A DNA stretch of 64,000 nucleotides, from the NCBI GenBank assembly GCA_963575745.1, contig CAUYUJ010019605.1:110001-174000 (forward strand), in the 5' to 3' direction. Positions 1-64,000 of this stretch are shown piece after piece; positions within the stretch are counted from its first letter, which is position 1; the number at the start of each line of letters is the position of its first letter. Both the position numbers and the translations under genes were made by a program. Below the pieces are notes generated by a model, which was not told the origin of the DNA, ran no database searches, and was given only the letters and a program-made list of their open reading frames with translations. This stretch comes from Prorocentrum cordatum. Lineage: Eukaryota > Sar > Dinophyceae > Prorocentrales > Prorocentraceae.

Positions 1-67
1 TCAGGGAGGAGGACAGGGATGAGCGGGACCAGCTCGATCGGAATGGGTACGAAAAAGACCTGAGACA

Positions 68-235
68 ACGACCGGCAGCAGTTCTTGGCAATTTTGAACA
101 GAGATCGCTGTCGGCGTCTCCGCGGACGTTGTCCATTTGAGACAACAAAGCCGTCTGCCCAACAGCGCCCGCTGTCGGTGTTTGACAATTCTTGCTGTTC
201 GACATCGTGCCTGGTTTCGTAAATATTTCGGGAGT
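68..235 (+). repeat. dispersed repeat, copy 1 (second copy at 24385-24528)
   Basis: About 165 bp resembling 24385-24528. Shared blocks include ACGACCGG, TTTGAGACAA, CCAACAGCG and CGCTGTCGGT, in the same order on the same strand. No protein or RNA is recognised. Seen by eye; boundaries are approximate. Confidence 0.6.
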
Positions 236-339
236 GTCAACGACGGCGGAGAAGGAAGAGGAATGGGAAGAGGAGCAGCAGGTGCAGGGTCGGGGCGGAG
301 GGGGACAGGGGATGTGGCGCATTGGCGAGCGACTCGAGC

Positions 340-586
340 GAAAAGGATGGTGACGTTGTTGACGATGATAATGACGACGATGATGATGATGACGAGGTTG
401 CTGACGATGATGATGCTGATGGCGATGGTGATGGTGATGGTGATGATGCTGCTGATGATGCTATGATGATGCTGATCATGATAATGCTGATGCTGCTGAT
501 GTTGATGATGATGACGTTGCTGATGCTGCTGCTGCTGATGATGATGATGCTACTGATGCTGATTATGCTGACGATGATGGTGGCGG

Positions 587-618
<32 letters not shown>

Positions 619-960
619 CTTCTGATGCTGAATATGATAATGCCGATGATGCTGCTGCTGATGATGCTGATGTTGATGATGAGAAGTATGACCATGACCA
701 TGACGACGATGATGATGACGACGATGTTGATGATGATGATGATGATGATGATGGTTGCGGTGATGATGATCATGATGACGACGATGACGACGACGATGAT
801 GATGATGATGAATATTCATATGATGACGATGCTGGTGGTGGTGATGATGATGACGATTATGATGATGATAATGATGATGATGATGATGCTGCTGCTGATG
901 ATGATGATTCTGATGCTGATGATGATGATGATGATGAAGAAGAAGAATAAGAAGATGGTG
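340..960 (+). repeat. GAT/ATG trinucleotide microsatellite
   Basis: About 600 bp of imperfect GAT/GAC/GCT triplets. Every frame is open and would give poly-Asp, poly-Met or poly-His, which is a by-product of the repeat. It lies directly upstream of a copy of the GTT-flanked dispersed unit. Confidence 0.9.
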
Positions 961-1002
961 AGGAGGCTGATGATGATGCTGTTGTTTGTGTTGGTGGTGG
1001 TG

Positions 1003-1690
1003 AATGTACATTCTTGAAGAATAATTATGGTTCATCCCCTTTCACCGGTGCACATTGTGTTTTTCAATTGAAGTGGCCCCCCGGGGCTCGCACCCTGTTT
1101 GTCATCAGGGAGTCTTCCTGCTCAAACTGTGCCCCTGGCCCCCGGTTTACATCAACAACGGCTCCCGCTTGATACTTTCTCAAAACTGATTGAGAAATCG
1201 CGCTCTCGCGCGCGATGGCCTCACAATGTATGTAGGAATCGCGCTCTCGCGGGGGACTTCCTCGCAACTTATTCAGACTCCGCGCCCTCGACACTCAAGA
1301 ATCACGCTCTCGTTTTAGTCTTCCTCACGATCTATTTGGGAATCGCGCTATCGCTCGAGACCTATCGATTCATGCAGTACTCGCGCTTCAGCAATCCGCC
1401 TGCTCGACCTGGCCGCCGGGGCCCGCCTTCACGACCCGCCCGCTAGGGTCTGCCCGCCCGATCTGCCCGTCTGGTTCTACCACGTGTTTTCCGCTCCTAG
1501 CCCCCTTCCTGCTACTCCCGTGCTCCATTCTTCTCCCTCCCCCTTCCATCCGTTCTCTCTTCCCTTGTTTCAGGGACAACGCCAAGTACACGCGGCAGGT
1601 AAGGAAGATTACCCACAGGTGGGTACGATGGAAGACAAAGAGGGCGGGTACCGAAGGTTTGAGATGTACACGTTGAATGGCACGCGAGAA
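1003..1690 (+). repeat. GTT-flanked dispersed unit, copy I
   Basis: About 690 bp, related to 4656-5340 and to the split copy 5361-5426 plus 11854-12425. Ordered landmarks are ATTCTTGAAGATAATTATnG, CCATTGnGTTTTT, CAATTGAAGTG, CTCGCACCCTGTTT, GGCCCCCGGTTTAC, GCGCTTCAGCAA, TCTGCCCGTCTGGTT, CTCTTCCCTTGTTT and a GTACGATnGAAGACGAAGAG-like end. No coding capacity is recognised. It begins and ends against triplet tracts. Confidence 0.8.
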
Positions 1691-1870
1691 GATTGTTGTT
1701 GTTGCTGTTGGTTGAACAGTCTGGACATGATTGTTGTTGTTGTTGCTGCTGCTGCTGTTGTTTTTGTTGTTGATGTTGGCTATGCTGATGATGATGCTGC
1801 TGATGTGGATGATGCTAATTATGATGACGACGATGGTGATGGTGGTTGTGGTGATGATGCGGATGACGTG
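1690..1870 (+). repeat. GTT/GAT microsatellite
   Basis: Imperfect GTT then GAT triplets directly after dispersed-unit copy I, the same arrangement as at 5340 and 12426. Confidence 0.85.
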
Positions 1871-3026
1871 AACATCAAGAATAGCCAGGCGTTTCCTTGT
1901 GCCTCCTTCCTCCTCCTGCCCTTCTTATGAGACTGCTGCTTTCGACCCAGAGCTGCTGCCGATGATAACGAGGATGATGAGCGTGTCTGGAGCAGCTGGG
2001 CTTCGCGAGCGACCCGGTCGAAGCAGAAAGGAGTCAGGATGATGAGGATGACGAGAAGCATGGCTGGACCAGCTAGGCGTCGTGAGCGAGTCGACCGAAT
2101 CGACGAACTTGCAGAGTGGCCAGCAGCACGATCCGTTGTCACACCGTCCGCAACCGCATCTGAGGTCTCCCCGCTATGAAGGCACCGAGTATAGACACCT
2201 CAGTATGCATGCCTGCGTCCGCCCGCCTGCACGGTTACACACGCATGCACGCGCACCCGCGGACACCATTTGTCTCATTGATCCACAAGGAGCAGCCGTC
2301 AGCAGTTCGCGGTGCACGCGTGCCGAGCAATCTGTCTGCGAGCGTTCACGTTCTGCCCCCATCAACGCGGCGAGCGGCCTTTGTAGTTTCCGGGCCGACC
2401 AGACTTGCTTGCCAGCCTGATCGCCATGCCAGAGGTAAAAACTCAAATGGGGCCAGAGCTTAGCCGCTCAAGGATCGGTTGGGCTGCCCAGGAATATTCC
2501 TCGGCTACCAGATCCGCGCCGGCAATCGCAGCGTCGTGTATCCGGGCTCGTACGAACAGACGGCCGCCGAGCGGCACCCCTGGATGATGAGCATCACGCT
2601 CCTCTTCCTCCTGTTCGAGATTCTGAAGCCTGGCGGCGTTGCCACGCCTCGACGAAGAAAGGATGGAGGGAGGGAGGGGGGAGGAGGGACGAGGGCGGCG
2701 TCTTGGTTTTGGAGCCTCTTTTTGCGTTTCGGGAGCGTCTCGTCCCCGCGGCTGGACGCAGCTCGATCAACCCGCCAGGACTGACCCCAGCGGGGGTCGG
2801 GAGGATTCATTTCCCCAAGCAGTGCTTGCACTTAGGAGTCCTTATGTCTTTTCCAGCGAGCTGGGCCTGAAGGTCGGTCTGGCGGCTAAGTAGCCGCCCC
2901 GTCGCCGCCTGTCGCCGCCCGTCGTCTGGGCCTGTCTGTCGGTATGCGGCGATGTTGTCGCTGTCGCCGCCCTGTCGCCGCCGTCGCCGCTCGTCGCCAC
3001 CGTTAGATTGCACCACCTAAGCTGTT
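1871..3026. other. no gene recognised
   Basis: Mixed-composition DNA with short overlapping open frames only. There are CGCCGC-type short repeats at about 2890-3000. I see no conserved protein motif or RNA structure. Confidence 0.5.
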
Positions 3027-3285
3027 TCGCCTTGCTTCGCATTGCTTTGAATTGCTTTGTGTTGCTTTGCATTGCTTTGAATTGCTTGGCATTGCTGTTC
3101 ATCACTTGCTTTGCACTGCTTTGCATTGCTTTGCATTGCTTTGCATTGCTTTGCATTGCTTTGCATTGCTTTGCATTGCTTTGCATTGCTTTGCATTGCT
3201 TTGCATTGCTTTGCATGGCTTTGCATGGCTTTGCATTGCTTTGCTGTTTTGCATTGCTTTGCATTGCTTCGCATTTCACCACATA
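3027..3285 (+). repeat. 10-bp tandem array GCTTTGCATT
   Basis: About 25 units of GCTTTGCATT, most perfect between 3110 and 3215, with drifted units at each side. The 10-bp period leaves all three frames open, giving repetitive CIALHCFALL-like strings that are not credible proteins. Confidence 0.9.
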
Positions 3286-3440
3286 GACTGCCTGACACAG
3301 CTTGCACAACATATATTCCACCACATATATTGCAACGTATAAATTGCACAAGATAGGTTGCACCGCATGCATCGCAATGTATACACATATCTGTATATAC
3401 ATATGTATATATGTATATATATGTATACATATACATTTAG
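3286..3440. repeat. CACATATATTGCA-type degenerate repeats with a TATATGTATA patch
   Basis: AT-rich island after the 10-bp array. Repeated phrases such as ATTGCACAN and CCACATATAT run into alternating TATATGTATA at 3390-3432. Confidence 0.5.
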
Positions 3441-3544
3441 ATTGCACATCATATACTGCACAGCATAGATTGCACCACACATATTGCATCACGCAAATAT
3501 CAGACCATAATTATCGCACAGTGCAGAGTACACCACATACATCA

Positions 3545-3720
3545 GTAAGGTTCCAGGTTTGTTCGGGTCGGTTCGGTTCCGAAGTGCTTCCAGTTCGGTT
3601 CGGTTCGGTGTTTTTGTCTCTCTGGTTCGATTCGGCTCGGTTCGTCGTTGTGGATTTTGCCGCCCGGTTCGGCCCAGTCCGGCGTATTTGCTGCTCCCGT
3701 TCGGTCTGGTTCGGACGTGG
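3545..3720 (+). repeat. GGTTC-based pentanucleotide repeats
   Basis: Imperfect GGTTC / GGTTCG / GGTCC units, densest at 3564-3680. No gene is credible here. Confidence 0.7.
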
Positions 3721-4087
3721 CGCGCCCAGAGCTCCCGAGGTGCCTGGCCGCCGAGGTGGCGAAGGGAGATATTCTTGTGGAGGGCGATCAATGGAGAGGA
3801 AGCGTGCTGCCAAATAATGCTAAATCATTTCCAGATGTCTAAGACATGTCTTAAACATGCTTTTAACATGTAAAAGCATGTTGAACACATGTTTAGAACA
3901 TTTTCCGACATTTTAATCACATATTAAATTCGATGATAGGACTGTTAGGGTGTCCACTGTCGTGGCATCCACAAAGATATTCGGCGGTCTGCAGCTCGGG
4001 CAGCCGAAAAAACCTAGGGGGGGGGTCTGGGCCGGGGGCTGCGGGCCGGGGGCTGCGGGCCGTGGGGTGCGGGCTGGGGGGTCTGGA

Positions 4088-4218
4088 CGCGAGGCGCCCA
4101 GGCAGGAGGAGGCTGAGGAGGAGGAGGAGGAGGGGGAGGAGGAGGAGGAAAAGGAGGAGGAGGGGGAGGGGGAGGAGGAGGGGGAGGAGGAGGAGGAGGA
4201 GGAGGAGGAGGAGGAGGA
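4088..4218 (+). repeat. GAG/GGA microsatellite
   Basis: Imperfect GAG tract following a GGGGGTCTGGGCC-type G-rich segment. Confidence 0.85.
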
Positions 4219-4296
4219 CCAGTGTAAACCCAAGACCCGTCAATGGTGTTGCGATAACCCCCCCTCCAAATCTCCTGTTCATAGGGCCCTATACGA

Positions 4297-4380
4297 GGAT
4301 GCGTATGTCAGAGTGGGGGCCCCGAGCGGTCATTCACTGTCCCTTGGTGCGTGGTTGAAGTGGGGGTCCGCGGTGAAGAT
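4297..4380 (-). repeat. flank motif shared with 20.9 and 21.4 kb, inverted here
   Basis: On the minus strand this reads ACCGCGGACCCCCACTTCAA, then CACGCACC, CAGTGAATGACCG. It matches the segments following the CAA tracts at 20900-20960 and 21430-21495 (CACTTCAGCCACGCACC, CAGTGAATGACCG). In all three places the motif borders a CAA/GTT tract on the same side, so motif and microsatellite appear to move as one unit. Confidence 0.65.
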
Positions 4381-4532
4381 GGTTGTTGCGTTGCGTTGCG
4401 TTGCGTTGCGTTGCGTTGTTGTTGTTGCTGTTGTTGTTGTTGTTGCTGTTGTTGTTGTTGTTGTGGTTATGGTTGTGGTTGTGGTTGTGGTGGTGGTTAT
4501 GGTTGTTGTTGTGGTTGTAGTTGTGGTTGTGG

Positions 4533-4573
<41 letters not shown>

Positions 4574-4655
4574 ATTGTTGTTGATGTTGTTGTTGTTGTA
4601 GTTGTTGTTGTTGTTGCTGTTACTGTTGTTGCTGCTGCTGTGATTGCTGTTGTTG
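4380..4655 (+). repeat. GTTGC then GTT microsatellite
   Basis: Seven or so GTTGC units (4384-4418) followed by about 230 bp of imperfect GTT triplets with GTG and GCT interruptions. Confidence 0.9.
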
Positions 4656-5340
4656 AATTCATTATTGAAGATAATTATTGTTGATCCCCCCCTCCTGTGA
4701 CCATTGCGTTTTTTAATTGAAGTGCTTCCCCTGGGACTCGCGCCCTGTTTTTTATCAGGGAGAGTCACGGGGCTCAAATTGGGCCCCTGGCCCCCGGTTT
4801 ACAAACAACGGCTCCCGCCTACTTTTTCCTCACACTGCATTCCACAATCACACTCTTACGCGGGATTTCCTCATAATTCATGTACGCATCGCTCTCTCGC
4901 GTGGGACTTCCTAGCAATTTATTAAGACGATGCGCCCTCGGCGCTCAGGAATCACGCTCTCGCATGGTTTTTTCTTACGATTTTTTTGGGAATCACGCTA
5001 TCGTTCGAGACGATTCATGCAGGACCCACGCTTCAGCAACCCGCTTGCTCGACGTGGTCGCCTGGGCCCGCCTTCCCGACCTGCCCGCTATGGGTCTGCC
5101 CACCGATCTGCCCGTCTGGTTTTACCACTTGTTTTCTGCTCCTTGTCCGCCTCCTGCTAATTTCTCTCGTGCTCCATTCTTCTTTCTCCCCCTTCCATCC
5201 GTCCTCTCTTTTCCTTTTTAAGGGACTGCACTTGATGCACGTGGCAGGTAACGATCGAAGAAGACGAGGGGTTGGTCTGGAGGGTTTAGGATATACGTAT
5301 TGATGGGCACTTGAGCAGATATGAGCGAATAGTCGTAAAC
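4656..5340 (+). repeat. GTT-flanked dispersed unit, copy II
   Basis: Same ordered landmarks as 1003-1690, bounded by GTT tracts on both sides. The next copy (III) begins immediately at about 5361, sharing the short GTT tract at 5340-5362. Confidence 0.8.
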
Positions 5341-5360
5341 TTATTGTTGTTGTTGCTGTT

Positions 5361-5426
5361 GTTGAATTTTCTTTTCGAGGAAACAATTATTGTCGATCCC
5401 CCCTTCCGGCAACCATTGCATTTGTC
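5361..5426 (+). repeat. GTT-flanked dispersed unit, copy III, left fragment
   Basis: Contains GAGGAAACAATTATTGTCGA, then CCCCCC and CCATTGCATTT, matching the start of copies I and II. It stops where the retrotransposon begins and resumes at 11854 with TTGAAATGCTC and CTCGCACCCTGTTT. This is an insertion breakpoint. Confidence 0.75.
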
Positions 5427-5596
5427 ATTGTCTCAGTCTTGCTCTTTTCAGCGACCATTTACAGCAGGCGCAATGCGCGTTTGTGTTTGCCTGAGATAGT
5501 AATGTAGCGCCAGGTGTAGATGTTCTTTTCTGTGAACATCCTGAAATGCGATCTTGGCCAAATGCACAATGCCATTGCCGTTTCGGTTTCAAGCTT
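5427..5596 (+). repeat. split direct repeat A1
   Basis: About 170 bp matching A2 at 11551-11717. Shared blocks include TCTTGCTCTT, TTACAGCAGGCGCAATGCGC, TAGTAATGTAGC, CCAGGTGTAGAT and AATGCCATTGCC, ending AAGCTT in both. Confidence 0.85.
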
Positions 5597-5616
5597 AATT
5601 CAGGATTTCACAACTG

Positions 5617-6033
5617 ATGGAACTTCCCCAATCTGGTGCTGCTTGGTTCTCCTGCACACCAGGTATCGCTTCCCTCATCTCGGCCTGGCGCGGCTGCCAG
5701 TGCCATTGTTACGCGAGCCAGGCTGATTCGGAGATCGTCGCGGTGCTCCGCGACCAGCTGGCCCAGTGCGGGCCCCAGCAGCTGGCGCCGCAGCCTGCGG
5801 TCTCGTGGGCCTTCTTTAGCAGCTTCGTGAGCGGCATCTGCCTTTGCGTGTCCATCTTGCTGTACTTCTTGGTGAGCGGACGGATCGGAGTTCAACACAA
5901 AACCGTCGATGGCGGTGCCAGCGGTGGAGGCCAGCCTTCGATCACTGCGAGTGGGTCAGCGCCTTCTGATATCGAGGGACGTGGATCCCGACTTGTACCA
6001 CGAGAGGCTGATTCTGCAGAAAGTGCCCGGTGA
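5617..6033 (+). CDS. retroelement ORF1, small membrane-anchored protein
   Basis: 138 aa, starting at the first ATG after repeat A1. Residues about 28-32 are CQCHC. Next comes a segment VLRDQLAQCGPQQL, then a strongly hydrophobic stretch (AFFSSFVSGICLCVSILLYF, about residues 66-85) that would span a membrane, then a polar tail. I infer that small ORFs with a CxC motif, an 'LRxQLxxCGP' segment and one membrane span precede the gag-like ORF in related dinoflagellate elements; I cannot name a function. Its 3' part overlaps the next ORF (ATG at 5909) in another frame, the compact arrangement expected of a retroelement. Confidence 0.5.
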   Translation: MELPQSGAAWFSCTPGIASLISAWRGCQCHCYASQADSEIVAVLRDQLAQCGPQQLAPQPAVSWAFFSSFVSGICLCVSILLYFLVSGRIGVQHKTVDGGASGGGQPSITASGSAPSDIEGRGSRLVPREADSAESAR

Positions 6034-7272
6034 GCTGCCATGCTCATACCTTGTGGCTACGCCGGACGGCGACCTGTACGAGGAGGACCTCCTGGATTCT
6101 GGAGGCGAGATCTTCTTGCTTGGCCCGCGGGGCGGGCTCACTGGCAGGTTGCCGGCAGCAGCCACCCTGTGCCGCTTCGAGGCCGAATACCTGAACGACA
6201 ACAAGGCCCGCTTCATCCAGGAGGGCCGCGAAGAGCTTGCGCGCCTCCAGGGCGTCGCCGGCTTCGTCCCCGTCGGGCGCGGCGCTGCGCCAGGGCCAGG
6301 GGGGCGGCGCCCAGGCCGCCTGCGCCAAGCTTGGCGCCCGCCCCCGCCGCGCTCTCCCCTGCGCCGGCCGCGGCCTGGGCCCCAGGCCCAGCTGCCCCTC
6401 CGGGCGATGGACCACCGGTGCGCTGGTTCGCTCTCGAAGCGCGCTTCGGCAAGCGCGTCGGCGAGGACGTCAGCGAGCTCCCAGGACAGCGGTTCCTGTG
6501 CGGCGATCGCGGCATCAGCACGATTACCGAGGGCCGGTACATGGCCATCGCGCGGGCCGGCTTCTTCACGAAGGGCACGGTTGCCGACGGCGGGGACCAG
6601 GACGTCCGCGCGCTCGCCGTGCGCATGGACCCCGCGGGCAGGCGGGAGGCGGTCTTCCCCGACGTGTGCAAGCAGCTGGACTCCGCTACGATCAGCGACT
6701 GGCGCATCGCCGGCCCTCGCACCACTGCGTGGCTGTGCCGCGCCCTGGCAGAGACGGGCATGACGCCGACCCAGCGACGCTACTGGTGGCGGAACACCAT
6801 CGGTCTCAGCATGTCAGACAACGGCGTGGACGAACACCTGTTCTTGAACGAGCTGCTGGAATGGGCCTTGTGCTGCGACTTCCTCGGCTTCGGCAACCTC
6901 CTCACCGGCGAGCACATCAGCCGGAGGTATCAGCTGTGGGAGGAGGTATATTCGCACACGCTGCTCGAGCGCGAGGCTGGGGCATCCGCTGCCGAGTGGG
7001 TCGACGAGCGGCGCATCTTCTTGGGCGCCCATGAGTCCCGCAGCGTCGCGCTGGTGTGCCCCGAGCTCCTGTCCTGCGTGGCTGCGGAGATGGCTGCTCG
7101 CTTGGCGATCCTCAAGGAGAGGCGCAAGGGCCGCGAGGAGCGTCGCTTGGCGGCTGGGTCGGGCGATCAGGCGGACGAGGGTGGAGGCGAGAACATCGGG
7201 GCGGCGGCCAATGCGAAGGGCCGCAACGGCCCCCGCAAGAAACCCCCGCCACGCGGGCGGCCGCTGGGTTAG
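5909..7272 (+). pseudogene. gag-like ORF of the YR retroelement, frameshifted
   Basis: Two open frames make one protein-like whole. The first, from ATG 5909, reads VGQRLLISRDVDPDLYHERL and continues to about 6290. Beyond it becomes a low-complexity Arg/Pro string, while a second frame (open from 6040) turns sensible at about 6340 with proline/alanine-rich sequence. That frame continues through WFALEARFGKRVGEDV, RYWWRNTIGLSMSDNGVDEH and a basic C-terminus KKPPPRGRPLG ending at 7272. A one-base shift between about 6290 and 6340 best explains this. The position before RT suggests a gag-like nucleic-acid-binding protein, which is inference from order and the basic tail. The C-terminus overlaps the start of the pol frame. 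Confidence 0.55.
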
Positions 7273-7321
7273 CTCCCGCCAGCGGCCTGCCTTGCATGGG
7301 GAGCGCTCCTGCAGTGGTGGA

Positions 7322-9251
7322 TGGCAGGAGCTCGGATCAGAGCTGTGCTGATCTTCAAGAGCGGGATCTTCTGCCTTTTCCTGGTGGTAAGGCACTCGAC
7401 GACGTTCTCCTTGGCCACGCGGTCACCGCTTCGGTCGGTCCACGGCGTCGTGCTCGTCACAAACGTCCTCAGGAAGTTTGGCTTCGAGATGGTCTCGCTG
7501 CTCTGGGTGAACTCGGTTCTGGACAGGCCCATTCTTCGGCAGCGAGATGTTCGGCGGCCCAGCGGTCTGCCATGCAGCACCTTGCCCGACAGTATGCCTG
7601 CGCCGCTCGCCGTCCACTTCCTGCAGATCTCACACCCGCGATGGCGTGTGAGATGCTCCGCGGTGGCGATAGCGGCTGCTCCGACGAGACGGCCGCAGGC
7701 ACCCTTGGCAGATTCCGGCGCGGCGCCGTGGCGCTGCCGCAGCTCGGTGGAGGTCGGTTTGACCTTCGCTCCGTGGCGGGCTCCGAGCTGCAGTCCATGC
7801 TGGACACTCCCGAGCAAGTTTTGCGTCCTGATGCTCAGCGATACCTTCTTTTACGTGATGCTCCGGCCAAGGTTGCATGCGATCCCGCGCTCCGCCAGCA
7901 GGGTCGTGACTATGGCCTCTTCCTCTCTAGCCCCCTGAGCGCCAGCGTCATCGAGGTCGGGGCCAGCTCCGAGGAGGTCGGGATGTTCTTTGCCCCCGAG
8001 AAGTCTGGGGAGCTCCGCTTGATCTTCGACGCGAGACGGGCCAGCTCTTGGCGTCATACTCCGCTGTCCTGTTCGCTGCCATCTGGGGGGCCGCTGGCGG
8101 CGATGAGCATTCCACCAGGAAGTCAGCTTTATATGGCGGGGGGCGACGTGGAGTGCTGCTTCTACCAGTGCGCCCTCCCCGAGGCTTACCGCCACCTGTT
8201 CGGCCTCATGCCCGTGGAGGCTCGCTTTCTTGACGAGACTTGGCAGCAGCGCCTGGACGTCTCGGGCTCGCAGTCGGTGTTCCGTCGCGCGCGAGTTGCT
8301 CCCATGGGCTGGAGCTGGGCCGCCTACATCATGCAGCGGGTGCATCTCCATCAGTTGCGGAAGGTCCCGACTTGCCTGTCCTGGGTCGTCGACAAGATGA
8401 AGGCTGTGAAGATCGGGGTCGGCGAGGGTGCGAACGCCCTCTACGTCGACAATTTCGGTTGCTGGTCCACTGACGCCATGCTGGCCCAGGACCAGGTTGA
8501 CAGCATGCAGGCCGCTCTTGCCCACGTGGGGGTTGTCTCGTCCATCGACCCGGCTACCGACGCGCCGACGTTCAACGGATTCGAGCTGGTGGACCGCTCG
8601 AGGTAGAGGCCCACCACGAGGAAGTTTTGGCGCGCCGCTCTCGGTCTGCGGCGCATCTTGACAGCAGGGCCTCTGGTCTGTGGCAGGGATCTCGAGCACA
8701 TCTTGGGGCGCCTGATCCACGTCTTCACCTTGAAATGCGAACTGCTCAGCATCTTCCACGCCACCTACTCGTGCATCAAGGGTAGCTACTCTCGCCGGCA
8801 GCCTTTCTGGGCCTCAGTGGCTCGCGAGTTTAGGTGGGCCCTCGCGCTGCTTCCGCTCGTGGAAGTGAACGTTCAACAACTTCCCTGGCGTCCCGAGGTC
8901 CACTGCCGCGACGCACCACCCTGGGGTTTCGGCGTGACAGCCGCCTTGTGGCCAAAGGACGTCGTGCAGGACGCGGGGGCCTGGAGTGAACGCTCGAGGC
9001 CGCGCTGGCCATGGGCGGTTCGAGGGCCGCGCCGTGACAGCGCGCTCGGACCCGAGCAAGCCGTTGGCGGCGGCTTCGAGGATTTGCCCCGCGAGCTGCT
9101 TGTGGGAACTCGGTGGAATGTGGTCACTGCAAGAAGGTGGAACAAAGCATCGTCACATCACCCTCCTCGAGAGGAACGCGTCGATCTGGGTCGTCAAGTC
9201 TCTATCGCGTCGTGGAGAGTCTCAAGGTCATCATCACCTGCTCATGGGTGA
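7322..9251 (+). pseudogene. reverse transcriptase / RNase H (pol) of the YR retroelement
   Basis: The frame is open to a TAG at 8604-8606 and resumes in the same frame to 9251. RT motifs are visible: motif A GGDVECCFYQCALP (about 8138-8180), motif B APMGWSWAAYIMQ (about 8297-8336), and motif C ALYVDNFGCW (about 8434-8463) with YVDN in place of the usual YxDD. After the TAG the thumb region continues (CGRDLEHILGRLIHVF, WASVAREFRWALALLPLVEV). From about 9000 the RNase H-like sequence (HITLLERNASIWVVKSLSRR, HHHLLMGDKSG) lies in a different frame. One in-frame stop plus at least one shift make this a pseudogene, unless the TAG is read through. Confidence 0.75.
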
Positions 9252-9557
9252 CAAATCTGGGGTCCATCTTCAGCTTCGCTGAGGGGAGGGCTACAAGCTA
9301 TGACATTAACATATGCTGCCGTGCGAATGCTGCCTATTGCCTTGCGGGAAACATGACTTTGCATCGTCGCTGGTTACCATCTGAATCGAATCCTGCCGGT
9401 CAGCCTTCACGTCGGTTCCAACCATCTCATCAGCGTAAGTCTTTTGGTTCGCGAGCGTCTGCAATATTCCGAACACCATGGCCACGACCGACCGCGGGGA
9501 GATGGGCATCACCTCGCACTGCGTGCTGAGCCGTCGTGTCTGAGCGGCATCAGTGGC

Positions 9558-11091
9558 AGCCTCCTCTACCACGCCCCCGGCGGCGCCTGCCGGGGCAGCT
9601 TCGAGGGGGTTGCCAGCGCCGCGACCCAAGAGGAGGCGCGGGCCGTGCAGGCCCCCCAGGTCTCACCCGAGATCCGGGAGCTGGCTCCATGGCTGACCCC
9701 GCTGCAGGCCAAGCGAGTGCAGGCCAAGACGCGTCTCGCCTACTCTCAGCTGCTGCTGGCGTTGGCCACCTGGCTGAGGGTCGTCGCGCTGCCAAATTTG
9801 AGCGGCGAGCAGTGGGGTGCCATCCTGGTCGACTACCTGGAGGACCAGCTGGACCACGACATGGACCCGAGCATGGCCATCGAGTCGGTCGCGGCCGTGC
9901 TGTGGGCCAACCCGCACGTTGGCCGCCCCGCGGCCCGGGCGCCGCCGCGCGCATCCGCTGCCCTGGCGGGCTGGCGCGTGCTACAACCTCCAGCCTCCCG
10001 GCCGCCCCTGCCCATCGAGTGCATGGCGGCCATCGCTGCGCGGCTGGCTGCAGAGGGTGAACCGCTCATGGCTCTGTTCGCGTGGGCGCCCCGCCGAAGG
10101 GCTCTCGCTGCGAGGGTGTCAGGTGTTACCTGGGCTGCTGGGCGGCTCGGGGTCAGCGCGTCACCTCTTCTTCCTGGTGCGGCCCTCCGAGCAAGGAGCG
10201 CCGACCAAGACGGGGCTTTTCGACGTGGGCTGCTTGTTGGGCCTCCCTCGCCATCAGTTCTTGGCGCCCCTGCTGCTGCGGGTCAAGCGCCGGGCCGGGG
10301 GCGGCGGCCTCCTGTCCCCCTTCTCCCGCGCGGGCGCCCGGGTGCGCTTCCGGGCGGCGGCGGAGGCGGTCAACGTCGGCAGCCTGCGCCCTACTCCGTG
10401 CAGCCTGCGGCATGGAGGCGCCTCGCGCGACCGGGCCGCCAACGGCCGGTCGGCCCGCGACGTCCAGGCAAGAGGGTTCGGGAAGTCCCCCACCTCGGTC
10501 ATGAGGTGCGAGATGCACTCCCGACTGGCCCGACAGCTGCATGCCCTTCCGGAGCCTACGCGCCGCGCCGTGATAGCCGGCTATCATGGCGCTGCCGCCG
10601 TGTTCACGGAGCTCTTCTGGAGGCGCTGGCCTGCTGTCGCTTCGCGGGCTTCCCAGTCGTCCTGCATCTTTGGCGGCCAGGGCGGCCTGGCCAAAGCAGT
10701 GCGGAGGCGGGTCTGCGCTGCCATCGCCATCGATCTCAGCCAAGGCGAGGAGTTCGACCTGCTGCAAGGCGATGTCGTGGCGCTCCTGATCGGCTGGATC
10801 AGTGACGGGCAGGTCATGGCGCTGTTCTTTGCCACGCCGTGCGAGGGGCACTCCAGAGCGAGGGGGGGCCCGCCCTGGTCTCGCTTGCCGCGTGCCATCC
10901 GCTCGCCTCAGCATGTGCACGGTTTGCCCAATCTTTCGTCTGCCGATCAAGCCTCTCTTGATCGTTCTAATGCTCTTGGTAAGGCTGCCGCCCTCCTGCT
11001 TCGGAAAGCCCTCGATCGAAGCCTCCCCTGCGGCGAGGAACACCCGAGGGGCAGTTTTTTGTGTGGCGGCAGTCTCATCATGCCAGTCTGA
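9558..11091 (+). pseudogene. tyrosine recombinase (YR) of the retroelement, frameshifted
   Basis: The N-terminal core-binding-like part lies in one frame (LTPLQAKRVQAKTRLAYSQL, WLRVVALPNLSGEQW, IECMAAIAARLAAEGEPLMA). At about 10080-10100 the sense moves to the next frame: RPAEGLSLRG (first catalytic Arg region), APTKTGLFDVG, and CSLRHGGASRD (HxxR-like box). SPTSVMRCEMHSRL follows, where related proteins have a tyrosine (SVxRYE) but the codon here is TGC, Cys. A shifted frame plus apparent loss of the nucleophile argue that it is inactive. The family identification is from motif order; the expected Tyr position is from memory of related elements. Confidence 0.65.
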
Positions 11092-11482
11092 TCTCGCGCG
11101 TGCACGGTGATTATGTGATTGGCCTCTGCGCTCTCAATCGTCCTTTCCGTGGCCGCACGCGCATCCTCCGCTGGAATTGCCTCGCCCCGCGCCTCTCGCA
11201 GTGCAAATGCAAGATGCGCGGCAACATGTGTAGTTTCTCAGGTGAGCCGCGCGCTGTCTTGTCCGGCCTTGCACCTGACCGCTCCTGGATGACTCAGCTC
11301 AAACAGGTCTATCCCGTCCCCCTTTGTAGTTTTGTAGTATCATTGCCTGCGCTTTGCTGTCTCAGGGGGTCGGGATCCAGGCTCAGAACTTGTGGAACGT
11401 TTTCAAGTCCAAAATATTTTGAATGCGCGGCCTAGCCAGTACAGTGCTGGTTTCGGGGTGTTTCTGTCTGAGTTTGGGGAGG

Positions 11483-11550
11483 AGGCTCCGAGCTCAGGTG
11501 CGCCTGCCACAGCCTCGGTACCCAGCAATTGTATGGTAGAACAAGAGAGC
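11483..11550 (+). repeat. split direct repeat B1
   Basis: 68 bp nearly identical to B2 (11786-11853), with AGGCTCCGAGnTCAGGTGCG at its start and AATTGTATGGT near its end. It directly precedes A2, as expected at the internal junction of a PAT/Ngaro-type element. Confidence 0.85.
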
Positions 11551-11717
11551 GTTGTTTCACTCTTGCTCTTCGAACGACCATTACAGCAGGCGCAATGCGC
11601 GTTGTGTTTGCCTGCTATAGTAATGTAGCACCAGGTGTAGATATTCATTGCTGTGAACATTCTGAAAAGCGTTCTTGGCCACATGCGCAATGCCATTGCC
11701 TTTTCGTCTTCAAGCTT
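11551..11717 (+). repeat. split direct repeat A2
   Basis: 167-bp copy of A1 (5427-5596), including TTACAGCAGGCGCAATGCGC, and ending AAGCTT. Confidence 0.85.
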
Positions 11718-11785
11718 GCCCACGCCACCCGCCCTTGGAGAGGAAGGGTTTCTTCGGCTGAATATGTAGACATCGCGTGGGGGGA

Positions 11786-11853
11786 AGGCTCCGAGTTCAG
11801 GTGCGCCTGCCACAGCCTCGGTACCCAGCAATTGTATGGTGAAAAAAGAGAGC
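11786..11853 (+). repeat. split direct repeat B2 and right end of the retroelement
   Basis: 68-bp copy of B1. Immediately after it the interrupted dispersed unit resumes, which fixes the right edge of the element. Confidence 0.85.
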
Positions 11854-12425
11854 AGTTGAAATGCTCTTTCCAGGCCTCGCACCCTGTTTTTATAAGGAGT
11901 GTGGGGTCACCAAACTGTGCCCCTGGCCCCTGGCCCACGGCTTACAGCAACAGCTGTTCCCGCTTGATCTTTTCTCACAATCTATTCCCAAATGGCGCTC
12001 TCGCGCGGGACTTCCTCACAATGTATGCAGGACTCGCTCTCGCGTGGGCTTCCCGCGCAATTTATCCATGCAGGACGCGCGCTTCAGTAACCCGCCTGCT
12101 GGACCTGGCCGCCTGGGCCCGCCATCCCGACCCGCCCGTTAGGGTCTACCGGCCCGATCTGCCCGTCTGGTTCTGCCGTGTGTTTTCTGCTCCTTGCCCG
12201 CCTTCTGCTAATTTCTCTCGTGCTCCATCCTCCTTCCTCCCACTTGTCCCTTCCTTCCATCCGTTCTCTCTTTCCCTGCCTTAGGGGCTGTACCAAATAC
12301 ACGCTGCAGGTAGGAAAGCTGCACCCCTAATGGGGGTACGATCGAAGACGAAGAGGGCGAGTATCGAAGGTTCGGGAAACACGTGTTGAACGTCACGCGA
12401 GCAGATCAGAGCGACCCTGCATAAC
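11854..12425 (+). repeat. GTT-flanked dispersed unit, copy III, right fragment
   Basis: Continues the unit broken at 5426, with CTCGCACCCTGTTT, GCCCCTGGCC, GCGCTTCAGTAACCC, TCTGCCCGTCTGGTT, CTTTCCCTGCCTTAGGGG and GTACGATCGAAGACGAAGAG, and ends at the GTT tract from 12426. Confidence 0.75.
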
Positions 12426-12552
12426 GTGATTGTTGTTGTTGCTGTTGTTGTTGTGGCAGTTGTTGTTGCTGTTGTTGTTGTTGCAGTTGCAGTTGCTGTT
12501 GTTACTGCTGCTGCTATTGCTGTTGTTGTTGCTGCTGCTGTTGATTTTGTTG
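12426..12552 (+). repeat. GTT microsatellite
   Basis: Imperfect GTT triplets with GCA/GCT interruptions, closing dispersed-unit copy III. Confidence 0.9.
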
Positions 12553-12559
12553 CGTCCCA

Positions 12560-12670
12560 TTCGCGACACGGCCCGCGACTCACCCGCGACCCGCCCGCGA
12601 CCCACCCCCGATCCACCCATGACCCACCCGCGACCTGCCCGCGACCCACCCGCGACCCACCCCGCGCCCG
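12560..12670 (-). repeat. CGCGACCCACC minisatellite
   Basis: About nine imperfect units of CGCGACCCACC. This is the complement of the GGTGGGTCGCG repeat that fills 20190-20645 and 21070-21365, and as there it adjoins a GTT/CAA tract. Confidence 0.75.
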
Positions 12671-12710
12671 CCCCCTCACTCTTACCCGCAACTGCGGGTT
12701 GCTACATTTA
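12661..12710 (-). repeat. copy of a 45-bp dispersed motif containing a CCGCAGTTGCGG palindrome
   Basis: On the minus strand: GTAGCAACCCGCAGTTGCGG, then GTAAGAGTGAGGGGGCGGGC. It matches 18980-19022 on the plus strand. The 12-mer (12686-12697) is one of only two copies I found outside the 39-55 kb element. Confidence 0.7.
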
Positions 12711-12744
12711 ACTTCATGGCGGGAAATACCCCATTGGAAGACCA

Positions 12745-12945
12745 CGTCTGAGAATCCCCAGTCGTACCAGCACACCACTCCTGGGACGGCAGCGTCGCGA
12801 ATCAACGTGATTGTTGCGTCCTGACAGTCCTAAACCGTACCAAAACACAATTCCTGGGACATCAACATTGCGAATCAACGTGGCTGTTGCATCCTGACAA
12901 GCATCGATCTTGTTAGGGCACCATTCCTGGGACATTGGCAATGCG
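12745..12945 (+). repeat. three diverged copies of a roughly 70-bp unit
   Basis: The phrases ACCANNNNNTCCTGGGAC, GCGAATCAACGTG and TTGCNTCCTGACA recur at 12760-12830, 12835-12900 and 12910-12945. Confidence 0.55.
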
Positions 12946-12980
12946 AAGCCTTGAAACTGTTACGTTTTTTGTCAAATTAA

Positions 12981-13135
12981 CGTGCGCGGCGCCAAGGCGA
13001 GAGCCACACTTTGAAATATAACAGCCCTTCATCACTGAAACTGTTGCATACTTTTGAGACGAATGTGCGCGGCGCAAATGCGCGCCACATTTTCAAAACC
13101 ACCCGCCCTCCATCCGTGAAGCTGTTGCAAATTTT
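12981..13135 (+). repeat. two diverged copies of an 86-bp unit
   Basis: GTGCGCGGCGC followed by GAnAGCCACA-like and CCnTCATCnnTGAAnCTGTTGC blocks recurs at 12981 and 13067. Confidence 0.5.
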
Positions 13136-13234
13136 AAGTTTCAGGATCACAGATGATGATGGAGTCTCAGGCGACACGCCGGGCACGCCTTTTCGACCGC
13201 CCTCGTGGTGCGACAGGGGGAGTTATTTCCAGGA

Positions 13235-13400
13235 CAAGGGATGGAGGAGGAGGAGGGGCGGGAGGAGGAGGAGGAGGAGGAGGAAGAGTCAACAACAAAA
13301 TGAGGATGAGGGGGGGGGAGAAGGGAAAAGGGGGACAGGCGGCTGCGGGGGGAGGAGGGCGGTAGAGGAGAGGAGGGAGGAGGGGGAGGACGCTGTCGGC
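13235..13400 (+). repeat. GAG microsatellite
   Basis: Purine-rich imperfect GAG/GGA tract, interrupted by AACAACAAAATGAGGATG at about 13290. Confidence 0.8.
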
Positions 13401-13637
13401 CCGTCGGACGCCGGGCCCGCGGATCCCAGACGGGCTCACCCTGCTGGCCGCGAACGACGTGCCCCTGCTCCGCTCCACGCACGCCTCCACTGCCTTCGTT
13501 TGCGTTGCCCTGATGGCCGCCGTGGGGATCCTTGGACACCCCTGGGGGCAAAGGGCGAAGACACGGGGAGCCCCTGGCAGCCCTCGCCTGCACGAGCCGT
13601 GCCCGTCCTCCCCCCGCCGCTCCCGTCGTCCTGGAGG

Positions 13638-13760
13638 GGGAAGATGAGGAGGAGGAGGAGGAGGAAGAGGAGGAGGAGGAGGAGGAGGAGGCACAGGAGG
13701 AGGAGGAGGAGGAGGAGGAGGATGAGGAGGAGGAGGAAGAGGAGGAGGAGGGGTGGGTGG
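13638..13760 (+). repeat. GAG microsatellite
   Basis: Nearly pure GAG/GGA triplets. The poly-Glu and poly-Arg frames are artefacts. Confidence 0.9.
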
Positions 13761-13959
13761 GTGTGAGTGGGCGGGTGCTGGCCTCCTCGGCGCCCCCCCC
13801 CTCGTCCCCGTGGGCAGCGGGCGTCGCGGCGGCGGACGCTGCGGGCTCGTTTTCAGAGCGAGCGCGGCAGCGAATTTTTTTGGGGGAGGTAGGGAGGTTC
13901 GGCTGCTTCTTCGGGGAACCTTGTCTGCCCTATACATGGCGGTAGTTTCTCTTGTATGC

Positions 13960-14075
13960 GACGTGACTTCGACGCGGGCCCGATGTGGATTCGACGTGGA
14001 TTCCACGCGGATTCGACGTGGATTCAACGCTGATTCGATGCGTTCGACATGGATTCGACGCGGTGTCGACACAGA
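13960..14075 (+). repeat. GATTCGACGTG short tandem repeats
   Basis: About nine imperfect units of GATTCGACGNG between two microsatellite blocks. Confidence 0.65.
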
Positions 14076-14334
14076 TAGCAGCGCGATGGGATAGACACGG
14101 TCCCCTGACGAAGCAACATCATGAGGGAGGGGACGAGGAACGGGGCGAAGCTGTTCCCTGTTCAGTGTTTGCTCCTCGCTCCTCGCCCCTTCCTCCTCCC
14201 TGCCTCCTGCTTCCTTCTCGCTCCTCCCTCCCTTCCCCTTTCCCTCCCCGCTCCCTCCTCGTTGCTCGTGCCCCTTTCCTCTCTCCTCCCTGTCCTCCTC
14301 CCTTCTCCTTCTTCAGGGAAGAGGTGGGGGAGGA

Positions 14335-14640
14335 TACGGAGATGGATGAAGATGGGGAGGAGAAGGGAGAGGAGGAGGAGGAGGAGGAGGAGGAGGAGGA
14401 GGAGGAGGAGGAGGAGGAGGAGGAGGAGGAGGAGGAGGAGGCGGAGGAGGAGTAGGAGGAGGAGGAGGAGGAGGAGGAGGAGGAGGAGGAGGAGGAGGAG
14501 GAGGAGGAGGCGGAGGCGGAGGCGGAGCCGGAGGCGGAGGAGGAGGAGGAGGAGGAGGAGGAGGAGGAGGAGGAGGAGGAGGAGGAGGAGGAGGAGGAGG
14601 AGGAGGAGGAGGAGGAGGCGGAGGCAGAGGAGGAAGAGGG
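14335..14640 (+). repeat. 300-bp GAG microsatellite
   Basis: About 100 GAG/GGA triplets with a few GCG and GCC interruptions near 14510-14535. It supports triplex or slipped structures; no gene is credible across it. Confidence 0.95.
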
Positions 14641-14679
14641 GGCATCTTAGGAGCCGCTGGGGGCACTCATGGGGCCTCC

Positions 14680-15350
14680 TGGGAGCTTCCTGGGAGCCTC
14701 TCAGAGGCATCTCGGGGGGCTCCTTGGGCCTCCTGGGGGCCTCTGGGGGCTTCTCGGGGGCCTCTTTGGCCGTCTTCAGGCATTCCTGGCCTGTCTGACG
14801 CCGTCGGACGCCGTCTCGGGGGCGTCTCTGGGCCGACTTGGGGCCCTCTTGGGGTGCTCCAGGGCCGTCTTGGAGGCCATCTTGGGCGTCTTGGAGGCCT
14901 CTTGGACTGTCTTGGGGCCCTCTTGGGGCCCTCTTGGGGGCCTCTTGGGCCGTTCTGGAGACCTCTTGGAGGCCTTTGGACCATCTTGGGGCGATCTTGG
15001 GGGCCTCTTGGGCCGTTTTGAGCTGTCGGAAGGCCGAAAAGAACCAAATGCCAAAGTCTTTCAAACACCTAGGGAAGACCACAGATTTTTGCCTGTTCGG
15101 GCCCTTCTGGGGGACCTCTTCGGACCTCTTGGGCCCCATTGGGCCGTCGTGGAGGCCTCTTGGAGGCCTCTGAGGTTGTCTTGGGCCGTCTTGGAGGTTT
15201 CTTGGGTGGACTTCGATGCATCCTGGACTCGCATAGACCGTCTAGGAGACCATCTTGGACCATCTTGGGCGAACTTGAGGCCATCTTGGTCGTCTTGGAG
15301 GCCATCTTGGGCCATCTTGGAGCCATCTGGAGCAGGAAAAACCTTTGGAG
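14680..15350 (+). repeat. GGCCnTCTTGG minisatellite
   Basis: About 670 bp of CTTGGGGGCCTCTTGGGCCG-like units of roughly 10-20 bp, drifting. The same family appears inverted at 17570-18060 (CCAAGATGGCCCCAAGACG). Confidence 0.8.
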
Positions 15351-15837
15351 CCACCCCGCCCAGAGCCCTCTGGGTGGCCGGCGGGACGGGCCGACGCCCC
15401 AGGCGGTAGGGTTTAGCACGCCGGGCACCCCTGTGGCAAGACCACGAGGGGCTGCGGATATATAATGGCTTTCGGCCCATTCTGCCACTGTGCCTTGGGT
15501 TATGGGTCTGAGGCCTCTTGGATGTTCGTTGGGATCTCGTCGAGGCTCCCTTTGACCGTCTGGGCGGCCTCGTAGGGCACTCTTAGCCCGTCTTGGGGCC
15601 CTCTTGGCCCCGAACGCGTCATTCGGAACACTCGGGTGAGCCCAGAGGGCACGCCAGGGGCCCCGAGAGATTCCAGAGCTGGGGTTCCGGGCCCCTGAAA
15701 GAATCCTCAGCATTCAGGGCTGAGGCCCAAGAGATTATGCCAAGGACCTCGGGACACTCCAACTCGTGCCTCAGGGCACGGTGGCGGATATTTACACGCA
15801 CACTCACACACCTCTCTCTCTCTATACGTACACATAT

Positions 15838-15865
15838 GTATGTGTATATATATATATATATATAA

Positions 15866-15899
<34 letters not shown>

Positions 15900-15932
15900 A
15901 TAGTTGTACATATATACATATATATATATGGA
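15838..15932. repeat. TA dinucleotide microsatellite
   Basis: About 95 bp of alternating TA with a few TG/CA steps. Confidence 0.9.
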
Positions 15933-17130
15933 TTCCCTTGTCTATTTGCTACGCAGAGGACGCTCCCTGACCCATGCACTTGTGCCGGCAGAATGCACCA
16001 ACGTAGACCCCGGCCCCCGTTCCCTGTCGCAGTCTCCGTCCGGCTCCAGCTCCGACTCCGGCGTCCTCCGCATGCAGGTGCGAGCGCTCCCGCGCCCTCG
16101 CTTCGTGAGGCCAGGGGGGGGGCCCGGCGCGGAGCTCCATAGGCAGCGGGCGCCCCACGCCTCGCCGTCGGCCTGGCTCCTCCTTCTCAGGGCCGTGTTG
16201 AAGGAGTCAGGATTCCGTCAGGATTCCTGTTCTCGCCGAGCGCGTTCCACTGCTCGCAAAGTGCCTGCTCGGAAACGTCCGAAGCACACACATGTCTGCT
16301 TCGGTGTGATTTGTCGCAGATTTCTCGCGGCGGATCGAGGCCATTTGCGAGTGGTGACTTTGCGAGTAGTGGAAAGCGCTCGTCTACATTTCAGCTTTCG
16401 AGGAACATCGTCAACAAATCGGTCGAACATTTTGTGCGCAAATCGGTCCAACAAAAAGGTCATGATTTTTTGTTGTGGTTGATTTTGTTGTCGGAAGGAA
16501 CTTCCTCCCTGCCCATACCTCAGGAACTTTGTTGCAGGCTGCCCGCACTGCAGGTGTGCGCGCCCAGTCTCTCCCGCCCCTGCGTGGTAGGTTTCGGGAC
16601 GGCTTCGCAGTGCACACCCTGCCATGATATTTTGTGTCCGCGCTTGTACTTGCCAGCTCGCGTGGGGCCCTGGTGCCAGCCCCCCTCCGTCATCTCCTCC
16701 TTCCCTTTCCCTTTTAATGCCGCTCTGCGTTGTTGGATTATATAAGTGGCCGTTTGGGTCGCAGAGGTCATCCGCACAGCGGCCTTGCCCCTTCGGTTCC
16801 TTCTTCCCTCCTCCTCCTGCTCCTTCTCCTCCCTCGCTTTCGTTCAAATTTTTGGGCTGGACTTCGTGACATTTTCGTTGCGTGCTGCCGCCTTTGATTT
16901 TTGGTGACCACGCGCTTCGCTATGATACGAATTCGGAACATATGTGTGTCATTATCCCCTCCCGCCCGAATCTGGGGCCAGTGGAGGCATTTGCCTTCTC
17001 AGCCCTGTCCAGTGCACAACGCCAGTTCCAATCGGTCACGCGGACGGAACACACTCGGCTTTGTTCATTCGCGGCTCATTCCCCTCAGCTTTCCTCCTCC
17101 TTCTTCTTCTTCTTTGTCTCAAAATCGCGC
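15933..17130. other. no gene recognised
   Basis: Mixed DNA with short overlapping frames. No conserved motif, repeat or RNA is evident apart from pyrimidine-rich stretches at about 16680-16840. Confidence 0.5.
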
Positions 17131-17138
17131 TGGGGAGG

Positions 17139-17164
17139 AATATATATATATATATATATATATG
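17139..17164. repeat. short TA microsatellite
   Basis: Thirteen TA steps, followed by C-homopolymer-rich sequence at 17195-17310. Confidence 0.8.
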
Positions 17165-17569
17165 TTTCCTTCTTTCTATTTTTACAATCTGGGGGGGTGG
17201 GGAATTCCCCCCCCCATACCCCCCCCCAAACCCAAAGTGAGACCCCCCATGCCCGTGGCCGGGGGGGGCGCCCTGGGACGCCCCTGCAGAAGGCCCCCCA
17301 GCCCCCGGGCTTTCCGGGGCTCCTGGGAGCTCTTTCTGGGCCCAGGCAGCGGGCCCAAATTCGGAAACTGGAACATATACGTTCCCAGTGGCGGGCTGTC
17401 TTTCACTCCCAGGGCTTCTTAGCGGTCGAGGAGGACGCTGGGGGTGGTGTGGTGTATACTCTTTTCCCCGATGTCCCGGGGAAGCATGGAAAAATGTCTA
17501 CACCAGGGCCCCGTAGACACCAGGATCCGCTCTCCGGTGCAAGTCCGGAGGCAGGGCCGGAAGAAGCGC

Positions 17570-18060
17570 CGGTGTATAGAGAGTTCGATTCCCCCAGGGG
17601 GGCGGCCGAAGGGCCCCGCGAGAGGCCCAAGAGGCCCCGGACATCCACCAGACGCCCGAGGGCGACCCAGAGAAGACCCCCAAAGGGCTCCCGAAAAGTT
17701 GCAACAGCATGGATTTCCAATTGTTTTTTTGTATGATTTTGGGGATGCTCTGCTTTTCGGTCTTCTGGGCGTCCGAGACCGCCCAGGAGGCCAGAACATC
17801 GCCCGACAACTACCCATGAGAGCTTCCAGGCAGTCCAAGGGAGCCCCAAGACGGCCCAACAGGACCTCAAGATGGCCCGCAGAGAGCCCCATGACGGCCC
17901 AAGATGGCCCCAAGACGCCCCCCGAAGAATTCCAAATCGTGACCCGGTCGTTCAGGGAGACCGTGTTTGGAAGCAGAGTGGCCCGAGGAAGCCCGCAGAG
18001 GCCACCAGAAGGAACCCGGGAGGCCTCCAGAAGGCCCCAGGAAGCCCAACATAATTTCTT
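17570..18060 (-). repeat. GGCCnTCTTGG minisatellite, inverted copy
   Basis: CCCAAGAGGCCCC, CCAAGATGGCCCCAAGACG and AAGACGGCCCAACAGG units are complementary to the 14.7-15.3 kb array. Confidence 0.6.
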
Positions 18061-18717
18061 TAATGTCTCCAAGAGGCTCTCCAAGGAGGAGCCTCCGCAG
18101 AAAGAACTGAGGATGGGGACGAATTCGAAGGGAAGGGCGAGACTGAGGAAGAGGAAAGGTAACATGAGGGAAGGACATTTAATCATATCATTATAACGAC
18201 GATGTCTGAACATGTAACCTGGAGTTATCTTTCAATTCTCCGTTTCCCGTTTTACCTTGCTGCCCTTCCGCCTGCATGCCAAATACCAAGGACCAAGGTG
18301 CATGGCGTGAATCGCCAATGCAGTCTAGTATCTATATCTATAGACATGCAGATGTATACACATATTTACGCACATGTATGTACACACTTTGCATACACAC
18401 ATACACATATATGTATACACAAATGTGCTGCATCCAGCTGCCTTTGACGAGCCCTGCTATCTTGTCATCGCAGTATCCATACTGCTCACCTTGTCGGTGC
18501 AACATGACGACTTTTGCTCGGTCTCGGGGCACCTCCTGGACGCCTCCAGGCGGTCTCGGGCCGTCTCGGGGTCCTCCGAGGGTGCCGGGAGGGAAAAGGT
18601 GGGGGAGCTCTCCGACGCGGTGGCCCGACGAGGGCGGCCACCGCCGAAACAGTCCGTGGCGGCCGCCTCCGAATCATTTCGGAAGCCTTACGGTCAGGAG
18701 CTTTCGCTTCCGCGTGT

Positions 18718-18880
18718 CGCGCCGCCGGTTCTGGCCCACCACGCTTCGTCGCGGCACGCTAATCACTCCCGATGCCCGGGCGTCAACGTCCCGAGCCTAT
18801 CCGAGCCTCCAGTCCTGCGGAGCGGAGCGGCGCGCCACCAGCTTGCGGGGCGCAGCGCGTCGCCGGGGCCGCCGCCGCGA
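18718..18880 (+). repeat. dispersed repeat (partner at 31325-31475)
   Basis: Blocks GGTTCTGGCCC, CCACGCTTCG, CGCGGCACGC, GCGTCAACG, CCCGAGCCT and TCCGAGCCTCC occur in the same order in both places. Confidence 0.65.
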
Positions 18881-18979
18881 CACGCGAAGCACCGGGTCCC
18901 GACCATACCATGCAGCCCACGGGCATTCCAGTACGCCTTCGCGTGCGGTTGGCGCGGTAGCCGATGGATATCAGCGTAT

Positions 18980-19022
18980 CGTAGCACCCCGCAATTGCGG
19001 ATAAGAGTGAGGGGGCGGGCGC
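18980..19022 (+). repeat. 45-bp dispersed motif with CCGCAATTGCGG palindrome
   Basis: GTAGCACCCCGCAATTGCGG then ATAAGAGTGAGGGGGCGGGC, the inverted partner of 12661-12710. The 12-mer at 18989-19000 is a perfect palindrome and the AATT variant of the motif that fills the 39-55 kb element. Confidence 0.7.
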
Positions 19023-19093
19023 GGGCGACGCGGGCGTCGAGCCGGCGGACCTCGTGGCCCTCACCTTCCCTGTCGATCTTCTTGATGTTCTTC

Positions 19094-19205
19094 GTCCTGC
19101 TCCTCCTCCTCCTCCCCCTCCTCCTCCCCCTCCTCCCCCTCCTTCTCCTCCTTCTCCTCCTCCTCTTCCTCCTCCTCCTCTTTCTCCACATTCTCCTTAC
19201 ATCCT
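19094..19205 (+). repeat. CTC microsatellite
   Basis: Imperfect CTC/TCC triplets. Confidence 0.85.
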
Positions 19206-19589
19206 CTCTTCTTCCGCGTCCTCCTCGTCCCATGTTTACTCCTCTGCCTCGCCCTTCTTTCTCAAGATAACGGCAAACCAATCCTTTGTTCCTTTGAATG
19301 CTCCCCGACTTCTCTGATCCAGGCAATTCGTAAAGTTGCTGGATGGGTTGGTGTGGATGAGCGGAGCTTGAAGAGGTTTTGGGGGGCTCAGACGGCATGC
19401 GAAATCCGCCGCCGCGCTTGTGCGGCACTGGCGTGCTGTGTGGTAAGGTTCGTGGACGCCCCCCTCAGGAAGGTCCTTGAGCGCCCCGAGGCCCCTTAAT
19501 TGTGGGCGCCTTGAGGCAGTCTCCCCTGGACCCAGGCTTTGGGCACGGAGACCGAATTGCAGCAGGCAGCTGGATAGTCAATGAACGTG

Positions 19590-20340
19590 TTCAGACACAG
19601 CCCCGCCGCAGGCGCCGATGTGCTGTTGTAGAATCAACATGGGCTGGATCGGAGGAGTGGCACGATAGCGCTTTCCCCAACCAATGCGAGCAAGCCCGCC
19701 GCAAGCGCCGATTTGCGTGCTCTGACAAGGTCAGCACGGGGGGATCGCTGGTGGGGCACCCGGAACGAATGTAAAAACAGCCCGCTGCATGCGCCGAATT
19801 TTTGGTTTGTTCAGTGAATTTAGTTTTGGTCGCGGGTGGGTCGCGGGCTCTCCACCTCCACCTGGAAGGAATTCCGAATCAGCCCGCCGCAGGCGCCGAT
19901 CATTTTCATTTGTACACTGAACGCGGTTTGGGCCGCAGGTTTTCCACTTGGAACAAATGCAAAAACAGCCCGCCGCAGGCGCCGAAGTTTTGGCTTGTTC
20001 AGTGAACGTAGTTTGAGTCGCGGGTGGGTCGCGGGCGCTCCGCCTCCACCTGGAAGGAATTCAAAAACAGCCCGCTGCAAGCGCCGAACATTTTGATACT
20101 GAACGCGGTTTGGGTCGTGTGTGGGTCGCAGGTTCTCCACCTGGAACGAATGCACAATAAGCCCGCCGCAGGCGCCGACAATTTTGGGTGGGTCGCGGGG
20201 TGGGTCGCGGGTGGATCGCGGGTGGGTCGCGGTGGGTCGCGGGTGGTTGCGGGCGGTTTTTGGGTCGCGGGTGGGTTGCAGGTTCTCCACATGGAACGAT
20301 TGTTAAAGAAACCCGCCGCGCTGGCGCCGAACATTGTGGG
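19590..20340 (+). repeat. roughly 95-bp tandem repeat with GCCCGCCGCAGGCGCCGA core
   Basis: The core GCCCGCCGCAGGCGCCGA or a close variant recurs at about 19604, 19692, 19780, 19882, 19967, 20070, 20161 and 20309, and again at 21028. Spacing is 85-148 bp. Between cores, GTTCAGTGAACGTAGTTTG-like and TCnCCTGGAANGAATnCANAA phrases repeat. Confidence 0.8.
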
Positions 20341-20645
20341 TGGGTCGCGGGTGTGTCGCGGGGGTCGCGGTGGCTCGCGGTGTGTCGCGGTTGGGTCGCG
20401 GGTGGGTCGCGGTGTGGGTCGCGGGTGGGTCACGGTGGGTCGGGGGTTGGGTCGCGGGTGGGTCGCGGGGAGGTCGCGGGGTGGGTCGCGGACGGGTCGC
20501 GGTGGGTCGCCGGGGGGGTCTCGGGGTGGGTCGCGGGTGGGTCGCGGGGTGGGTCGCGGGTGGGTCGCCGGGTGGGTCGCGGGTGGGTCGCGGGTGGGTC
20601 GCGGGTTGGGTCGCGGGTGGGTCGCGGGGCGGGTCGCGGGTGGGA
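20190..20645 (+). repeat. GGTGGGTCGCG minisatellite, block 1
   Basis: About 35-40 imperfect 10-12-bp units (GGGTGGGTCGC), invading the 95-bp tandem region and ending at a CAA tract. Confidence 0.9.
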
Positions 20646-20900
20646 CGACGACAACAGCAAACAACAAACAACAAACAACACCACCACCAACAACAACAAC
20701 ACCAACAACACCAACACCACCACCAACAACAACACCAACAACAACACCAACAACAACACCACCAACAACAGCAACAACAACAACAACACCAACATCAACA
20801 ACACCAACAACACCAACAACAACAATATCATCAACACCACCAACAACAACCACAACAACAAAACCACCACCAACAACAACATCATCAACAACAACAATAA
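20646..20900 (+). repeat. CAA/CAC microsatellite, block 1
   Basis: About 85 triplets, mainly CAA and CAC/ATC, starting at GACGACGACAACAGCAAAC. Confidence 0.9.
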
Positions 20901-21065
20901 TCCGCATCGCGGAATTCATTTCAGCCGCGCACCCAGGGACCGTGAATGACCGTTCGGTTCAGCCCCCTCATTCTGACACTGAACGCGGTTTGGGTCGCAG
21001 GTTTTCTGCCTGGAACGAATGCAGAAGAAACCCGCCGCAGGCGCCGATGTTTTGGCTTGTTCAGT
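20900..21065 (+). repeat. post-CAA flank plus one 95-bp-type core
   Basis: CCGCATCGCGGAATTCATTT, CAGCC, CGCACCCAGGGACCGTGAAT, GACCGTTCGG, then the GCCCGCCGCAGGCGCCGA-type core at about 21028. The flank is duplicated at 21430-21500 and inverted at 4297-4380. Confidence 0.75.
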
Positions 21066-21069
21066 GAAC

Positions 21070-21430
21070 GTAGTTTGGGTCGCGGGTGGGTCGCGGGTGG
21101 GTCGCGGGGAGGTCGCGGGTGGGTCGCGGGTGGGTCGCGGGTGGGTCGCGGGTGGGTCGCTGGTGGGTCGCCTGGGGGGTCTCGGGGTGGGTCGCGGGCG
21201 GGTCGAGGGGTGGGTCGCGGGTGGGTCGCGGGTGGGTCGCGGGTGGGTCGCGGGGTGCGTCGCGGGGTGGGTCGCGGGTGGGTCGAAGGGTGGGTCGCGG
21301 GTGGGTCGCGGGTGGGTCGTGGGGTGGGTCGCGGGTGGGTCGCGGGGCGGGTCGCGGGTGGGACGACGACAACAACAAACAACAAACAACAAACAACAAA
21401 CAACAAACAACAAACAACAAACAACAACGA
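21070..21430 (+). repeat. GGTGGGTCGCG minisatellite plus CAA tract, block 2
   Basis: A second, shorter copy of the composite block at 20190-20900: about 25 GGGTGGGTCGC units (to 21365), then about 20 CAA/ACA triplets. The composite has been duplicated as a unit. Confidence 0.85.
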
Positions 21431-21499
21431 GAATCCGCATCGCGGAATTCCACTTCAGCCACGCACCCAGGAACAGTGAATGACCGTTCGGTTCAGCCC

Positions 21500-24384
21500 C
21501 TTCACTCTGTTAAGCAGCGCAGACATCGCACACAGTAGCTCGGACTTCGCTGGGCCGCCAGAGCCGCAGCGTCATCTTGCTGCGGCACTGGTAGCGGGAG
21601 CCTCAGGGGAGCCTGTGAGTGTGAAGCACCAGCGTGGTTTGACTGGGACTTGGCATTCGCTCCCCCGAGGATACCTCATGGGCGGATCCAAGAAGGCACG
21701 CGACGCTCATGCCTACGCAGGTGCCGTCACGGTGGCCGCCCTCCTCGTGCATGCGTACTTCGGCGTCGCCCTGGGCTGGAGCCTGTGACGCCTTCAGCGT
21801 CGCCCCCCGAGCGCATGCTGCGTGAAGAGCCTGTATGTGTCGTTCTACAACGTTTGGAGTCTCATTTGCAAGGTCGATCGAGTAACCTGGGCCGCATGCT
21901 TCTATCAAGGACGGTTCCGAGGAATGTTTTTATCTTCCTCCCCACCGATGGCCATTCAGAGTTTTTCGCGCTCGTGTCAATCCCGCGTGTGTCAATCTAG
22001 TGCATTGTCGGTCTTTCCGACTGCCTGGGATTGTTGCGAGCATTTTTCACGTCTTGTGCCGTGTTTTCTCGTTTTCCTCATTGCACAGCCAATGAAGGAT
22101 TAGTGTGATGTTTATTGTCTTGATCCGCCGCATTGGTGCAAGTCTAGCCGAACAGGCTGCCTTTTGGGTTGAGCTGCCTGAGTTAGCTGCGACGAACAAA
22201 GGCAAGTAAGCGTGTTCTGTGGAAGGATGCAGTGCCCGGCGTGCTCCTTCATTTAGGTCAGGCTCGAAGGGCACCAGGCTGACATCCGCATCCAGCGAGA
22301 GATGACCCACGACTGCGTGCCGCACGGGAAAGCATGCCAGCAAAGTCGAAGTCAGTGAGTTTCCTTGCAACAGATGGCTGTTGAGTGGGATCTGGTGAGC
22401 GGGTGCATGTGTCGTGCGTGCACGGTCATCGTGCCGCCATAAGGTACGCCAGATCAGTAAAGACGGTTTGTTTCTGCCCACGGCAACCCTCGGCCACGAA
22501 TAGGTTCCACGGCCCAGATCTTAGGCGCGGCGCGAGCACCAGCAGCCCCCCTGAGCCTATAGTGATCGTCATCTCAGCGTCTTGCCTGTATCTCCCTAGT
22601 GCTGCCAGGAAGTCCAGCACCTACTCCCCAGCCACGCCTTGCTCGTGAGCTTCAGCGGGGGTTCAGAGAGGCTTGGGGCCTGACCGCAGCAGTGCCCCTC
22701 GAGCAGAGGCCCGGCCAGGGCGTCCGGGTTTCCCCCCCCCGCCCAGGGTTCTGGACCGGTTTCGCTCCCCGCCTGGCCCGCCGACAGGCGACGCTGGAAG
22801 CGCGGTGGAAAGGGGCCCCGATGGGAGCAGGTCCTTGATCGTGGGTGGAAACACGTACGGTAGGTTCGCGTCGTGTCGGCCGGCGGCGACCTCGCCGCCG
22901 GGTCAACGTTGAACGCCGCTGGCGGCCCAGAATCGGCCGTGTTGAACGATCTGACGTTGCGGAAACGGCCGATCGTTCAAGGTTGAATGATCCCTGCGGT
23001 GTCAGAAACCAACGCCCGGGTCGTCACGACACCAACCTACGGTATCTGTATCCGCGGCCTCGCGGGCAGGGCTCCTGGGCCGCGACCCCGCGGATACGGG
23101 CGTCTTTTCCGCGGATGTCCTGCGCGTGACGTATCCGTGCGACCGCGTGTCCGCGGGATCGCGCCCCAGAATCCAGACAGCGCGGGCGCGGATGCGGATG
23201 CCCTCGCCGCTCGTGAGGGCCCTTGATCCCGACGCCTTCCCAAGATTTTTTTTTGTTCTCGCCCACGGTCCTTTCTTGGCGGCCCAAGAGCCAGGGAAGG
23301 GCCCCGATATGTTCGGGCGGGTGGTCATGGGGGGTGACCTACATGGGGGGGGTGAAGACATGGCCGTGTTCAGGTCACCCCCCACTTAGGTCCCCTCGCA
23401 TCCACAATGCTGAGCACAGGGCGCTGAAGGGGTGGATCAACAGCCCAAATCTTCAGGGGCAACCTCGGGCGGGTGGTAATGGGGGGTGGCCCAAATGGGC
23501 CCTCTCCTCCACCCCCATGAAGGTCACCTCCATTTCGGCGGCGAGGGAGGGGGGGAAAGAAGAAGGAGAAAAGTTTCTCTCAGCAGGCGGCGGGGCTCCT
23601 CAGAAGCCCTCGCGCCCTCGGGGACGCTTCCTGTGCCTCCGGGGAAGGCTTATAGGACACTTCTCAGCAGGCCGGGGGACCTCCGAGCCTTCTGAGCAGG
23701 CCTGCCCCCTCCCGCTTCCCCCCTGGGCTCGCCGCCGACCACGACCACCGGGCCGAGGGGTTCCAACCGGCGCAGGACCTCGGGCCACCCTTCCCGCAGG
23801 ACCCTCCCCCCCTCCACGGCGGCCCGGCCCGGAGGCCGCGGCCAGAATGTGCCGGCCCGGGCTCCCCGGGGGGCCCGGCCCGAGGCCCCCATGGGCCCCC
23901 CCTGCGCGGCCTCCCGGGCGGCCGGCCCGGGCTGCCGCCGGGTGGCTCCGGCTCGGTAGGATCGGAGCGGGTGGGGAGAGAAGGGGCATCGGCGTCACCC
24001 TGAAAGCCCCTGGCGCCGCCCTGGCTTCTGCCGATTCGGTGCCCGACCTCCGACTCGATCCGACGCGGCCCTGCCGACGCAGCCTCCCGAGCGGCCGGCC
24101 TGGGCTTCCGCCGGGTGGCTCCGACTCGGTATGATCGAAACGGGCAGGGAAAGAAGGGGTATCGGCGTCACCTTGACATACTAATACTGTGTGTGCGTCG
24201 CCCCCTCCAGGGGCGACGCGCGCACCGAGAAACCTTCTAGTATAGGCGTCGTGGCGGGCACTTTCTGGCCACACCGCGCGAAACGATAATACTACAATGC
24301 TGGTATATTATATGTTCGGGTCGGACGCGCGCCTCCAAGGATAATACGTATAGTATTAGTATGTCTTTGTGCGTCCCAGGGTAC
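21500..24384. other. no gene recognised
   Basis: Several open frames of 60-150 codons exist on both strands, but none shows a conserved motif or a sensible composition. Short inverted GC-rich motifs (CCGCGGATAC) occur at 23050-23160. Confidence 0.5.
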
Positions 24385-24528
24385 GACGACCGGTAGCAGG
24401 TCCTGCTCATTCTTTGCAGGACTTGCTGCTGGCGTCGCCGCTGTCGTTGCCCTTTGAGACAAAAGGCCGCCTGTCCAACAGCGGCCGCTGTCGGTTTTGG
24501 GCAGCATTTGTTGCCGGGCATCGTGCCC
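24385..24528 (+). repeat. dispersed repeat, copy 2 (partner at 68-235)
   Basis: ACGACCGG, TTTGAGACAA, GCCGCCTGTCC, CGCTGTCGGT and CATCGTGCC line up with 68-235. Confidence 0.6.
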
Positions 24529-24584
24529 ATCTTTTCCGTGCTCACTTCGGGCGTTCAAGAGAACAAGCGTCGAGGGGAGAAGCA

Positions 24585-24660
24585 CGACGACCATGGCCAG
24601 GATGTCGCGGGATCTCGTCGACGCCGATCCTGGAAGCCGGGCCCAGGGACGGGATCCAGA
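24585..24660 (+). repeat. GTCGACGCC-type dispersed repeat, copy 1
   Basis: AAGCACGACGACCATGGCCA then GATGTCGCGGGATCTCGTCG, related to 25080-25250 and 31828-31985. Only its left part is present, before other sequence. Confidence 0.55.
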
Positions 24661-24719
24661 CCTCTGGGGTCGACGCCGTGAAAAGGTCACAGCGTCTGAG
24701 ATCTATGGACGGTTTCTCC

Positions 24720-25078
24720 TCGTCCTCCTCTCTCTCTCTCCTCCTCCTCCTCCTCCTCTTCCTCCTCCCTCCTCCTCCTCCTCCTCCTCTTCCTCCTCCC
24801 CCTCCTCTCCTCCTCCTCCTCTCCTCTTCCTCCTTCCTCCTCCTACCTCTCCTCCTCCTCCTCCTCCTCTCTTCCTCCTCCTCCTCCTCCTCCTCCTCCT
24901 CCTCCTCTTCCTCCTCCCCGCCTCCTCCTCCTCCTCTTCCTCCTCCTCCTCCTCCTCCTCCTCTCCTCCTCCTCCTCCTCCTCCTCTTCCTCCTCCCTCC
25001 TCCTCCTCCTCCTCTTCCTCCTCCTCCTCCTCCTCCTCCTCCTCCTCCTCCCCCTCCTCTTCCTCCTCCTCCTCCCCC
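24720..25078 (+). repeat. 360-bp CTC microsatellite
   Basis: Imperfect CTC/TCC triplets running straight into the second copy of the GTCGACGCC repeat at 25080. Confidence 0.95.
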
Positions 25079-25079
25079 C

Positions 25080-25250
25080 AGAAGCACGATGACCGCGACC
25101 AAGACGTCGCGGGATTTTGTCGACGCCGATCGTAGTCATGGTTCACACTGGCCGTCGCCGAGTCGCGAGGAGGATCCACGAACTGACAATTGCCAGGATG
25201 GACGGTGACCCAGACCAACACCGACGTTTCCACGGTCGATCTTGGTCATG
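25080..25250 (+). repeat. GTCGACGCC-type dispersed repeat, copy 2
   Basis: GAAGCACGATGACC, AAGACGTCGCGGGATTTTGT, CGACGCC and GATCTTGGTCATGG. The third copy is at 31828-31985. Repeated ACCAAGATC / GATCTTGGTCAT pairs give it fold-back character. Confidence 0.6.
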
Positions 25251-25298
25251 GTCCTCGTCCTGCTTCAATGTGCGACCCCAGAGTTTCGACTACACGTA

Positions 25299-25455
25299 AG
25301 AGTGACCCTTCGCCGGAGTGACCTTTGGTGTGGGCTCATCGGGGTCCGCCCGATCGCCGAGCGCGATGCGACAGCAGCTGATTGCGCGCTTGGATTTGAC
25401 CACCTTGCGCCCCCTTAAGCCGCGCACCAAAGGTCACTCTTACCCAGGGTCATTC
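25299..25455. mobile_element. fold-back element with GAGTGACC inverted ends, copy 1
   Basis: 157 bp. Left AGAGTGACCC and GGAGTGACCTTTGG; right CCAAAGGTCACTCT and GGGTCATTC. The second copy is at 33080-33241, and both are preceded by CGACTANACGT. The interior is noncoding. Confidence 0.6.
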
Positions 25456-25480
25456 GGCTGTGTATCTAGGCCTTCTAGAC

Positions 25481-25664
25481 GGGGTCCAAGCAGATGGGGT
25501 CGGAGGATCGCGCCGCATCGCCGATGCATCGGCGATGCATCGGCGATGCGGCTCGACGTGGGGCCCGATTTTCTCCACGCCGACGTCGCCGATGCATCGC
25601 CGACGCCGCCAGCGCATCGGCGATGATGCGGCGCGATCCTCCGACCCCATCTGCTCGGACCCCA
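25481..25664. mobile_element. fold-back/MITE with GGGTCGGAGGATCGCGCCGC ends, copy 1
   Basis: 184 bp with inverted ends of at least 29 bp containing GGTCGGAGGATCGCGCCGCA. The interior carries GATGCATCGGC repeats. The second copy is at 28951-29119. Confidence 0.7.
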
Positions 25665-25735
25665 TCTGCTCCGACCCCATCTGCTCGGACCCCATCTGCT
25701 CGGACCCCATCTGCTCGGACCCCATCCAGGGGCTC
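25643..25735 (+). repeat. 15-bp tandem array GACCCCATCTGCTCG
   Basis: About six units. The unit is the outer end of the adjacent fold-back element's right terminus, so the array looks like an expansion of that terminus. Confidence 0.85.
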
Positions 25736-25802
25736 GAGCCTTGGCTCAACGAGTTCAGGTCGAGCCGTGCCCGCACCCCCCTCTCGCAGAGCTGCGCTCG
25801 AG

Positions 25803-26540
25803 ATGTGGGCGCTGGCCCTGCTCCTCCCGCTCCTCGCCGCGCCGGCCCTTGCGGGCGGCAGCGGCGGCGCGGGGGCCGCCTGCGCCGAGGGCGAGGAGGA
25901 GGAGGCGCACGCCCTGCTGCAGACTGCCGGGCAGAGCGGTGGAGCCGGCGCAGACGTGGCTGCCACTGGCGACCCCCACCTTCAGAACGTTTTCTGGTCA
26001 GCGGTTGGGCTTGATGAAACCAGGAAAGCATGATCTGATTACCACGAACGCCCACGGCATTGTCGATTACGAGTCAAAGCAACCGAACCGCAGTCTTTTA
26101 TCCGTACCGTGTCGTGGCCCCAGCTCTGTCTACAATGATAATTGCTGTTTGGGAGATAACTTCAGGGACAAATGTGAAGCATGCATGTGCGCCGGCCGTG
26201 ACGCGACATTGTGGTGCAACCGCGACCAGGACCCGTTCCCAGGCTGCAATCACGACGGCCAGTGTGGTACAAGAAGCGGGTGCTTCAAATTATTGCCTTT
26301 TGGTTCACCATGTGTGGAGAACTTGCAGTGCGAATACCGAGACGTGTGCGGACTCGAAAGAAGGTGCGTACCCTTTTAGCATGATTAGTCGCTTCCTCTC
26401 GTCTTGCAATGTCTGGTCTCTGCAGCGCGGCATTCAGTGCAGCTTACCTTTCGTCTGTAACCTTCGTTTCGGATGCATCATCTTATGACAGCATTCAGTG
26501 CAGCTTACCTGACGGTTGCCCTACTTTCAGATGCAAGTGA
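25803..26540 (+). pseudogene. secreted GDPHLQN-family protein gene with a one-base frameshift
   Basis: ATG 25803 starts a clear signal peptide (MWALALLLPLLAAPALAGG), an acidic segment, and ATGDPHLQNVF. At about 25995 the conserved continuation GQRLGLMKPGKHDLI appears in the next frame, as if one T were extra. That frame runs through a Cys-rich domain with about 15 cysteines (NCCLGDNFRDKCEACMCAG to CGLERRC). At 26364 a GTGCGT donor is followed at 26530 by CTACTTTCAG. Splicing there would end the protein ...RRCK after 26540, while the unspliced frame stops at 26379. The GDPHLQN...FDLMKPG pattern is, from memory, common in dinoflagellate secreted proteins. It is a pseudogene if the base is real; a sequencing error is possible. 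Confidence 0.6.
26427..26511 (+). repeat. duplicated 20-mer inside the putative intron
   Basis: GCATTCAGTGCAGCTTACCT occurs at about 26428 and again at about 26492. A neighbouring phrase, CGTTTCCTCTCGTCTTGCAA, also recurs at about 26695. Confidence 0.6.
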
Positions 26541-26725
26541 CCGGGCTCCGGCCCGCCCGCGCCGCCCCTAAGGGGCCTGCCGGCCCGCCGGCCGGCGGAC
26601 TCGCGCGTCTGCGTCTGCGCTATCACAACCTGCAAGGTCAGGCCAGAGACCGTGAGCATCGTTTAGTGGCAGTGCGAAGCCGCCAAGCAGCATCAGTCGT
26701 TTCCTCTCGTCTTGCAACGTCCTTC

Positions 26726-26770
26726 CTTCCTGCCCTCCTCCTCCTCCTCCTCCTCCTCCTCCTCCTCCTT
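26726..26770 (+). repeat. CTC microsatellite
   Basis: Fifteen or so CTC triplets. Confidence 0.85.
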
Positions 26771-26776
26771 CCACAT

Positions 26777-26965
26777 GAAGACCTGGTCAGCTCCCCGCCA
26801 GGCGTTTTCCCACAATCGGGGAAGCACGCGAGACCTTCTGAGAGTTATCGGTTAAACTCTCACCACAGTTTTGAAGACCTGGTCAGCTCCCCGCCAGGCG
26901 TTTTTCCGCAATCGGGGAAACATGCGAGACCTTCTGAGAGTTATCGGTTAAATTCTCAGCCTTCG
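26777..26965 (+). repeat. 96-bp unit in tandem, two copies
   Basis: Units start GAAGACCTGGTCAGCTCCCC at 26777 and 26873 and are nearly identical, including GAGAGTTATCGGTTAAA. Confidence 0.9.
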
Positions 26966-28030
26966 TGAAAACAAAATCTAGGAGGCCTCTAGTGTAGCCG
27001 AGAGTTCCCGACCACCTCCCACTGGAGCCGCTTTTGGATGGCCCAAAGGGACCCTGTGGCGGGCCCCAGGGGCCGAGGTCGAGGACACTTTTTTGTCAGG
27101 GCGAAGGCGTGGTTTGGTCAGCGGCGAGGGCGAGCGCCAACGTGGCCAAACAGCCAAAGAGACCGAAGGCGCGGTGATCGTTTTCTTATTCGTTGTTCTG
27201 CCGATCGGCGCGGGCCCTGCCCCCCCCCCCGGAGCAGATCTTGGCTGTTTTTGGCGCCTGTTTCGGGCAGGTGGAGCCTTCCCCACAGGACGCACTGCCG
27301 CGAACAGTCGCACTGAGCAGAGGTCCGGAGCCAGACCCCCTCTCCCCCCCCCTTTCGCCCGATGTCGAGACGCCAAATAAAAAACATTCACACGCGCCCG
27401 GATCGAAAGAAGCACGCCCTCGGAGGTCCGGGAGCGCGCCACGGCCCTCGGGCTCTCCGCGTCGAGGCCGCCCCGCGGCGGCGCCAGGCGGTGCCGAGAG
27501 GGTCTCGGAGGCCGCTCATGCGTGGCCGCGGGCCGGCCCGCCGCGGGCGGAGAGGCGCCGTGCGTGGTCCTGACGGCTCGGGCCCTGGCCTCCAAGCCTC
27601 CAGGCTTGCGGACGCTGGTTTCTGCCAACGTTCCATGGCGCCAGCATCGCAGAGCGGATTTCGTTTGGAAAACGACAGGATGGACCCGGAGTGTCCTGGA
27701 GAATGTCGTTCCGGATTTCGAGGGGAATTTCGTGCGGATCTTTCTTGGCCAGGAACGATGACCAAAAAGAACCCACGCGAAATTCACTTCGTTTTTCGCT
27801 CGCCGTTTCGGGCAACAATCCACGAAGAAATCCATGCAGAAATCCGCTGCAGCACGTCTGCAAGGTCGGTGCAATGAAACGTTTTCCTGGTGCGGAAGCA
27901 GAGCGCACCTCCACCCTGACCTGGCCCCCCCCCTCCCCTGGGAGCCCCCTGGGCCAGGGCCGGGGAGCTTCGAGATCCGACTGTGAGGCTGTTCTGCAAA
28001 TCTAGGAAAGAGCGTGTTCTACCGCTGCTA
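26966..28030. other. no gene recognised
   Basis: GC-rich sequence with long overlapping frames on both strands, biased to Arg/Pro/Gly. No domain is recognised. Confidence 0.5.
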
Positions 28031-28032
28031 GC

Positions 28033-28320
28033 GGAAAACCGGGGGGGGTCACTACCGGTTCGAACCCCTCCCCTCCCCCCCCCCCCTCCGGAAAACCGGG
28101 GGGGGTCACTACCGGTTCGAACCCCTCCCCCCCCCCCCCCAGTTCATCATGAAAAGGGGGGGGGGGTCACTACCGGTTCGAACCCCTCCCCCCCCCCTCC
28201 AGTTCATCATGAAAAGGGGGGGGGGTCACTACCGGTTCGAACCCCCCCCCCCTCGAGCTCGAAAACCGGGGGGGGTCACTACCGGTTCGAACCCCCCCCC
28301 CCCTCGAAAACCGAGGGGGG
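28033..28320 (+). repeat. five direct copies of a GGGGTCACTACCGGTTCGAA unit
   Basis: Units of about 50-60 bp start near 28033, 28096, 28152, 28211 and 28262. Each has a G-run, TCACTACCGGTTCGAACC and a C-run. Two inverted copies lie at 28671-28765. Confidence 0.9.
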
Positions 28321-28665
28321 GTGCGGACAGTGGTGGGGACGGTGGTGGTGGGGACAGTGGTGAGGGGACAGCGGGACAGTGGTGGGGACAGTGGGACAGT
28401 GGTGGGGACGGTAGTGGTGGGGACAATGGTGAGGACAATGGTGGGAACAGTGGGGACAGTGGGACAGTGGTGGGGACGGTGGTGGTGGGGACAGTGGTGT
28501 GGGGACAGTGGGAATGTGGTGGAAACAGTAGGACAGTGGAGGGTACAGTGGTGGTGGGGACAGTGGTGAAGGCGGTGGCGAGGACGGCGGTGGGACAATG
28601 GGACAGAGGTACAGTGGGGACAGTGGTAGGGACAGTGGGGACAGTGGTGGGAACAGTGGGACAGC
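28321..28665 (+). repeat. GTGGTGGGGACAGTGG minisatellite
   Basis: About 35 imperfect units of GGGACAGTGG / GTGGTGGGGAC. It forms the loop between the direct and inverted GGTTCGAACC arrays. Confidence 0.9.
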
Positions 28666-28670
28666 TCAGT

Positions 28671-28770
28671 GGTTCGAACCGGTAGTGACCCCCCCCTCCG
28701 GTTTTCGAGGGGGGGGGGGGTTCGAACCGGTAGTGACCCCCCCCGGTTTTCGAGCTCGAGGGGGGGGGGG
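28671..28770 (-). repeat. two inverted copies of the GGTTCGAACC unit
   Basis: GGTTCGAACCGGTAGTGACC at 28671 and about 28719, complementary to the array at 28033-28320. Confidence 0.9.
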
Positions 28771-28950
28771 TTTAGGGGGGGGTGTTTGCCGGGGGAAGGG
28801 GAGGGGGGGGGAGGGGTTCCAGCAGGGGGGGGGATTTTCGGAGGGGGGGTGGGGGACCCCCGGGTTCCGGAGGAAAAGGGCGGCAATTTTCCACAGTAAA
28901 GCGGCGGTGGATCACGCTCTCTCAAATCTAGGCATCTGGGCCTCCCCAAA

Positions 28951-29119
28951 GGGGTCCGAGTAGATCGGGTCGGAGGATCGCGCCGCAGCGCCGATGCATC
29001 GCCAGTGCGGCTCTATGTGGTGCCCGATGTTCTCCACGTCGACGTCTCCGATGCATCGCAAGGACCGCCGATGCATCGACGATGCGGCGCGATCCTCCGA
29101 CCCCGTCTACTCGGACCCC
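28951..29119. mobile_element. fold-back/MITE with GGGTCGGAGGATCGCGCCGC ends, copy 2
   Basis: 169 bp. Left GGGGTCCGAG and GGGTCGGAGGATCGCGCCGC; right GCGGCGCGATCCTCCGACCC and CTCGGACCCC. The interior resembles 25520-25620. Confidence 0.7.
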
Positions 29120-30155
29120 ATCTGGGAGGCCTTTATGACCGAGGGCCTCGCCGGGAGCTCTTCCAGTGAGGCCCACCCCCGGAGCCTCCCCGAGGCAGTC
29201 GAGACGCCAGCAAGGGGACCACTGTGGGCTTGGGAGGGGTTCTGGTCTTCGAGCCGCTTCGCGGACATCTAGGATGGGGAACGCATCCGTGGCCGAGGCT
29301 TTGCCGCGGCCAGAATCAGCGCCTTCGTTCCTTAGTGAGCGTCCCTTGTGGTAGCACGATGGCTCGTGACTGTTTCCGACAGCTCGGCCCAGGAGCCCAC
29401 CCAAGGCCCACTAGCCCTCCCGGGGTCCCCCCTCCCGAGAAGCCCTCCCGATAAGCGCAGCATCCCAGGCCCCCGCCTCCCCCAGGATTCTTCCTCGCCC
29501 TAGAAGCTCACACCAGAAGTCCTTTCCTGTGAGCCTGCCAGGAAGGATGCACAGGATCCATCCTAATAGGTCATCCAGGGAGCCGCCCCTGGGGCTCCCT
29601 GGGAGGCGGGTGACAAGGGAGAGAGCCCCTCGTAGGGTGGCTGAGGTGTGCCTAGACCATTTTGAGGACATCTTGGCCCCCGCAGTCCTCAGAATCGTAC
29701 CCATGATTCCTCCCCGAGCTCCCATGGAGTCCTCCCCAGGAGCCTCCCCTGGGTCGAGTATTTCTCATCGTTGAGCGGAGCATGCTATCAGCGTGTTTGG
29801 CCGAGGTAGCTTTGACAACGCGCATGCCTTCTTGGTCCCAGGATGTGTGTCCAGCGACGGGCTGTTCGAACGCAATCTTATTGCAAGAGCAGCGATACAT
29901 CCAGTCTAACGCTGGTCCCCTACCCAAGTGATAGACATTGTTTGATGATCGCGTGTGGGACGTTAGCAGTGGGATTCTTGTCGCAGTGGCAGCTCTGCAC
30001 GCACTGACTAGCAGTTCCCCCCTGCAGGATGCGCTCGCGACTACGCTTGCGCGTCGATGTGTGAACGTTGTGGACAGTGTGCTCAGGGAGCCTCTGTGTG
30101 CTTCCACCTCGTCTCCTTCCACCCACCTGAGCTGTATGTTGGAAAAGTACGAGCG
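29120..30155. other. no gene recognised
   Basis: Pieces of open frame on both strands without recognisable motifs. Confidence 0.5.
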
Positions 30156-30159
30156 TGGG

Positions 30160-30272
30160 GAGAAGGAGGAGGAGGAGGAGGAGGAGGAGGAGGAGGAGGA
30201 GGAGGAGGAGGAGGAGGAGGAGGAGGAGGAGGAGGAGGAGGAGGAGGAGGAGGAGTAGGAGGAGGAGGATCT
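30160..30272 (+). repeat. GAG microsatellite
   Basis: Nearly perfect GAG/GGA run. Confidence 0.9.
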
Positions 30273-30999
30273 CCTGTCCCGCTCAATCATCCAACTCGTG
30301 CCCCCTGCTGCTCCGCTGGGTAGGTAAAAGGGAGGGCCCGTGGCTCTCCCCACCTCGTGCCAAGATCAAGTCTTGGGGCGGGGGGAGCAGTCGATGCCGA
30401 TGTCGGGGGGTCGAGAGTTCACAGTCTGTGAATCTGCCATTTTGCCGCCCTCCCTCACCACCCGCGGGTGGAAACGTTTGCACGATCCAGTTGCCAAGCA
30501 GCACACTTCTGTTTGGCTAGGCCATGCTGGATACAGGCCATCTTGGACACAACCCTTCCAAGTGCCATGCATTTGGGCCATCTCGGGGAAATCGAAGTGT
30601 GCTTAGGCACACTTCCGCGCTTCGAGTGGGTGGTTGCAGTGTGAGGCAGGTGGTCGGTGCACCCGTCATCCCTCGACGCATATCGCATTCGAGTCCATAC
30701 TTGCGGCGACTTGGACGCAGGGACGACTCGTGCGGCCCAAAGGCAGCCATGCGGCAGCCTCTCAGGATGTCCGCAGAGCTTGCGGCCCAGCTCCATCTGC
30801 AGATCTGTTGTCACTCTTCGGGTGCCGTCGGTCTTCGAAGCAGAGGAGGAGCTGGAGGATCTGTAGGCTCGCGGCCGCTTTTTGGGATGCCCGCCGCGAT
30901 CTGAGTCGCTGTTCCGTCGCCGTCTCGGGACACCGGATTCGTGTCCTGTGCGCGATTGTCGTCGGATTTCTTCGTCGCGCGCCACGATCTGTTGCGCCG

Positions 31000-31004
31000 T
31001 CGTT

Positions 31005-31035
<31 letters not shown>

Positions 31036-31165
31036 GCGGCGGCTGCGGCGGCGGCGGCGGCGCAGGAGGAGGAGGAGGAGGAGGAGGAGGAGGAGGAGGA
31101 GGAGGAGGAGGAGGAGGAGGAGGAGGAGGAGGAGGAGCCTGGGGAGGGGGAAGGGGAGGAGGAGT
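31000..31165 (+). repeat. GTC then GGC then GAG microsatellites
   Basis: GTC triplets (31000-31030), GGC (31032-31065), then GAG/GGA to about 31165. Confidence 0.85.
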
Positions 31166-31324
31166 AAAAGCTGGAGGAAACGATACTGATACCGCTACCC
31201 CCCCCTCCTCGCTACCACGGCCGGATTCGCAGACACCACGCGAATGCGAGCGCGGGTAGGGTTGTCGCGCCCTCGAGCCGATGAGCTACTGACTGAACTA
31301 CGGTTGGGAACCTTTGGACAGCGC

Positions 31325-31475
31325 GTCGCTCCGTCGGTTCTGGCCCGCCACGCTTCGGCGCGGCACGCCGTCCACTTCCCAGTCTCCCAGCGTCAACGCC
31401 CCGAGCCTCTCCGAGCCTCCCGCCCCGCGGGGCGGGGCGATACGCTATCCGCTCGCAGGGCTGGCCGCTGAGGCA
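31325..31475 (+). repeat. dispersed repeat (partner at 18718-18880)
   Basis: GGTTCTGGCCC, CCACGCTTCG, CGCGGCACGC, CGTCAACGCCCCGAGCCTC and TCCGAGCCTCC match in order. Confidence 0.65.
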
Positions 31476-31827
31476 CGGGTGGCCCGCCGGCCGCGCAGGA
31501 CTTCGTCCAGGACCAGGAGGTCCTGCAGTCCTACGCCCTCGCGGAGGTCCGAGATCGCGATCGCGGCGGGGATCGGATCGGCGACTGCAGAGAGGGTGTG
31601 GTTACGCTGGGGTATGGTTTGCGATCTGCGTCGTTGGGGCACGTTGCCTTCGTCGGGCCGCGTCGGGGCGCGGCGGGTGGCTTTGTCGAGGTGCTGGCCC
31701 GCCCCCTAGGGTGCGCGGTGCAAGCCACGCCCTTTGTGAACCATACCCTTCAGGGTCGCCGATCGGAGCTATCCTTCTCAGGCTTTCTGGCAGAGGCCCC
31801 CCATCATTCCGCCATTCCTCGAGTGAG

Positions 31828-31985
31828 GAAACACGGTGACGATGACCAAGATGCCGCGGGATCTTGTCGACGCCAGTCTTAGTCATGGTCCATGCGGATG
31901 ATCCGCGAGTTGATGGTGACCAAGATGATCGGTGACCAAGATCGATACCGGCGTATCCGCGTGCAGTCTTGGTCATGGCCACCAT
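31828..31985 (+). repeat. GTCGACGCC-type dispersed repeat, copy 3
   Basis: GAAACACGGTGACGATGACC, AAGATGCCGCGGGATCTTGT, CGACGCC and GTCTTGGTCATGG parallel 25080-25250. Confidence 0.6.
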
Positions 31986-32240
31986 GTTCTTTCCCTCCAA
32001 TTCATCTTGTTATTCATGCCTTCTTAGCAGGTGGTCTCAGAGGTGGAGCACGGACTGGAAGTGTAAAGCCGCTACGTATTCCTCTCGCTGTTTGGCGCGC
32101 TCCACCCAGGGCCGCGTCTTCGAGGGATCGAGAAATGGACATCTCTTCATCGGCGGAAGGCGGCGGAAGCAACACGAGGCCGCCTGCGCCGGCGGGAGCC
32201 GGCGGCTGGCTGGCGGAAGCCGGCGGGAGAACCATATGCT

Positions 32241-32687
32241 GGAGGGTTTCTCCAAAGGGCTTAGGCGACTCCTCCTCCTCCTCCTCCTCCTCCTCCTCCT
32301 CCTCCTCCTCCTCCTCCTCCTCCTCCTCCTCCTCCTCTCCTCCTCCTCCTCCTCCTCCTCCCTTCTCCTCCCTTCTCCTCCCTCTCCTCCTCCTCCTCCT
32401 CCTCCCTCCTCCTCCTCCTCCTCACTTCTCCCCCTCCTCCTCCTCCTCCTCCTCCTCCTCCTCCTCCTCCTCCTCCTCCTCCTCTCCTCCCCTCCTCCTC
32501 CTCTTCCTCCTCCTCCTCCTTCTCCTCCTCCATCTCCATCTCCTCCTCTATCTCCTTCTCCCCCTCCCCCTCCTCCAACTCCTCCATCCTCCATCTCCTC
32601 CTCCATCTCCTTCTCCCCCTCCCCCTCCTCCACCTCCTCCTCCTCCTCTTCCTCCTCCTCGGGTTGCCTACGGCCCCGGGGGAAACC
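32241..32687 (+). repeat. CTC microsatellite enclosed by inverted repeats
   Basis: About 390 bp of CTC/TCC triplets, flanked on the left by GGGTTTCTCCAAAGGGCTTA and GGCGAC, and on the right by GGGTTGCCTACGGCCCCGGG and GGAAACC. The flanks are imperfect inverted repeats of each other. The same arrangement is at 55961-56100, and the left flank recurs at 63724. Confidence 0.8.
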
Positions 32688-33079
32688 GCGCACCATATGC
32701 GCCCCCAGGAGATGCCACCATTTCTGGGCGCGGGGTTTCGGGAACCAGCCATTTGTCTTGTTGTTTGCAGGTGGTCTTCAGAGGTGTGGGCCGGTGGAGG
32801 CAGCGAGCAGCCAATCTGAGCCATTTTCTGACCTCGACGGCGCGGCACAGGGGCTGGAAGGGCGAATCTGCGGTTAGCACGTTGCGGGGCTGTAGGCCCG
32901 GACGAGGGGCCAGCCAGTCTCCCCGGACCCCCTCTCGCTGGCCCGTGCGTGGGAGCCCGACCCCCGCCCTCCTTCCCCCCCCCTCCGCTGCGCCGGGCAG
33001 GGCGTCATAGAAGCACTGCCAGCTGCTTCTTGAGCACGGTGCTCCAACCTTGGGGCCCCCCATTGTCGACTAGACGTGT

Positions 33080-33241
33080 AGAGTGACCTTTCGCCAGAGT
33101 GACCTTTGCGGTGCGGGCACAGATGGGCCCCCCGGTCGCCGAGTGCGAGGCTGCAGCAGTGGCTTGCGCGCCCAGGTTTGGTCCCCCCGCAGACCCCCAG
33201 ACGCCGCGCACGAAAGGTCATTCTTGCCCGGGGTCACTCTT
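33080..33241. mobile_element. fold-back element with GAGTGACC inverted ends, copy 2
   Basis: 162 bp. AGAGTGACCTTTCGCC and AGAGTGACCTTTGCGG on the left; GAAAGGTCATTCTTGCCC and GGGTCACTCT on the right. Partner of 25299-25455. Confidence 0.6.
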
Positions 33242-33507
33242 GCATGTAGCCGACATTGGCGGGGCCCCAGGCGGCGCTGCGGTGCTCGACGCTCCCTCCC
33301 GCCGAGCAGATCCGATCCGAGCCGGCCTGGGTCCAGGAGCTGGTCCCTGGCTGGCCCCGTGTTGCCGCGATCCCAGAGGGCATCCGGCACGCGATCTCGC
33401 ACCGACGTGCTCGGTTCTGTCCGCCTTCGCCGTACTTATAGCCACGGACGCGTTCCGCCGGCGGCCCGACCGCTCGTTGAACCCACCTCGCCGCAGACCA
33501 GAACAAA

Positions 33508-33720
33508 TTTGGCTTTGTACAGCAGGTTCGGGTCAAGTCGGGCCCGTCCCTCTACATGAGGAGTATTCAAAAGTAGTCAAACAATAGTCGGGGGGCGATC
33601 TTTTGAGCATTTTTTGATGATTTTGGGGCTATTTTTGGACAATTTTTTATTTATCCTCCAAAATCCCCCTGTAGGGGGACAAGCCCGACCTAAGTTTGGC
33701 TCTGTGCAGCAGGCTCGGGT
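33508..33720 (+). repeat. 28-bp direct repeat bracketing MITE family 1 copy 1
   Basis: TTTGGCTTTGTACAGCAGGT (33511) and TTTGGCTCTGTGCAGCAGGC (33695), each followed by TCGGGTC, lie on either side of the MITE at 33536-33691. Confidence 0.7.
33536..33691. mobile_element. MITE family 1, copy 1
   Basis: 156 bp with inverted ends AGTCGGGC..TCCCTCTACA / TGTAGGGGGACAAGCCCGAC. AT-rich interior with CAAACAATAGTC and TTTTTGA phrases, no coding capacity. Related copies are at 33802, 38468 and 55633. Confidence 0.8.
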
Positions 33721-33801
33721 CGCACTGCGCGGGGTGCCCCCGCCGCCGTTGGCGCGGCGGCGACCCCCCGCGCGCGGGCGCTCGGTGGCCTACTATAGTT
33801 A

Positions 33802-33952
33802 AGTCGGGCGTGTCCCTCTACAGGAGGGATATTCAAAAATAGTCCAATAATAGTCAGGGGGCGATTTTCTTACTATTTTTGCCCATTTGGGGGTATTTTT
33901 TGAGTATTTCATTTTTCGCCCCAAATCCCCCTGCACGGGGATACGCCCGACT
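33802..33952. mobile_element. MITE family 1, copy 2
   Basis: Ends AGTCGGGCGTGTCCCTCTAC and GGGGATACGCCCGACT. Inverted symmetry extends outward: CTATAGTT at 33793 and AACTATAG at 33954, giving 33793-33961 overall. Confidence 0.8.
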
Positions 33953-34349
33953 GAACTATAGGGAAGCCGTGACCGCCGAGGGTTGAGCGATCCACGCGGT
34001 GTCAGCATCAGTAGCCGACACCGATGTCATCGCGGGATGCACTGCACAGTCGACGCGTCAGATACAAGACAGGCCTGCTAGCAGGTGCTCCACACAAGTT
34101 TCTCGTCCCTCGATGGCCCCGGGGACCCGCAGAAGCTTCGGGGCACCTCGGGGCCCTGAAAGATCGACGAAGAACGTGCCCTAACATTTCTTATGACAAG
34201 ATTTCTTATTGCAGGTTTTTTATTGCACGAGCTGTTCCCTGGCCAGACGTGCCCGCAGGGGTCTCGCCAGAATACATGCTCAGCTGCGTGTGTGGCTCAA
34301 GCGGGTGCGGTGCGCAGAGTTGGGGGTCAGCTTCGCAGACATAAGCGTT

Positions 34350-35765
34350 ATGGCAATTTGCCGTCGTCGGAGGGCTTCATGCTGTACGTTGCTCAGCCTT
34401 GCTTTGGTACGCTCGCTCACGCAGCCTCCAGCCTTTGTGCAGCCTCCGAGCACCAGTATGCAGAAGAGGTTGCCCCGCTGGGGAAAGAGGACGCCTCCCG
34501 AGACGCGCGGCAGCTCTGAGCATACCTACGCCGAACATGCCTCGGCACGGGGAGAGGGCTTCGATCTCAGGCTCGCGGCCGCAGCCGCCGCTGCTGTTGC
34601 GAGCTACACGGCTTTCGCCTCCTCGTCGGCGGGCAGGCGGGTAAAGGCCGCGGCTCCGCGCCGCGCGGCCCTGGAGGAGAGGGTCAACGGTGCTGCAGGG
34701 GCTCCGGCACCAGTTGCCGCCGCCCCTGGGAGGCTCCACTTGCCTGCTCCGCCCAAGCCGCTACCGGAGTTTTATGAGTTGCCTTTGGAGGCTTATGCGC
34801 CCCACCTCAGCCTCAGCGTGGCTTCGACCCTCCTCTTTGCATGCGCATCTCAGCTCCTGGGTGCTCCATGGGTTTGTGCGCTGGCGGGGGCCTGCGCGGT
34901 GCCACTGCTCTTCTTCCAGCACGACGTGGGCCATGCGCTCAGCAGATGCCGCGGACAGACTCACATCGACTTATGTGCTGCCATAGCATTGGTCACAGGC
35001 ACCTACTGGGGAGCAAGCCCTTGGAGGGTTCACACGAGGCATCATTGCAAGACTGGTGATTACTACGCGTGGATGATTCCAGACGTGGATGAGCGTTTCG
35101 GCGGCGACGTCGACGATTTCCTTGGGCCTCTTCGCCAGGGGAATCCGCTGGGAGCGGACGCAACGAAGAATCCAGTGCTTCGAGCAGCTGTAGTTGCTGG
35201 ATCAATTCTGGCAAGCTTGTTCACCTTCCAGCTTATGTTCGTCATCCAGGCATTTGCTGAGCTTCGCCACTATGGCCAACACAAGGCAGGTCCCACTCAC
35301 GGAAGCAGAGCGGCAGCAGACGAGGACATGATCCGGGGAGCCATCATTACATTCATTCATTTGTGCCTTGGTTTGGCGTGCATGGGTCCAATTGGCTACT
35401 TATCATTCAGTCTTGGTATGAGTGGAGCTCTGCAGATATTTGCAGCCGGATTTCATCAACCGGAGGGTGTTGAGAATTATGCCCCGAGCCATTATTATGA
35501 CCGCCAGGTAAACAGTGCTACAAACTTGAAGCACCCCGATTTCCCACTCATGCACTTCCTCACATTTGGTGGCAGTGGCTATCACATTGAGCACCACCTC
35601 TGGGAAAACGTGCCAGTCATCCATCTGCCTAAGCTTGCCTCCACGGCTCGCGACTACTGCAAGGCCCATGGCCTTCAGTATCGCGAGGTGACGTTTACAG
35701 ACGCCTGGAGCTCTTGGCTGCAGGAGGGCTGGCGCTTGTCTGGGATATCTTCCAGTGCGCGGTGA
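34350..35765 (+). CDS. plastid-targeted membrane fatty-acid desaturase
   Basis: 471 aa from ATG 34350, apparently without introns. Three histidine boxes of the membrane FA_desaturase family (PF00487) are intact: HDVGH (residues 191-195), HTRHH (228-232) and HIEHH (412-416). Hydrophobic segments lie around 154-185, 280-302 and 332-362. These di-iron enzymes insert double bonds into acyl chains. No cytochrome b5 domain is seen, so the electron donor is likely external, for example ferredoxin if plastidial. The N-terminus looks like a class-I dinoflagellate plastid leader: hydrophobic signal (CTLLSLALVRSL), FVQPP at 29-33, a Ser/Thr/Arg-rich stretch, then a second hydrophobic segment (LAAAAAAAVASYTAFA, about 75-90). 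T-rich sequence with TTATTGCAG at 34206-34214 upstream could accept a spliced leader. Substrate position is not predictable. Confidence 0.9.
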   Translation: MAICRRRRASCCTLLSLALVRSLTQPPAFVQPPSTSMQKRLPRWGKRTPPETRGSSEHTYAEHASARGEGFDLRLAAAAAAAVASYTAFASSSAGRRVKAAAPRRAALEERVNGAAGAPAPVAAAPGRLHLPAPPKPLPEFYELPLEAYAPHLSLSVASTLLFACASQLLGAPWVCALAGACAVPLLFFQHDVGHALSRCRGQTHIDLCAAIALVTGTYWGASPWRVHTRHHCKTGDYYAWMIPDVDERFGGDVDDFLGPLRQGNPLGADATKNPVLRAAVVAGSILASLFTFQLMFVIQAFAELRHYGQHKAGPTHGSRAAADEDMIRGAIITFIHLCLGLACMGPIGYLSFSLGMSGALQIFAAGFHQPEGVENYAPSHYYDRQVNSATNLKHPDFPLMHFLTFGGSGYHIEHHLWENVPVIHLPKLASTARDYCKAHGLQYREVTFTDAWSSWLQEGWRLSGISSSAR

Positions 35766-36180
35766 TCCGCAAGAGCTTTGCACGCCTGCTCGGAGACGTG
35801 CGAGGGTACAGACCTTGCGCGGCTGACTCAAGAGAGGTCCGTAATTTGCCAGCTCATAAGAGGCCAGCCGAAGAAGTGAGCACCTGTCAGTCTTTGGAGT
35901 CGCTATCCTCAGTGAGATGCGGGTACACCGTTCGAGACACGGCATCATTGTACAGTTTGCAGGCTCGCATCTTGCCAGCTAGCGTTGAAGCGCGGTCTTC
36001 ACGCTCAGGGAGATCAGGCAGCCTCAGAAGCCTGCAGGCTTACAGGCTGCAGACTTTTAGGCTCATGGTGCAGCCTGCAGACTTCCATCCTGAGCCTTAA
36101 AATGGTGCGCTCAGCTGCGGCCTGATCGGCGCCCAGGGGCTGCCGGCCCGCCCGCGTGACGGCCAGGCCCCCGTCCTCTC
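35766..36180 (+). other. 3' region of the desaturase gene
   Basis: No further gene is seen. A local repeat of CTGCAGnCTTnnAGGCT-type phrases occurs at 36020-36090. Dinoflagellates usually lack AATAAA signals and none is evident. Confidence 0.4.
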
Positions 36181-36985
36181 CATGGGGCGTGGCTCTGAGC
36201 CAGCCGTGCGGTCCCGAGTCGTTGGGAGTGCGCTGGCTTGCGGCCAGCGAGATGCAAGGGGTCTTGAGGTTATGATGCTACTCCTGGGAGGTCAAAGTTG
36301 GCGTGGTCGAAAACTGGCCCAATCAATCTGGCACAATTCCGCTCAATTCATTTTGGCACAACCGAATTCCGCACAGTTCTTGGTTTCATCTGGCCTAATC
36401 TGGCTCAGCGGCCCCCTAATCCGCTTCATAGCCTGTTATAGTTCTTACGAAGACCTCTCAGGATTTGCTTCCGAACTGAGGGAGATTGACCCTGAGGTTT
36501 TTGTCGCCTTCGGCCTCCTCGGCCCTTCCCTCAGAGGAGCAAGAGGTCATGATAAGGACACGTTCCAGGGTTTTCGAGGTTCCCAGGATTTCCCATACCT
36601 CCCAGTGTTCCACACCTGCTGCGCCGCGGGATACTCTGGAAATCCTGAAACGTATCCCGAGCCAATCTTATCACGACGTCATTCTCGCCCTGCTCCCGGG
36701 GCCCAGGCATCCCGGGCCCGATGCCGTCGCGACACGGTTCGGGATTGGCGGCCGGTTGCTGCCCCAGGGCTCAGGGCATCGCTCGGGTGGCGCCAGAAGT
36801 GCCCCTGGCCCGGTGTGCCCCCAGGATCTCCAGGGATAGCCCCCGCGGCCTCCAGAGAACCCCTCGCGAGGCCCAGAGGGCTCCAGGGACTCCACAGTGG
36901 AGCGAAAAGCTGGGGGCACCTTGGGCCATGGGCACCTCTGGCAATGCGGCGACCCCCGATGCTTCACGCTTAAGTTGCCAGGATC
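36181..36985. other. no gene recognised
   Basis: Open frames exist on both strands without recognisable motifs. GGCACAA/TCTGGC short phrases repeat at 36315-36410. Confidence 0.45.
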
Positions 36986-37595
36986 CCACTCCGGGGTGCG
37001 ATTCCGAGTCGCGGGGTGCAGCCCTCTTTCGAAGAAGACATATCGGCATACAGTCGGGGCGCTGAAGAAGGAACCCTTTTCGTTGGGGAGGGGCTCGGTG
37101 TTCCTTGATTGTTGTGCAGTTTGCCCTGGGTTTCCCGAAGGTTTTTCATGGGGAATCGAAGTTCAACTTTTGGGAAACAGGGGCCTCGTTCCTTACTGAG
37201 GGTTCCTTAGGTCAACGCTCCGACTGTATCGGCATAGGCATGAACTTCCGAAGTTCCGCGCGGATTTCTTTGGACCTGCGCTGGGGCCCTCCCCTGCGGC
37301 GCCTCCAGCGCCCCCTCCCAGGCGCGCTCCGCGCGCCAGGGCGGCGGGGCCCGGCGCAGAGTCAGGACGTCCGCGCGGGGCTCCGGCGGCTTCTGTTCTT
37401 CGTCGTGCCGCTGCTCCTCCGCCCTCTGCTCCCGTCGGCCCTCCCTCTGCTGCCAGAGCTCGACGCCCGGGTGCGATTCCGAGGCGCAGGGTGCGGCCCT
37501 CCCGCTCGCGAGTCCGAGTCGCATGGTGTGGCAGCCCTCTCGCTCTCGAAGGCCGTCGTTGTGCGAGAGCTCCTCGCAGATAGTGAGTCGCGGAT

Positions 37596-37746
37596 GGGGG
37601 GCCACGTGCGAACCCTGCCACTACCCCCCACGATTTCTGAGGGGGAGGGTGAGGATAACTTCGTTCGGGAGCTCCAGAGCGAAGTGAACCCCACCCTCCC
37701 CCTCAGAAATCGTGGGGGGTAGGGGTAGGGTTCGCGCGTGGCCCCC
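37596..37746. mobile_element. 151-bp fold-back element
   Basis: Two inverted arms of about 55 bp. Left GGGGGCCACG, then CACGATTTCTGAGGGGGAGG; right CCTCCCCCTCAGAAATCGTG, ending CGTGGCCCCC. A central loop of about 40 bp contains GAGCTC. The sequence could extrude as a long hairpin. Confidence 0.8.
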
Positions 37747-38134
37747 TGGCGGAAGCATCCGCTCGTATTTGATTGAATTCAAATCGGCGATAGGCGCCCA
37801 GCAGCGCTCAGTAGCGCCAAATTGCGCCCTGCAGCGCCCAGTAGGGTCCACTACTAGTGCGCAGACAGCAATTCAATAGCGCCCGATGGCGCCCATCAGC
37901 GTCATGTGGGGGAAGTGAGCGCTTGGGCGCGCTTTTTGGCGCCATGGAGTTGCGTTCTGACTCCTCTCCTTGATACCTTTCGGAGTCATCGGATGCAGCA
38001 CCTTCCGCTCCCGGCGGCCCTCCTGTTGGCAGCGGTTGACGCCGGGGTGCGATTCTGAGCCGCAGGATGCTGACCTCGAACGTCGGACGTCCCGCCACCA
38101 GTGGGGGCCTCCGCGGTCCTCGAGCCCGTCCTCC

Positions 38135-38295
38135 CCCCTCCTCCTCCTCCTCCTCCTCCTCCTCCTCCTCCTCCTCCTCCTCCTCCTCCTCCTCCTCCTC
38201 CTCCTCCTCCTCCTCCTCCTCCTCCTCCTCCTCCTCCTCCTCCTCCTCCTCCTCCTCCTCCTCCTCCTCCTCCTCCTCCTCCTCCTCCTCCTCAC
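38135..38295 (+). repeat. CTC microsatellite
   Basis: About 53 near-perfect CTC triplets. GCGGTCCTCGAGCCCGTCCT occurs on both sides (38112 and 38316). Confidence 0.95.
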
Positions 38296-38467
38296 TCCTC
38301 CTCCTCTTCCTCCGCGGTCCTCGAGCCCGTCCTCGTGCTGCCAGAATTCGACTCCCGGGTGCGACTCAGAGCCGCAGGATGCAGGCTTTGGGCTCCCTGC
38401 GGCCTCCGTGTTGCCAGAACGCGGCCCCTGGGTTGCGATTCTCAGTCGCGGGATGCAGCTTCCTTTC

Positions 38468-38604
38468 AGTCGGGCGTGTCCCTCTACAGGGGGGCTATTC
38501 AAAAATAGTTAAAAATAGCCTGGGATTTTTTTTTGTAGAAAAAATAATATAACTATCTTTAATTATTCGTCCAAAATCCCCCCGTAAGGGGACACGCCCG
38601 ACCT
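38468..38604. mobile_element. MITE family 1, copy 3
   Basis: 137 bp. Left AGTCGGGCGTGTCCCTCTAC, right GTAAGGGGACACGCCCGACC. AT-rich interior with ATTCAAAAATAGTTAAAAAT, as in copy 2. Confidence 0.8.
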
Positions 38605-39172
38605 AATGATTTCTTGCTCCTGGTGGCCTTCGCGTTGCCCGAAGTCGATCCCCTGTGAGCAGGTTGTAGCCAGCTCGCTTCCGGCGGCGTTCGTGTGGGT
38701 GTTGCCAGAGCTCCGCTTCCGAGTCGCTCCCAGGCCCAGGGCACAGGAACCCGTTCTTCGCCCGCTAATTTTCGGGGAACCGTAAGACTCGAGAACGCTG
38801 GAACTCGGCTTTGCCGACGCTCTTTGACGAGCGTGTCCTGGACCTTGGCGGTCCAGTTTTCGTGGGATGTCTGCAGCGGGAGCTCGCGCCAGATTTCAGA
38901 CCGGGTCTCGTCATTGTCATGATGGCCCCGTCAGGCCAACCCGAGACCCCCGAACCCAGTCTTACAGCGGAAACCCATGCCAAGAAACATCTTGCTCGCC
39001 TCCAGGGTTTCTTGAGTTTCGATGGTTTTGCTATGGAGCAAGCGTGGCGTTCCCACACCAAAAATCAAGGGACGTCCTGGGGTCTCCAGGTTGGGCTTCT
39101 TGTGGAAGGAATTTTGTGGTCGAGCTCCAATTGTACGTCTCCTCGAGCTTTCAGAGTCGAGAGGCGCATTGC

Positions 39173-39201
39173 TAATCCGATAGCCCTTATAACGGCGACG
39201 A
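39173..39201 (+). repeat. left terminal inverted repeat of the 16-kb element
   Basis: Starts TAATCCGATAGCCCTTATAA then CGGCGACGA. It is the exact reverse complement of 55604-55632. Confidence 0.95.
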
Positions 39202-39204
39202 TGG

Positions 39205-39275
39205 AACACAGTGCCGGGGAACTGCTTTGAACATCACCAGTCGTTCAAAGCAGTGCCCCGGCACTGCTTTGAACG
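39205..39275. repeat. left subterminal hairpins
   Basis: A decayed copy (39205-39232, ACAGTGCCGGGGAACTGCTT) is followed by an intact 34-bp hairpin at 39242-39275. Its arms are CGTTCAAAGCAGTGCC and GGCACTGCTTTGAACG around a CC loop. Copies recur at 47370, 47412, 55530 and 55565. They may be transposase-binding or structure-forming sites (inference). Confidence 0.9.
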
Positions 39276-40080
39276 ATGCGGAAATGCGATCAGCAGGAGC
39301 CTTCGTCTGTTCCTTCTCCTCTTCTCGTCGCTGTATGCTCTTCCTTGTCCTCCCTCCTCCCCCGTTCCCTCTCTAATTAATTACCTCGTTCTCCCAGTCT
39401 CACGCGCACTCTTCCTCCCCCCTCTCCTCCTCCTCTTCCTGCTTCTCCTCCTCGTCCTCCTCCTCCTCCGCCTCCTCCCCCTCATTTGTTATATTTCTCC
39501 GTCCTTGTCCTCCTGTCCCCGTTCTCCTTCTCCCTCTCCTCCTCCTCCTCCTCCTCGTCGTCGTCGTCCTCCTCCTCTTCCTCCTCCTCCTCCTCCTCCT
39601 CCTCCTCTTCCTCCTCCTCCTCCTCCTCCTCCTCCTCCTCCTCCTCCCCTTCTTCCTCCTCCTCCTCCTCCCCCTTTTCCTCTCCCTCCTCCTCCTCCTC
39701 CTCCTCCTCCCCCTTCCCCCTCTTCCTCCTCTGCTATCACTCCTCCATAATTCCTGTCCGCTCCTCCCCTTCACTGATCTTCCTCTTCGTCATCATCATC
39801 CCTTTCGTCGCACGCCTCTTAATCCTCAATCGGTTCCCAATCTTCTCGACTTTCTTGTCATCCGCGTCCTTGGCTGTTGGAGGGGCCTCAGGAATTCTCA
39901 GGGCTCTTGTGTTGCACGCGAAGGCACACCTCCCAGGAACGCATCATCCTCCTCACATTCACCCTCCTCCTCCTCATCCTCCTCCTCCATGCACGTTCGG
40001 CTCAAGCCCGCGCCGACGGTAGGTTTCACGGCGGTTGGGCGGGCTCGCGCCCGCCTCCGCGGCCTGCAGTCGGGGCAGAG
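39276..40080 (+). promoter_or_regulatory. left subterminal region with CTC tract upstream of gene A
   Basis: No gene. A CTC/TCC-rich pyrimidine tract covers 39415-39740, and a shorter one (CTCCTCCTCATCCTCCTCCT) lies at about 39965-39990, 90 bp before the gene A ATG. All six genes of the element have such a pyrimidine tract upstream. It could serve as the polypyrimidine part of a spliced-leader acceptor (inference). Confidence 0.5.
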
Positions 40081-41247
40081 ATGCGTGCAGGGTGGGATGA
40101 CAAAGCGGAAGAGGAAACACGGGCCGCAGTTGCGGATTCTTCAAAGAGCAGCGGCGGCGGTTGGGGAACAAGTGGGGGTTGGGGCGGCCGCAGTGGCGGA
40201 TACGGCGGCGGAGGTGACCGCAGTGGCGGCTGGGGCGGCGGAGATTCTCTTGGCGGATGGAGAGGAAAAGCGCAGGATGGCGGCGACGGAAGTGACCGCA
40301 GTCGCGGATGGGAGGGCGGCGGATGGGGCGGCAACGGATGCGAGGGTTGGGGAATGGAGGGCGCCCGCTGGTGGGACGACGAGGGTGGCTGGTGGAATGC
40401 ATGGGAAGGTGGCCGCTCGAGTGCCTCGGCAGGTTCTCCTGCCGCGGAGCCCGCGGCCGCAACAGCGGCGGGCAAAGGAGGCGGTCCCCTGCTTCCCCCA
40501 GGGCGCGAAGAACAAGGCGCAGTTGCGCTGTTTCAAATTGTGCGCAATGAGCCGCTGCCAATTTTCAAGTTGGAATTCTTCGAGAACTTCAGGGCGAACT
40601 GGAACGGCAATTATAAGCAGCACAACGCGGCCTTGAAGTGGTTCCGAGACGAGTACGAAGACCGAGAAAACCCTTTCGGCAGCCGCACGCCCGTCTTCGG
40701 AGGTACCGCAGTTGCGGAGGAAATTTCGAAGATCCTTAAGTACCGCGCAAAGGGGAAGGCGCAGGACAACAGGGATTGGGACTGGGACCACACTGTCAAA
40801 GTGCCGTGGTCTTGGCTGGAGATGGTCGCGCAGATGGATGGACCTACAATGCTGCGCGTCGTGTGCGGCCCTGACAATGACCGCAGTCGCGGGTTGGTCC
40901 GCTGCGAGTGCCGCCCGTGCCCTAGCAGTCTCGACAACATGAGGCACACGAAAGGGGTGGACAGAGGACAGGCGCAAAGAATCCCTCTGCCCCAGTGGGA
41001 TTTCGTCCTCATCCGCGACGACGGCTCGGGCATTCGCGTCCACCCATCCTGGTCTAGCCCGAAGTTCAACACGTATGAGGTGGAGCCGCACTCGCATCCC
41101 GTGCGGGGCCCGAGGGCAGGTCTCGGCAAGAGCGATGGCCACGGAACGTTCACGTTCTGGAAGATGCTGCACGCCCATCCGAATCCTGGGCGGTTCGACG
41201 CGAGCAAGGGGGCGCAGCTGCAACCGCGGTGGTCCGCGCAGCCTTGA
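40081..41247 (+). CDS. gene A: Gly/Trp-rich N-terminus plus conserved-looking globular domain, unknown function
   Basis: 388 aa from the first ATG of the frame (40081). Residues about 20-125 are a low-complexity GGWGGRSGGYGGGG-type region of the sort seen in RNA-binding or phase-separating proteins. Then comes a Ser/Ala/Pro linker. From about 165 to the end is a normal-composition domain (IFKLEFFENFRANWNGNY, WDWDHTVKVPWSWLEMV, CECRPCPSSL, GTFTFWKMLHAHPNP) that I do not recognise. Palindrome copies at 40124, 40188, 40218, 40296, 40706 and 40881 lie inside the gene, read as AVA, RSGG or RSRG. It is first in the row of six, with a 670-bp spacer to the next. It may bind nucleic acid; this is a guess from composition. 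Confidence 0.7.
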   Translation: MRAGWDDKAEEETRAAVADSSKSSGGGWGTSGGWGGRSGGYGGGGDRSGGWGGGDSLGGWRGKAQDGGDGSDRSRGWEGGGWGGNGCEGWGMEGARWWDDEGGWWNAWEGGRSSASAGSPAAEPAAATAAGKGGGPLLPPGREEQGAVALFQIVRNEPLPIFKLEFFENFRANWNGNYKQHNAALKWFRDEYEDRENPFGSRTPVFGGTAVAEEISKILKYRAKGKAQDNRDWDWDHTVKVPWSWLEMVAQMDGPTMLRVVCGPDNDRSRGLVRCECRPCPSSLDNMRHTKGVDRGQAQRIPLPQWDFVLIRDDGSGIRVHPSWSSPKFNTYEVEPHSHPVRGPRAGLGKSDGHGTFTFWKMLHAHPNPGRFDASKGAQLQPRWSAQP

Positions 41248-41917
41248 CACCGCAGTTGCGGGATTGCGCAGCCATGGAACCGCAGTTGCGGGGACCGATC
41301 GCGTGACGCCGCGCTCGTTTGACTCACTATGCGCGCTTTCGGCCGCAGTTGCGGCGCTGCCTTCTAGCGACTTCATACAGCTTGGCCGCAGTTGCGGCGC
41401 TCCCACGACTGACCGCTGTAATTAGGTGCTTCGGGCGCGCATCACCTCCGTTGAAGTTGAAGCACTCGGACGTTAATTAGCGCGGCCGCAGTTGCGGAGA
41501 CAGGTACTTAAACAGATGGATCCGCAGTTGTTCGTCGTCCTCGTCGCCCCTTCCCCGTCGTCCTCGTCGCAGTCTCCTCCCTCCGCCTTTCCTCCTCGTC
41601 GCAGTTCCTTCCGTTGGCCGTAGCCCGCCTCCGTTGGCCGAGTCATTTCCCGTCGTCCTCGTCGCAGTCCCCCCCGAGGGCCGCAGTTGCGGACTTTGTT
41701 GATTCCTCCTCCTCCGTTTCTGCCCCGTCATCCTCGTCGCAGTCCCCTTGCTCCTTTCACCCTCGTCTGAGCTCTTCGCGCCATCCTCTTCCGTCGCGTC
41801 CTCTCCATCCTCCTCTTCGCCTTCCTCGTCCTCATCCCCGCCGTCTCCCTCGTTGTCCTTCCTCTCCCAAGCCGGCCGCAGTTCCCCCGTCGGACGGGGG
41901 CCGCGCGCGGCCACGCC
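41248..41917 (+). promoter_or_regulatory. spacer A-B with six palindromes and a pyrimidine-rich leader
   Basis: No gene. Palindromes stand at 41250, 41280, 41343, 41386, 41486 and 41681. From 41530 to 41870 the + strand is CGTCGTCCTC/TCCTC-rich, ending about 45 bp before the gene B ATG. The phrase CGTCGTCCTCGTCGCAGT recurs at about 41560, 41654 and 41725. Confidence 0.6.
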
Positions 41918-43447
41918 ATGGACCCAGGTCGCAAAGCCGAGGTCGACAAGCGGTTCGCCGAGCTGAAGCAGCAACTGCGGGAAAGGTTCGGCCTGCAAGG
42001 GGCTGCCGCGGATGCCGCAGTCGCGGAGCCGACGGAGGACCGCAGTTGCGGAAGCCCCGAGCGACCGCCGCGCGAGGCCTCCCCGCAGTCGTCTAGCTCC
42101 TCGCGGGAATATCGGCCGCCGCCGCCGATAAGCGCTGCGAGTGGGAGCTCTGCTGGTGGGAGGCGCGAAGAGGCGCAGTTGCGCAGGGCGCACTTGACCC
42201 CCAAGGCAAAATGGGGGCCTCGGGCGCAGACGCCGACGAAGCAGCAGGACCAACCAGCAGTGACGGGAGCCGCCACCGAGACCGCAGTTGCGGGGGTGGC
42301 CGGCGAGCCAGGTGCCGCGCGCGGCTCATCTGGGAGCAGCGCGCCCTCGGCCGTGCTGCTCGCAGCCGAGTCCAAACGAGGCGCCCAACCCGAAGACGAG
42401 GCCGCCTCCCAGGAGAAAGCCGCCGAGACAATCGCCTCGGCCGATTCGCGGCCGAGGAAAAGGCCGCCTCCCACGGAAGGCTCGCCGCTGTCAGAACCGC
42501 AGTCGCGGGGTCGCGCGGGGCCTCCGTCGGAACCGCAGTTGCGGGAAGATGCGGGAGCACCGCGGAAGAAGCAGCGGACCAGGTCCCCTCCAGGGATAAA
42601 CTACGTTGGGGAACGCCCCAAGTGGAACGAAGGATTCCTTCGTACAGCAGACGGCAATCGGGTTCCGTCCACCATCGCTTTGGTGTTCAACGTGGTGGTC
42701 ATCACGAAGGTGGCAACAAAGGAAGATGTCTTCAGGTGCATCTTGCACCAAACTGCGGCGGTCGTCTTCGTCGTATGGGACCCCGAGCTGTTCCGCACGG
42801 GGAACGTCGAAGGCGCTTGCAGCTACGACGTTCCCGTTGGACTCAGGACTGCCGTCGAAGACGCTGTCACTTTGAAAAACAACACCGCGGAGCCTTACTG
42901 GACGACGGTTGGCCTGTTCAGAGACACGGGCGTGGTGCTCGTGCGCCCGCGCATCATCGCAGAGACCGCAGTTGCGGGTCATGTTGTTGGGGCCACCCAC
43001 GCCGTCACGATCCTGCGCTTTCGCCTGAAGGGCTCCGACATGAATCCTGCCGCGGTGATCCGTTTTGCCGTCGTGTCCAGACACGCAGTCACCGAACGTC
43101 TCCAACAGAAGATCACGCAATCAGAACAAACAGCGTGGCATCCAAGTTTCTTCAAGGACGCGGTTGCTTCCATCCATAAAAATGATGTGCGGTTCTTGTG
43201 CGGCCTGTTTGACATCCCGCCTGAGCAGCTCCAAGCATTTGGCCGCAGTTGCGGAGCCAGCTACACCTGCCCGATGGGGGTGGTGCTCAGGGCTGGACCC
43301 GCCCTGTTCGGAGGCCTTGTGGAGGGCACACGCGTCCATGCATCCGAATTACGTCCTCCCCATTGGCCCGTGCGACGTGCGCATTGCGGACTACAACACG
43401 GATTTTGCAGGGAGGCCGTCGAAGAACGATCCCCAGTGGCTCCCTGA
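41918..43447 (+). CDS. gene B: disordered N-terminus plus globular domain, unknown; truncated by a frameshift
   Basis: 509-aa frame from ATG 41918. Residues 1-25 form a basic helix (DPGRKAEVDKRFAELKQQLR). About 26-225 is Ser/Pro/Ala/Glu-rich disorder with basic patches (RKKQRTRSPP), fitting a nuclear protein. From about 228 a globular domain begins (NYVGERPKWNEGFLRTADG, TIALVFNVVVITKVATKEDV, AVVFVVWDPELF, HAVTILRFRLKG, VRFLCGLFDIPPEQL). After about residue 474 (VEGTRVH) the frame degenerates to Arg/His-rich nonsense, while the adjacent frame (43338-43745) is sensible. The natural product was probably longer. Palindromes inside read AVA, RSCG, PQSR and PQLR. Function unknown. Confidence 0.65.
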   Translation: MDPGRKAEVDKRFAELKQQLRERFGLQGAAADAAVAEPTEDRSCGSPERPPREASPQSSSSSREYRPPPPISAASGSSAGGRREEAQLRRAHLTPKAKWGPRAQTPTKQQDQPAVTGAATETAVAGVAGEPGAARGSSGSSAPSAVLLAAESKRGAQPEDEAASQEKAAETIASADSRPRKRPPPTEGSPLSEPQSRGRAGPPSEPQLREDAGAPRKKQRTRSPPGINYVGERPKWNEGFLRTADGNRVPSTIALVFNVVVITKVATKEDVFRCILHQTAAVVFVVWDPELFRTGNVEGACSYDVPVGLRTAVEDAVTLKNNTAEPYWTTVGLFRDTGVVLVRPRIIAETAVAGHVVGATHAVTILRFRLKGSDMNPAAVIRFAVVSRHAVTERLQQKITQSEQTAWHPSFFKDAVASIHKNDVRFLCGLFDIPPEQLQAFGRSCGASYTCPMGVVLRAGPALFGGLVEGTRVHASELRPPHWPVRRAHCGLQHGFCREAVEERSPVAP

Positions 43448-43745
43448 TTGGATGCATCGAACAAGCGACTCCATCATCTCTCGGCGCTGGGTCCCAGCGA
43501 AGTACATGCCCAAGTGGGAGGATGACCCTGACCGCAGTAGCGGAGTCAGAAGAAAGCTCGGCTTGGCAGCGCTGCCCCCAATCGGCAAGGTCATTCAGAA
43601 GGAGCTCAACGAGAAGACCTTCAGCACGCACTGGTGCGAGGGCATCCACCAAAACGTCGTCTTCGTCGGCCACGGACGCCAGAGTCGGGCGAGCAAGCGG
43701 AAGCACGAAGAGGCGCGATCTGCCGCAGTTGCGGACGAGCGGTGA
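43338..43745 (+). CDS. gene B, downstream part in the next frame
   Basis: 135 codons from ATG 43338 with normal protein composition (NYVLPIGPCDVRIADYNTDF, WVPAKYMPKWEDD, KVIQKELNEKTFSTHWCEG), a basic tail (SRASKRKHEEARS) and AVAD from a palindrome just before the stop. It overlaps the decayed end of the 41918 frame. The most likely history is a 4-base duplication (GCAT/ATGC) at about 43337-43343 splitting one gene. Alternatives are a programmed +1 shift, a separate small gene, or an assembly error. Confidence 0.6.
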   Translation: MHPNYVLPIGPCDVRIADYNTDFAGRPSKNDPQWLPDWMHRTSDSIISRRWVPAKYMPKWEDDPDRSSGVRRKLGLAALPPIGKVIQKELNEKTFSTHWCEGIHQNVVFVGHGRQSRASKRKHEEARSAAVADER

Positions 43746-44453
43746 GTGCGGCAAGACCGAGGAGCCGCAGTTGCGGAACAGAGCTCGGTACTACTGGGCG
43801 CCTGCTGCCTGCGTAGTGCATCCCATTAGCGATGGAGTGCATGTTGCGGTGTAGGATAGCCCGCAGTTGCGGGGTTGCGGTTGCGAAGCCGCAGTTGCGG
43901 TTGCGTATAATAGGAGAGCACGCGGTTGCGAAGCCGCAGTTTGCAATAAGTGTGCGCGCGCTGGGTCATCATCATCGTCGTCGTCCGTCCTCGTCGTCGT
44001 CGCTGCCGTCGTCGTCGTCGCGTCTGTCGTCTGTCGTCAGCAGTCGTCGTCGGTCGTCGTCGTCGTCAAGTCTGTCGTCTGTCGTCAGCAGTCGTCGTCG
44101 TCGTCGTCCCTCCTCCCTCCTCCCTCCTCCCTCCTCCCTCCTCCCTCCTCCCTCCTCCCTCCTCGTCCTCCTCCAGGCCGCATCCCCCCGCCACCTCCGT
44201 CCTAGCTCTCCTTCCCCTTCCCCTCCTCGTCCTCCTCCAGCTTGCACCCCCCTCCCTCCTCCAGCCTGCACCCCCCCCAAGCTCTCGCCCGATATTTTGG
44301 ATTAAAACTGAGCCTTCAGTCGTCCGCAGGCATTCGGCTCAGCAGGTCGTTGGGCTCCTGGCACACACGCCTCCACCCTGAGCGACGGACGTCGTGCCAT
44401 AGTCCGCCATATCGGAGCTCCGGGCCGCAGTGGCGGACAGCGTCGGCACAGAT
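43746..44453 (+). promoter_or_regulatory. spacer B-D with palindromes, GTC tract and CCTCCCT array
   Basis: No gene. Palindromes at 43765, 43861, 43889 and 44425, plus a decayed GAAGCCGCAGTTTGC at about 43930. GTC triplets at 43975-44105 contain a duplicated TCTGTCGTCTGTCGTCAGCA phrase (about 44022 and 44071). A 7-bp array (CCCTCCT) fills 44107-44165, followed by further pyrimidine-rich sequence to about 44280. Confidence 0.6.
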
Positions 44454-46880
44454 ATGAACGACAGCGTCGGCACAGATAATGCCGCAGTGGCGGACAAGAA
44501 AGCCGCAGTGGCGGACGAGACAGCCGCAGTTCCAGGCGGAACGCAAGGGATCTTTCAGAGGGCCAACGCCTTGAGGTCTAGATTCAGGACAGGGGACAAG
44601 GTGCGCCTCCCTGTGCTCATGCTCGCCCCGCACACGGGCAACCGAGGCGGGCACTACCCTCAGCAGGAAAGGGTTCGGGAACTCGCTGTGAAAATCTTCC
44701 TGGCTGGATTCACGCAAGCCGAAGCTGACCACGAAGGTGTCTGCGTTCAGATGTACCCAGCACAAGAGCTGGTGCTGAGAAAAAAGGAGGACCCGAAGTT
44801 CCAGACGTACACAGAGTACAATCTGGAAAAAGCGACCGGCCACCTCGCTGCGTGCTTCGACCGCAGTTGCGGAACAGACGTTGCGTATGGGACGTGTTCG
44901 CACTCCCACTTGTGCCTCGTGTTGCGGGCGTGCGCCCTGGGAGCCAAGTGGCCCATCCCCCAAGGCATGGAGTTCACGGAGGACGAGAGCGCGAGGCTGA
45001 AGCGCGTGCTCGATAAGGACGGCAATCTCGACATGGCCGCAGTGGCGGAACATGACCCTGTCGCTAAGAAACTCGTGCAGGGGGGTATGCTCATGGAAGT
45101 GCTTAGCTGGAAAATCATGGACGAGGAACCCACTGGTGCTTCGCTCATCAGCCAGTCCCTCAATAAAGGAGCCGATTTTGCGTTGCGAACGACTGAACTC
45201 ACCGCGCTCCGTGTTCTGTGCAAGGCTGTTGACGCGGAGCTGCACGCCGCAGTTGCGGATCAGGTTGCCTTTGACAAGGTCAAGCTCTCCGTCATGCACG
45301 AACTCGATCGAGTCGTTCAGGACCCAGACTTCATTGAGCTGTTCTCGTTCGTTGTTGGGCTCGGGAGCACGAAAGCGCAGTTCATCCCCTTGCTGCTCCA
45401 GTTCTGCGAGGTCTACGTGAACTCCAGGAGAAGGGCCCTTCGGCTCGGTGCCTTCGGGGCAGCCAGCGAGCTTCCCGACGAAGTGCCGTGGGTCAAGGTT
45501 GCCGTGGTGATGCGATGCTACAGGAACGCGCCTGCGAGGAAGAGGGGCGTTGACACTCCTGTGTGGTGCCCTGACCCAGAACAATCGTGGAAGAAGAAGG
45601 AGTTCCGAGACTTCCTCATCGACATGAACTCGGCTCTCCGTTTGTACTTGTTCACGCTGAGCAAGGCCATCGACGGCATGGGCCCTGAGAAGGCGATCGA
45701 GTTCAAGGCGAACCTGTGCATACTGACCGCAGACGGCTTCATGCAGTACCTGAAGGACACCCACGTCAAGGAACGAAGTATCCCAGGACATCGTCAGGCG
45801 CTCCTCCGCGCTTGCGCGGAGGCCACGGGGAAGGTGGAGCCGAAGTCCAATCGGGACGCCCTTGAGAAGGCCCTCGGCGAAGTGGGAGTCGGAGGCGGGA
45901 AGCCCGATTGGTTCGATTTCAACGCGTTGCCGCGCCCAGAACCGAATGAGCCCGCAGTGGCGGGGAAGACAAAGGCTTCCGCAGAGGGGCACGAGTTGAT
46001 GCCGACGGTCATTTCCTTTGACCCCACGACGCAATTACCAACGAACCACCAGCGCAGCAGGGACACGACGGCCATTCCACGCGGATCCTTCCCTTTGCCA
46101 ATCGCCGAATGGAGGCGTTCAGCGGCAGCGAAGGAGCTGGGGCGGGAGCCTGCTTTGGTCAGCGCAGTGTTGCTGTGCCTTTGGGCGCGCCACATGTCCG
46201 CAGTTGCGGAAGCGCAAGTAGAGGTGTTGCAAGACGCTGACACAGAGAAACGCACCGTCAAGGCAACCGCTGCAAACGACGAAAAATGCATCGAGTTGTG
46301 GCCGTGCGTCCCAAAGGCATCCAAGGTGCACGCCGCAAGCACGCACCCCGAGAGGGTGGCCGTGCAAGTCTGGGTGAAAGGAGATCCAAATGGGGCCACG
46401 CCCACGACCTTCTACTTGCACCCCGAGTTCAAGCCGCCTGCGGACAAGACGCCCGCCGACGTGGCTGACCACGATGTGCGGTTGAGAGCATGGAAGTGGG
46501 ATGCGCAAGAGACAATGCACGTCTTCTGGGCAGTCAACAGAGTCACGGAACAGGAGATCCAGCAGAGAAACAGCCGTAATGAAAGCGCAGTTGCGCGCAT
46601 CAACATGGAGCTGGAGACGAAAGAATTGGCGGTGTGCGTGCCTGGGACAGGCGGGGTCGTGCTCGCCGTGAATGTCCCTGTGCTGGTGAATACCACGGCC
46701 GTGAAGAAAGGAGAAGAGCTCCTGTGGGAGGCGAGACCCAAAACCGCACCGAAGAAGAAGGCGGCCGAGGAGACGTGGAAGACGGACGCGGCCAAGAGGG
46801 CCAAAGGGAAGCCTTCGGGCCAGCCCGCGCCGAAGAAATCGAAGAAAGGGTTCGACGAAAGCGGGAAGATGTCGCTCTAA
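44454..46880 (+). CDS. gene D: 808-aa protein of unknown function
   Basis: I start it at ATG 44454; the frame is open slightly upstream, but only through a GTG that lies inside a palindrome. The N-terminus is short and disordered with AAVAD repeats from palindromes (44482, 44503). Residues about 25-480 are largely helical and of normal composition (CVQMYPAQELVLRKKEDPKF, YGTCSHSHLCLVLRACALGA, FIELFSFVVGLGSTKAQFIP, FRDFLIDMNSALRLYLFTLS). After an Asp/Pro linker comes a second domain (PIAEWRRSAAAKELG, VWVKGDPNGATPTTFYLHPE), ending LVNTTAVKKGEELLW. That last motif faintly recalls the end of SET domains, but the catalytic motifs are not seen. The tail is Lys/Ala-rich (KRAKGKPSGQPAPKKSKKG), probably nuclear. 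No frameshift. Confidence 0.75.
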   Translation: MNDSVGTDNAAVADKKAAVADETAAVPGGTQGIFQRANALRSRFRTGDKVRLPVLMLAPHTGNRGGHYPQQERVRELAVKIFLAGFTQAEADHEGVCVQMYPAQELVLRKKEDPKFQTYTEYNLEKATGHLAACFDRSCGTDVAYGTCSHSHLCLVLRACALGAKWPIPQGMEFTEDESARLKRVLDKDGNLDMAAVAEHDPVAKKLVQGGMLMEVLSWKIMDEEPTGASLISQSLNKGADFALRTTELTALRVLCKAVDAELHAAVADQVAFDKVKLSVMHELDRVVQDPDFIELFSFVVGLGSTKAQFIPLLLQFCEVYVNSRRRALRLGAFGAASELPDEVPWVKVAVVMRCYRNAPARKRGVDTPVWCPDPEQSWKKKEFRDFLIDMNSALRLYLFTLSKAIDGMGPEKAIEFKANLCILTADGFMQYLKDTHVKERSIPGHRQALLRACAEATGKVEPKSNRDALEKALGEVGVGGGKPDWFDFNALPRPEPNEPAVAGKTKASAEGHELMPTVISFDPTTQLPTNHQRSRDTTAIPRGSFPLPIAEWRRSAAAKELGREPALVSAVLLCLWARHMSAVAEAQVEVLQDADTEKRTVKATAANDEKCIELWPCVPKASKVHAASTHPERVAVQVWVKGDPNGATPTTFYLHPEFKPPADKTPADVADHDVRLRAWKWDAQETMHVFWAVNRVTEQEIQQRNSRNESAVARINMELETKELAVCVPGTGGVVLAVNVPVLVNTTAVKKGEELLWEARPKTAPKKKAAEETWKTDAAKRAKGKPSGQPAPKKSKKGFDESGKMSL

Positions 46881-47369
46881 TTAAGAAGCCGCAGTGGCGG
46901 CAGTCAGGGCGGCTTGCTCGCGTGACCGCAGTTGCGGGCAACAGGCCGAAGGGGGGGGCGCACGCGTGACCGCTGTTGCGGAGCGCTCGTGTAGTTTGCA
47001 GTGTCACTGCTTCTGTTAGCTGATGCCGCAGTAGCGGACCGCTGACGATCGAGCACGGAGGTTCGAAACGGACCTCCTCCCTCCCTTCTCCCTCTCCTCC
47101 CTCGCCCTTCCTCCACTTCCTCCCTCTCTCCTCCTCCTTTCTCCCCTTCCTCCCAAGTTGGAAGCCGAAACTACTCATTTCCTCACTCCCTCCCTCCCTC
47201 CCTGGAGGCCCTGGAGGGCCTCCGCCCTGGAGGGCCTGGAGGGCCCTGGAGGCCCTGGAGGGCCTCCCTGGAGGCCCTGGAGGCCCTGGAGGGCCTCCCT
47301 GGAGGCCCTGGAGGGCCTGGAGGGCCCTGGGCTGAGGGCGGAGGCCCTGGAGGGCCTCCGCCCTCAGAA
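46881..47369 (+). promoter_or_regulatory. spacer D-E, part 1: palindromes, pyrimidine tract, CCTGGAGGG repeats
   Basis: No gene. Palindromes at 46889, 46926 and 47026. A CTCCC/CTTCC tract spans 47068-47155. From 47190 to 47362 a GGCCCTGGAGGGCCTCC minisatellite of about 170 bp leads into the double hairpin. Confidence 0.6.
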
Positions 47370-47466
47370 TGCTTCAAAGCAGTGCCGCGGCACTGCTTTG
47401 AAGCACCCAGGTGCTTCAAAGCAGTGCCCCGGCACTGCTTTGAAGCATTCTGAGGGCGGAGGCCCT
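47350..47466. repeat. 117-bp nested inverted repeat with two copies of the element's hairpin
   Basis: Outer arms AGGGCCTCCGCCCTCAGAAT and ATTCTGAGGGCGGAGGCCCT enclose two 36-bp hairpins (47370-47405 and 47412-47447) with arms TGCTTCAAAGCAGTGCC / GGCACTGCTTTGAAGCA. Loops are GC and CC. The whole can fold as one long cruciform or as two side-by-side hairpins. Confidence 0.9.
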
Positions 47467-47610
47467 CCAGGGAGGCGCGAGGATCGCAGGGGCCGAGGGA
47501 GGCCCTCCAGGGAGGCGTTCGTCTCGCCATCTGGCTCAACCGCGCGCGGCCCCACTGCCCGCACCTCCGCCTTGCCCGCAGTTGCGGCTGTGTCCAGCGC
47601 AGTAGCACAC
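47467..47610 (+). promoter_or_regulatory. spacer D-E, part 2: leader of gene E
   Basis: GGGAGGCCCTCCAGGGAGGC occurs twice in this leader, with a palindrome at 47576. The gene E ATG is at 47611. The frame is open upstream through the hairpins, but that part is repeat-derived and lacks an ATG. Confidence 0.55.
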
Positions 47611-48609
47611 ATGCCGACTTCGAGCGAATGGAGCCCTGTGTGCGTTGAGAAGGTCTTGTGCATCCGTGGAGGTTGGCTTGCGCAGACCACCCCCATCCCC
47701 GAAAAGGATGTCAAGGTGCTCCACGCAGGGCCCCTCGGAGAGATAAGCTTCGTGCACGTGAACATGCAAAAGGCTTGGCTGCTCAAGGTGTGCGCCAAAG
47801 GTAAACCGACCGCAGGGGCCTTGAAGGCCTCCAAGGCCTGGGACGCGCTGAAGAAAGAACTCGCGAAGCAGGGCGGCGCCGCAGTTGCGGACGAGGAGAG
47901 CGACGGCGACGCGGGGGACGAAGCAGATGACCCCATGTCGGCCCTGGTCAGCTCCACGGACGCCACGAAGAAGCAGGCAGCGACCCCGACCAGCGCCAAG
48001 AAGCAGAAGACTGGAACGCGTGCGGCGACTACTGGCCTGCCCAGGGGCGAGGCCGTGGAGTCGGCCATAGCCACTGTGCACTCCGTACAGATGCCCGCAA
48101 AGAGCCCCATGAAGTTTCCGCACGACACGGCCGTTCGAAACGTGCGGGTGGCCAGCTTCAAGCGGAGGACGTTGTGGCTGGACGCTGCAGACCTTGGGTG
48201 GCTGATCGACATGATCGTGGACGACGTGAGCCTCGGCGGTGTCCCCGACATCGACGACGGCGACAAGGACGAGGCCGCAGTGGCGGACAGGGACTGGGCA
48301 ACGGCGGTTGACCCTGCCACCCCGCTGGCGAAGCAAAAGGAGGTCGACTCCCTCGTGGCGCAGGGGAGCGGCTCTGGCTTCACCGTCGTTTGGGACTTCA
48401 AGGGCGCTTGGGTCGCGACCATCACGCGAGAGTGTGCCAACAAGGGCAAAAGGATCGAGATGGATGTGAAGAAACTTACAAAGAAGAAGTGGCAGTCGGC
48501 GCAGTCGGTGAAGGGCTACGACTACGAGTGGGAGGGCATGACGCAGCACCAGCGCAAGCAAGCGGCTCTGGATTACCTCGAGCTCCAAATCCCCAGTCTG
48601 TTCGACTGA
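47611..48609 (+). CDS. gene E: 332-aa protein of unknown function
   Basis: Starts at ATG 47611 (MPTSSEWSPVCVEKV). Residues 1-80 form a compact N-terminal domain (CIRGGWLAQTTPIPEKDVKV, ISFVHVNMQKAWLLKV). About 90-155 is acidic then basic linker (DEESDGDAGDEADD, SAKKQKTGTRA). From about 160 to the end is a second domain (MKFPHDTAVRNVRVASFKRR, LWLDAADLGWLIDMIVDD, SGFTVVWDFKGAWVATITRE, YDYEWEGMTQHQRKQ). Palindromes at 47879 and 48275 encode AAVAD within linkers. No known family is recognised; the charge pattern suggests a nuclear, possibly DNA-associated, protein. Confidence 0.75.
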   Translation: MPTSSEWSPVCVEKVLCIRGGWLAQTTPIPEKDVKVLHAGPLGEISFVHVNMQKAWLLKVCAKGKPTAGALKASKAWDALKKELAKQGGAAVADEESDGDAGDEADDPMSALVSSTDATKKQAATPTSAKKQKTGTRAATTGLPRGEAVESAIATVHSVQMPAKSPMKFPHDTAVRNVRVASFKRRTLWLDAADLGWLIDMIVDDVSLGGVPDIDDGDKDEAAVADRDWATAVDPATPLAKQKEVDSLVAQGSGSGFTVVWDFKGAWVATITRECANKGKRIEMDVKKLTKKKWQSAQSVKGYDYEWEGMTQHQRKQAALDYLELQIPSLFD

Positions 48610-48984
48610 GGCCCGAAGCCGTATGGGCCGCAGTTGCGGTGGGGCTACTGAGTGCCCGCAGTTGCGGGGTGGCTGGGTGCGCGTGAACACGCGGAGGGCG
48701 AGGCGGTGTGAGGAGGCAGGCGGAAGGTTTAGGGTGTTCCACGGGTGCACGCCTTAGTGCGCCAACTTGTGTGGGCGAGCGTTTTTCTTAGAGAAGCATG
48801 GAGTGAAGCATCGAAACCCTGTGCGCGCGATGATTGGGGCTTCCGCGCGGGCGTTGTTGAAATGTACCTCCTTCTTCGCCCCTCCGCATCGTCTTCAGTT
48901 GCTCCTCCCTCCTCCCCTCCCTCTTCCTAGTTCTGTAGCCCGCAGCCGAGTGCCCGGCCCGAGTCGTTCGCCACGCGACCGCTC
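48610..48984 (+). promoter_or_regulatory. spacer E-F with pyrimidine tract before the transposase gene
   Basis: No gene. Palindromes at 48628 and 48656. CTCCTCCCTCCTCCCCTCCC, then TCTTCCTAG, at about 48900-48930 gives a polypyrimidine-AG 55 bp before ATG 48985. Confidence 0.6.
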
Positions 48985-51900
48985 ATGGATGTTCCCGTGG
49001 GGCGGACATGGTATGGCGAGGAGGACGGAACGCATTTCGAGGTGGAGTGGCTCCATTACGACAGCGGCTGCGCACCGAGGAAAACGAAGTATGGCACCAC
49101 TGGGCTCGCCAACATCTTGAGCCGCAGTAGCGGCGTTCCGTGCCCCAAGAAGATAAAGGTGCACGCATGTGCGGATTTTCCGTGCCTAGCGAAGTGGCCC
49201 GCGTCGCAGTACGGCCTTGCTGAGCCGCCTCGCTTTCATTTGCGGCCGTCTGCTTGGCGACCGGGCGCGACGCCACCACCCGCAGTTGCGGCTCCAGGCG
49301 GCACCGCAGTTGCGGCTCCCTCGGCCCCTGCACACATAGCACCAGCAACACCAGCAGAACTCGCAGCTCCTGCGCAAGAAGGACACGCAGCTCCAGCACC
49401 AGAAGCACCCGCAGAACCCAAACCTCCAGCAGCCCCTGTGCCCGAAGCACCCGCAGCAGCAGTCCCTCCAGCTCCTCCAGCTCAAGTGCACGCAACACCA
49501 GACCCGCCTGCTGCGCAGGAGACCGCAATTGCGGTTGAAGCTCCTGAGGGAGTGGAAGCGGACAAAGACACACCACTTCCAGCACGCTTGCCACCAGCGC
49601 GGCCGCTGCCAGAGAACTGGTCGAAGACGCAGGTCGCATTCTTCCCGTGCCCAGACCCAAAGGCTGCAGCACGAGTTGCGGCGCCTGTTGGCGACGCCTT
49701 GCGGCCACGAGTCGCGGCGCCACCCCTGGCGCCAGAGAAAGGTGTACCTGTGGAAGACGCGCCAAAGATCCAGGCCGCAGTGGCGGCGACGGTGCCTGAC
49801 CGCGTGATGGCTCTCCTGAGGCAGATTCTGTCCGAGAATTCCTACATAGGGTATTCAGCTTTCATGCTGTTTGCCTTGCGGTTCGGGCGTCAACCTTACG
49901 TGTGGGAAGGCGAGAACCGCAAGGACCTCCTTGACTTCTACATGCCTTGGGCAAAGGAGAAGTGCACTGAGCCATGCGCCGTCGACGGCGTGGCGTGCGT
50001 ACTCGCCGCTGCTGAGGATCTGTTCGGGGAATGGACAACGGTGGAACTCAGGCCCGTGACTCCCGAGAACCCTCTCCATGAGGTGCGCCACTGGGTGGCC
50101 GCAGTTGCGGTGGGTGGCGTGTGCTCTGAGGGGGCGGACGCGTTGAACAGGTTCTACGGTCCTCTGGGACAATGGGTCCTAGGGACTGTTTGCGATGGAA
50201 ACTGCGGCATTGACCTTATGGCGATGATGTTGCAGAAACCGCAAAATGCCGAGACGCGCAAATGGCTTCGGGAGGAACTGTACGATTTCGGGGTGCGCCG
50301 CTGGGACGAACCGTGGTTGCACGACATGCTCGTTGTCACGCAGGAACTAACCTTGGAGGAGGTGCGGGCGTACCGCAGTTGCGGGGCCAGCGGCCCTGCT
50401 GGACCCATGGTCCTGCACGACTCCGAGGGCGAGGGCGAACCAGCAGAGGCGCCGAGAGAGGCGAGCGCGCCACGCCCCGCTCTCATGGCGGCGTTAGAGT
50501 GGCAGACGGGCGTGCAGGACATGGGTATATTGCTTGCCATGGCTGAGGCTATGCCCGAGGCGTTGCAGGAGGAGCAGATCAGGGCGCACGCACTGGCCAG
50601 CGCACGCCCAAAACCCGAAGTTGCGGAACAGAAGCGGCGCTTGTGCCCGCACATGCTCAGAGACCGCGAACTGGTTTGCAAAGACCTGGAGGCGCACGCA
50701 CGCAGTTGTGGTTGGATGGGCGAGGGCGTTCTGCCACGGAATTCAATCGCGTCTTTTTGCGAGCGGTTCACGTGGCCGAAGGGCATGGGGGTCGTCCAGC
50801 AGCGCCAGGCCGTCTCCAAGTGGTTTCAAAACTGGCGCACACAAGGTGGACATGGCACGGCGGGCGTGCATGGCCGACGCCGCGCGCGGGGCAACCAAGG
50901 GCGCCCGAACAAGGCTCCATGGCTGGAAGCCGCTCTGTACGAGTGGTGGTCCCACATGAGGTACTCCGTGGACTGGAAGGCGGTGGCCAAGCGAACCGCA
51001 GTTGCGGAGGAGAGGCCCAAGATGTTGGCCAGGTTCTCCCAATCCCTGCTGGTTACGAAGGCGAAGCAACTCGTCGCGGACTACTGCGTGGAGACAATGA
51101 AGCGGGGAGGCAAACCGATGGTGCCGCAGTTGCGGCCTCGGTGGTGGGTGAAGTGGCGGCGCTCCTACGGCCTGAGCATGAAGAAGCCGAACCGCAAGTA
51201 CAAGGTGCCAAAATGGTTGCTCCAATCTCGTTTTGAGACTATGATCTTGAACGTGGCCAGGGTCCGCGCAGCTGCAGAGGAGCTTCTGGGGTACGACCCG
51301 CACATCCTGAACTGGGACCAGTCGCCCTTTCACCACAACGAGTCGTCGTCGGCCTCGAAGCCGACCTTGGCTGTGAAGGGTGGCATTGTCCCGCTTGTCG
51401 AGGCGCATGACGACAGCAGGGCTCGGTGGACAGCGAACCTGACGGTGTCGAGCGACGCGGAGGACATCCGCAGTTGCGGACCACCGCCGGCGGAGCTAAT
51501 GTTCAAGGGGGGATCTGTCATCGCTGAGGGCTTGGCCGCACATGCCCGCAGTCGCGGCTATCCGTCTTGGGTGAGCACGGCGACGTCCGAGAAGGGGTCC
51601 TACCGCGCAGACGACGTTGTATCATTCTTGCAGCGGCACTTGCGGGCCTGGCCCGACGACCCGCAGTTGCGGGGAAAGTGGCGCATCCTCATGGCCGACG
51701 ACCATTCCCCGCACAAAGCAGACGCTGTGCGGAGACTCGCCTGGCAGCGCGGCTACGTGCTGATCATTCACGGCGGGGGGACGACCGCAGTTGCGCAGCC
51801 CGTGGACACGGACTTGAACCAGCACGTGAAGCGCCGGTACATTGCCCTCGAGACCAAAGCGCTGGTGCAGCAAATGGCGTTGGGGAAGCACGTGCCGCAG

Positions 51901-53100
51901 TTGCGGCGTTCCGATTGCGCCGACTTGATGCTGTCAGTGTTGGAGAATGTGCAGTTGCACTTGGACGCCGCGAAAGGTTTCCTGAAAGTGGGAATTCGAG
52001 CGCCCTTCGACAAGTCAGGAGATCTCGAGATTTGCCGAGAGGCGGCGGAACTCTGGGAAGCAGGGGGGCTGCGAGCAAAAGTGGACACCGCAGTCGCGGA
52101 GGTGAGGGAAGAATGCGAGCAGAAACGTTTGAAATGGTCCTACAATGACGTGCTGCGTCTCATACACGAATACGAGAAACACGACGCCACAGATTCCGTG
52201 TTGGAGAAGCTCGGCGACGAAGCGCTAGGCCAGGAGCCAGGCCACGAGGAGGGCGATGAGGAGGGCGGGGAGGAGGAGGAGGAGGAGGTGCACGAGGAGC
52301 ACGAGGAGGACGAAGAGCAAGAGGAGGCCTCGTGGGCCGAGGCTCTTGCGGAACAGTGCGATGCCGCAGTTGCGGCACCTGGGCCTCAAGGATCCTCGGT
52401 ATCCATGGACTGCGTGGTCGACGCAGAGGCGGCCGAGCAGGTGGCAGTGGCGACGTCCTTGGCAGAAACGCTCCGCGAGGCGGAAGATATGCTGCGCCAA
52501 GTGGGCATGGAGAAACTAGCGCAGGATTGCCGACAGCAACGACACAAACAAAAGAAGCGGTTGAGAGAGCTGGCGCGGGAGGACAACGAGGTCCTACGAG
52601 CGTTGACTGCCCAGCGAGACCACGAAGCCGCAGTGGTGGCGAAAAAGCGGCGCCTGGCTCTGGAAGCGAACGACAGGACGAAGGCGTTGCACGATCTCAA
52701 GAAGCAGATTCGAGAGGCCGAGGCCGCCTTGAGGGCAAAGAAGGAGGCCGCAGTTGCGGTGGAAACGGCTTTGGCTAACAAACACGCCCTAGCGCAGTGG
52801 AATCCCGAGGAGTTCAAGATCAAGAAAAACAGGATGGCAGCTCTGGATCGCCTGGCTCGCGGAAAAGGCGTCCTCTCAGACGAGCAGAGGGGGGAGTGGG
52901 CATGGTTCAAGACGCATTGGGACGAGGAGATGTGCAAGCAGCACAAGGAGCAATGGCCGCTCACGTTTGCTGGGTGGCTGCAAAAAGTCGCGAACGACGC
53001 GGCGTCTGGGAACCGTTCGGCGCTGTCGCAGTTCGTGCATTCGGAAACAGTGAGAACCCTGGGAGGGCAAATGGCGCTGGTAATCCCAGCCCTAGCGTGA
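48985..53100 (+). CDS. gene F: DDE_1/pogo-like transposase with OTU-like motif and coiled-coil tail
   Basis: 1371 aa from ATG 48985. Residues 95-210 are Pro/Ala-rich linker. About 270-465 is a domain with CDGNC (403-407), matching the DGNC core of OTU-type cysteine proteases, though no partner His motif is certain. About 640-760 is helical and Trp/Arg-rich (ALYEWWSHMRYSVDWKAVA, RWWVKWRRSYGLSMKKPN), resembling CENP-B/pogo DNA-binding segments. The DDE_1 catalytic pattern follows: NWDQSP (D778), LMADDHSPH (D905), QPVDTDLNQHVKRRY (D941), with 36-residue D2-D3 spacing. About 1080-1120 is a Glu-rich run, and about 1165-1275 a charged coiled coil (RQQRHKQKKRLRELARED). Likely cuts and rejoins DNA at the element's TIRs in the nucleus. 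No frameshift or stop, so possibly active. Confidence 0.8.
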   Translation: MDVPVGRTWYGEEDGTHFEVEWLHYDSGCAPRKTKYGTTGLANILSRSSGVPCPKKIKVHACADFPCLAKWPASQYGLAEPPRFHLRPSAWRPGATPPPAVAAPGGTAVAAPSAPAHIAPATPAELAAPAQEGHAAPAPEAPAEPKPPAAPVPEAPAAAVPPAPPAQVHATPDPPAAQETAIAVEAPEGVEADKDTPLPARLPPARPLPENWSKTQVAFFPCPDPKAAARVAAPVGDALRPRVAAPPLAPEKGVPVEDAPKIQAAVAATVPDRVMALLRQILSENSYIGYSAFMLFALRFGRQPYVWEGENRKDLLDFYMPWAKEKCTEPCAVDGVACVLAAAEDLFGEWTTVELRPVTPENPLHEVRHWVAAVAVGGVCSEGADALNRFYGPLGQWVLGTVCDGNCGIDLMAMMLQKPQNAETRKWLREELYDFGVRRWDEPWLHDMLVVTQELTLEEVRAYRSCGASGPAGPMVLHDSEGEGEPAEAPREASAPRPALMAALEWQTGVQDMGILLAMAEAMPEALQEEQIRAHALASARPKPEVAEQKRRLCPHMLRDRELVCKDLEAHARSCGWMGEGVLPRNSIASFCERFTWPKGMGVVQQRQAVSKWFQNWRTQGGHGTAGVHGRRRARGNQGRPNKAPWLEAALYEWWSHMRYSVDWKAVAKRTAVAEERPKMLARFSQSLLVTKAKQLVADYCVETMKRGGKPMVPQLRPRWWVKWRRSYGLSMKKPNRKYKVPKWLLQSRFETMILNVARVRAAAEELLGYDPHILNWDQSPFHHNESSSASKPTLAVKGGIVPLVEAHDDSRARWTANLTVSSDAEDIRSCGPPPAELMFKGGSVIAEGLAAHARSRGYPSWVSTATSEKGSYRADDVVSFLQRHLRAWPDDPQLRGKWRILMADDHSPHKADAVRRLAWQRGYVLIIHGGGTTAVAQPVDTDLNQHVKRRYIALETKALVQQMALGKHVPQLRRSDCADLMLSVLENVQLHLDAAKGFLKVGIRAPFDKSGDLEICREAAELWEAGGLRAKVDTAVAEVREECEQKRLKWSYNDVLRLIHEYEKHDATDSVLEKLGDEALGQEPGHEEGDEEGGEEEEEEVHEEHEEDEEQEEASWAEALAEQCDAAVAAPGPQGSSVSMDCVVDAEAAEQVAVATSLAETLREAEDMLRQVGMEKLAQDCRQQRHKQKKRLRELAREDNEVLRALTAQRDHEAAVVAKKRRLALEANDRTKALHDLKKQIREAEAALRAKKEAAVAVETALANKHALAQWNPEEFKIKKNRMAALDRLARGKGVLSDEQRGEWAWFKTHWDEEMCKQHKEQWPLTFAGWLQKVANDAASGNRSALSQFVHSETVRTLGGQMALVIPALA

Positions 53101-53427
53101 TGCAGGCCGCAGTTGCGGACCCACAGGAAGTCCAGAGGGAAGTTGTTTTTCCAAGCGGCTCCCGCGCGGGCAGGAGATGAGGCAAAACCGCAGTTGCGGT
53201 CTTCCTGCTGCTGTGAAAATAATCCTTTCACAGTCCCTTGCAATCGTCGCCCTCCTTCTGCTTCTCCGCCAGTCCATTTGTTGTTCTTTCGGTTCCTTTG
53301 AGTCCTCGCCCTCCTTCTGCCACTCCTCGAATCCTCTTTGTCTCCTCCCTCCATCCGACCCCATGCCCATTCACGATCCATTTCCGTAGCCACCGTGGCT
53401 CGAGGTGGCGCACGCGAAGACGCAAGC
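53101..53427 (+). promoter_or_regulatory. spacer F-G
   Basis: No gene. Palindromes at 53107 and 53188. The pyrimidine-rich phrase CTCCnCCCTCCTTCTGC recurs at about 53250 and 53307. The spliced-leader-like segment at 53384-53404 lies just before the chosen start of gene G. Confidence 0.6.
53384..53404 (+). other. possible relict spliced-leader sequence
   Basis: CCGTAGCCA-CCG-TGGCTCGAG compared with the dinoflagellate spliced leader (CCGTAGCCA-TTT-TGGCTCAAG): 17 of 21 positions agree. Relict leaders just upstream of start codons are known from dinoflagellate genes derived from reinserted mRNAs. Here it sits 24 bp before ATG 53428. Chance similarity is not excluded. Confidence 0.4.
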
Positions 53428-55413
53428 ATGTGGCCGCCCGCGCGCCCGAGCGCATCCTCAGGGAGTATGGACCGTGGACTTCGATTCGCCAGAACGGTGT
53501 TCATCCACAACGCTGAGGAGGAGGAGGGAGGCAAAGACGAGGAAGCCGCAGTTGCGGATGATGACGACGACCAGCGGACGCAAGATGGCGACAGCACCGT
53601 CGCGTCCTCGGCTGCCTCCGCTGACGAGGCTGAGTCCCGGGGAGGTGCGGGAGCCGCAGTTGCGGCAGCACATGACTCCTACATGCCGAGAGTGTTGTCG
53701 TCGCGGAGAACCTGGAAACGGGTGCCCATCATCGAGACAAGCAATCTGTCGGAAAAACAAAGAGCTCTTGTCGACGCATGGGAGGAGAAAACGGAGTTCG
53801 AAGCGGGACGGGTCGGCTTCTACGTGGCCAACTTCGGAGGGACTGCAGCTAGACCCACGCAACGCGCGGACGAGTGGGCGCAGCTCCGCGCGAACCCTGC
53901 CCAGATCATCGCCCTCTGCGAGTGCGACGACGAGACCTGCGCGGTACTCAGTGGGGAGCACGACGCGAGGGACAGTGCAGCCGCAGTTGCGGACGATAGG
54001 TTTCGGAGTCGGACTCAATGCACCTACCTGTGCGTTAAGGGCGGCGAGCCATCAGGGACCCTCCTTGTTGGCATGAGGGACCGCAGTGGCGGCCACATTG
54101 AACACGTAGACTTTGCGAGACTCTTCCACAAGCAGGAGAAGTCCAAAACGAAGAAGAAGAAGAAACAGTCCGCAGTTGCGGAGGCTCCTGCGCCAAAGCT
54201 GCACAACAAGTACTCCAGGGCGATGGTGGTGCGCGTCCACCTGGACCAGGCCGTGCCCCATTTGGGGGGCTCCTTCAACGTCATGGCGGTGCACGTCCAC
54301 CACAGCTTGGCCAACCAAGACTGGGGCGTCACGAAGCTCCATGAGTTCTACAACTGGTTCGTCGCCTACGTCAGGGAATGGGACGTGAAGGTCTGCATGG
54401 GGGACTTCAACATGTGCATGTTCCAGCTTGTGTCCTGGTGCCGCAATTGCGGCCTGACTGTGGACGTCGCCGCGTGGACCCCCTGGAAGACAGCAGGCGG
54501 CCAGCCCAGGGCAGACAGCATGGCGATTTTGTTCATAAACTGTCCTGGGCAGTACAAGCTTCACCATGGCCTGAGTGTTCTGCACGACCGTGAGGGCGGA
54601 TTCTTGACGACCCAGCATGATCCGTCTTTCCCTGTCTTCGACTACACGAATGGCCCTGGGAAGATGCTTCAGACTTACGTGCCCAAGGCTGAGCCCGTTG
54701 AAAACAAGATGCGCGCCTTCCTGACGCCATCTGGCGAATCCTTGACCGCAGATGCGGAGTTCGAGCAAAGGATGGCGCGCAGGGAACGCGACGATTGGGT
54801 GCGCTATCCCTTCAGAGTGAAGCAGGGCAACCTCGACGACAAGATATGGCATGGCGCCTTCGGCAGGGCGAGGCACGGAGCGCACTTCCCTCTGGTGGCT
54901 TTCACGCACAATACGTGCCGCAGGTCACCTGAAAGACTCGCCGCGAGGTTGGAACGCAGGAAGGGCGGCAGGAAGGGCGGCAAGAAGGGCGGCAAGAAGG
55001 GCAGCTACGCGGACACCGCAGTTGCGGGGAAGGGCGTCCGACCCCAGATGGGAACCGCAGTTGCGGGGAGAGACGCTGGGGCTGAGCGAGCTGGGAACAC
55101 GCCACCGCCGCAAGCTGCCAACGGCGACGATGCGACCCCTTCTTGTGCCGCAGTGGCGGCTGGGTCCTGGGACGCCAGCGGCAGCGGCGCATGGGAGGCG
55201 CGCAGTCCCGCCACGAGATGGCAGGGCTGGTCCTGGTGGGACTGGAGCTCGAGCGAATGGGGCGCTGATGGCGCGCAGTGGTGGCCCTCTGATCATGCCG
55301 CAGTTGCGGACAATGCCCCTGAGGGCTCGCCTCCTCAGCGTGAAGTCGAGTGGGGCTCGAGCGGGCGACCTGCCGAGCGCCCTCCGTGGAGCTTCGAGGC
55401 GCAGCGTTGGTGA
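53428..55413 (+). CDS. gene G: endonuclease/exonuclease/phosphatase (EEP)-like protein
   Basis: 661 aa from ATG 53428, the first ATG of the frame. The N-terminal 75 residues are acidic and disordered with AAVAD palindromes. From about 120 to 450 the pattern recalls the EEP nuclease fold (PF03372). FYVANFGGTAARPTQ is followed by AQIIALCECDD, with E165 as the metal-binding Glu; then FNVMAVHVHHSLANQ; then KVCMGDFNM, with D326 and N328 as the GDFN motif. A terminal SDH (about 621-623) exists but lies in low-complexity sequence, so its role is doubtful; TQHDPSFPVFDY is an alternative. About 505-520 is a GRKGGKKGGKKG basic run, and the C-terminus is Trp/Ser/Gly-rich. Probably a nuclease acting with the transposase or on RNA. 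It could be catalytically weak if the final His is missing. Confidence 0.65.
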   Translation: MWPPARPSASSGSMDRGLRFARTVFIHNAEEEEGGKDEEAAVADDDDDQRTQDGDSTVASSAASADEAESRGGAGAAVAAAHDSYMPRVLSSRRTWKRVPIIETSNLSEKQRALVDAWEEKTEFEAGRVGFYVANFGGTAARPTQRADEWAQLRANPAQIIALCECDDETCAVLSGEHDARDSAAAVADDRFRSRTQCTYLCVKGGEPSGTLLVGMRDRSGGHIEHVDFARLFHKQEKSKTKKKKKQSAVAEAPAPKLHNKYSRAMVVRVHLDQAVPHLGGSFNVMAVHVHHSLANQDWGVTKLHEFYNWFVAYVREWDVKVCMGDFNMCMFQLVSWCRNCGLTVDVAAWTPWKTAGGQPRADSMAILFINCPGQYKLHHGLSVLHDREGGFLTTQHDPSFPVFDYTNGPGKMLQTYVPKAEPVENKMRAFLTPSGESLTADAEFEQRMARRERDDWVRYPFRVKQGNLDDKIWHGAFGRARHGAHFPLVAFTHNTCRRSPERLAARLERRKGGRKGGKKGGKKGSYADTAVAGKGVRPQMGTAVAGRDAGAERAGNTPPPQAANGDDATPSCAAVAAGSWDASGSGAWEARSPATRWQGWSWWDWSSSEWGADGAQWWPSDHAAVADNAPEGSPPQREVEWGSSGRPAERPPWSFEAQRW

Positions 55414-55529
55414 TGGCCGCAGTTGCGGGCAAGTGGAGCATGATGTTGATTGCCGCAGTTGCGGACAGTGTACGCTGGAAAAATCATCATCATCATCAAT
55501 CATAATCATCATCATATCATCATATCATA
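55414..55529 (+). other. right interior end: two palindromes and a CATCAT tract
   Basis: Palindromes at 55417 and 55453 directly after the gene G stop, then TCATCATCATCATCAATCAT and a CATAT-rich stretch to the right hairpins. Confidence 0.6.
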
Positions 55530-55592
55530 CGTTCAAAGCAGTGCCGGGGCACTGCTTTGAACGCGTTCAAAGCAGTGCCGGGGCACTGCTTT
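55530..55592. repeat. right subterminal hairpins
   Basis: Intact hairpin 55530-55563 (CGTTCAAAGCAGTGCC, GG loop, GGCACTGCTTTGAACG), followed by a second at 55565 that lacks the end of its right arm (GGCACTGCTTTCGAT). The loops are GG here and CC at the left end, so the two ends are mirror images, as the TIRs are. Confidence 0.9.
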
Positions 55593-55603
55593 CGATCGTC
55601 GCC

Positions 55604-55632
55604 TCGTCGCCGTTATAAGGGCTATCGGATTA
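55604..55632 (-). repeat. right terminal inverted repeat of the 16-kb element
   Basis: 29 bp, exact reverse complement of 39173-39201, ending GGATTA. Confidence 0.95.
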
Positions 55633-55803
55633 AGTCGGGCATGCCCCTCTACAGGAGGAACATCAACAAATAATTAAACATAACCTGGGGATGGTTTTAT
55701 AATATCTACATATGTAAATGTTATAAAATGTTTTTAATTTTCTTCCAACCTTTTTTTCATTTTCTTGTTTCCAAGCTCCGCCTGTAGGAGGACATGCCCG
55801 ACC
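55633..55803. mobile_element. MITE family 1, copy 4, abutting the 16-kb element
   Basis: 171 bp. Left AGTCGGGCATGCCCCTCTAC, right CCTGTAGGAGGACATGCCCG then ACC. It starts at the base after the right TIR. The interior (AACATAACCTGGGGATGG, AT-rich) is related to copy 3. Confidence 0.8.
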
Positions 55804-55834
55804 CGAGCGCATCGGTGACATACTCTCTGCGGAG

Positions 55835-56100
55835 CGGTCCCTTCGCAGTCGGCGGGCGCGCTGGGCCTCTGGGCCTGCGCGCCTCCCCGCCCATGCGCGC
55901 CTCGACGCGCTGGGGCTTCCGCTTCGGAGGGTACGCGGCCGGCTCCCCGCGGCGCTGGAGGGTTTCCCCGAAGGGCTTGGGCGACCCGTCCTCCTCCTTC
56001 TCCTCCTCCTCCTCCTCCTCCTCATTCCTCCATCTCCTCCTCCACCTCCTCCTCCTCCTCCTCCTCCTCCTCGGGTCGCCTATGGCCCCGGGGGGAAACC
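55835..56100 (+). repeat. dispersed repeat leading into an inverted-repeat-bounded CTC tract
   Basis: 55835-55990 matches 63630-63755 (CGCGCTGGGCCTCTGGG, CTTCCGCTTCGGAGGG, GGCCGGCTCCCCGCGGCGC). The CTC tract (55991-56070) is enclosed by GGTTTCCCCGAAGGGCTTGG / CCTATGGCCCCGGGGGGAAA, as at 32241-32687. Confidence 0.75.
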
Positions 56101-56183
56101 GTGCACTCTGCGTGATTTCCGTCTCGTGTTGTTGCGCGCCGGTCGTTGGAGGTGGGCATCTCTGGATCCCTAGATCCCAATCT

Positions 56184-56386
56184 TAGGGGAACGGAGAATG
56201 ACACAAACACAACAACTCAGAGGTCCGCGCGGATTTCTCGGATCGGCGCTGTGGACCCCCCTCCCTGGCGCGCGGACCGCGCCAGGGGCGGCGCCGGTGG
56301 CGCTGCCAGGGGGGCCCCAGCGCGGATCCGAGAAATCCGCGCGGACCTCCGAGTTCTTATGTTTATGTCATTCTTCGTTCCCGTAA
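56184..56386. mobile_element. MITE family 2 with about 70-bp TIRs and 11-bp direct repeats
   Basis: 203 bp. Both arms contain GAGGTCCGCGCGGATTTCTC (right arm inverted) and GGGAACGnAGAATGACA. GATCCCAATCT flanks the element directly on both sides (56173-56183 and 56387-56397), consistent with a target-site duplication. Related fragments are at 37238, 58318 and 62205. Confidence 0.8.
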
Positions 56387-56399
56387 GATCCCAATCTGC

Positions 56400-56954
56400 T
56401 TCAGGTGCCCTCCTACCTCCATCGTCGAGTGCTTTCGTCTTTTCTTTCCTCTTCAGGGGGCGGGCGGGAGCCCAATCCAGTTGCTTCCAACGCCTTCCTG
56501 CTTCGTGTCTGCATCCACTTCTTCTGGCCGACGGGTAATTGTGACGAGACTTTTGTCGTCAAATGCCCAGTGGCCCAGTCAGCCCAGCCACCACTGTGCA
56601 TCCGTTTTGCTTGTCATCACGTCATGGCTCCCAGCAGCGTCGTGAGCGCATGGAGCATATCCAGTCACCAGTTCTGATGAGTGGTTGTTTTCAGATTCAG
56701 CGACCTCGTAAGTCGAGATCGAGTGCTCCGTTTTCAGGCCGTCCTTCGGTTCGCACGCCGTCGCGGCCTTCCCAGAGACCCGATGGATGTTTTTTCAACC
56801 CTGCGGTCCGCACCAAGCCTCGGAAAAGGTTCCCCTGAGGCCGACATCAAGCCGCGCATGGGATGCATAACGAAACAATTCGCCGGAGGCCCGGGCGCCT
56901 GTGTGACGTTTATGCTGGGGGCAGAGCTAAGGGGGGGGGAAAGGCTCAGTCATA
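56400..56954. other. no gene recognised
   Basis: Short open frames only, with no motifs. Confidence 0.45.
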
Positions 56955-57385
56955 GATCCCCGATCGATCCCGGTCCGATTCTGTTCTGGTCTTGGCTTCG
57001 TCTTACCTCCCGCTAGTCCCACCAATCCAAGCCTCGCGGAGCCTACCCCTCTGCGAGCACTTCAGGGGCAACGTTCAGGGGGGGAAAGGCTCTCAGGGGA
57101 GAGTGCATCGACCCCCGATCGCGCATTCATCGCCGATGGGTGCCTGATAGCCCGCCCCGCCCAGGAGCGTGCGGTTTCGCTATCGAGAGCGTATCGCCGA
57201 GGGCAACGTTCAGGGGGGGAAAGGCTCTCAGGGGAGGCTGCCTCGACCCCCGATCGCCCCTTCGTTGCCGGTGGGGGCCCGACAGCCCACCCCGCCGCCC
57301 AGGGCCGTGCCGGATCTGCCATCGGGGGCCCTTCGCCGATCCATCGGCGATGTATCGCCGATTCCAGGTCGATGCTCTCCCCCCC
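56955..57385 (+). repeat. dispersed CCCGATCGATCCCGGTCCGA repeat with internal tandem duplication
   Basis: 56955-57190 matches 62758-63010 (CCCGATCGATCCCGGTCCGA, CCACCAATCCAAGC, CTTCAGGGGCAACG, GAGCGTGCGGTTTCG). A segment starting GGCAACGTTCAGGGGGGAAA is repeated in tandem at 57067 and 57199. Confidence 0.75.
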
Positions 57386-57619
57386 CCCTTGAGCTGGTCC
57401 CCTGGTCGTTTTCGGGTCGTCGCTCGGGCCTCCAGCGGCCGCTCGAGACGAGCCGGGCCTCCCCGAGCGCTCTCGGCGAGGCGCAGCCGCTGGAAGGCGT
57501 CCCGAGGCCGAACAGCCGCCGGGAACGAGCACGCCCGACAAACTGAAGCCTCGAAGCTCTCCCCGTCGCTCCTGGGCCAGGGTCCACTTCGATCCGATGG
57601 ATCTGACTCGATGTCGGTT

Positions 57620-57795
57620 CTGGCCGATCCGATCCGATCCGATCCGATTCGATTCGATTCCGATAACTATTGTGGCGGTCTGATGTGGCTCGGTGCTTGC
57701 ATGGCGCTGCCGGGCATCCTGGCGCGGCCGATCCGATTCGATTCCGACTCCGTGCCGATCCGATTCCGTTCCGATCCGATCCGATTTCCCGAATG
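57620..57795 (+). repeat. CCGATCCGATTCGATT pentanucleotide-type repeats
   Basis: GATCC/GATTC units at 57620-57662 and again at 57728-57790. Confidence 0.75.
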
Positions 57796-57799
57796 GATG

Positions 57800-58550
57800 G
57801 CGACTGATCTTGCCATGTGCTGGTCCCCCCCCCCCACGACAACGCCCGAAGACCTCAAACCTCAACGTGACGTTCCCCCCTACCTTCCCCCCCGCCCCCG
57901 AGCTGGTCCCCCCCCCTATCGTTCCCCCCTCGAAACCTGGAGCGAGCAGAGTGCGCCGTGCACCGCGCAGGCCTTCGCGCAGGAGGAGTCCATGGCGGAA
58001 GAGGGCTTCGTGGAGGCACGCCCTGACACGCGGCCTGTCGAGCGAACGCCCGCCGCCGCGCTTCCGCGGCCCGCGCGCGGCCGGCGAGGCCACCGACCGA
58101 GGCGTCCGGCGCCTCGGACAAAACCGGGGCGGAGGCTTCTCCTTGGCATCGCTCGGACGTGTGCATTTTTTCACGGCGAGAGCCATCGAGGACCATCCTG
58201 GACCATCGAGCCAAAAAACACACACACGAAACCGAAAAATGCATGGGAAATGGACGTCCGAGCAACGGCAAGTCTCTCTCGAAGAAGAAAACACCACATC
58301 AACATAAACTTTTGGCGCACCGCGCGGATTTCTTGGATCCGCGCCTGGGAGCCCCCCGGCGGTGCCTCAGGCGCCGCCCCTGGCGCGCTCCTGAGATCCT
58401 CTGGGCGGTTCTTTTGTAGGTAGGGGCCTTCTATCCTACTTAGGTGGCTCCGCTACCCACTTAGCCTCCAAGTTAGCATGCTGATAAAACGCCATCCATA
58501 CACATACTTGGGAATCGTATACAAAGTACAGGATTCTTACGTATATGCAT
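57800..58550. other. no gene recognised; partial MITE family 2 at 58318-58410
   Basis: CGCGCGGATTTCTTGGATCC and GCGCCTGGGAGCCCC resemble one arm and the loop of the element at 56184-56386. The rest is uncharacterised. Confidence 0.5.
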
Positions 58551-58554
58551 AAAT

Positions 58555-58675
58555 GTGGGAAGGGGAAGGGAGGAGGAGGAGGAGGAAGGAGGACGGAGGA
58601 GGGAGGAAGGAGGAGGGAGGAAGGAGGAGGGAGGAGGAGGAGGGAGGAAGGAGGAAGAGGCGGAGGAGAAGGATG
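58555..58675 (+). repeat. GGAGGAAGGAGGA microsatellite
   Basis: Imperfect GGAGGA/GGAAGGA repeats of 6-13 bp. Confidence 0.85.
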
Positions 58676-58813
58676 AGGACGCTCCCCAAACCATTCCAAC
58701 TCGACAACGGCATCATATTCTCGTTTTTCTCACCAAACGTCGATGCATCACTGCGAATAAGTTGGCACTCTGAACTGGCATGTGGATGCAAGGCTCAAGC
58801 AGGTCTACAGATC

Positions 58814-60181
58814 TTACCAAAATATGTTGTTGACCGACCAAGCACCAACGCAGTGAGACCTCTTTGAAACTACGGGCCAAACTGACAAACACGTGAAGCA
58901 CTGGGTGCCAACCTTTGCGTGACAATTCACTCGCCCAAAGTGAACCTCACCGCTGGCCATGAACGAAACAACGTCCCTTAATTGGATGACCCTGCTCCGC
59001 ACGCACACACCCTTCGATGTGTGGACGTCCTCTCCCGACGGAATGCAGAGGAACTCCCCTAGAGCATGCATGAGTTGTTTTGTTGGGACCCTTGGAATTA
59101 ACAGGTCGACCCGTTGCCTCGGGCACGTCAGGTCGTAGAGGGCCTGCACGGTGGCGGATTCCATCAGGCCCTCTTCGTACGACTTCAAATTGCACGTGTC
59201 AGAGGCAAGCCTCTTGACTGTTCTGTGTTTCCTCTCATGGAGGAAACACGAGAAAAGCACTCCATGATTCCTGAGGTGATCTGGTAGATGCAGTGCGTAG
59301 TGTGATTTTTGAATCCACGCTTCCAGGGCGTACGCGCACTGCTGCGCATCAAGATGCTCCCTGATGAGCTTTCTCAATACATTATGATGCACGACACCTG
59401 AGAGCGTCAAGCACTTTGACGAGCTCTAGAACGCTTGTGACCTCGGCACGGAGCACTCCTGTAGGCAAGACTCGCGCCACGCAGAAGGACTCGATCACAG
59501 GCATCGCAGACATGTACTCTGAAGCCGACCCCCCTGGAGAGCCTGTCGCTAACAGCTTTTTGCCTGAAGCCTAAGCTGCTGGCCACTGGAATGCCTTCAG
59601 GTACGAATCCACATCTTTCGAAGAGACGCCAATCCCAGCCTTGAAGAGCCTGTCGAAAAATAGATCGAGCTCCTTGCAAGCAATGCCTGACACTAGGTAC
59701 ACGTGCATCCAGTCCCACATCCATGCTGATGCTAGCTTCACTGCAAGACCAGAGTCCTGCAACAGCGACTCTTTGGAATAATTGAAGCCTAGCCGCTGCT
59801 GAACGTTTCCAAGTTCGGTCGGACCTTTGGTATTGGCGATGTTTCGCATGTGTACCTGAATGGGATGCACGCTCTGGTCGTCATGTAGAACAAACTCATT
59901 GAGCGATGTTTTCGACGATGGAACAAGAAATCCTTTCTTATTTTGATTTAACAAAGTCGACCAACACGATATGCATTTTTTGCAAGGGCGCATGGCGTGT
60001 GGCCGCCTGAGCCCTTGGCCTCAACAGCAAATTTGAAGGCTCCCTCGTCCATACATATAACACCAATGTTTCCGCACAGCGTTCGGATTATGTCCTCTCC
60101 CAAATCAAAGGTCACGCCATACCGAAGGTCCACTGCTGATTCAGGGCTGCCCATGAAGAACTTAAACAGGCCACGGACCAA
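58814..60181 (-). pseudogene. decayed transposase-like gene on the minus strand
   Basis: Successive frames on the minus strand make one protein-like series. 60181-59948 gives VDLRYGVTFDLGEDIIRTL. From 59993 to 59571 come CKKCISCW, GPTELGNVQQRLGFNYSKES and SAWMWDWMHVYLVSGIACKE. 59410-58814 gives QKSHYALHLPDHLRNHGVLF, SCFLHERKHRTVKRLA and FHVGRV-like regions. Frames change at about 59985, about 59580 and between 59570 and 59410. The DWMH and HERKHRxVKR motifs recur, in my memory, in an abundant dinoflagellate transposon-type protein family; I cannot name it. Composition is less GC-rich than the rest of the window. Introns could explain some frame changes, but no convincing splice sites were found. 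Confidence 0.5.
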
Positions 60182-60655
60182 TTGACTCGATTTACCTGGC
60201 AGCTTGGCAACCTTTTATGGTGTGTGTGTGCGTGCGAAAGCCAGCGCCACAATCGGCACGGAGCAACTTGCAACGCAGCAGTGCGTAAGCCATCCCACCC
60301 CCATCCCAGCCTGCAATGCTTTTCCACACCTTTTCCAAATCAAAATCTTTGTAACACTGGCTATCACCACCTACCCCCCCGAGACCTGGTCAGAACGAGC
60401 TGCACACAATGTATGCCAATTGTACTCGCTACTCAAAGCCTCCATCCAGTACTCTTTGATCGCCCAATAAGACACCTCGACCTTTCTAGCGTTAGCGTGG
60501 GCGAGGGGGTTACCAGGCACCACCTCGTCGCCATAATAGCATATGGTGATATCCGTAAGGGCTTCGCCCCCTGCCGCCGGCCCCCTCTCTCGGAGAATGG
60601 GCCATGGAAGAGCGAAGTCATGAGGCTTTGGCTTTGCCGTGGAGCAGTGTCGGGA
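60182..60655. other. no gene recognised
   Basis: Lower-GC sequence, possibly the 5' region of the decayed minus-strand gene. No motif seen. Confidence 0.4.
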
Positions 60656-60881
60656 CCTATTTGTTTTTCGACCCTGACCCTGCCGATCTGCGTGAAGGGT
60701 GCTGCCGAATTTCAGACATGTGGCAAATCCCTTCTGTTTTTGGACCTTGACCCGACGGATCTGCGCGAGGGGTGCTACCGAATTTCAGAAATGTTTCAAA
60801 TCCCATGTGTTTTTGGACCCTGACCCCGCCGATCTGCGTGAGGGGTGCCACCGAATTTCAGAAATGTGGCAAATCCTTGGA
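60656..60881 (+). repeat. 73-bp unit in tandem, three copies
   Basis: GTTTTTnGACC starts units at 60662, 60736 and 60809, each containing GATCTGCGnGAnGGGTGCnn and CCGAATTTCAGAnATGT. One TTTTT in each could mimic a TTTT-box promoter, which is speculation. Confidence 0.9.
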
Positions 60882-61845
60882 GCGCCTTGTCGGGCCGCTG
60901 CGGAAGCGCTCCCGCTCGCGCTGGCTCGCACGGAATGCTTGTCGGGCCGCTCCCGAAGCGCTCCCGCTCGTGCAGGCCCCCACGGAATGCTCGTCGGGCC
61001 GCTCCAGGGGCGCTCCGGCTTGCAGGCCGAGCGCTTGGAAGCGCTTGGGCGCGCCTGGGAACGCCTGGGCTTGGATTTCGGGCCTGCCGACGCCGCGCTC
61101 GATCCTGGCAAATCTGGCAAATTCTGGCCGACCCGGCAAAATATCAGCTGCTCCACAAAAGCGGCTCCCAATACACATTTTCTTTATGATTTGATCTGGT
61201 TTTGGGCTCCGGTACGTCCTGGCCCAATTTCGAGCGGCCCAGCTCGCACGGAGTGCTCGTCGGGCCGCTCCGGGGGCGCTCCGGCTCGCACGGAGCGCTT
61301 GGGCGCGCGCCTGGGAGCGTTTGGGTTTGGATTTCGGGCCTGCCGACGCCGCGCTCGAGTCTGGCAAATCTGGCAGATTCTGGCCGACCCGGCAAAATGT
61401 TAGTGGCTCCTCAAAATCGGCTCCCAATACACATTTTCTTTATTATTTAATATGGCTTTGGGCTGCGGTACGTTCCCGGCCCAATTTCGGGCGGCCCGCT
61501 CGTGCCAGCTCGCACGGAGTGCTCGTCGGGCCGCTCCGGGGGCGCTCCGGCTCGCACGGAGCGCTTTGGCGCGCCTGGGAGCGCGCGGGGGCGCCTGGGC
61601 TTGGATTTCGGGCCTGCCGACGCCGCGCTCGAGTCTGGCAAATCTGGCAGATTCTGGCCGACCCGGCAAAATGTCAGTGGCTCCACGACAATGGCTCCCA
61701 ATACACATGTTCTGTATTATTTAGTATGATTCTGGGCTCTGGTACGTCCCCGCCCAATTTCGGGCGGCCCGCTCGTGCCAGCTCGCACGGAGTGCTCGTC
61801 GGGCCGCTCCGGGGGCGCTCCGGCTCGCGCGGAGCGCTCGGACTG
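60882..61845 (+). repeat. roughly 265-bp unit in tandem, about 3.5 copies
   Basis: TTGGATTTCGGGCCTGCCGA recurs at 61071, 61327 and 61601. GAGTGCTCGTCGGGCCGCTC or a close variant recurs at about 60981, 61252, 61517 and 61790. Also repeated: GGCTCCCAATACACATnTTC and TGGCAAATCTGGCAnATTCT. Confidence 0.9.
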
Positions 61846-62450
61846 CACAAAGTTTCTTGAGCCAGAGTGGCTATATACGGGAGGACAAACTCTGCTATCA
61901 GACAGAAAAATCTGAGTCCAACATGATCCCTCGATAGGCCCACACGCATCCGAAGTGAAGGCATTCACAGGACAGCTGGGACGGCTAAGTCCCGCGCTAT
62001 CTAGATATAGCTGCCACCCTGGACTTCCCCAACTTAGCTTAGCCTGCCTATCTGGCGGCGTCAACTTAGAATGACATAGACAACATCGTATTCGCTACAG
62101 CCACGTGTAAGTAAATTTCAAACACTATGGAACCAATATGGGCCCAACTTACTATCCAGGCCAACTCCACTATGTGCAAACTAACCCAAGCGGTGATTTC
62201 AGTCTGCGCGCCAGGGATGGGGGTCCAGCGCGAATCCAAGAAACCTGCGCGGAGCGCCAATATATTGACGTGGCTTATTCTTCTTCTATTCTCGCTGTTG
62301 CGGCCTCTCGGGGCCCTCGCCGCGCCTCGGGGCCATCGAGAAGCGACTCGGGACGAGAAACTGGCCCCAGGGAGGTGTTCGTGAGGTGGGGGGCCGCCTC
62401 CTTCCGTCCTGCCTCGTTCATCTCCTTCCTCCCCTCCTTTCTCTGCCTCT
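61846..62450. other. no gene recognised; partial MITE family 2 near 62205-62265
   Basis: CAGCGCGAATCCAAGAAACC and TGCGCGGA match an inverted arm of MITE family 2. The rest is uncharacterised. Confidence 0.45.
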
Positions 62451-62454
62451 TCTC

Positions 62455-62582
62455 ATCCAGACTCAGTCATACTCAGACTCACTCACCTTCAGACTCCCTC
62501 GCACGCAGACTCAATCACAGTTAAATCCACTCACACGTAGACTCACGCGCACTCAGACTCACTCATACTGAGACTTACGCAG
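62455..62582 (+). repeat. ACTCAGACTCACTCA short repeats
   Basis: About ten imperfect ACTCAGACTC / CACGTAGACTCA units. Confidence 0.7.
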
Positions 62583-62757
62583 CGGTGTTTTTGCCGCTCA
62601 CGCGCGACCGGTGAGGCCACCGAGTTCGCTTCCGAGTCTGTTCGGGCCTGCCCAAGATTGGGAGAACTCGTTCCAGAGCTGTCTTGCACGCTCTCAGAGC
62701 GCTCAGGAGCTCCCTGCAACGGCCGCGGTGCCCGATACATCTCCAGAGCCGCCGGAT

Positions 62758-63010
62758 CTCAGAGATCCCCGATCGATCCCGGTCCGATTCTGGTTTGGTC
62801 TTGGCTTCGTTTTACCTCCCGCTAGTTCCACCAATCCAAGCTTCGCGAATCCTACATCTCTGCGACCGCTTCAGGGGCAACGCGAAGGAGAGAGCGCATC
62901 GACCCCCGATCGCCCATTCATCGCCGATGGGTGCCCGATAGCCCGCCCCGCACAGGAGCGTGCGGTTTCGGTATCGAGAGCTTATCGCCGGTCTATCGGC
63001 GATGTATCGC
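62758..63010 (+). repeat. dispersed CCCGATCGATCCCGGTCCGA repeat, copy 2
   Basis: Matches 56955-57190 through about 230 bp on the same strand. Confidence 0.75.
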
Positions 63011-63234
63011 CGATCCCTTGTCGATGGGTTCTCCCCCCTCCCGAGCCAGTCCCCCCTATCGTTGCCTCTCACCACTTGCGAACACATACACTGCGAGTGG
63101 TCGACGCTGGGTCGGGCACGCCCGTCGGGGTTCATTTGGCTGCAGACACCCCTCATATTCTGACCCCACGCTGGTGTTGTTCAGATCTATGACTTTCAGG
63201 GCAATGGTTCACGTGTGGCTGGCTATTCCCTCTC

Positions 63235-63358
63235 CTTCCCCCTCCCCCTCCTCCTCCTTCTCCTCCTTCGCCTCCTCCTCCTCCTCCTCCTTCTTCTCCT
63301 CCTCGTCCTCGTCCTCTTCCTCCTCGTCCTCCTCCTCCTCCTCCTCCTCCTTCTCGTC
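63235..63358 (+). repeat. CTC microsatellite
   Basis: Imperfect CTC/TCC triplets with CTTCG interruptions. Confidence 0.85.
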
Positions 63359-63508
63359 CCTCCCACCAGATCGTGGCTTCGCAGCAAGTTGCGACTGTCG
63401 GGTTTTCAGCGTTCTCGGCCTCAGAGCTTCGGGGCCCCCAGGCCGTCAAGGAGCGCTTCGGAATGAGAATGGAGAGCCGGCCCCGTGGGACGGAGTCGAG
63501 ATCCCAGG

Positions 63509-63625
63509 GCCCCACTCCACGACAGATGGAGTGACCTTCCTCCTCCTCCTCCTCCTCCTCCTCCTCCTCCTCCTCCTCCTCCTCCTCCTCCTCCTCCCAG
63601 GGCCCCACTCCACGACAGATGGCGC
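63509..63625 (+). repeat. CTC microsatellite between duplicated CAGGGCCCCACTCCACGACA
   Basis: The 27-bp phrase CAGGGCCCCACTCCACGACA plus GATGG occurs on both sides (63507 and 63598) of a 60-bp CTC tract. Confidence 0.8.
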
Positions 63626-63629
63626 GCTG

Positions 63630-63840
63630 GGCCTCTGGGGCTGCGCGCCTCCCCGCCCTGTGCGCCTCGACGCGCTGAGGCTTCCGCTTCGGAGGGCACG
63701 CGGCCGGCTCCCCGCGGCGCCGGAGGGTTTCTCCGAAGGGCTTGGGCGACCCGTCCTCCTCTTCCTCCTCCTCCTCCTCCGCCTCCTCCTCCTCCTCCTC
63801 CTCCGCCTCCTCCTCCTCCTCCTCTTCCTCCTCGGAGCGA
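63630..63840 (+). repeat. dispersed repeat (as 55835) plus CTC tract
   Basis: 63630-63755 matches 55835-55990 and again leads into CTC triplets (63756-63833), but the right inverted flank is absent. Confidence 0.75.
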
Positions 63841-64000
63841 CACCGGAGGAGACTTCGGTGGCAAATCATGGGAGCTTGGTCTACCCGCTCAATGCCGTCC
63901 TTACCGTCGATCAGCGTCTGGGAGTCGACGAGATTGCGCCGATTTAGCGTCGATTTAGCATCGACTAGCGCCGATGTCGCTTCGACTGGCGTCGATTTCG

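Follow-up and report, generated by a model that had tools for sequence, protein, structure and literature searches.

Why should a 12-bp near-palindrome be written again and again, always in the same direction, through the genes of a transposon and just beyond their stop codons? The question is raised by a 64-kb stretch of DNA (the window, analysed at its full length), in which an exact pattern search finds 68 copies of CCGCAGTNGCGG between positions 40124 and 55464, all on the plus strand, which is also the gene strand. Over the whole window and both strands there are 69 matches, the additional one being a minus-strand copy at 12686, against a mean of 0.12 and a largest value of 1 in 100 dinucleotide shuffles of the window. 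A sequence-only reading of the locus had reported about 70 copies in a single orientation, spaced at some 220 bp, and both observations stand (mean spacing 229 bp). Of two outlying copies that it listed, that at 12686 is exact, whilst that at 18989 is CCGCAATTGCGG, one mismatch away from CCGCAGTNGCGG. The answer favoured here, which we judge probable if only just, is that the word is a lineage-specific hairpin tag on the mRNAs of the element, read by a co-evolving factor.

The word and its placement

Near-copies of the word are scarce, the plus strand of the element holding seven with one mismatch and twelve with two. The variable base N is T in 47 of the 68 copies, G in 12, C in 6 and A in 3; it had been stated that the word is free of stops when N is T, G or C, which is right, but three copies have A at this position. 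Where N is T, the DNA palindrome is lengthened to 5-bp arms. The exact palindrome CCGCAATTGCGG occurs twice in the element.

Six ATG-to-stop ORFs contain 46 of the 68 copies, and 22 lie outside them. The in-ORF copies are read as AVA (29), RSxG (12) and PQxR (5), in agreement with the AVA, RSCG and PQLR noted originally. Since the word is read in each of the three frames and is also found outside ORFs, it is the nucleic acid that is kept and not the peptide, as the same reading had proposed. Synonymous-codon shuffling of the six ORFs, a check suggested along with that proposal, yields a mean of 1.05 copies and at most 6 in 1000 runs, against the 46 observed. Beyond the ORFs, 17 copies fall in after-stop regions (1469 nt) and three in the other spacer and the leader (2468 nt; P 1.6e-5); with ORF 2 ending at 43447, there are 15 after stops and seven in 2766 nt (P 0.0025). 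The first copies after the six stops, in order, are at 2, 19, 8, 18, 6 and 3 nt, the second of these distances becoming 84 nt if the ORF 2 stop is taken at 43447. Copies in the window fill the coding regions and the stretches up to 250 nt past stops, and are sparse in spacers. Rfam and tRNA scans gave no match.

The element that carries the word

The copies sit within what is, judged from its sequence, a Tc1/mariner-type transposon of ~16.5 kb (39173–55632, plus strand) with six same-strand ORFs. Its source is probably the dinoflagellate alga Prorocentrum cordatum or a near relation of it. Its ends, known from a single copy, are identical 21-bp inverted repeats, TAATCCGATAGCCCTTATAAC at 39173–39193 on the plus strand and the same 21 bp at 55612–55632 on the minus strand, each including the TA target duplication. 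A DDE/D catalytic domain of mariner fold is predicted at residues 600–1060 of P0001, the 1371-residue transposase encoded by ORF 5, and a candidate N-terminal helix-turn-helix DNA-binding domain (HTH_Tnp_Tc5) was matched in one of 35 members (E 0.014). The description of the carrier as a nuclear-type transposon is supported. Its further description as the only one with the word holds in the window, but the word runs through the family.

All six ORFs and the copies after them are on the plus strand. A leader of 908 nt (39173–40080, no strand assigned), strongly CT-rich at 39323–39822, contains no exact copy. ORF 1 (40081–41247), with a glycine-rich N-terminus, has six copies and is followed by five more 2 to 238 nt past its stop (41250–41497) and a sixth at +433 (41681). 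ORF 2 (41918–43745) is open from 41918 to 43447 and continues in a second open frame to 43745, reflecting either a frameshift or a sequence error; three copies stand 19 to 143 nt past 43745 (43765–43900). ORF 3 (44454–46880), of which P0002 is the version read from an upstream GTG, is followed by three copies 8 to 145 nt past its stop together with a CCGCTGTTGCGG variant at 46970 (46889–47037). The predicted structure of its product is too poor for comparisons (pLDDT 61), and 11 ORF 3 relatives likewise hold the word's peptides. Two copies lie 18 and 46 nt past the stop of ORF 4 (47611–48609), at 48628–48667. ORF 5 (48985–53100) holds 15 copies, with two more 6 and 87 nt past its stop (53107–53199), and the final two are 3 and 39 nt past the stop of ORF 6 (53428–55413), at 55417–55464. 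ORF 6 is presumably endonuclease/exonuclease/phosphatase-like, judging by eye from MGDFNM and similar motifs, and has no Pfam or PDB match. Pfam recognised no RNA-binding domain in the element proteins, and no capsid-like match was returned by Pfam or, for ORFs 1, 2, 3 and 6, by searching PDB sequences.

Conservation and turnover among relatives

Among 115 transposase relatives, AVA occurs 911 times against 131 when shuffled, RS[CGRS]G 232 times against 9.4 and PQ[LSW]R 51 times against 3.0; P0007, which is 100% identical, was omitted from these counts and from the pair comparison below. Reordered RSxG and PQxR control peptides reach 0 to 0.7 fold. Other controls are raised, VAV 1.6 and RN[CGRS]G 2.5 fold, with AAV and VAA at 2–3 fold because both overlap AVA. 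For a second gene, 11 of 14 matches were used, after setting aside the protein from the window itself and two host proteins, which alone among the matches name an organism; AVA, RSxG and PQxR number 50, 3 and 5 against 10.1, 0.4 and 0.2. In a scoring of 132 proteins, CCGCAGTNGCGG is indicated in 95, a different word in seven, including L044, whose spelling is borne out by its DNA, and no word in 30; a reversed-protein control is void for this scoring, as AVA is palindromic as a peptide. Whilst the proteins diverged to 40–50% identity, each element retained tens of sites. In IMG/VR, two pattern scans gave 43 and 67 stretches; four of the first 43 have at least three copies, two of these four belonging to a single contig on which the copies are evenly spaced, and a pattern-based transposase scan gave 50 candidate stretches, none of them confirmed.

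Turnover was followed at 439 word sites in 25 protein pairs of 75–99% identity, skipping alignments of fewer than 200 columns and sites eight columns or fewer from an end. The word is kept in place at 340 sites and replaced with no gap within two residues at 84, whilst two sites are at a four-residue gap and 13 at another gap. Relatives appear largely to gain and lose the word through in-place substitution and not by 12-bp insertion. A likeness to Rickettsia palindromic elements or mitochondrial GC clusters, suggested earlier, does not survive these figures; relatives that carry the word at the same sites, free of 12-bp indels, had been named as the result that would tell against insertion, and at the protein level this is largely what is seen.

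Dialects

Two relatives are known as DNA, and each spells the word differently: CCGCAATNACGG in L044 and CCRCGGTTGYGG in L045. CCGCACYNGCGG is probably a further dialect. These spellings partly occupy sites held in common between relatives, such that RNDG, RNNG and AITG in L044 correspond to RSCG, RSCG and AVAG in P0048 and to RTSG, RTSG and APAG in P0123. There is at least one lineage, that of L044 (~20 sites), in which the word has been re-spelled almost completely. Dialects deduced from protein only (P0012, P0015, P0034, P0115, P0123 and P0131) outscore all 396 shuffles and are put forward tentatively. Placement in L044 resembles that in the window, in coding sequence and soon after stops, with copies at +7, +46 and +69 from one stop and at +57, +229, +249 and +280 from another, the rest of the spacer lacking any exact copy.

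Pairing of the arms and strand

The arms of the word covary. In L044 the covariation score is 0.180 against 0.089, and none of 500 shuffles was as high (22 copies, namely those whose loop and inner pair are preserved and whose flanks are long enough, the single CCGCAGTCGCGG copy being excluded); CG, UA, UG and GC all occur at one stem position. Flanks in proteins were tested at AVA sites with word-compatible flanking residues (769 of 1009, in 124 proteins), with a subset of 646 sites in 78 proteins having at least five sites. Flanking bases show excess complementarity in 11 of these 78 relatives (0.55 expected; at most three in 200 shuffles), and three of the 11 show all four Watson–Crick types. 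Within-protein shuffling gives P <0.05 in seven of the 11, the other four failing their own shuffle. Pooled, 69 of 86 sites in the 11 are complementary against 37.5 under this shuffling, a figure biased upwards because the proteins were selected for that excess, some of which could reflect the base composition of a lineage (in P0046 the pairs are T–A only). Over all 124 proteins the count is 210 against 194.8 (P 0.06), and the control peptide ALA (30 sites) is also in excess, with 14 against 8.7 (P 0.002). ALA is encodable by the ACY dialect. Arm complementarity is well supported.

The hairpin is confined to the sense strand: perfect 4-bp hairpins with the local loop number 72, 17 and 3 on the plus strands of the three DNA loci and none on the minus strands. 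The antisense peptide ATA stands at 100 against 91.7 expected, and the rarer R[YHND]CG (7 against 2.5) and P[LPQR]LR (30 against 11.5) exceed expectation, the latter partly because its pattern includes the sense peptide PQLR. Tolerance of G–U pairs would speak for RNA. Word-like DNA copies at the three loci contain seven G–U and no A–C pairs, in a count that leaves out non-word stems (two A–C in the window, one G–U in L045). In relatives' proteins G–U tolerance was not seen (three G–U against four A–C), nor was there an excess of pooled G–U (39 against 50.6 expected). Mean pair probability in the window is 0.329 with native and 0.406 with shuffled flanks (P 0.10), with 29% of copies above 0.5 in native flanks; in L044 the values are 0.585 and 0.606 (P 0.89), and antisense folding is no worse than sense (0.423 against 0.471 with shuffled flanks). 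Native flanks do not favour the hairpin in predicted RNA, so that folding context lends the hairpin no support, and pairing beyond the 4–5 bp stem gave no significant signal.

A proposed hairpin tag and its alternatives

What we infer is action at the level of RNA, a reader and a benefit to the element. The element would be transcribed as several same-strand messages, each with copies in its coding region and more soon past the stop codon. In the window dialect these transcripts would present the hairpin CCGC-AGUN-GCGG, a 4-bp stem closed by an AGUN loop. Stem and loop would be recognised by a factor, most likely element-encoded, which would thereby mark out the mRNAs of the element, whether to be stabilised, translated, exported or assembled into a particle, and word and reader would co-evolve to give the lineage dialects. 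A stronger version, possible although we would not call it probable, is a self/non-self RNA code in which the dialect and reader of each lineage sort element RNAs from those of hosts or rivals.

The alternative that survives best, though we think it rather unlikely, places the signal in DNA, as a near-palindromic or cruciform site for an element protein, oriented by a polar DNA process and serving to transpose the element, count its copies, mark its chromatin or replicate it. The 5-bp arms of the N = T copies, the two exact palindromes, the unsupportive RNA folding context and the lack of a G–U preference in relatives' proteins all suit such a site. It fits poorly, however, with sparse spacers and an empty 908-nt leader beside dense coding and post-stop sequence, with a minus strand devoid of perfect local-loop hairpins, and with complementarity beyond what independently read half-sites predict; two such half-sites are disfavoured by the arm covariation.

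A host-directed hairpin, acting as decoy or processing mark for a host factor of RNA processing, silencing or decay, would show the identical sense-strand, mRNA-like placement, and the window loop fits the AGNN type read by yeast RNase III. Substrates of RNase III are far longer than a 4–5 bp stem, however, and differences in the word between related elements are not favoured under a common host reader, making this quite improbable. Mobile 12-bp palindromic insertions spreading within the element would account for the few decayed copies and the occupation of all frames, but gains and losses nearly without four-residue gaps in protein pairs, and a spelling that itself shifts at shared sites, largely reject them and leave very little likelihood. 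AVA is an alanine-rich peptide that is frequent in GC-rich genes, and some control peptides are raised too, as would suit a word arising incidentally from composition, codon bias or a recurring peptide. Synonymous shuffling, the 22 copies outside ORFs and the depleted reordered controls refute this reading, which is scarcely credible.

If the hairpin tag is real, it would amount to a signal of a new type, by which a selfish DNA element recognises its own messages, a trick described for RNA viruses. If the signal instead acts in DNA, finding such a strand-fixed 12-bp code within coding sequence would be no less surprising. The dialects amount to natural swap experiments toward finding the reader, and with sites retained and the word re-spelled in L044, co-evolution of word and reader is directly testable.

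Comparison with known systems

We know of no DNA transposon whose genes are strewn with a hairpin word that forms dialects. A search of the open-access literature found no comparable system; the exact 12-mer appears there in a Bdellovibrio paper.

Like Mos1, SETMAR and Sleeping Beauty, all of the Tc1/mariner group, the element has a TA duplication, inverted ends and a predicted DDE/D catalytic fold; unlike them it extends to 16.5 kb, with six same-strand ORFs, a 1371-residue transposase and the dispersed word. Substrates of yeast RNase III (Rnt1p) carry an AGNN tetraloop on a long stem, and whilst the window-dialect loop fits, the stems here are 4–5 bp only. Rickettsia palindromic elements, mitochondrial double-hairpin elements and GC clusters are also palindromic units within genes, but they are inserted units, whereas the word turns over almost without indels. 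Dinoflagellate introner elements, too, are mobile DNA of this group, found in genes and bearing inverted repeats; they make introns, whereas the word lies in open frames and past stop codons.

Neisseriaceae DNA uptake sequences are short dispersed words forming lineage dialects (PMC3630211); theirs is a genome-wide DNA word serving transformation, whereas the element's is confined to the gene strand of one family and has covarying arms. Single-stranded RNA viruses possess dispersed packaging signals, many short stem-loops that share one recognition motif and lie scattered through the RNA (PMC6281560), and the word would resemble them if it acts as RNA. By contrast with those signals, the word belongs to a DNA transposon with several messages, is near-invariant, and is accompanied by no capsid or coat protein recognised in the Pfam and PDB searches.

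Distribution of the word

An exact pattern search of the 64-kb window returned 69 matches to CCGCAGTNGCGG, a 12-bp near-palindromic word, on both strands. All but one form a forward-strand array at 40124-55464, as against 0.12 matches per window expected from dinucleotide shuffles, so that the dense, single-orientation array reported in the sequence-only reading is confirmed. The set is sharply bounded, the forward strand of the element carrying 68 exact copies, seven with one mismatch and 12 with two. The remaining match is at 12686 on the minus strand. Outside the element only this copy and the one at 18989 resemble the motif, and both sit at the inner ends of a shared, inverted piece (CCCCCTCACTCTTAYCCGCAAYTGCGG) that appears to belong to a different repeat family.

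Forty-six copies fall within the six ATG-to-stop ORFs, where they encode AVA (29), RSxG (12) or PQxR (5). Synonymous-codon shuffling left a mean of 1.05. Since all three frames are used and shuffling removes the word, it is the nucleic acid that is kept and not one peptide, as had been proposed from sequence alone.

A protein search yielded 116 transposase relatives. With the identical protein set aside, the three peptides of the word exceed shuffles 7, 25 and 17 fold in the other 115, with the controls ATA, AGA and RTAA at about 1 fold and reordered RSxG and PQxR peptides at 0 to 0.7 fold. VAV reaches 1.6 fold; AAV and VAA reach 2-3 fold because they overlap with AVA; RN[CGRS]G reaches 2.5 fold, the source of which could be another dialect (a lineage-specific spelling of the word). 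Across 124 proteins the antisense-word peptides ATA, R[YHND]CG and P[LPQR]LR number 100, 7 and 30 against 91.7, 2.5 and 11.5 expected, the last class containing the sense peptide PQLR; the sense peptides of this set number 1009, 261 and 64 against 155, 11.1 and 3.6. ORF 3 has relatives of its own, and in the 11 examined AVA occurs 50 times against 10.1 expected, RSxG 3 against 0.4 and PQxR 5 against 0.2.

A stretch of ORF 3 is shared with two named P. cordatum host proteins, one annotated as casein kinase and one with a thioredoxin domain (35 identical residues in P0150, about 30 in P0151), which looks like exonisation or mis-annotation of part of the element. In the transposase, P0001, a segment containing DGNCGIDLM (about residues 380-440, upstream of the transposase domain) resembles by eye an OTU-type protease motif.

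Dialects

When 132 transposases were scanned with 320 candidate words, CCGCAGTNGCGG was the word assigned to 95; another 7 received a different word, and the remaining 30 received no word. DNA was obtained for two relatives, the transposase-encoding contigs L044 (NHDG01000044.1) and L045 (JAIXPV010000615.1), both filed under bacterial metagenome genomes to which they are probably foreign, as eukaryotic contaminants. L044 (36% identity, 7.7 kb) carries 21 CCGCAATNACGG and one CCGCAGTCGCGG, and L045 (26% identity, 3.2 kb) five copies of the CCRCGGTTGYGG word, every one of these on the plus strand; L045 also has some near-copies. All the L044 copies are likewise on the plus strand. Two siblings of L044, each at 72% identity, encode peptides of CCGCAGTNGCGG type (P0048) or compatible with CCGCACYNGCGG (P0123). 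Several sites are common to all three with different dialect peptides: P0048 and P0123 have RSCG and RTSG at L044 residues 418 and 890, AVAG and APAG at 622, AVA and APA at 761 (with a one-residue gap), PQSR and PHSR at 1114, and PQSR and PHPR at 1361, the CCGCAGTCGCGG copy, PQSR fitting both dialects. Residue 557 has a counterpart, ALA, in P0123 only, residue 1354 has none, and residues 143 and 303 meet a gap in P0048 and lie ahead of the P0123 start.

Arm pairing

At the 22 GCAATNAC sites of L044 having enough flank, 96.4% of cells are paired over five stem pairs, falling to 27-45% in slid controls. Both sides are changed in 5 cells, where shuffles average 1.0. The sites score 0.180 for covariation and the shuffles 0.089, with 0/500 shuffles as high. 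In the window element double changes retain the stem as GCGC-AGTT-GCGC (three) and GTGC-AGTT-GCAC (one); a search of its minus strand for AGTN hairpins whose 4-bp stem is perfect found none.

Bases flanking AVA-frame words in the relatives were deduced from adjacent residues. Complementary flanks are in significant excess in 11 of 78 proteins (shuffling gives 0.55, at most 3 in 200 runs); seven of the 11 pass within-protein shuffling at 0.05, and three (P0029, P0126 and P0036) have all four Watson-Crick types. The effect pooled over all 124 proteins is weak (210 against 194.8 expected, P 0.06), and stem length is therefore read as a lineage trait. No clear fifth pair was found in the window's own lineage (22/68 against 16.5, P 0.02; with a looser seed, 32/93 against 29.6, P 0.30).

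Placement relative to genes

Word density in the window element is 3.8 per kb in coding sequence, 11.6 in the first 250 nt after a stop and 1.2 in other spacer and leader. At 43065-43745, ORF 2 appears to pass into another open frame after about 43.3 kb, by frameshift or sequence error. Ending ORF 2 at 43447, its own stop, reduces the contrast without abolishing it (15 copies in the 1469 nt after stops, 7 in the other 2766 nt; P 0.0025), and with either end five of the six stops have a copy at most 18 nt past them. The emptier spacers include CT-rich tracts ahead of the next ATG, which we infer to be trans-splice acceptors; dinoflagellates are known to make transcripts of several genes that spliced-leader trans-splicing then cuts apart (PMC11453091). 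Placement in L044 is similar in another dialect, the exception being a variant hairpin, GCTCG-CAATTA-CGAGC, shortly upstream of the transposase ATG.

A second palindrome, TTCAAAGCAGTGCC-SS-GGCACTGCTTTGAA, lies close to each element end (39243-39272 and 55531-55596), with two copies in the ORF 3/ORF 4 spacer (47372-47443), where the sequence around them makes up inverted arms of 63 nt that are 98% complementary. The transposase may bind at these palindromes, or they may mark a small nested element.

RNA or DNA

On balance the word seems to act as an RNA hairpin: copies occupy the gene strand only, their placement is message-like, their arms are complementary, and single departures in word-like copies of the three DNA loci comprise 7 G-U and 0 A-C. 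Against this, or neutral to it, the relatives' proteins show no G-U preference, the hairpin has no advantage in its native flanks over shuffled ones (window 0.329 against 0.406, P 0.10; L044 0.585 against 0.606), strong folding is not predicted for most window copies, and predicted folding of the antisense strand is no worse. Action as DNA, to which the lengthening of the palindrome where N is T would point, is rather unlikely, and a version of the RNA hairpin in which the reader belongs to the host is less likely again.

Gain and loss

Twenty-five protein pairs with identities of 75-99% offered 439 word sites, of which 340 are retained in place, 84 show gapless replacement, two coincide with a four-residue gap and 13 with another gap. 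Gapless replacements also far outnumber four-residue gaps in every lower identity band, and a typical replacement differs from AVA or RSxG at a single residue. Thus the word is gained and lost by point mutation; an inserted element is rejected on the same counts.

The sequence-only reading correctly placed the word in a transposon, but the phenomenon is wider than the single transposon it named, being family-wide and dialect-forming. The likeness then drawn to inserted palindromic elements gives way to a sense-strand hairpin word that giant mariner-type transposons of one family share and spell in dialects particular to each lineage.
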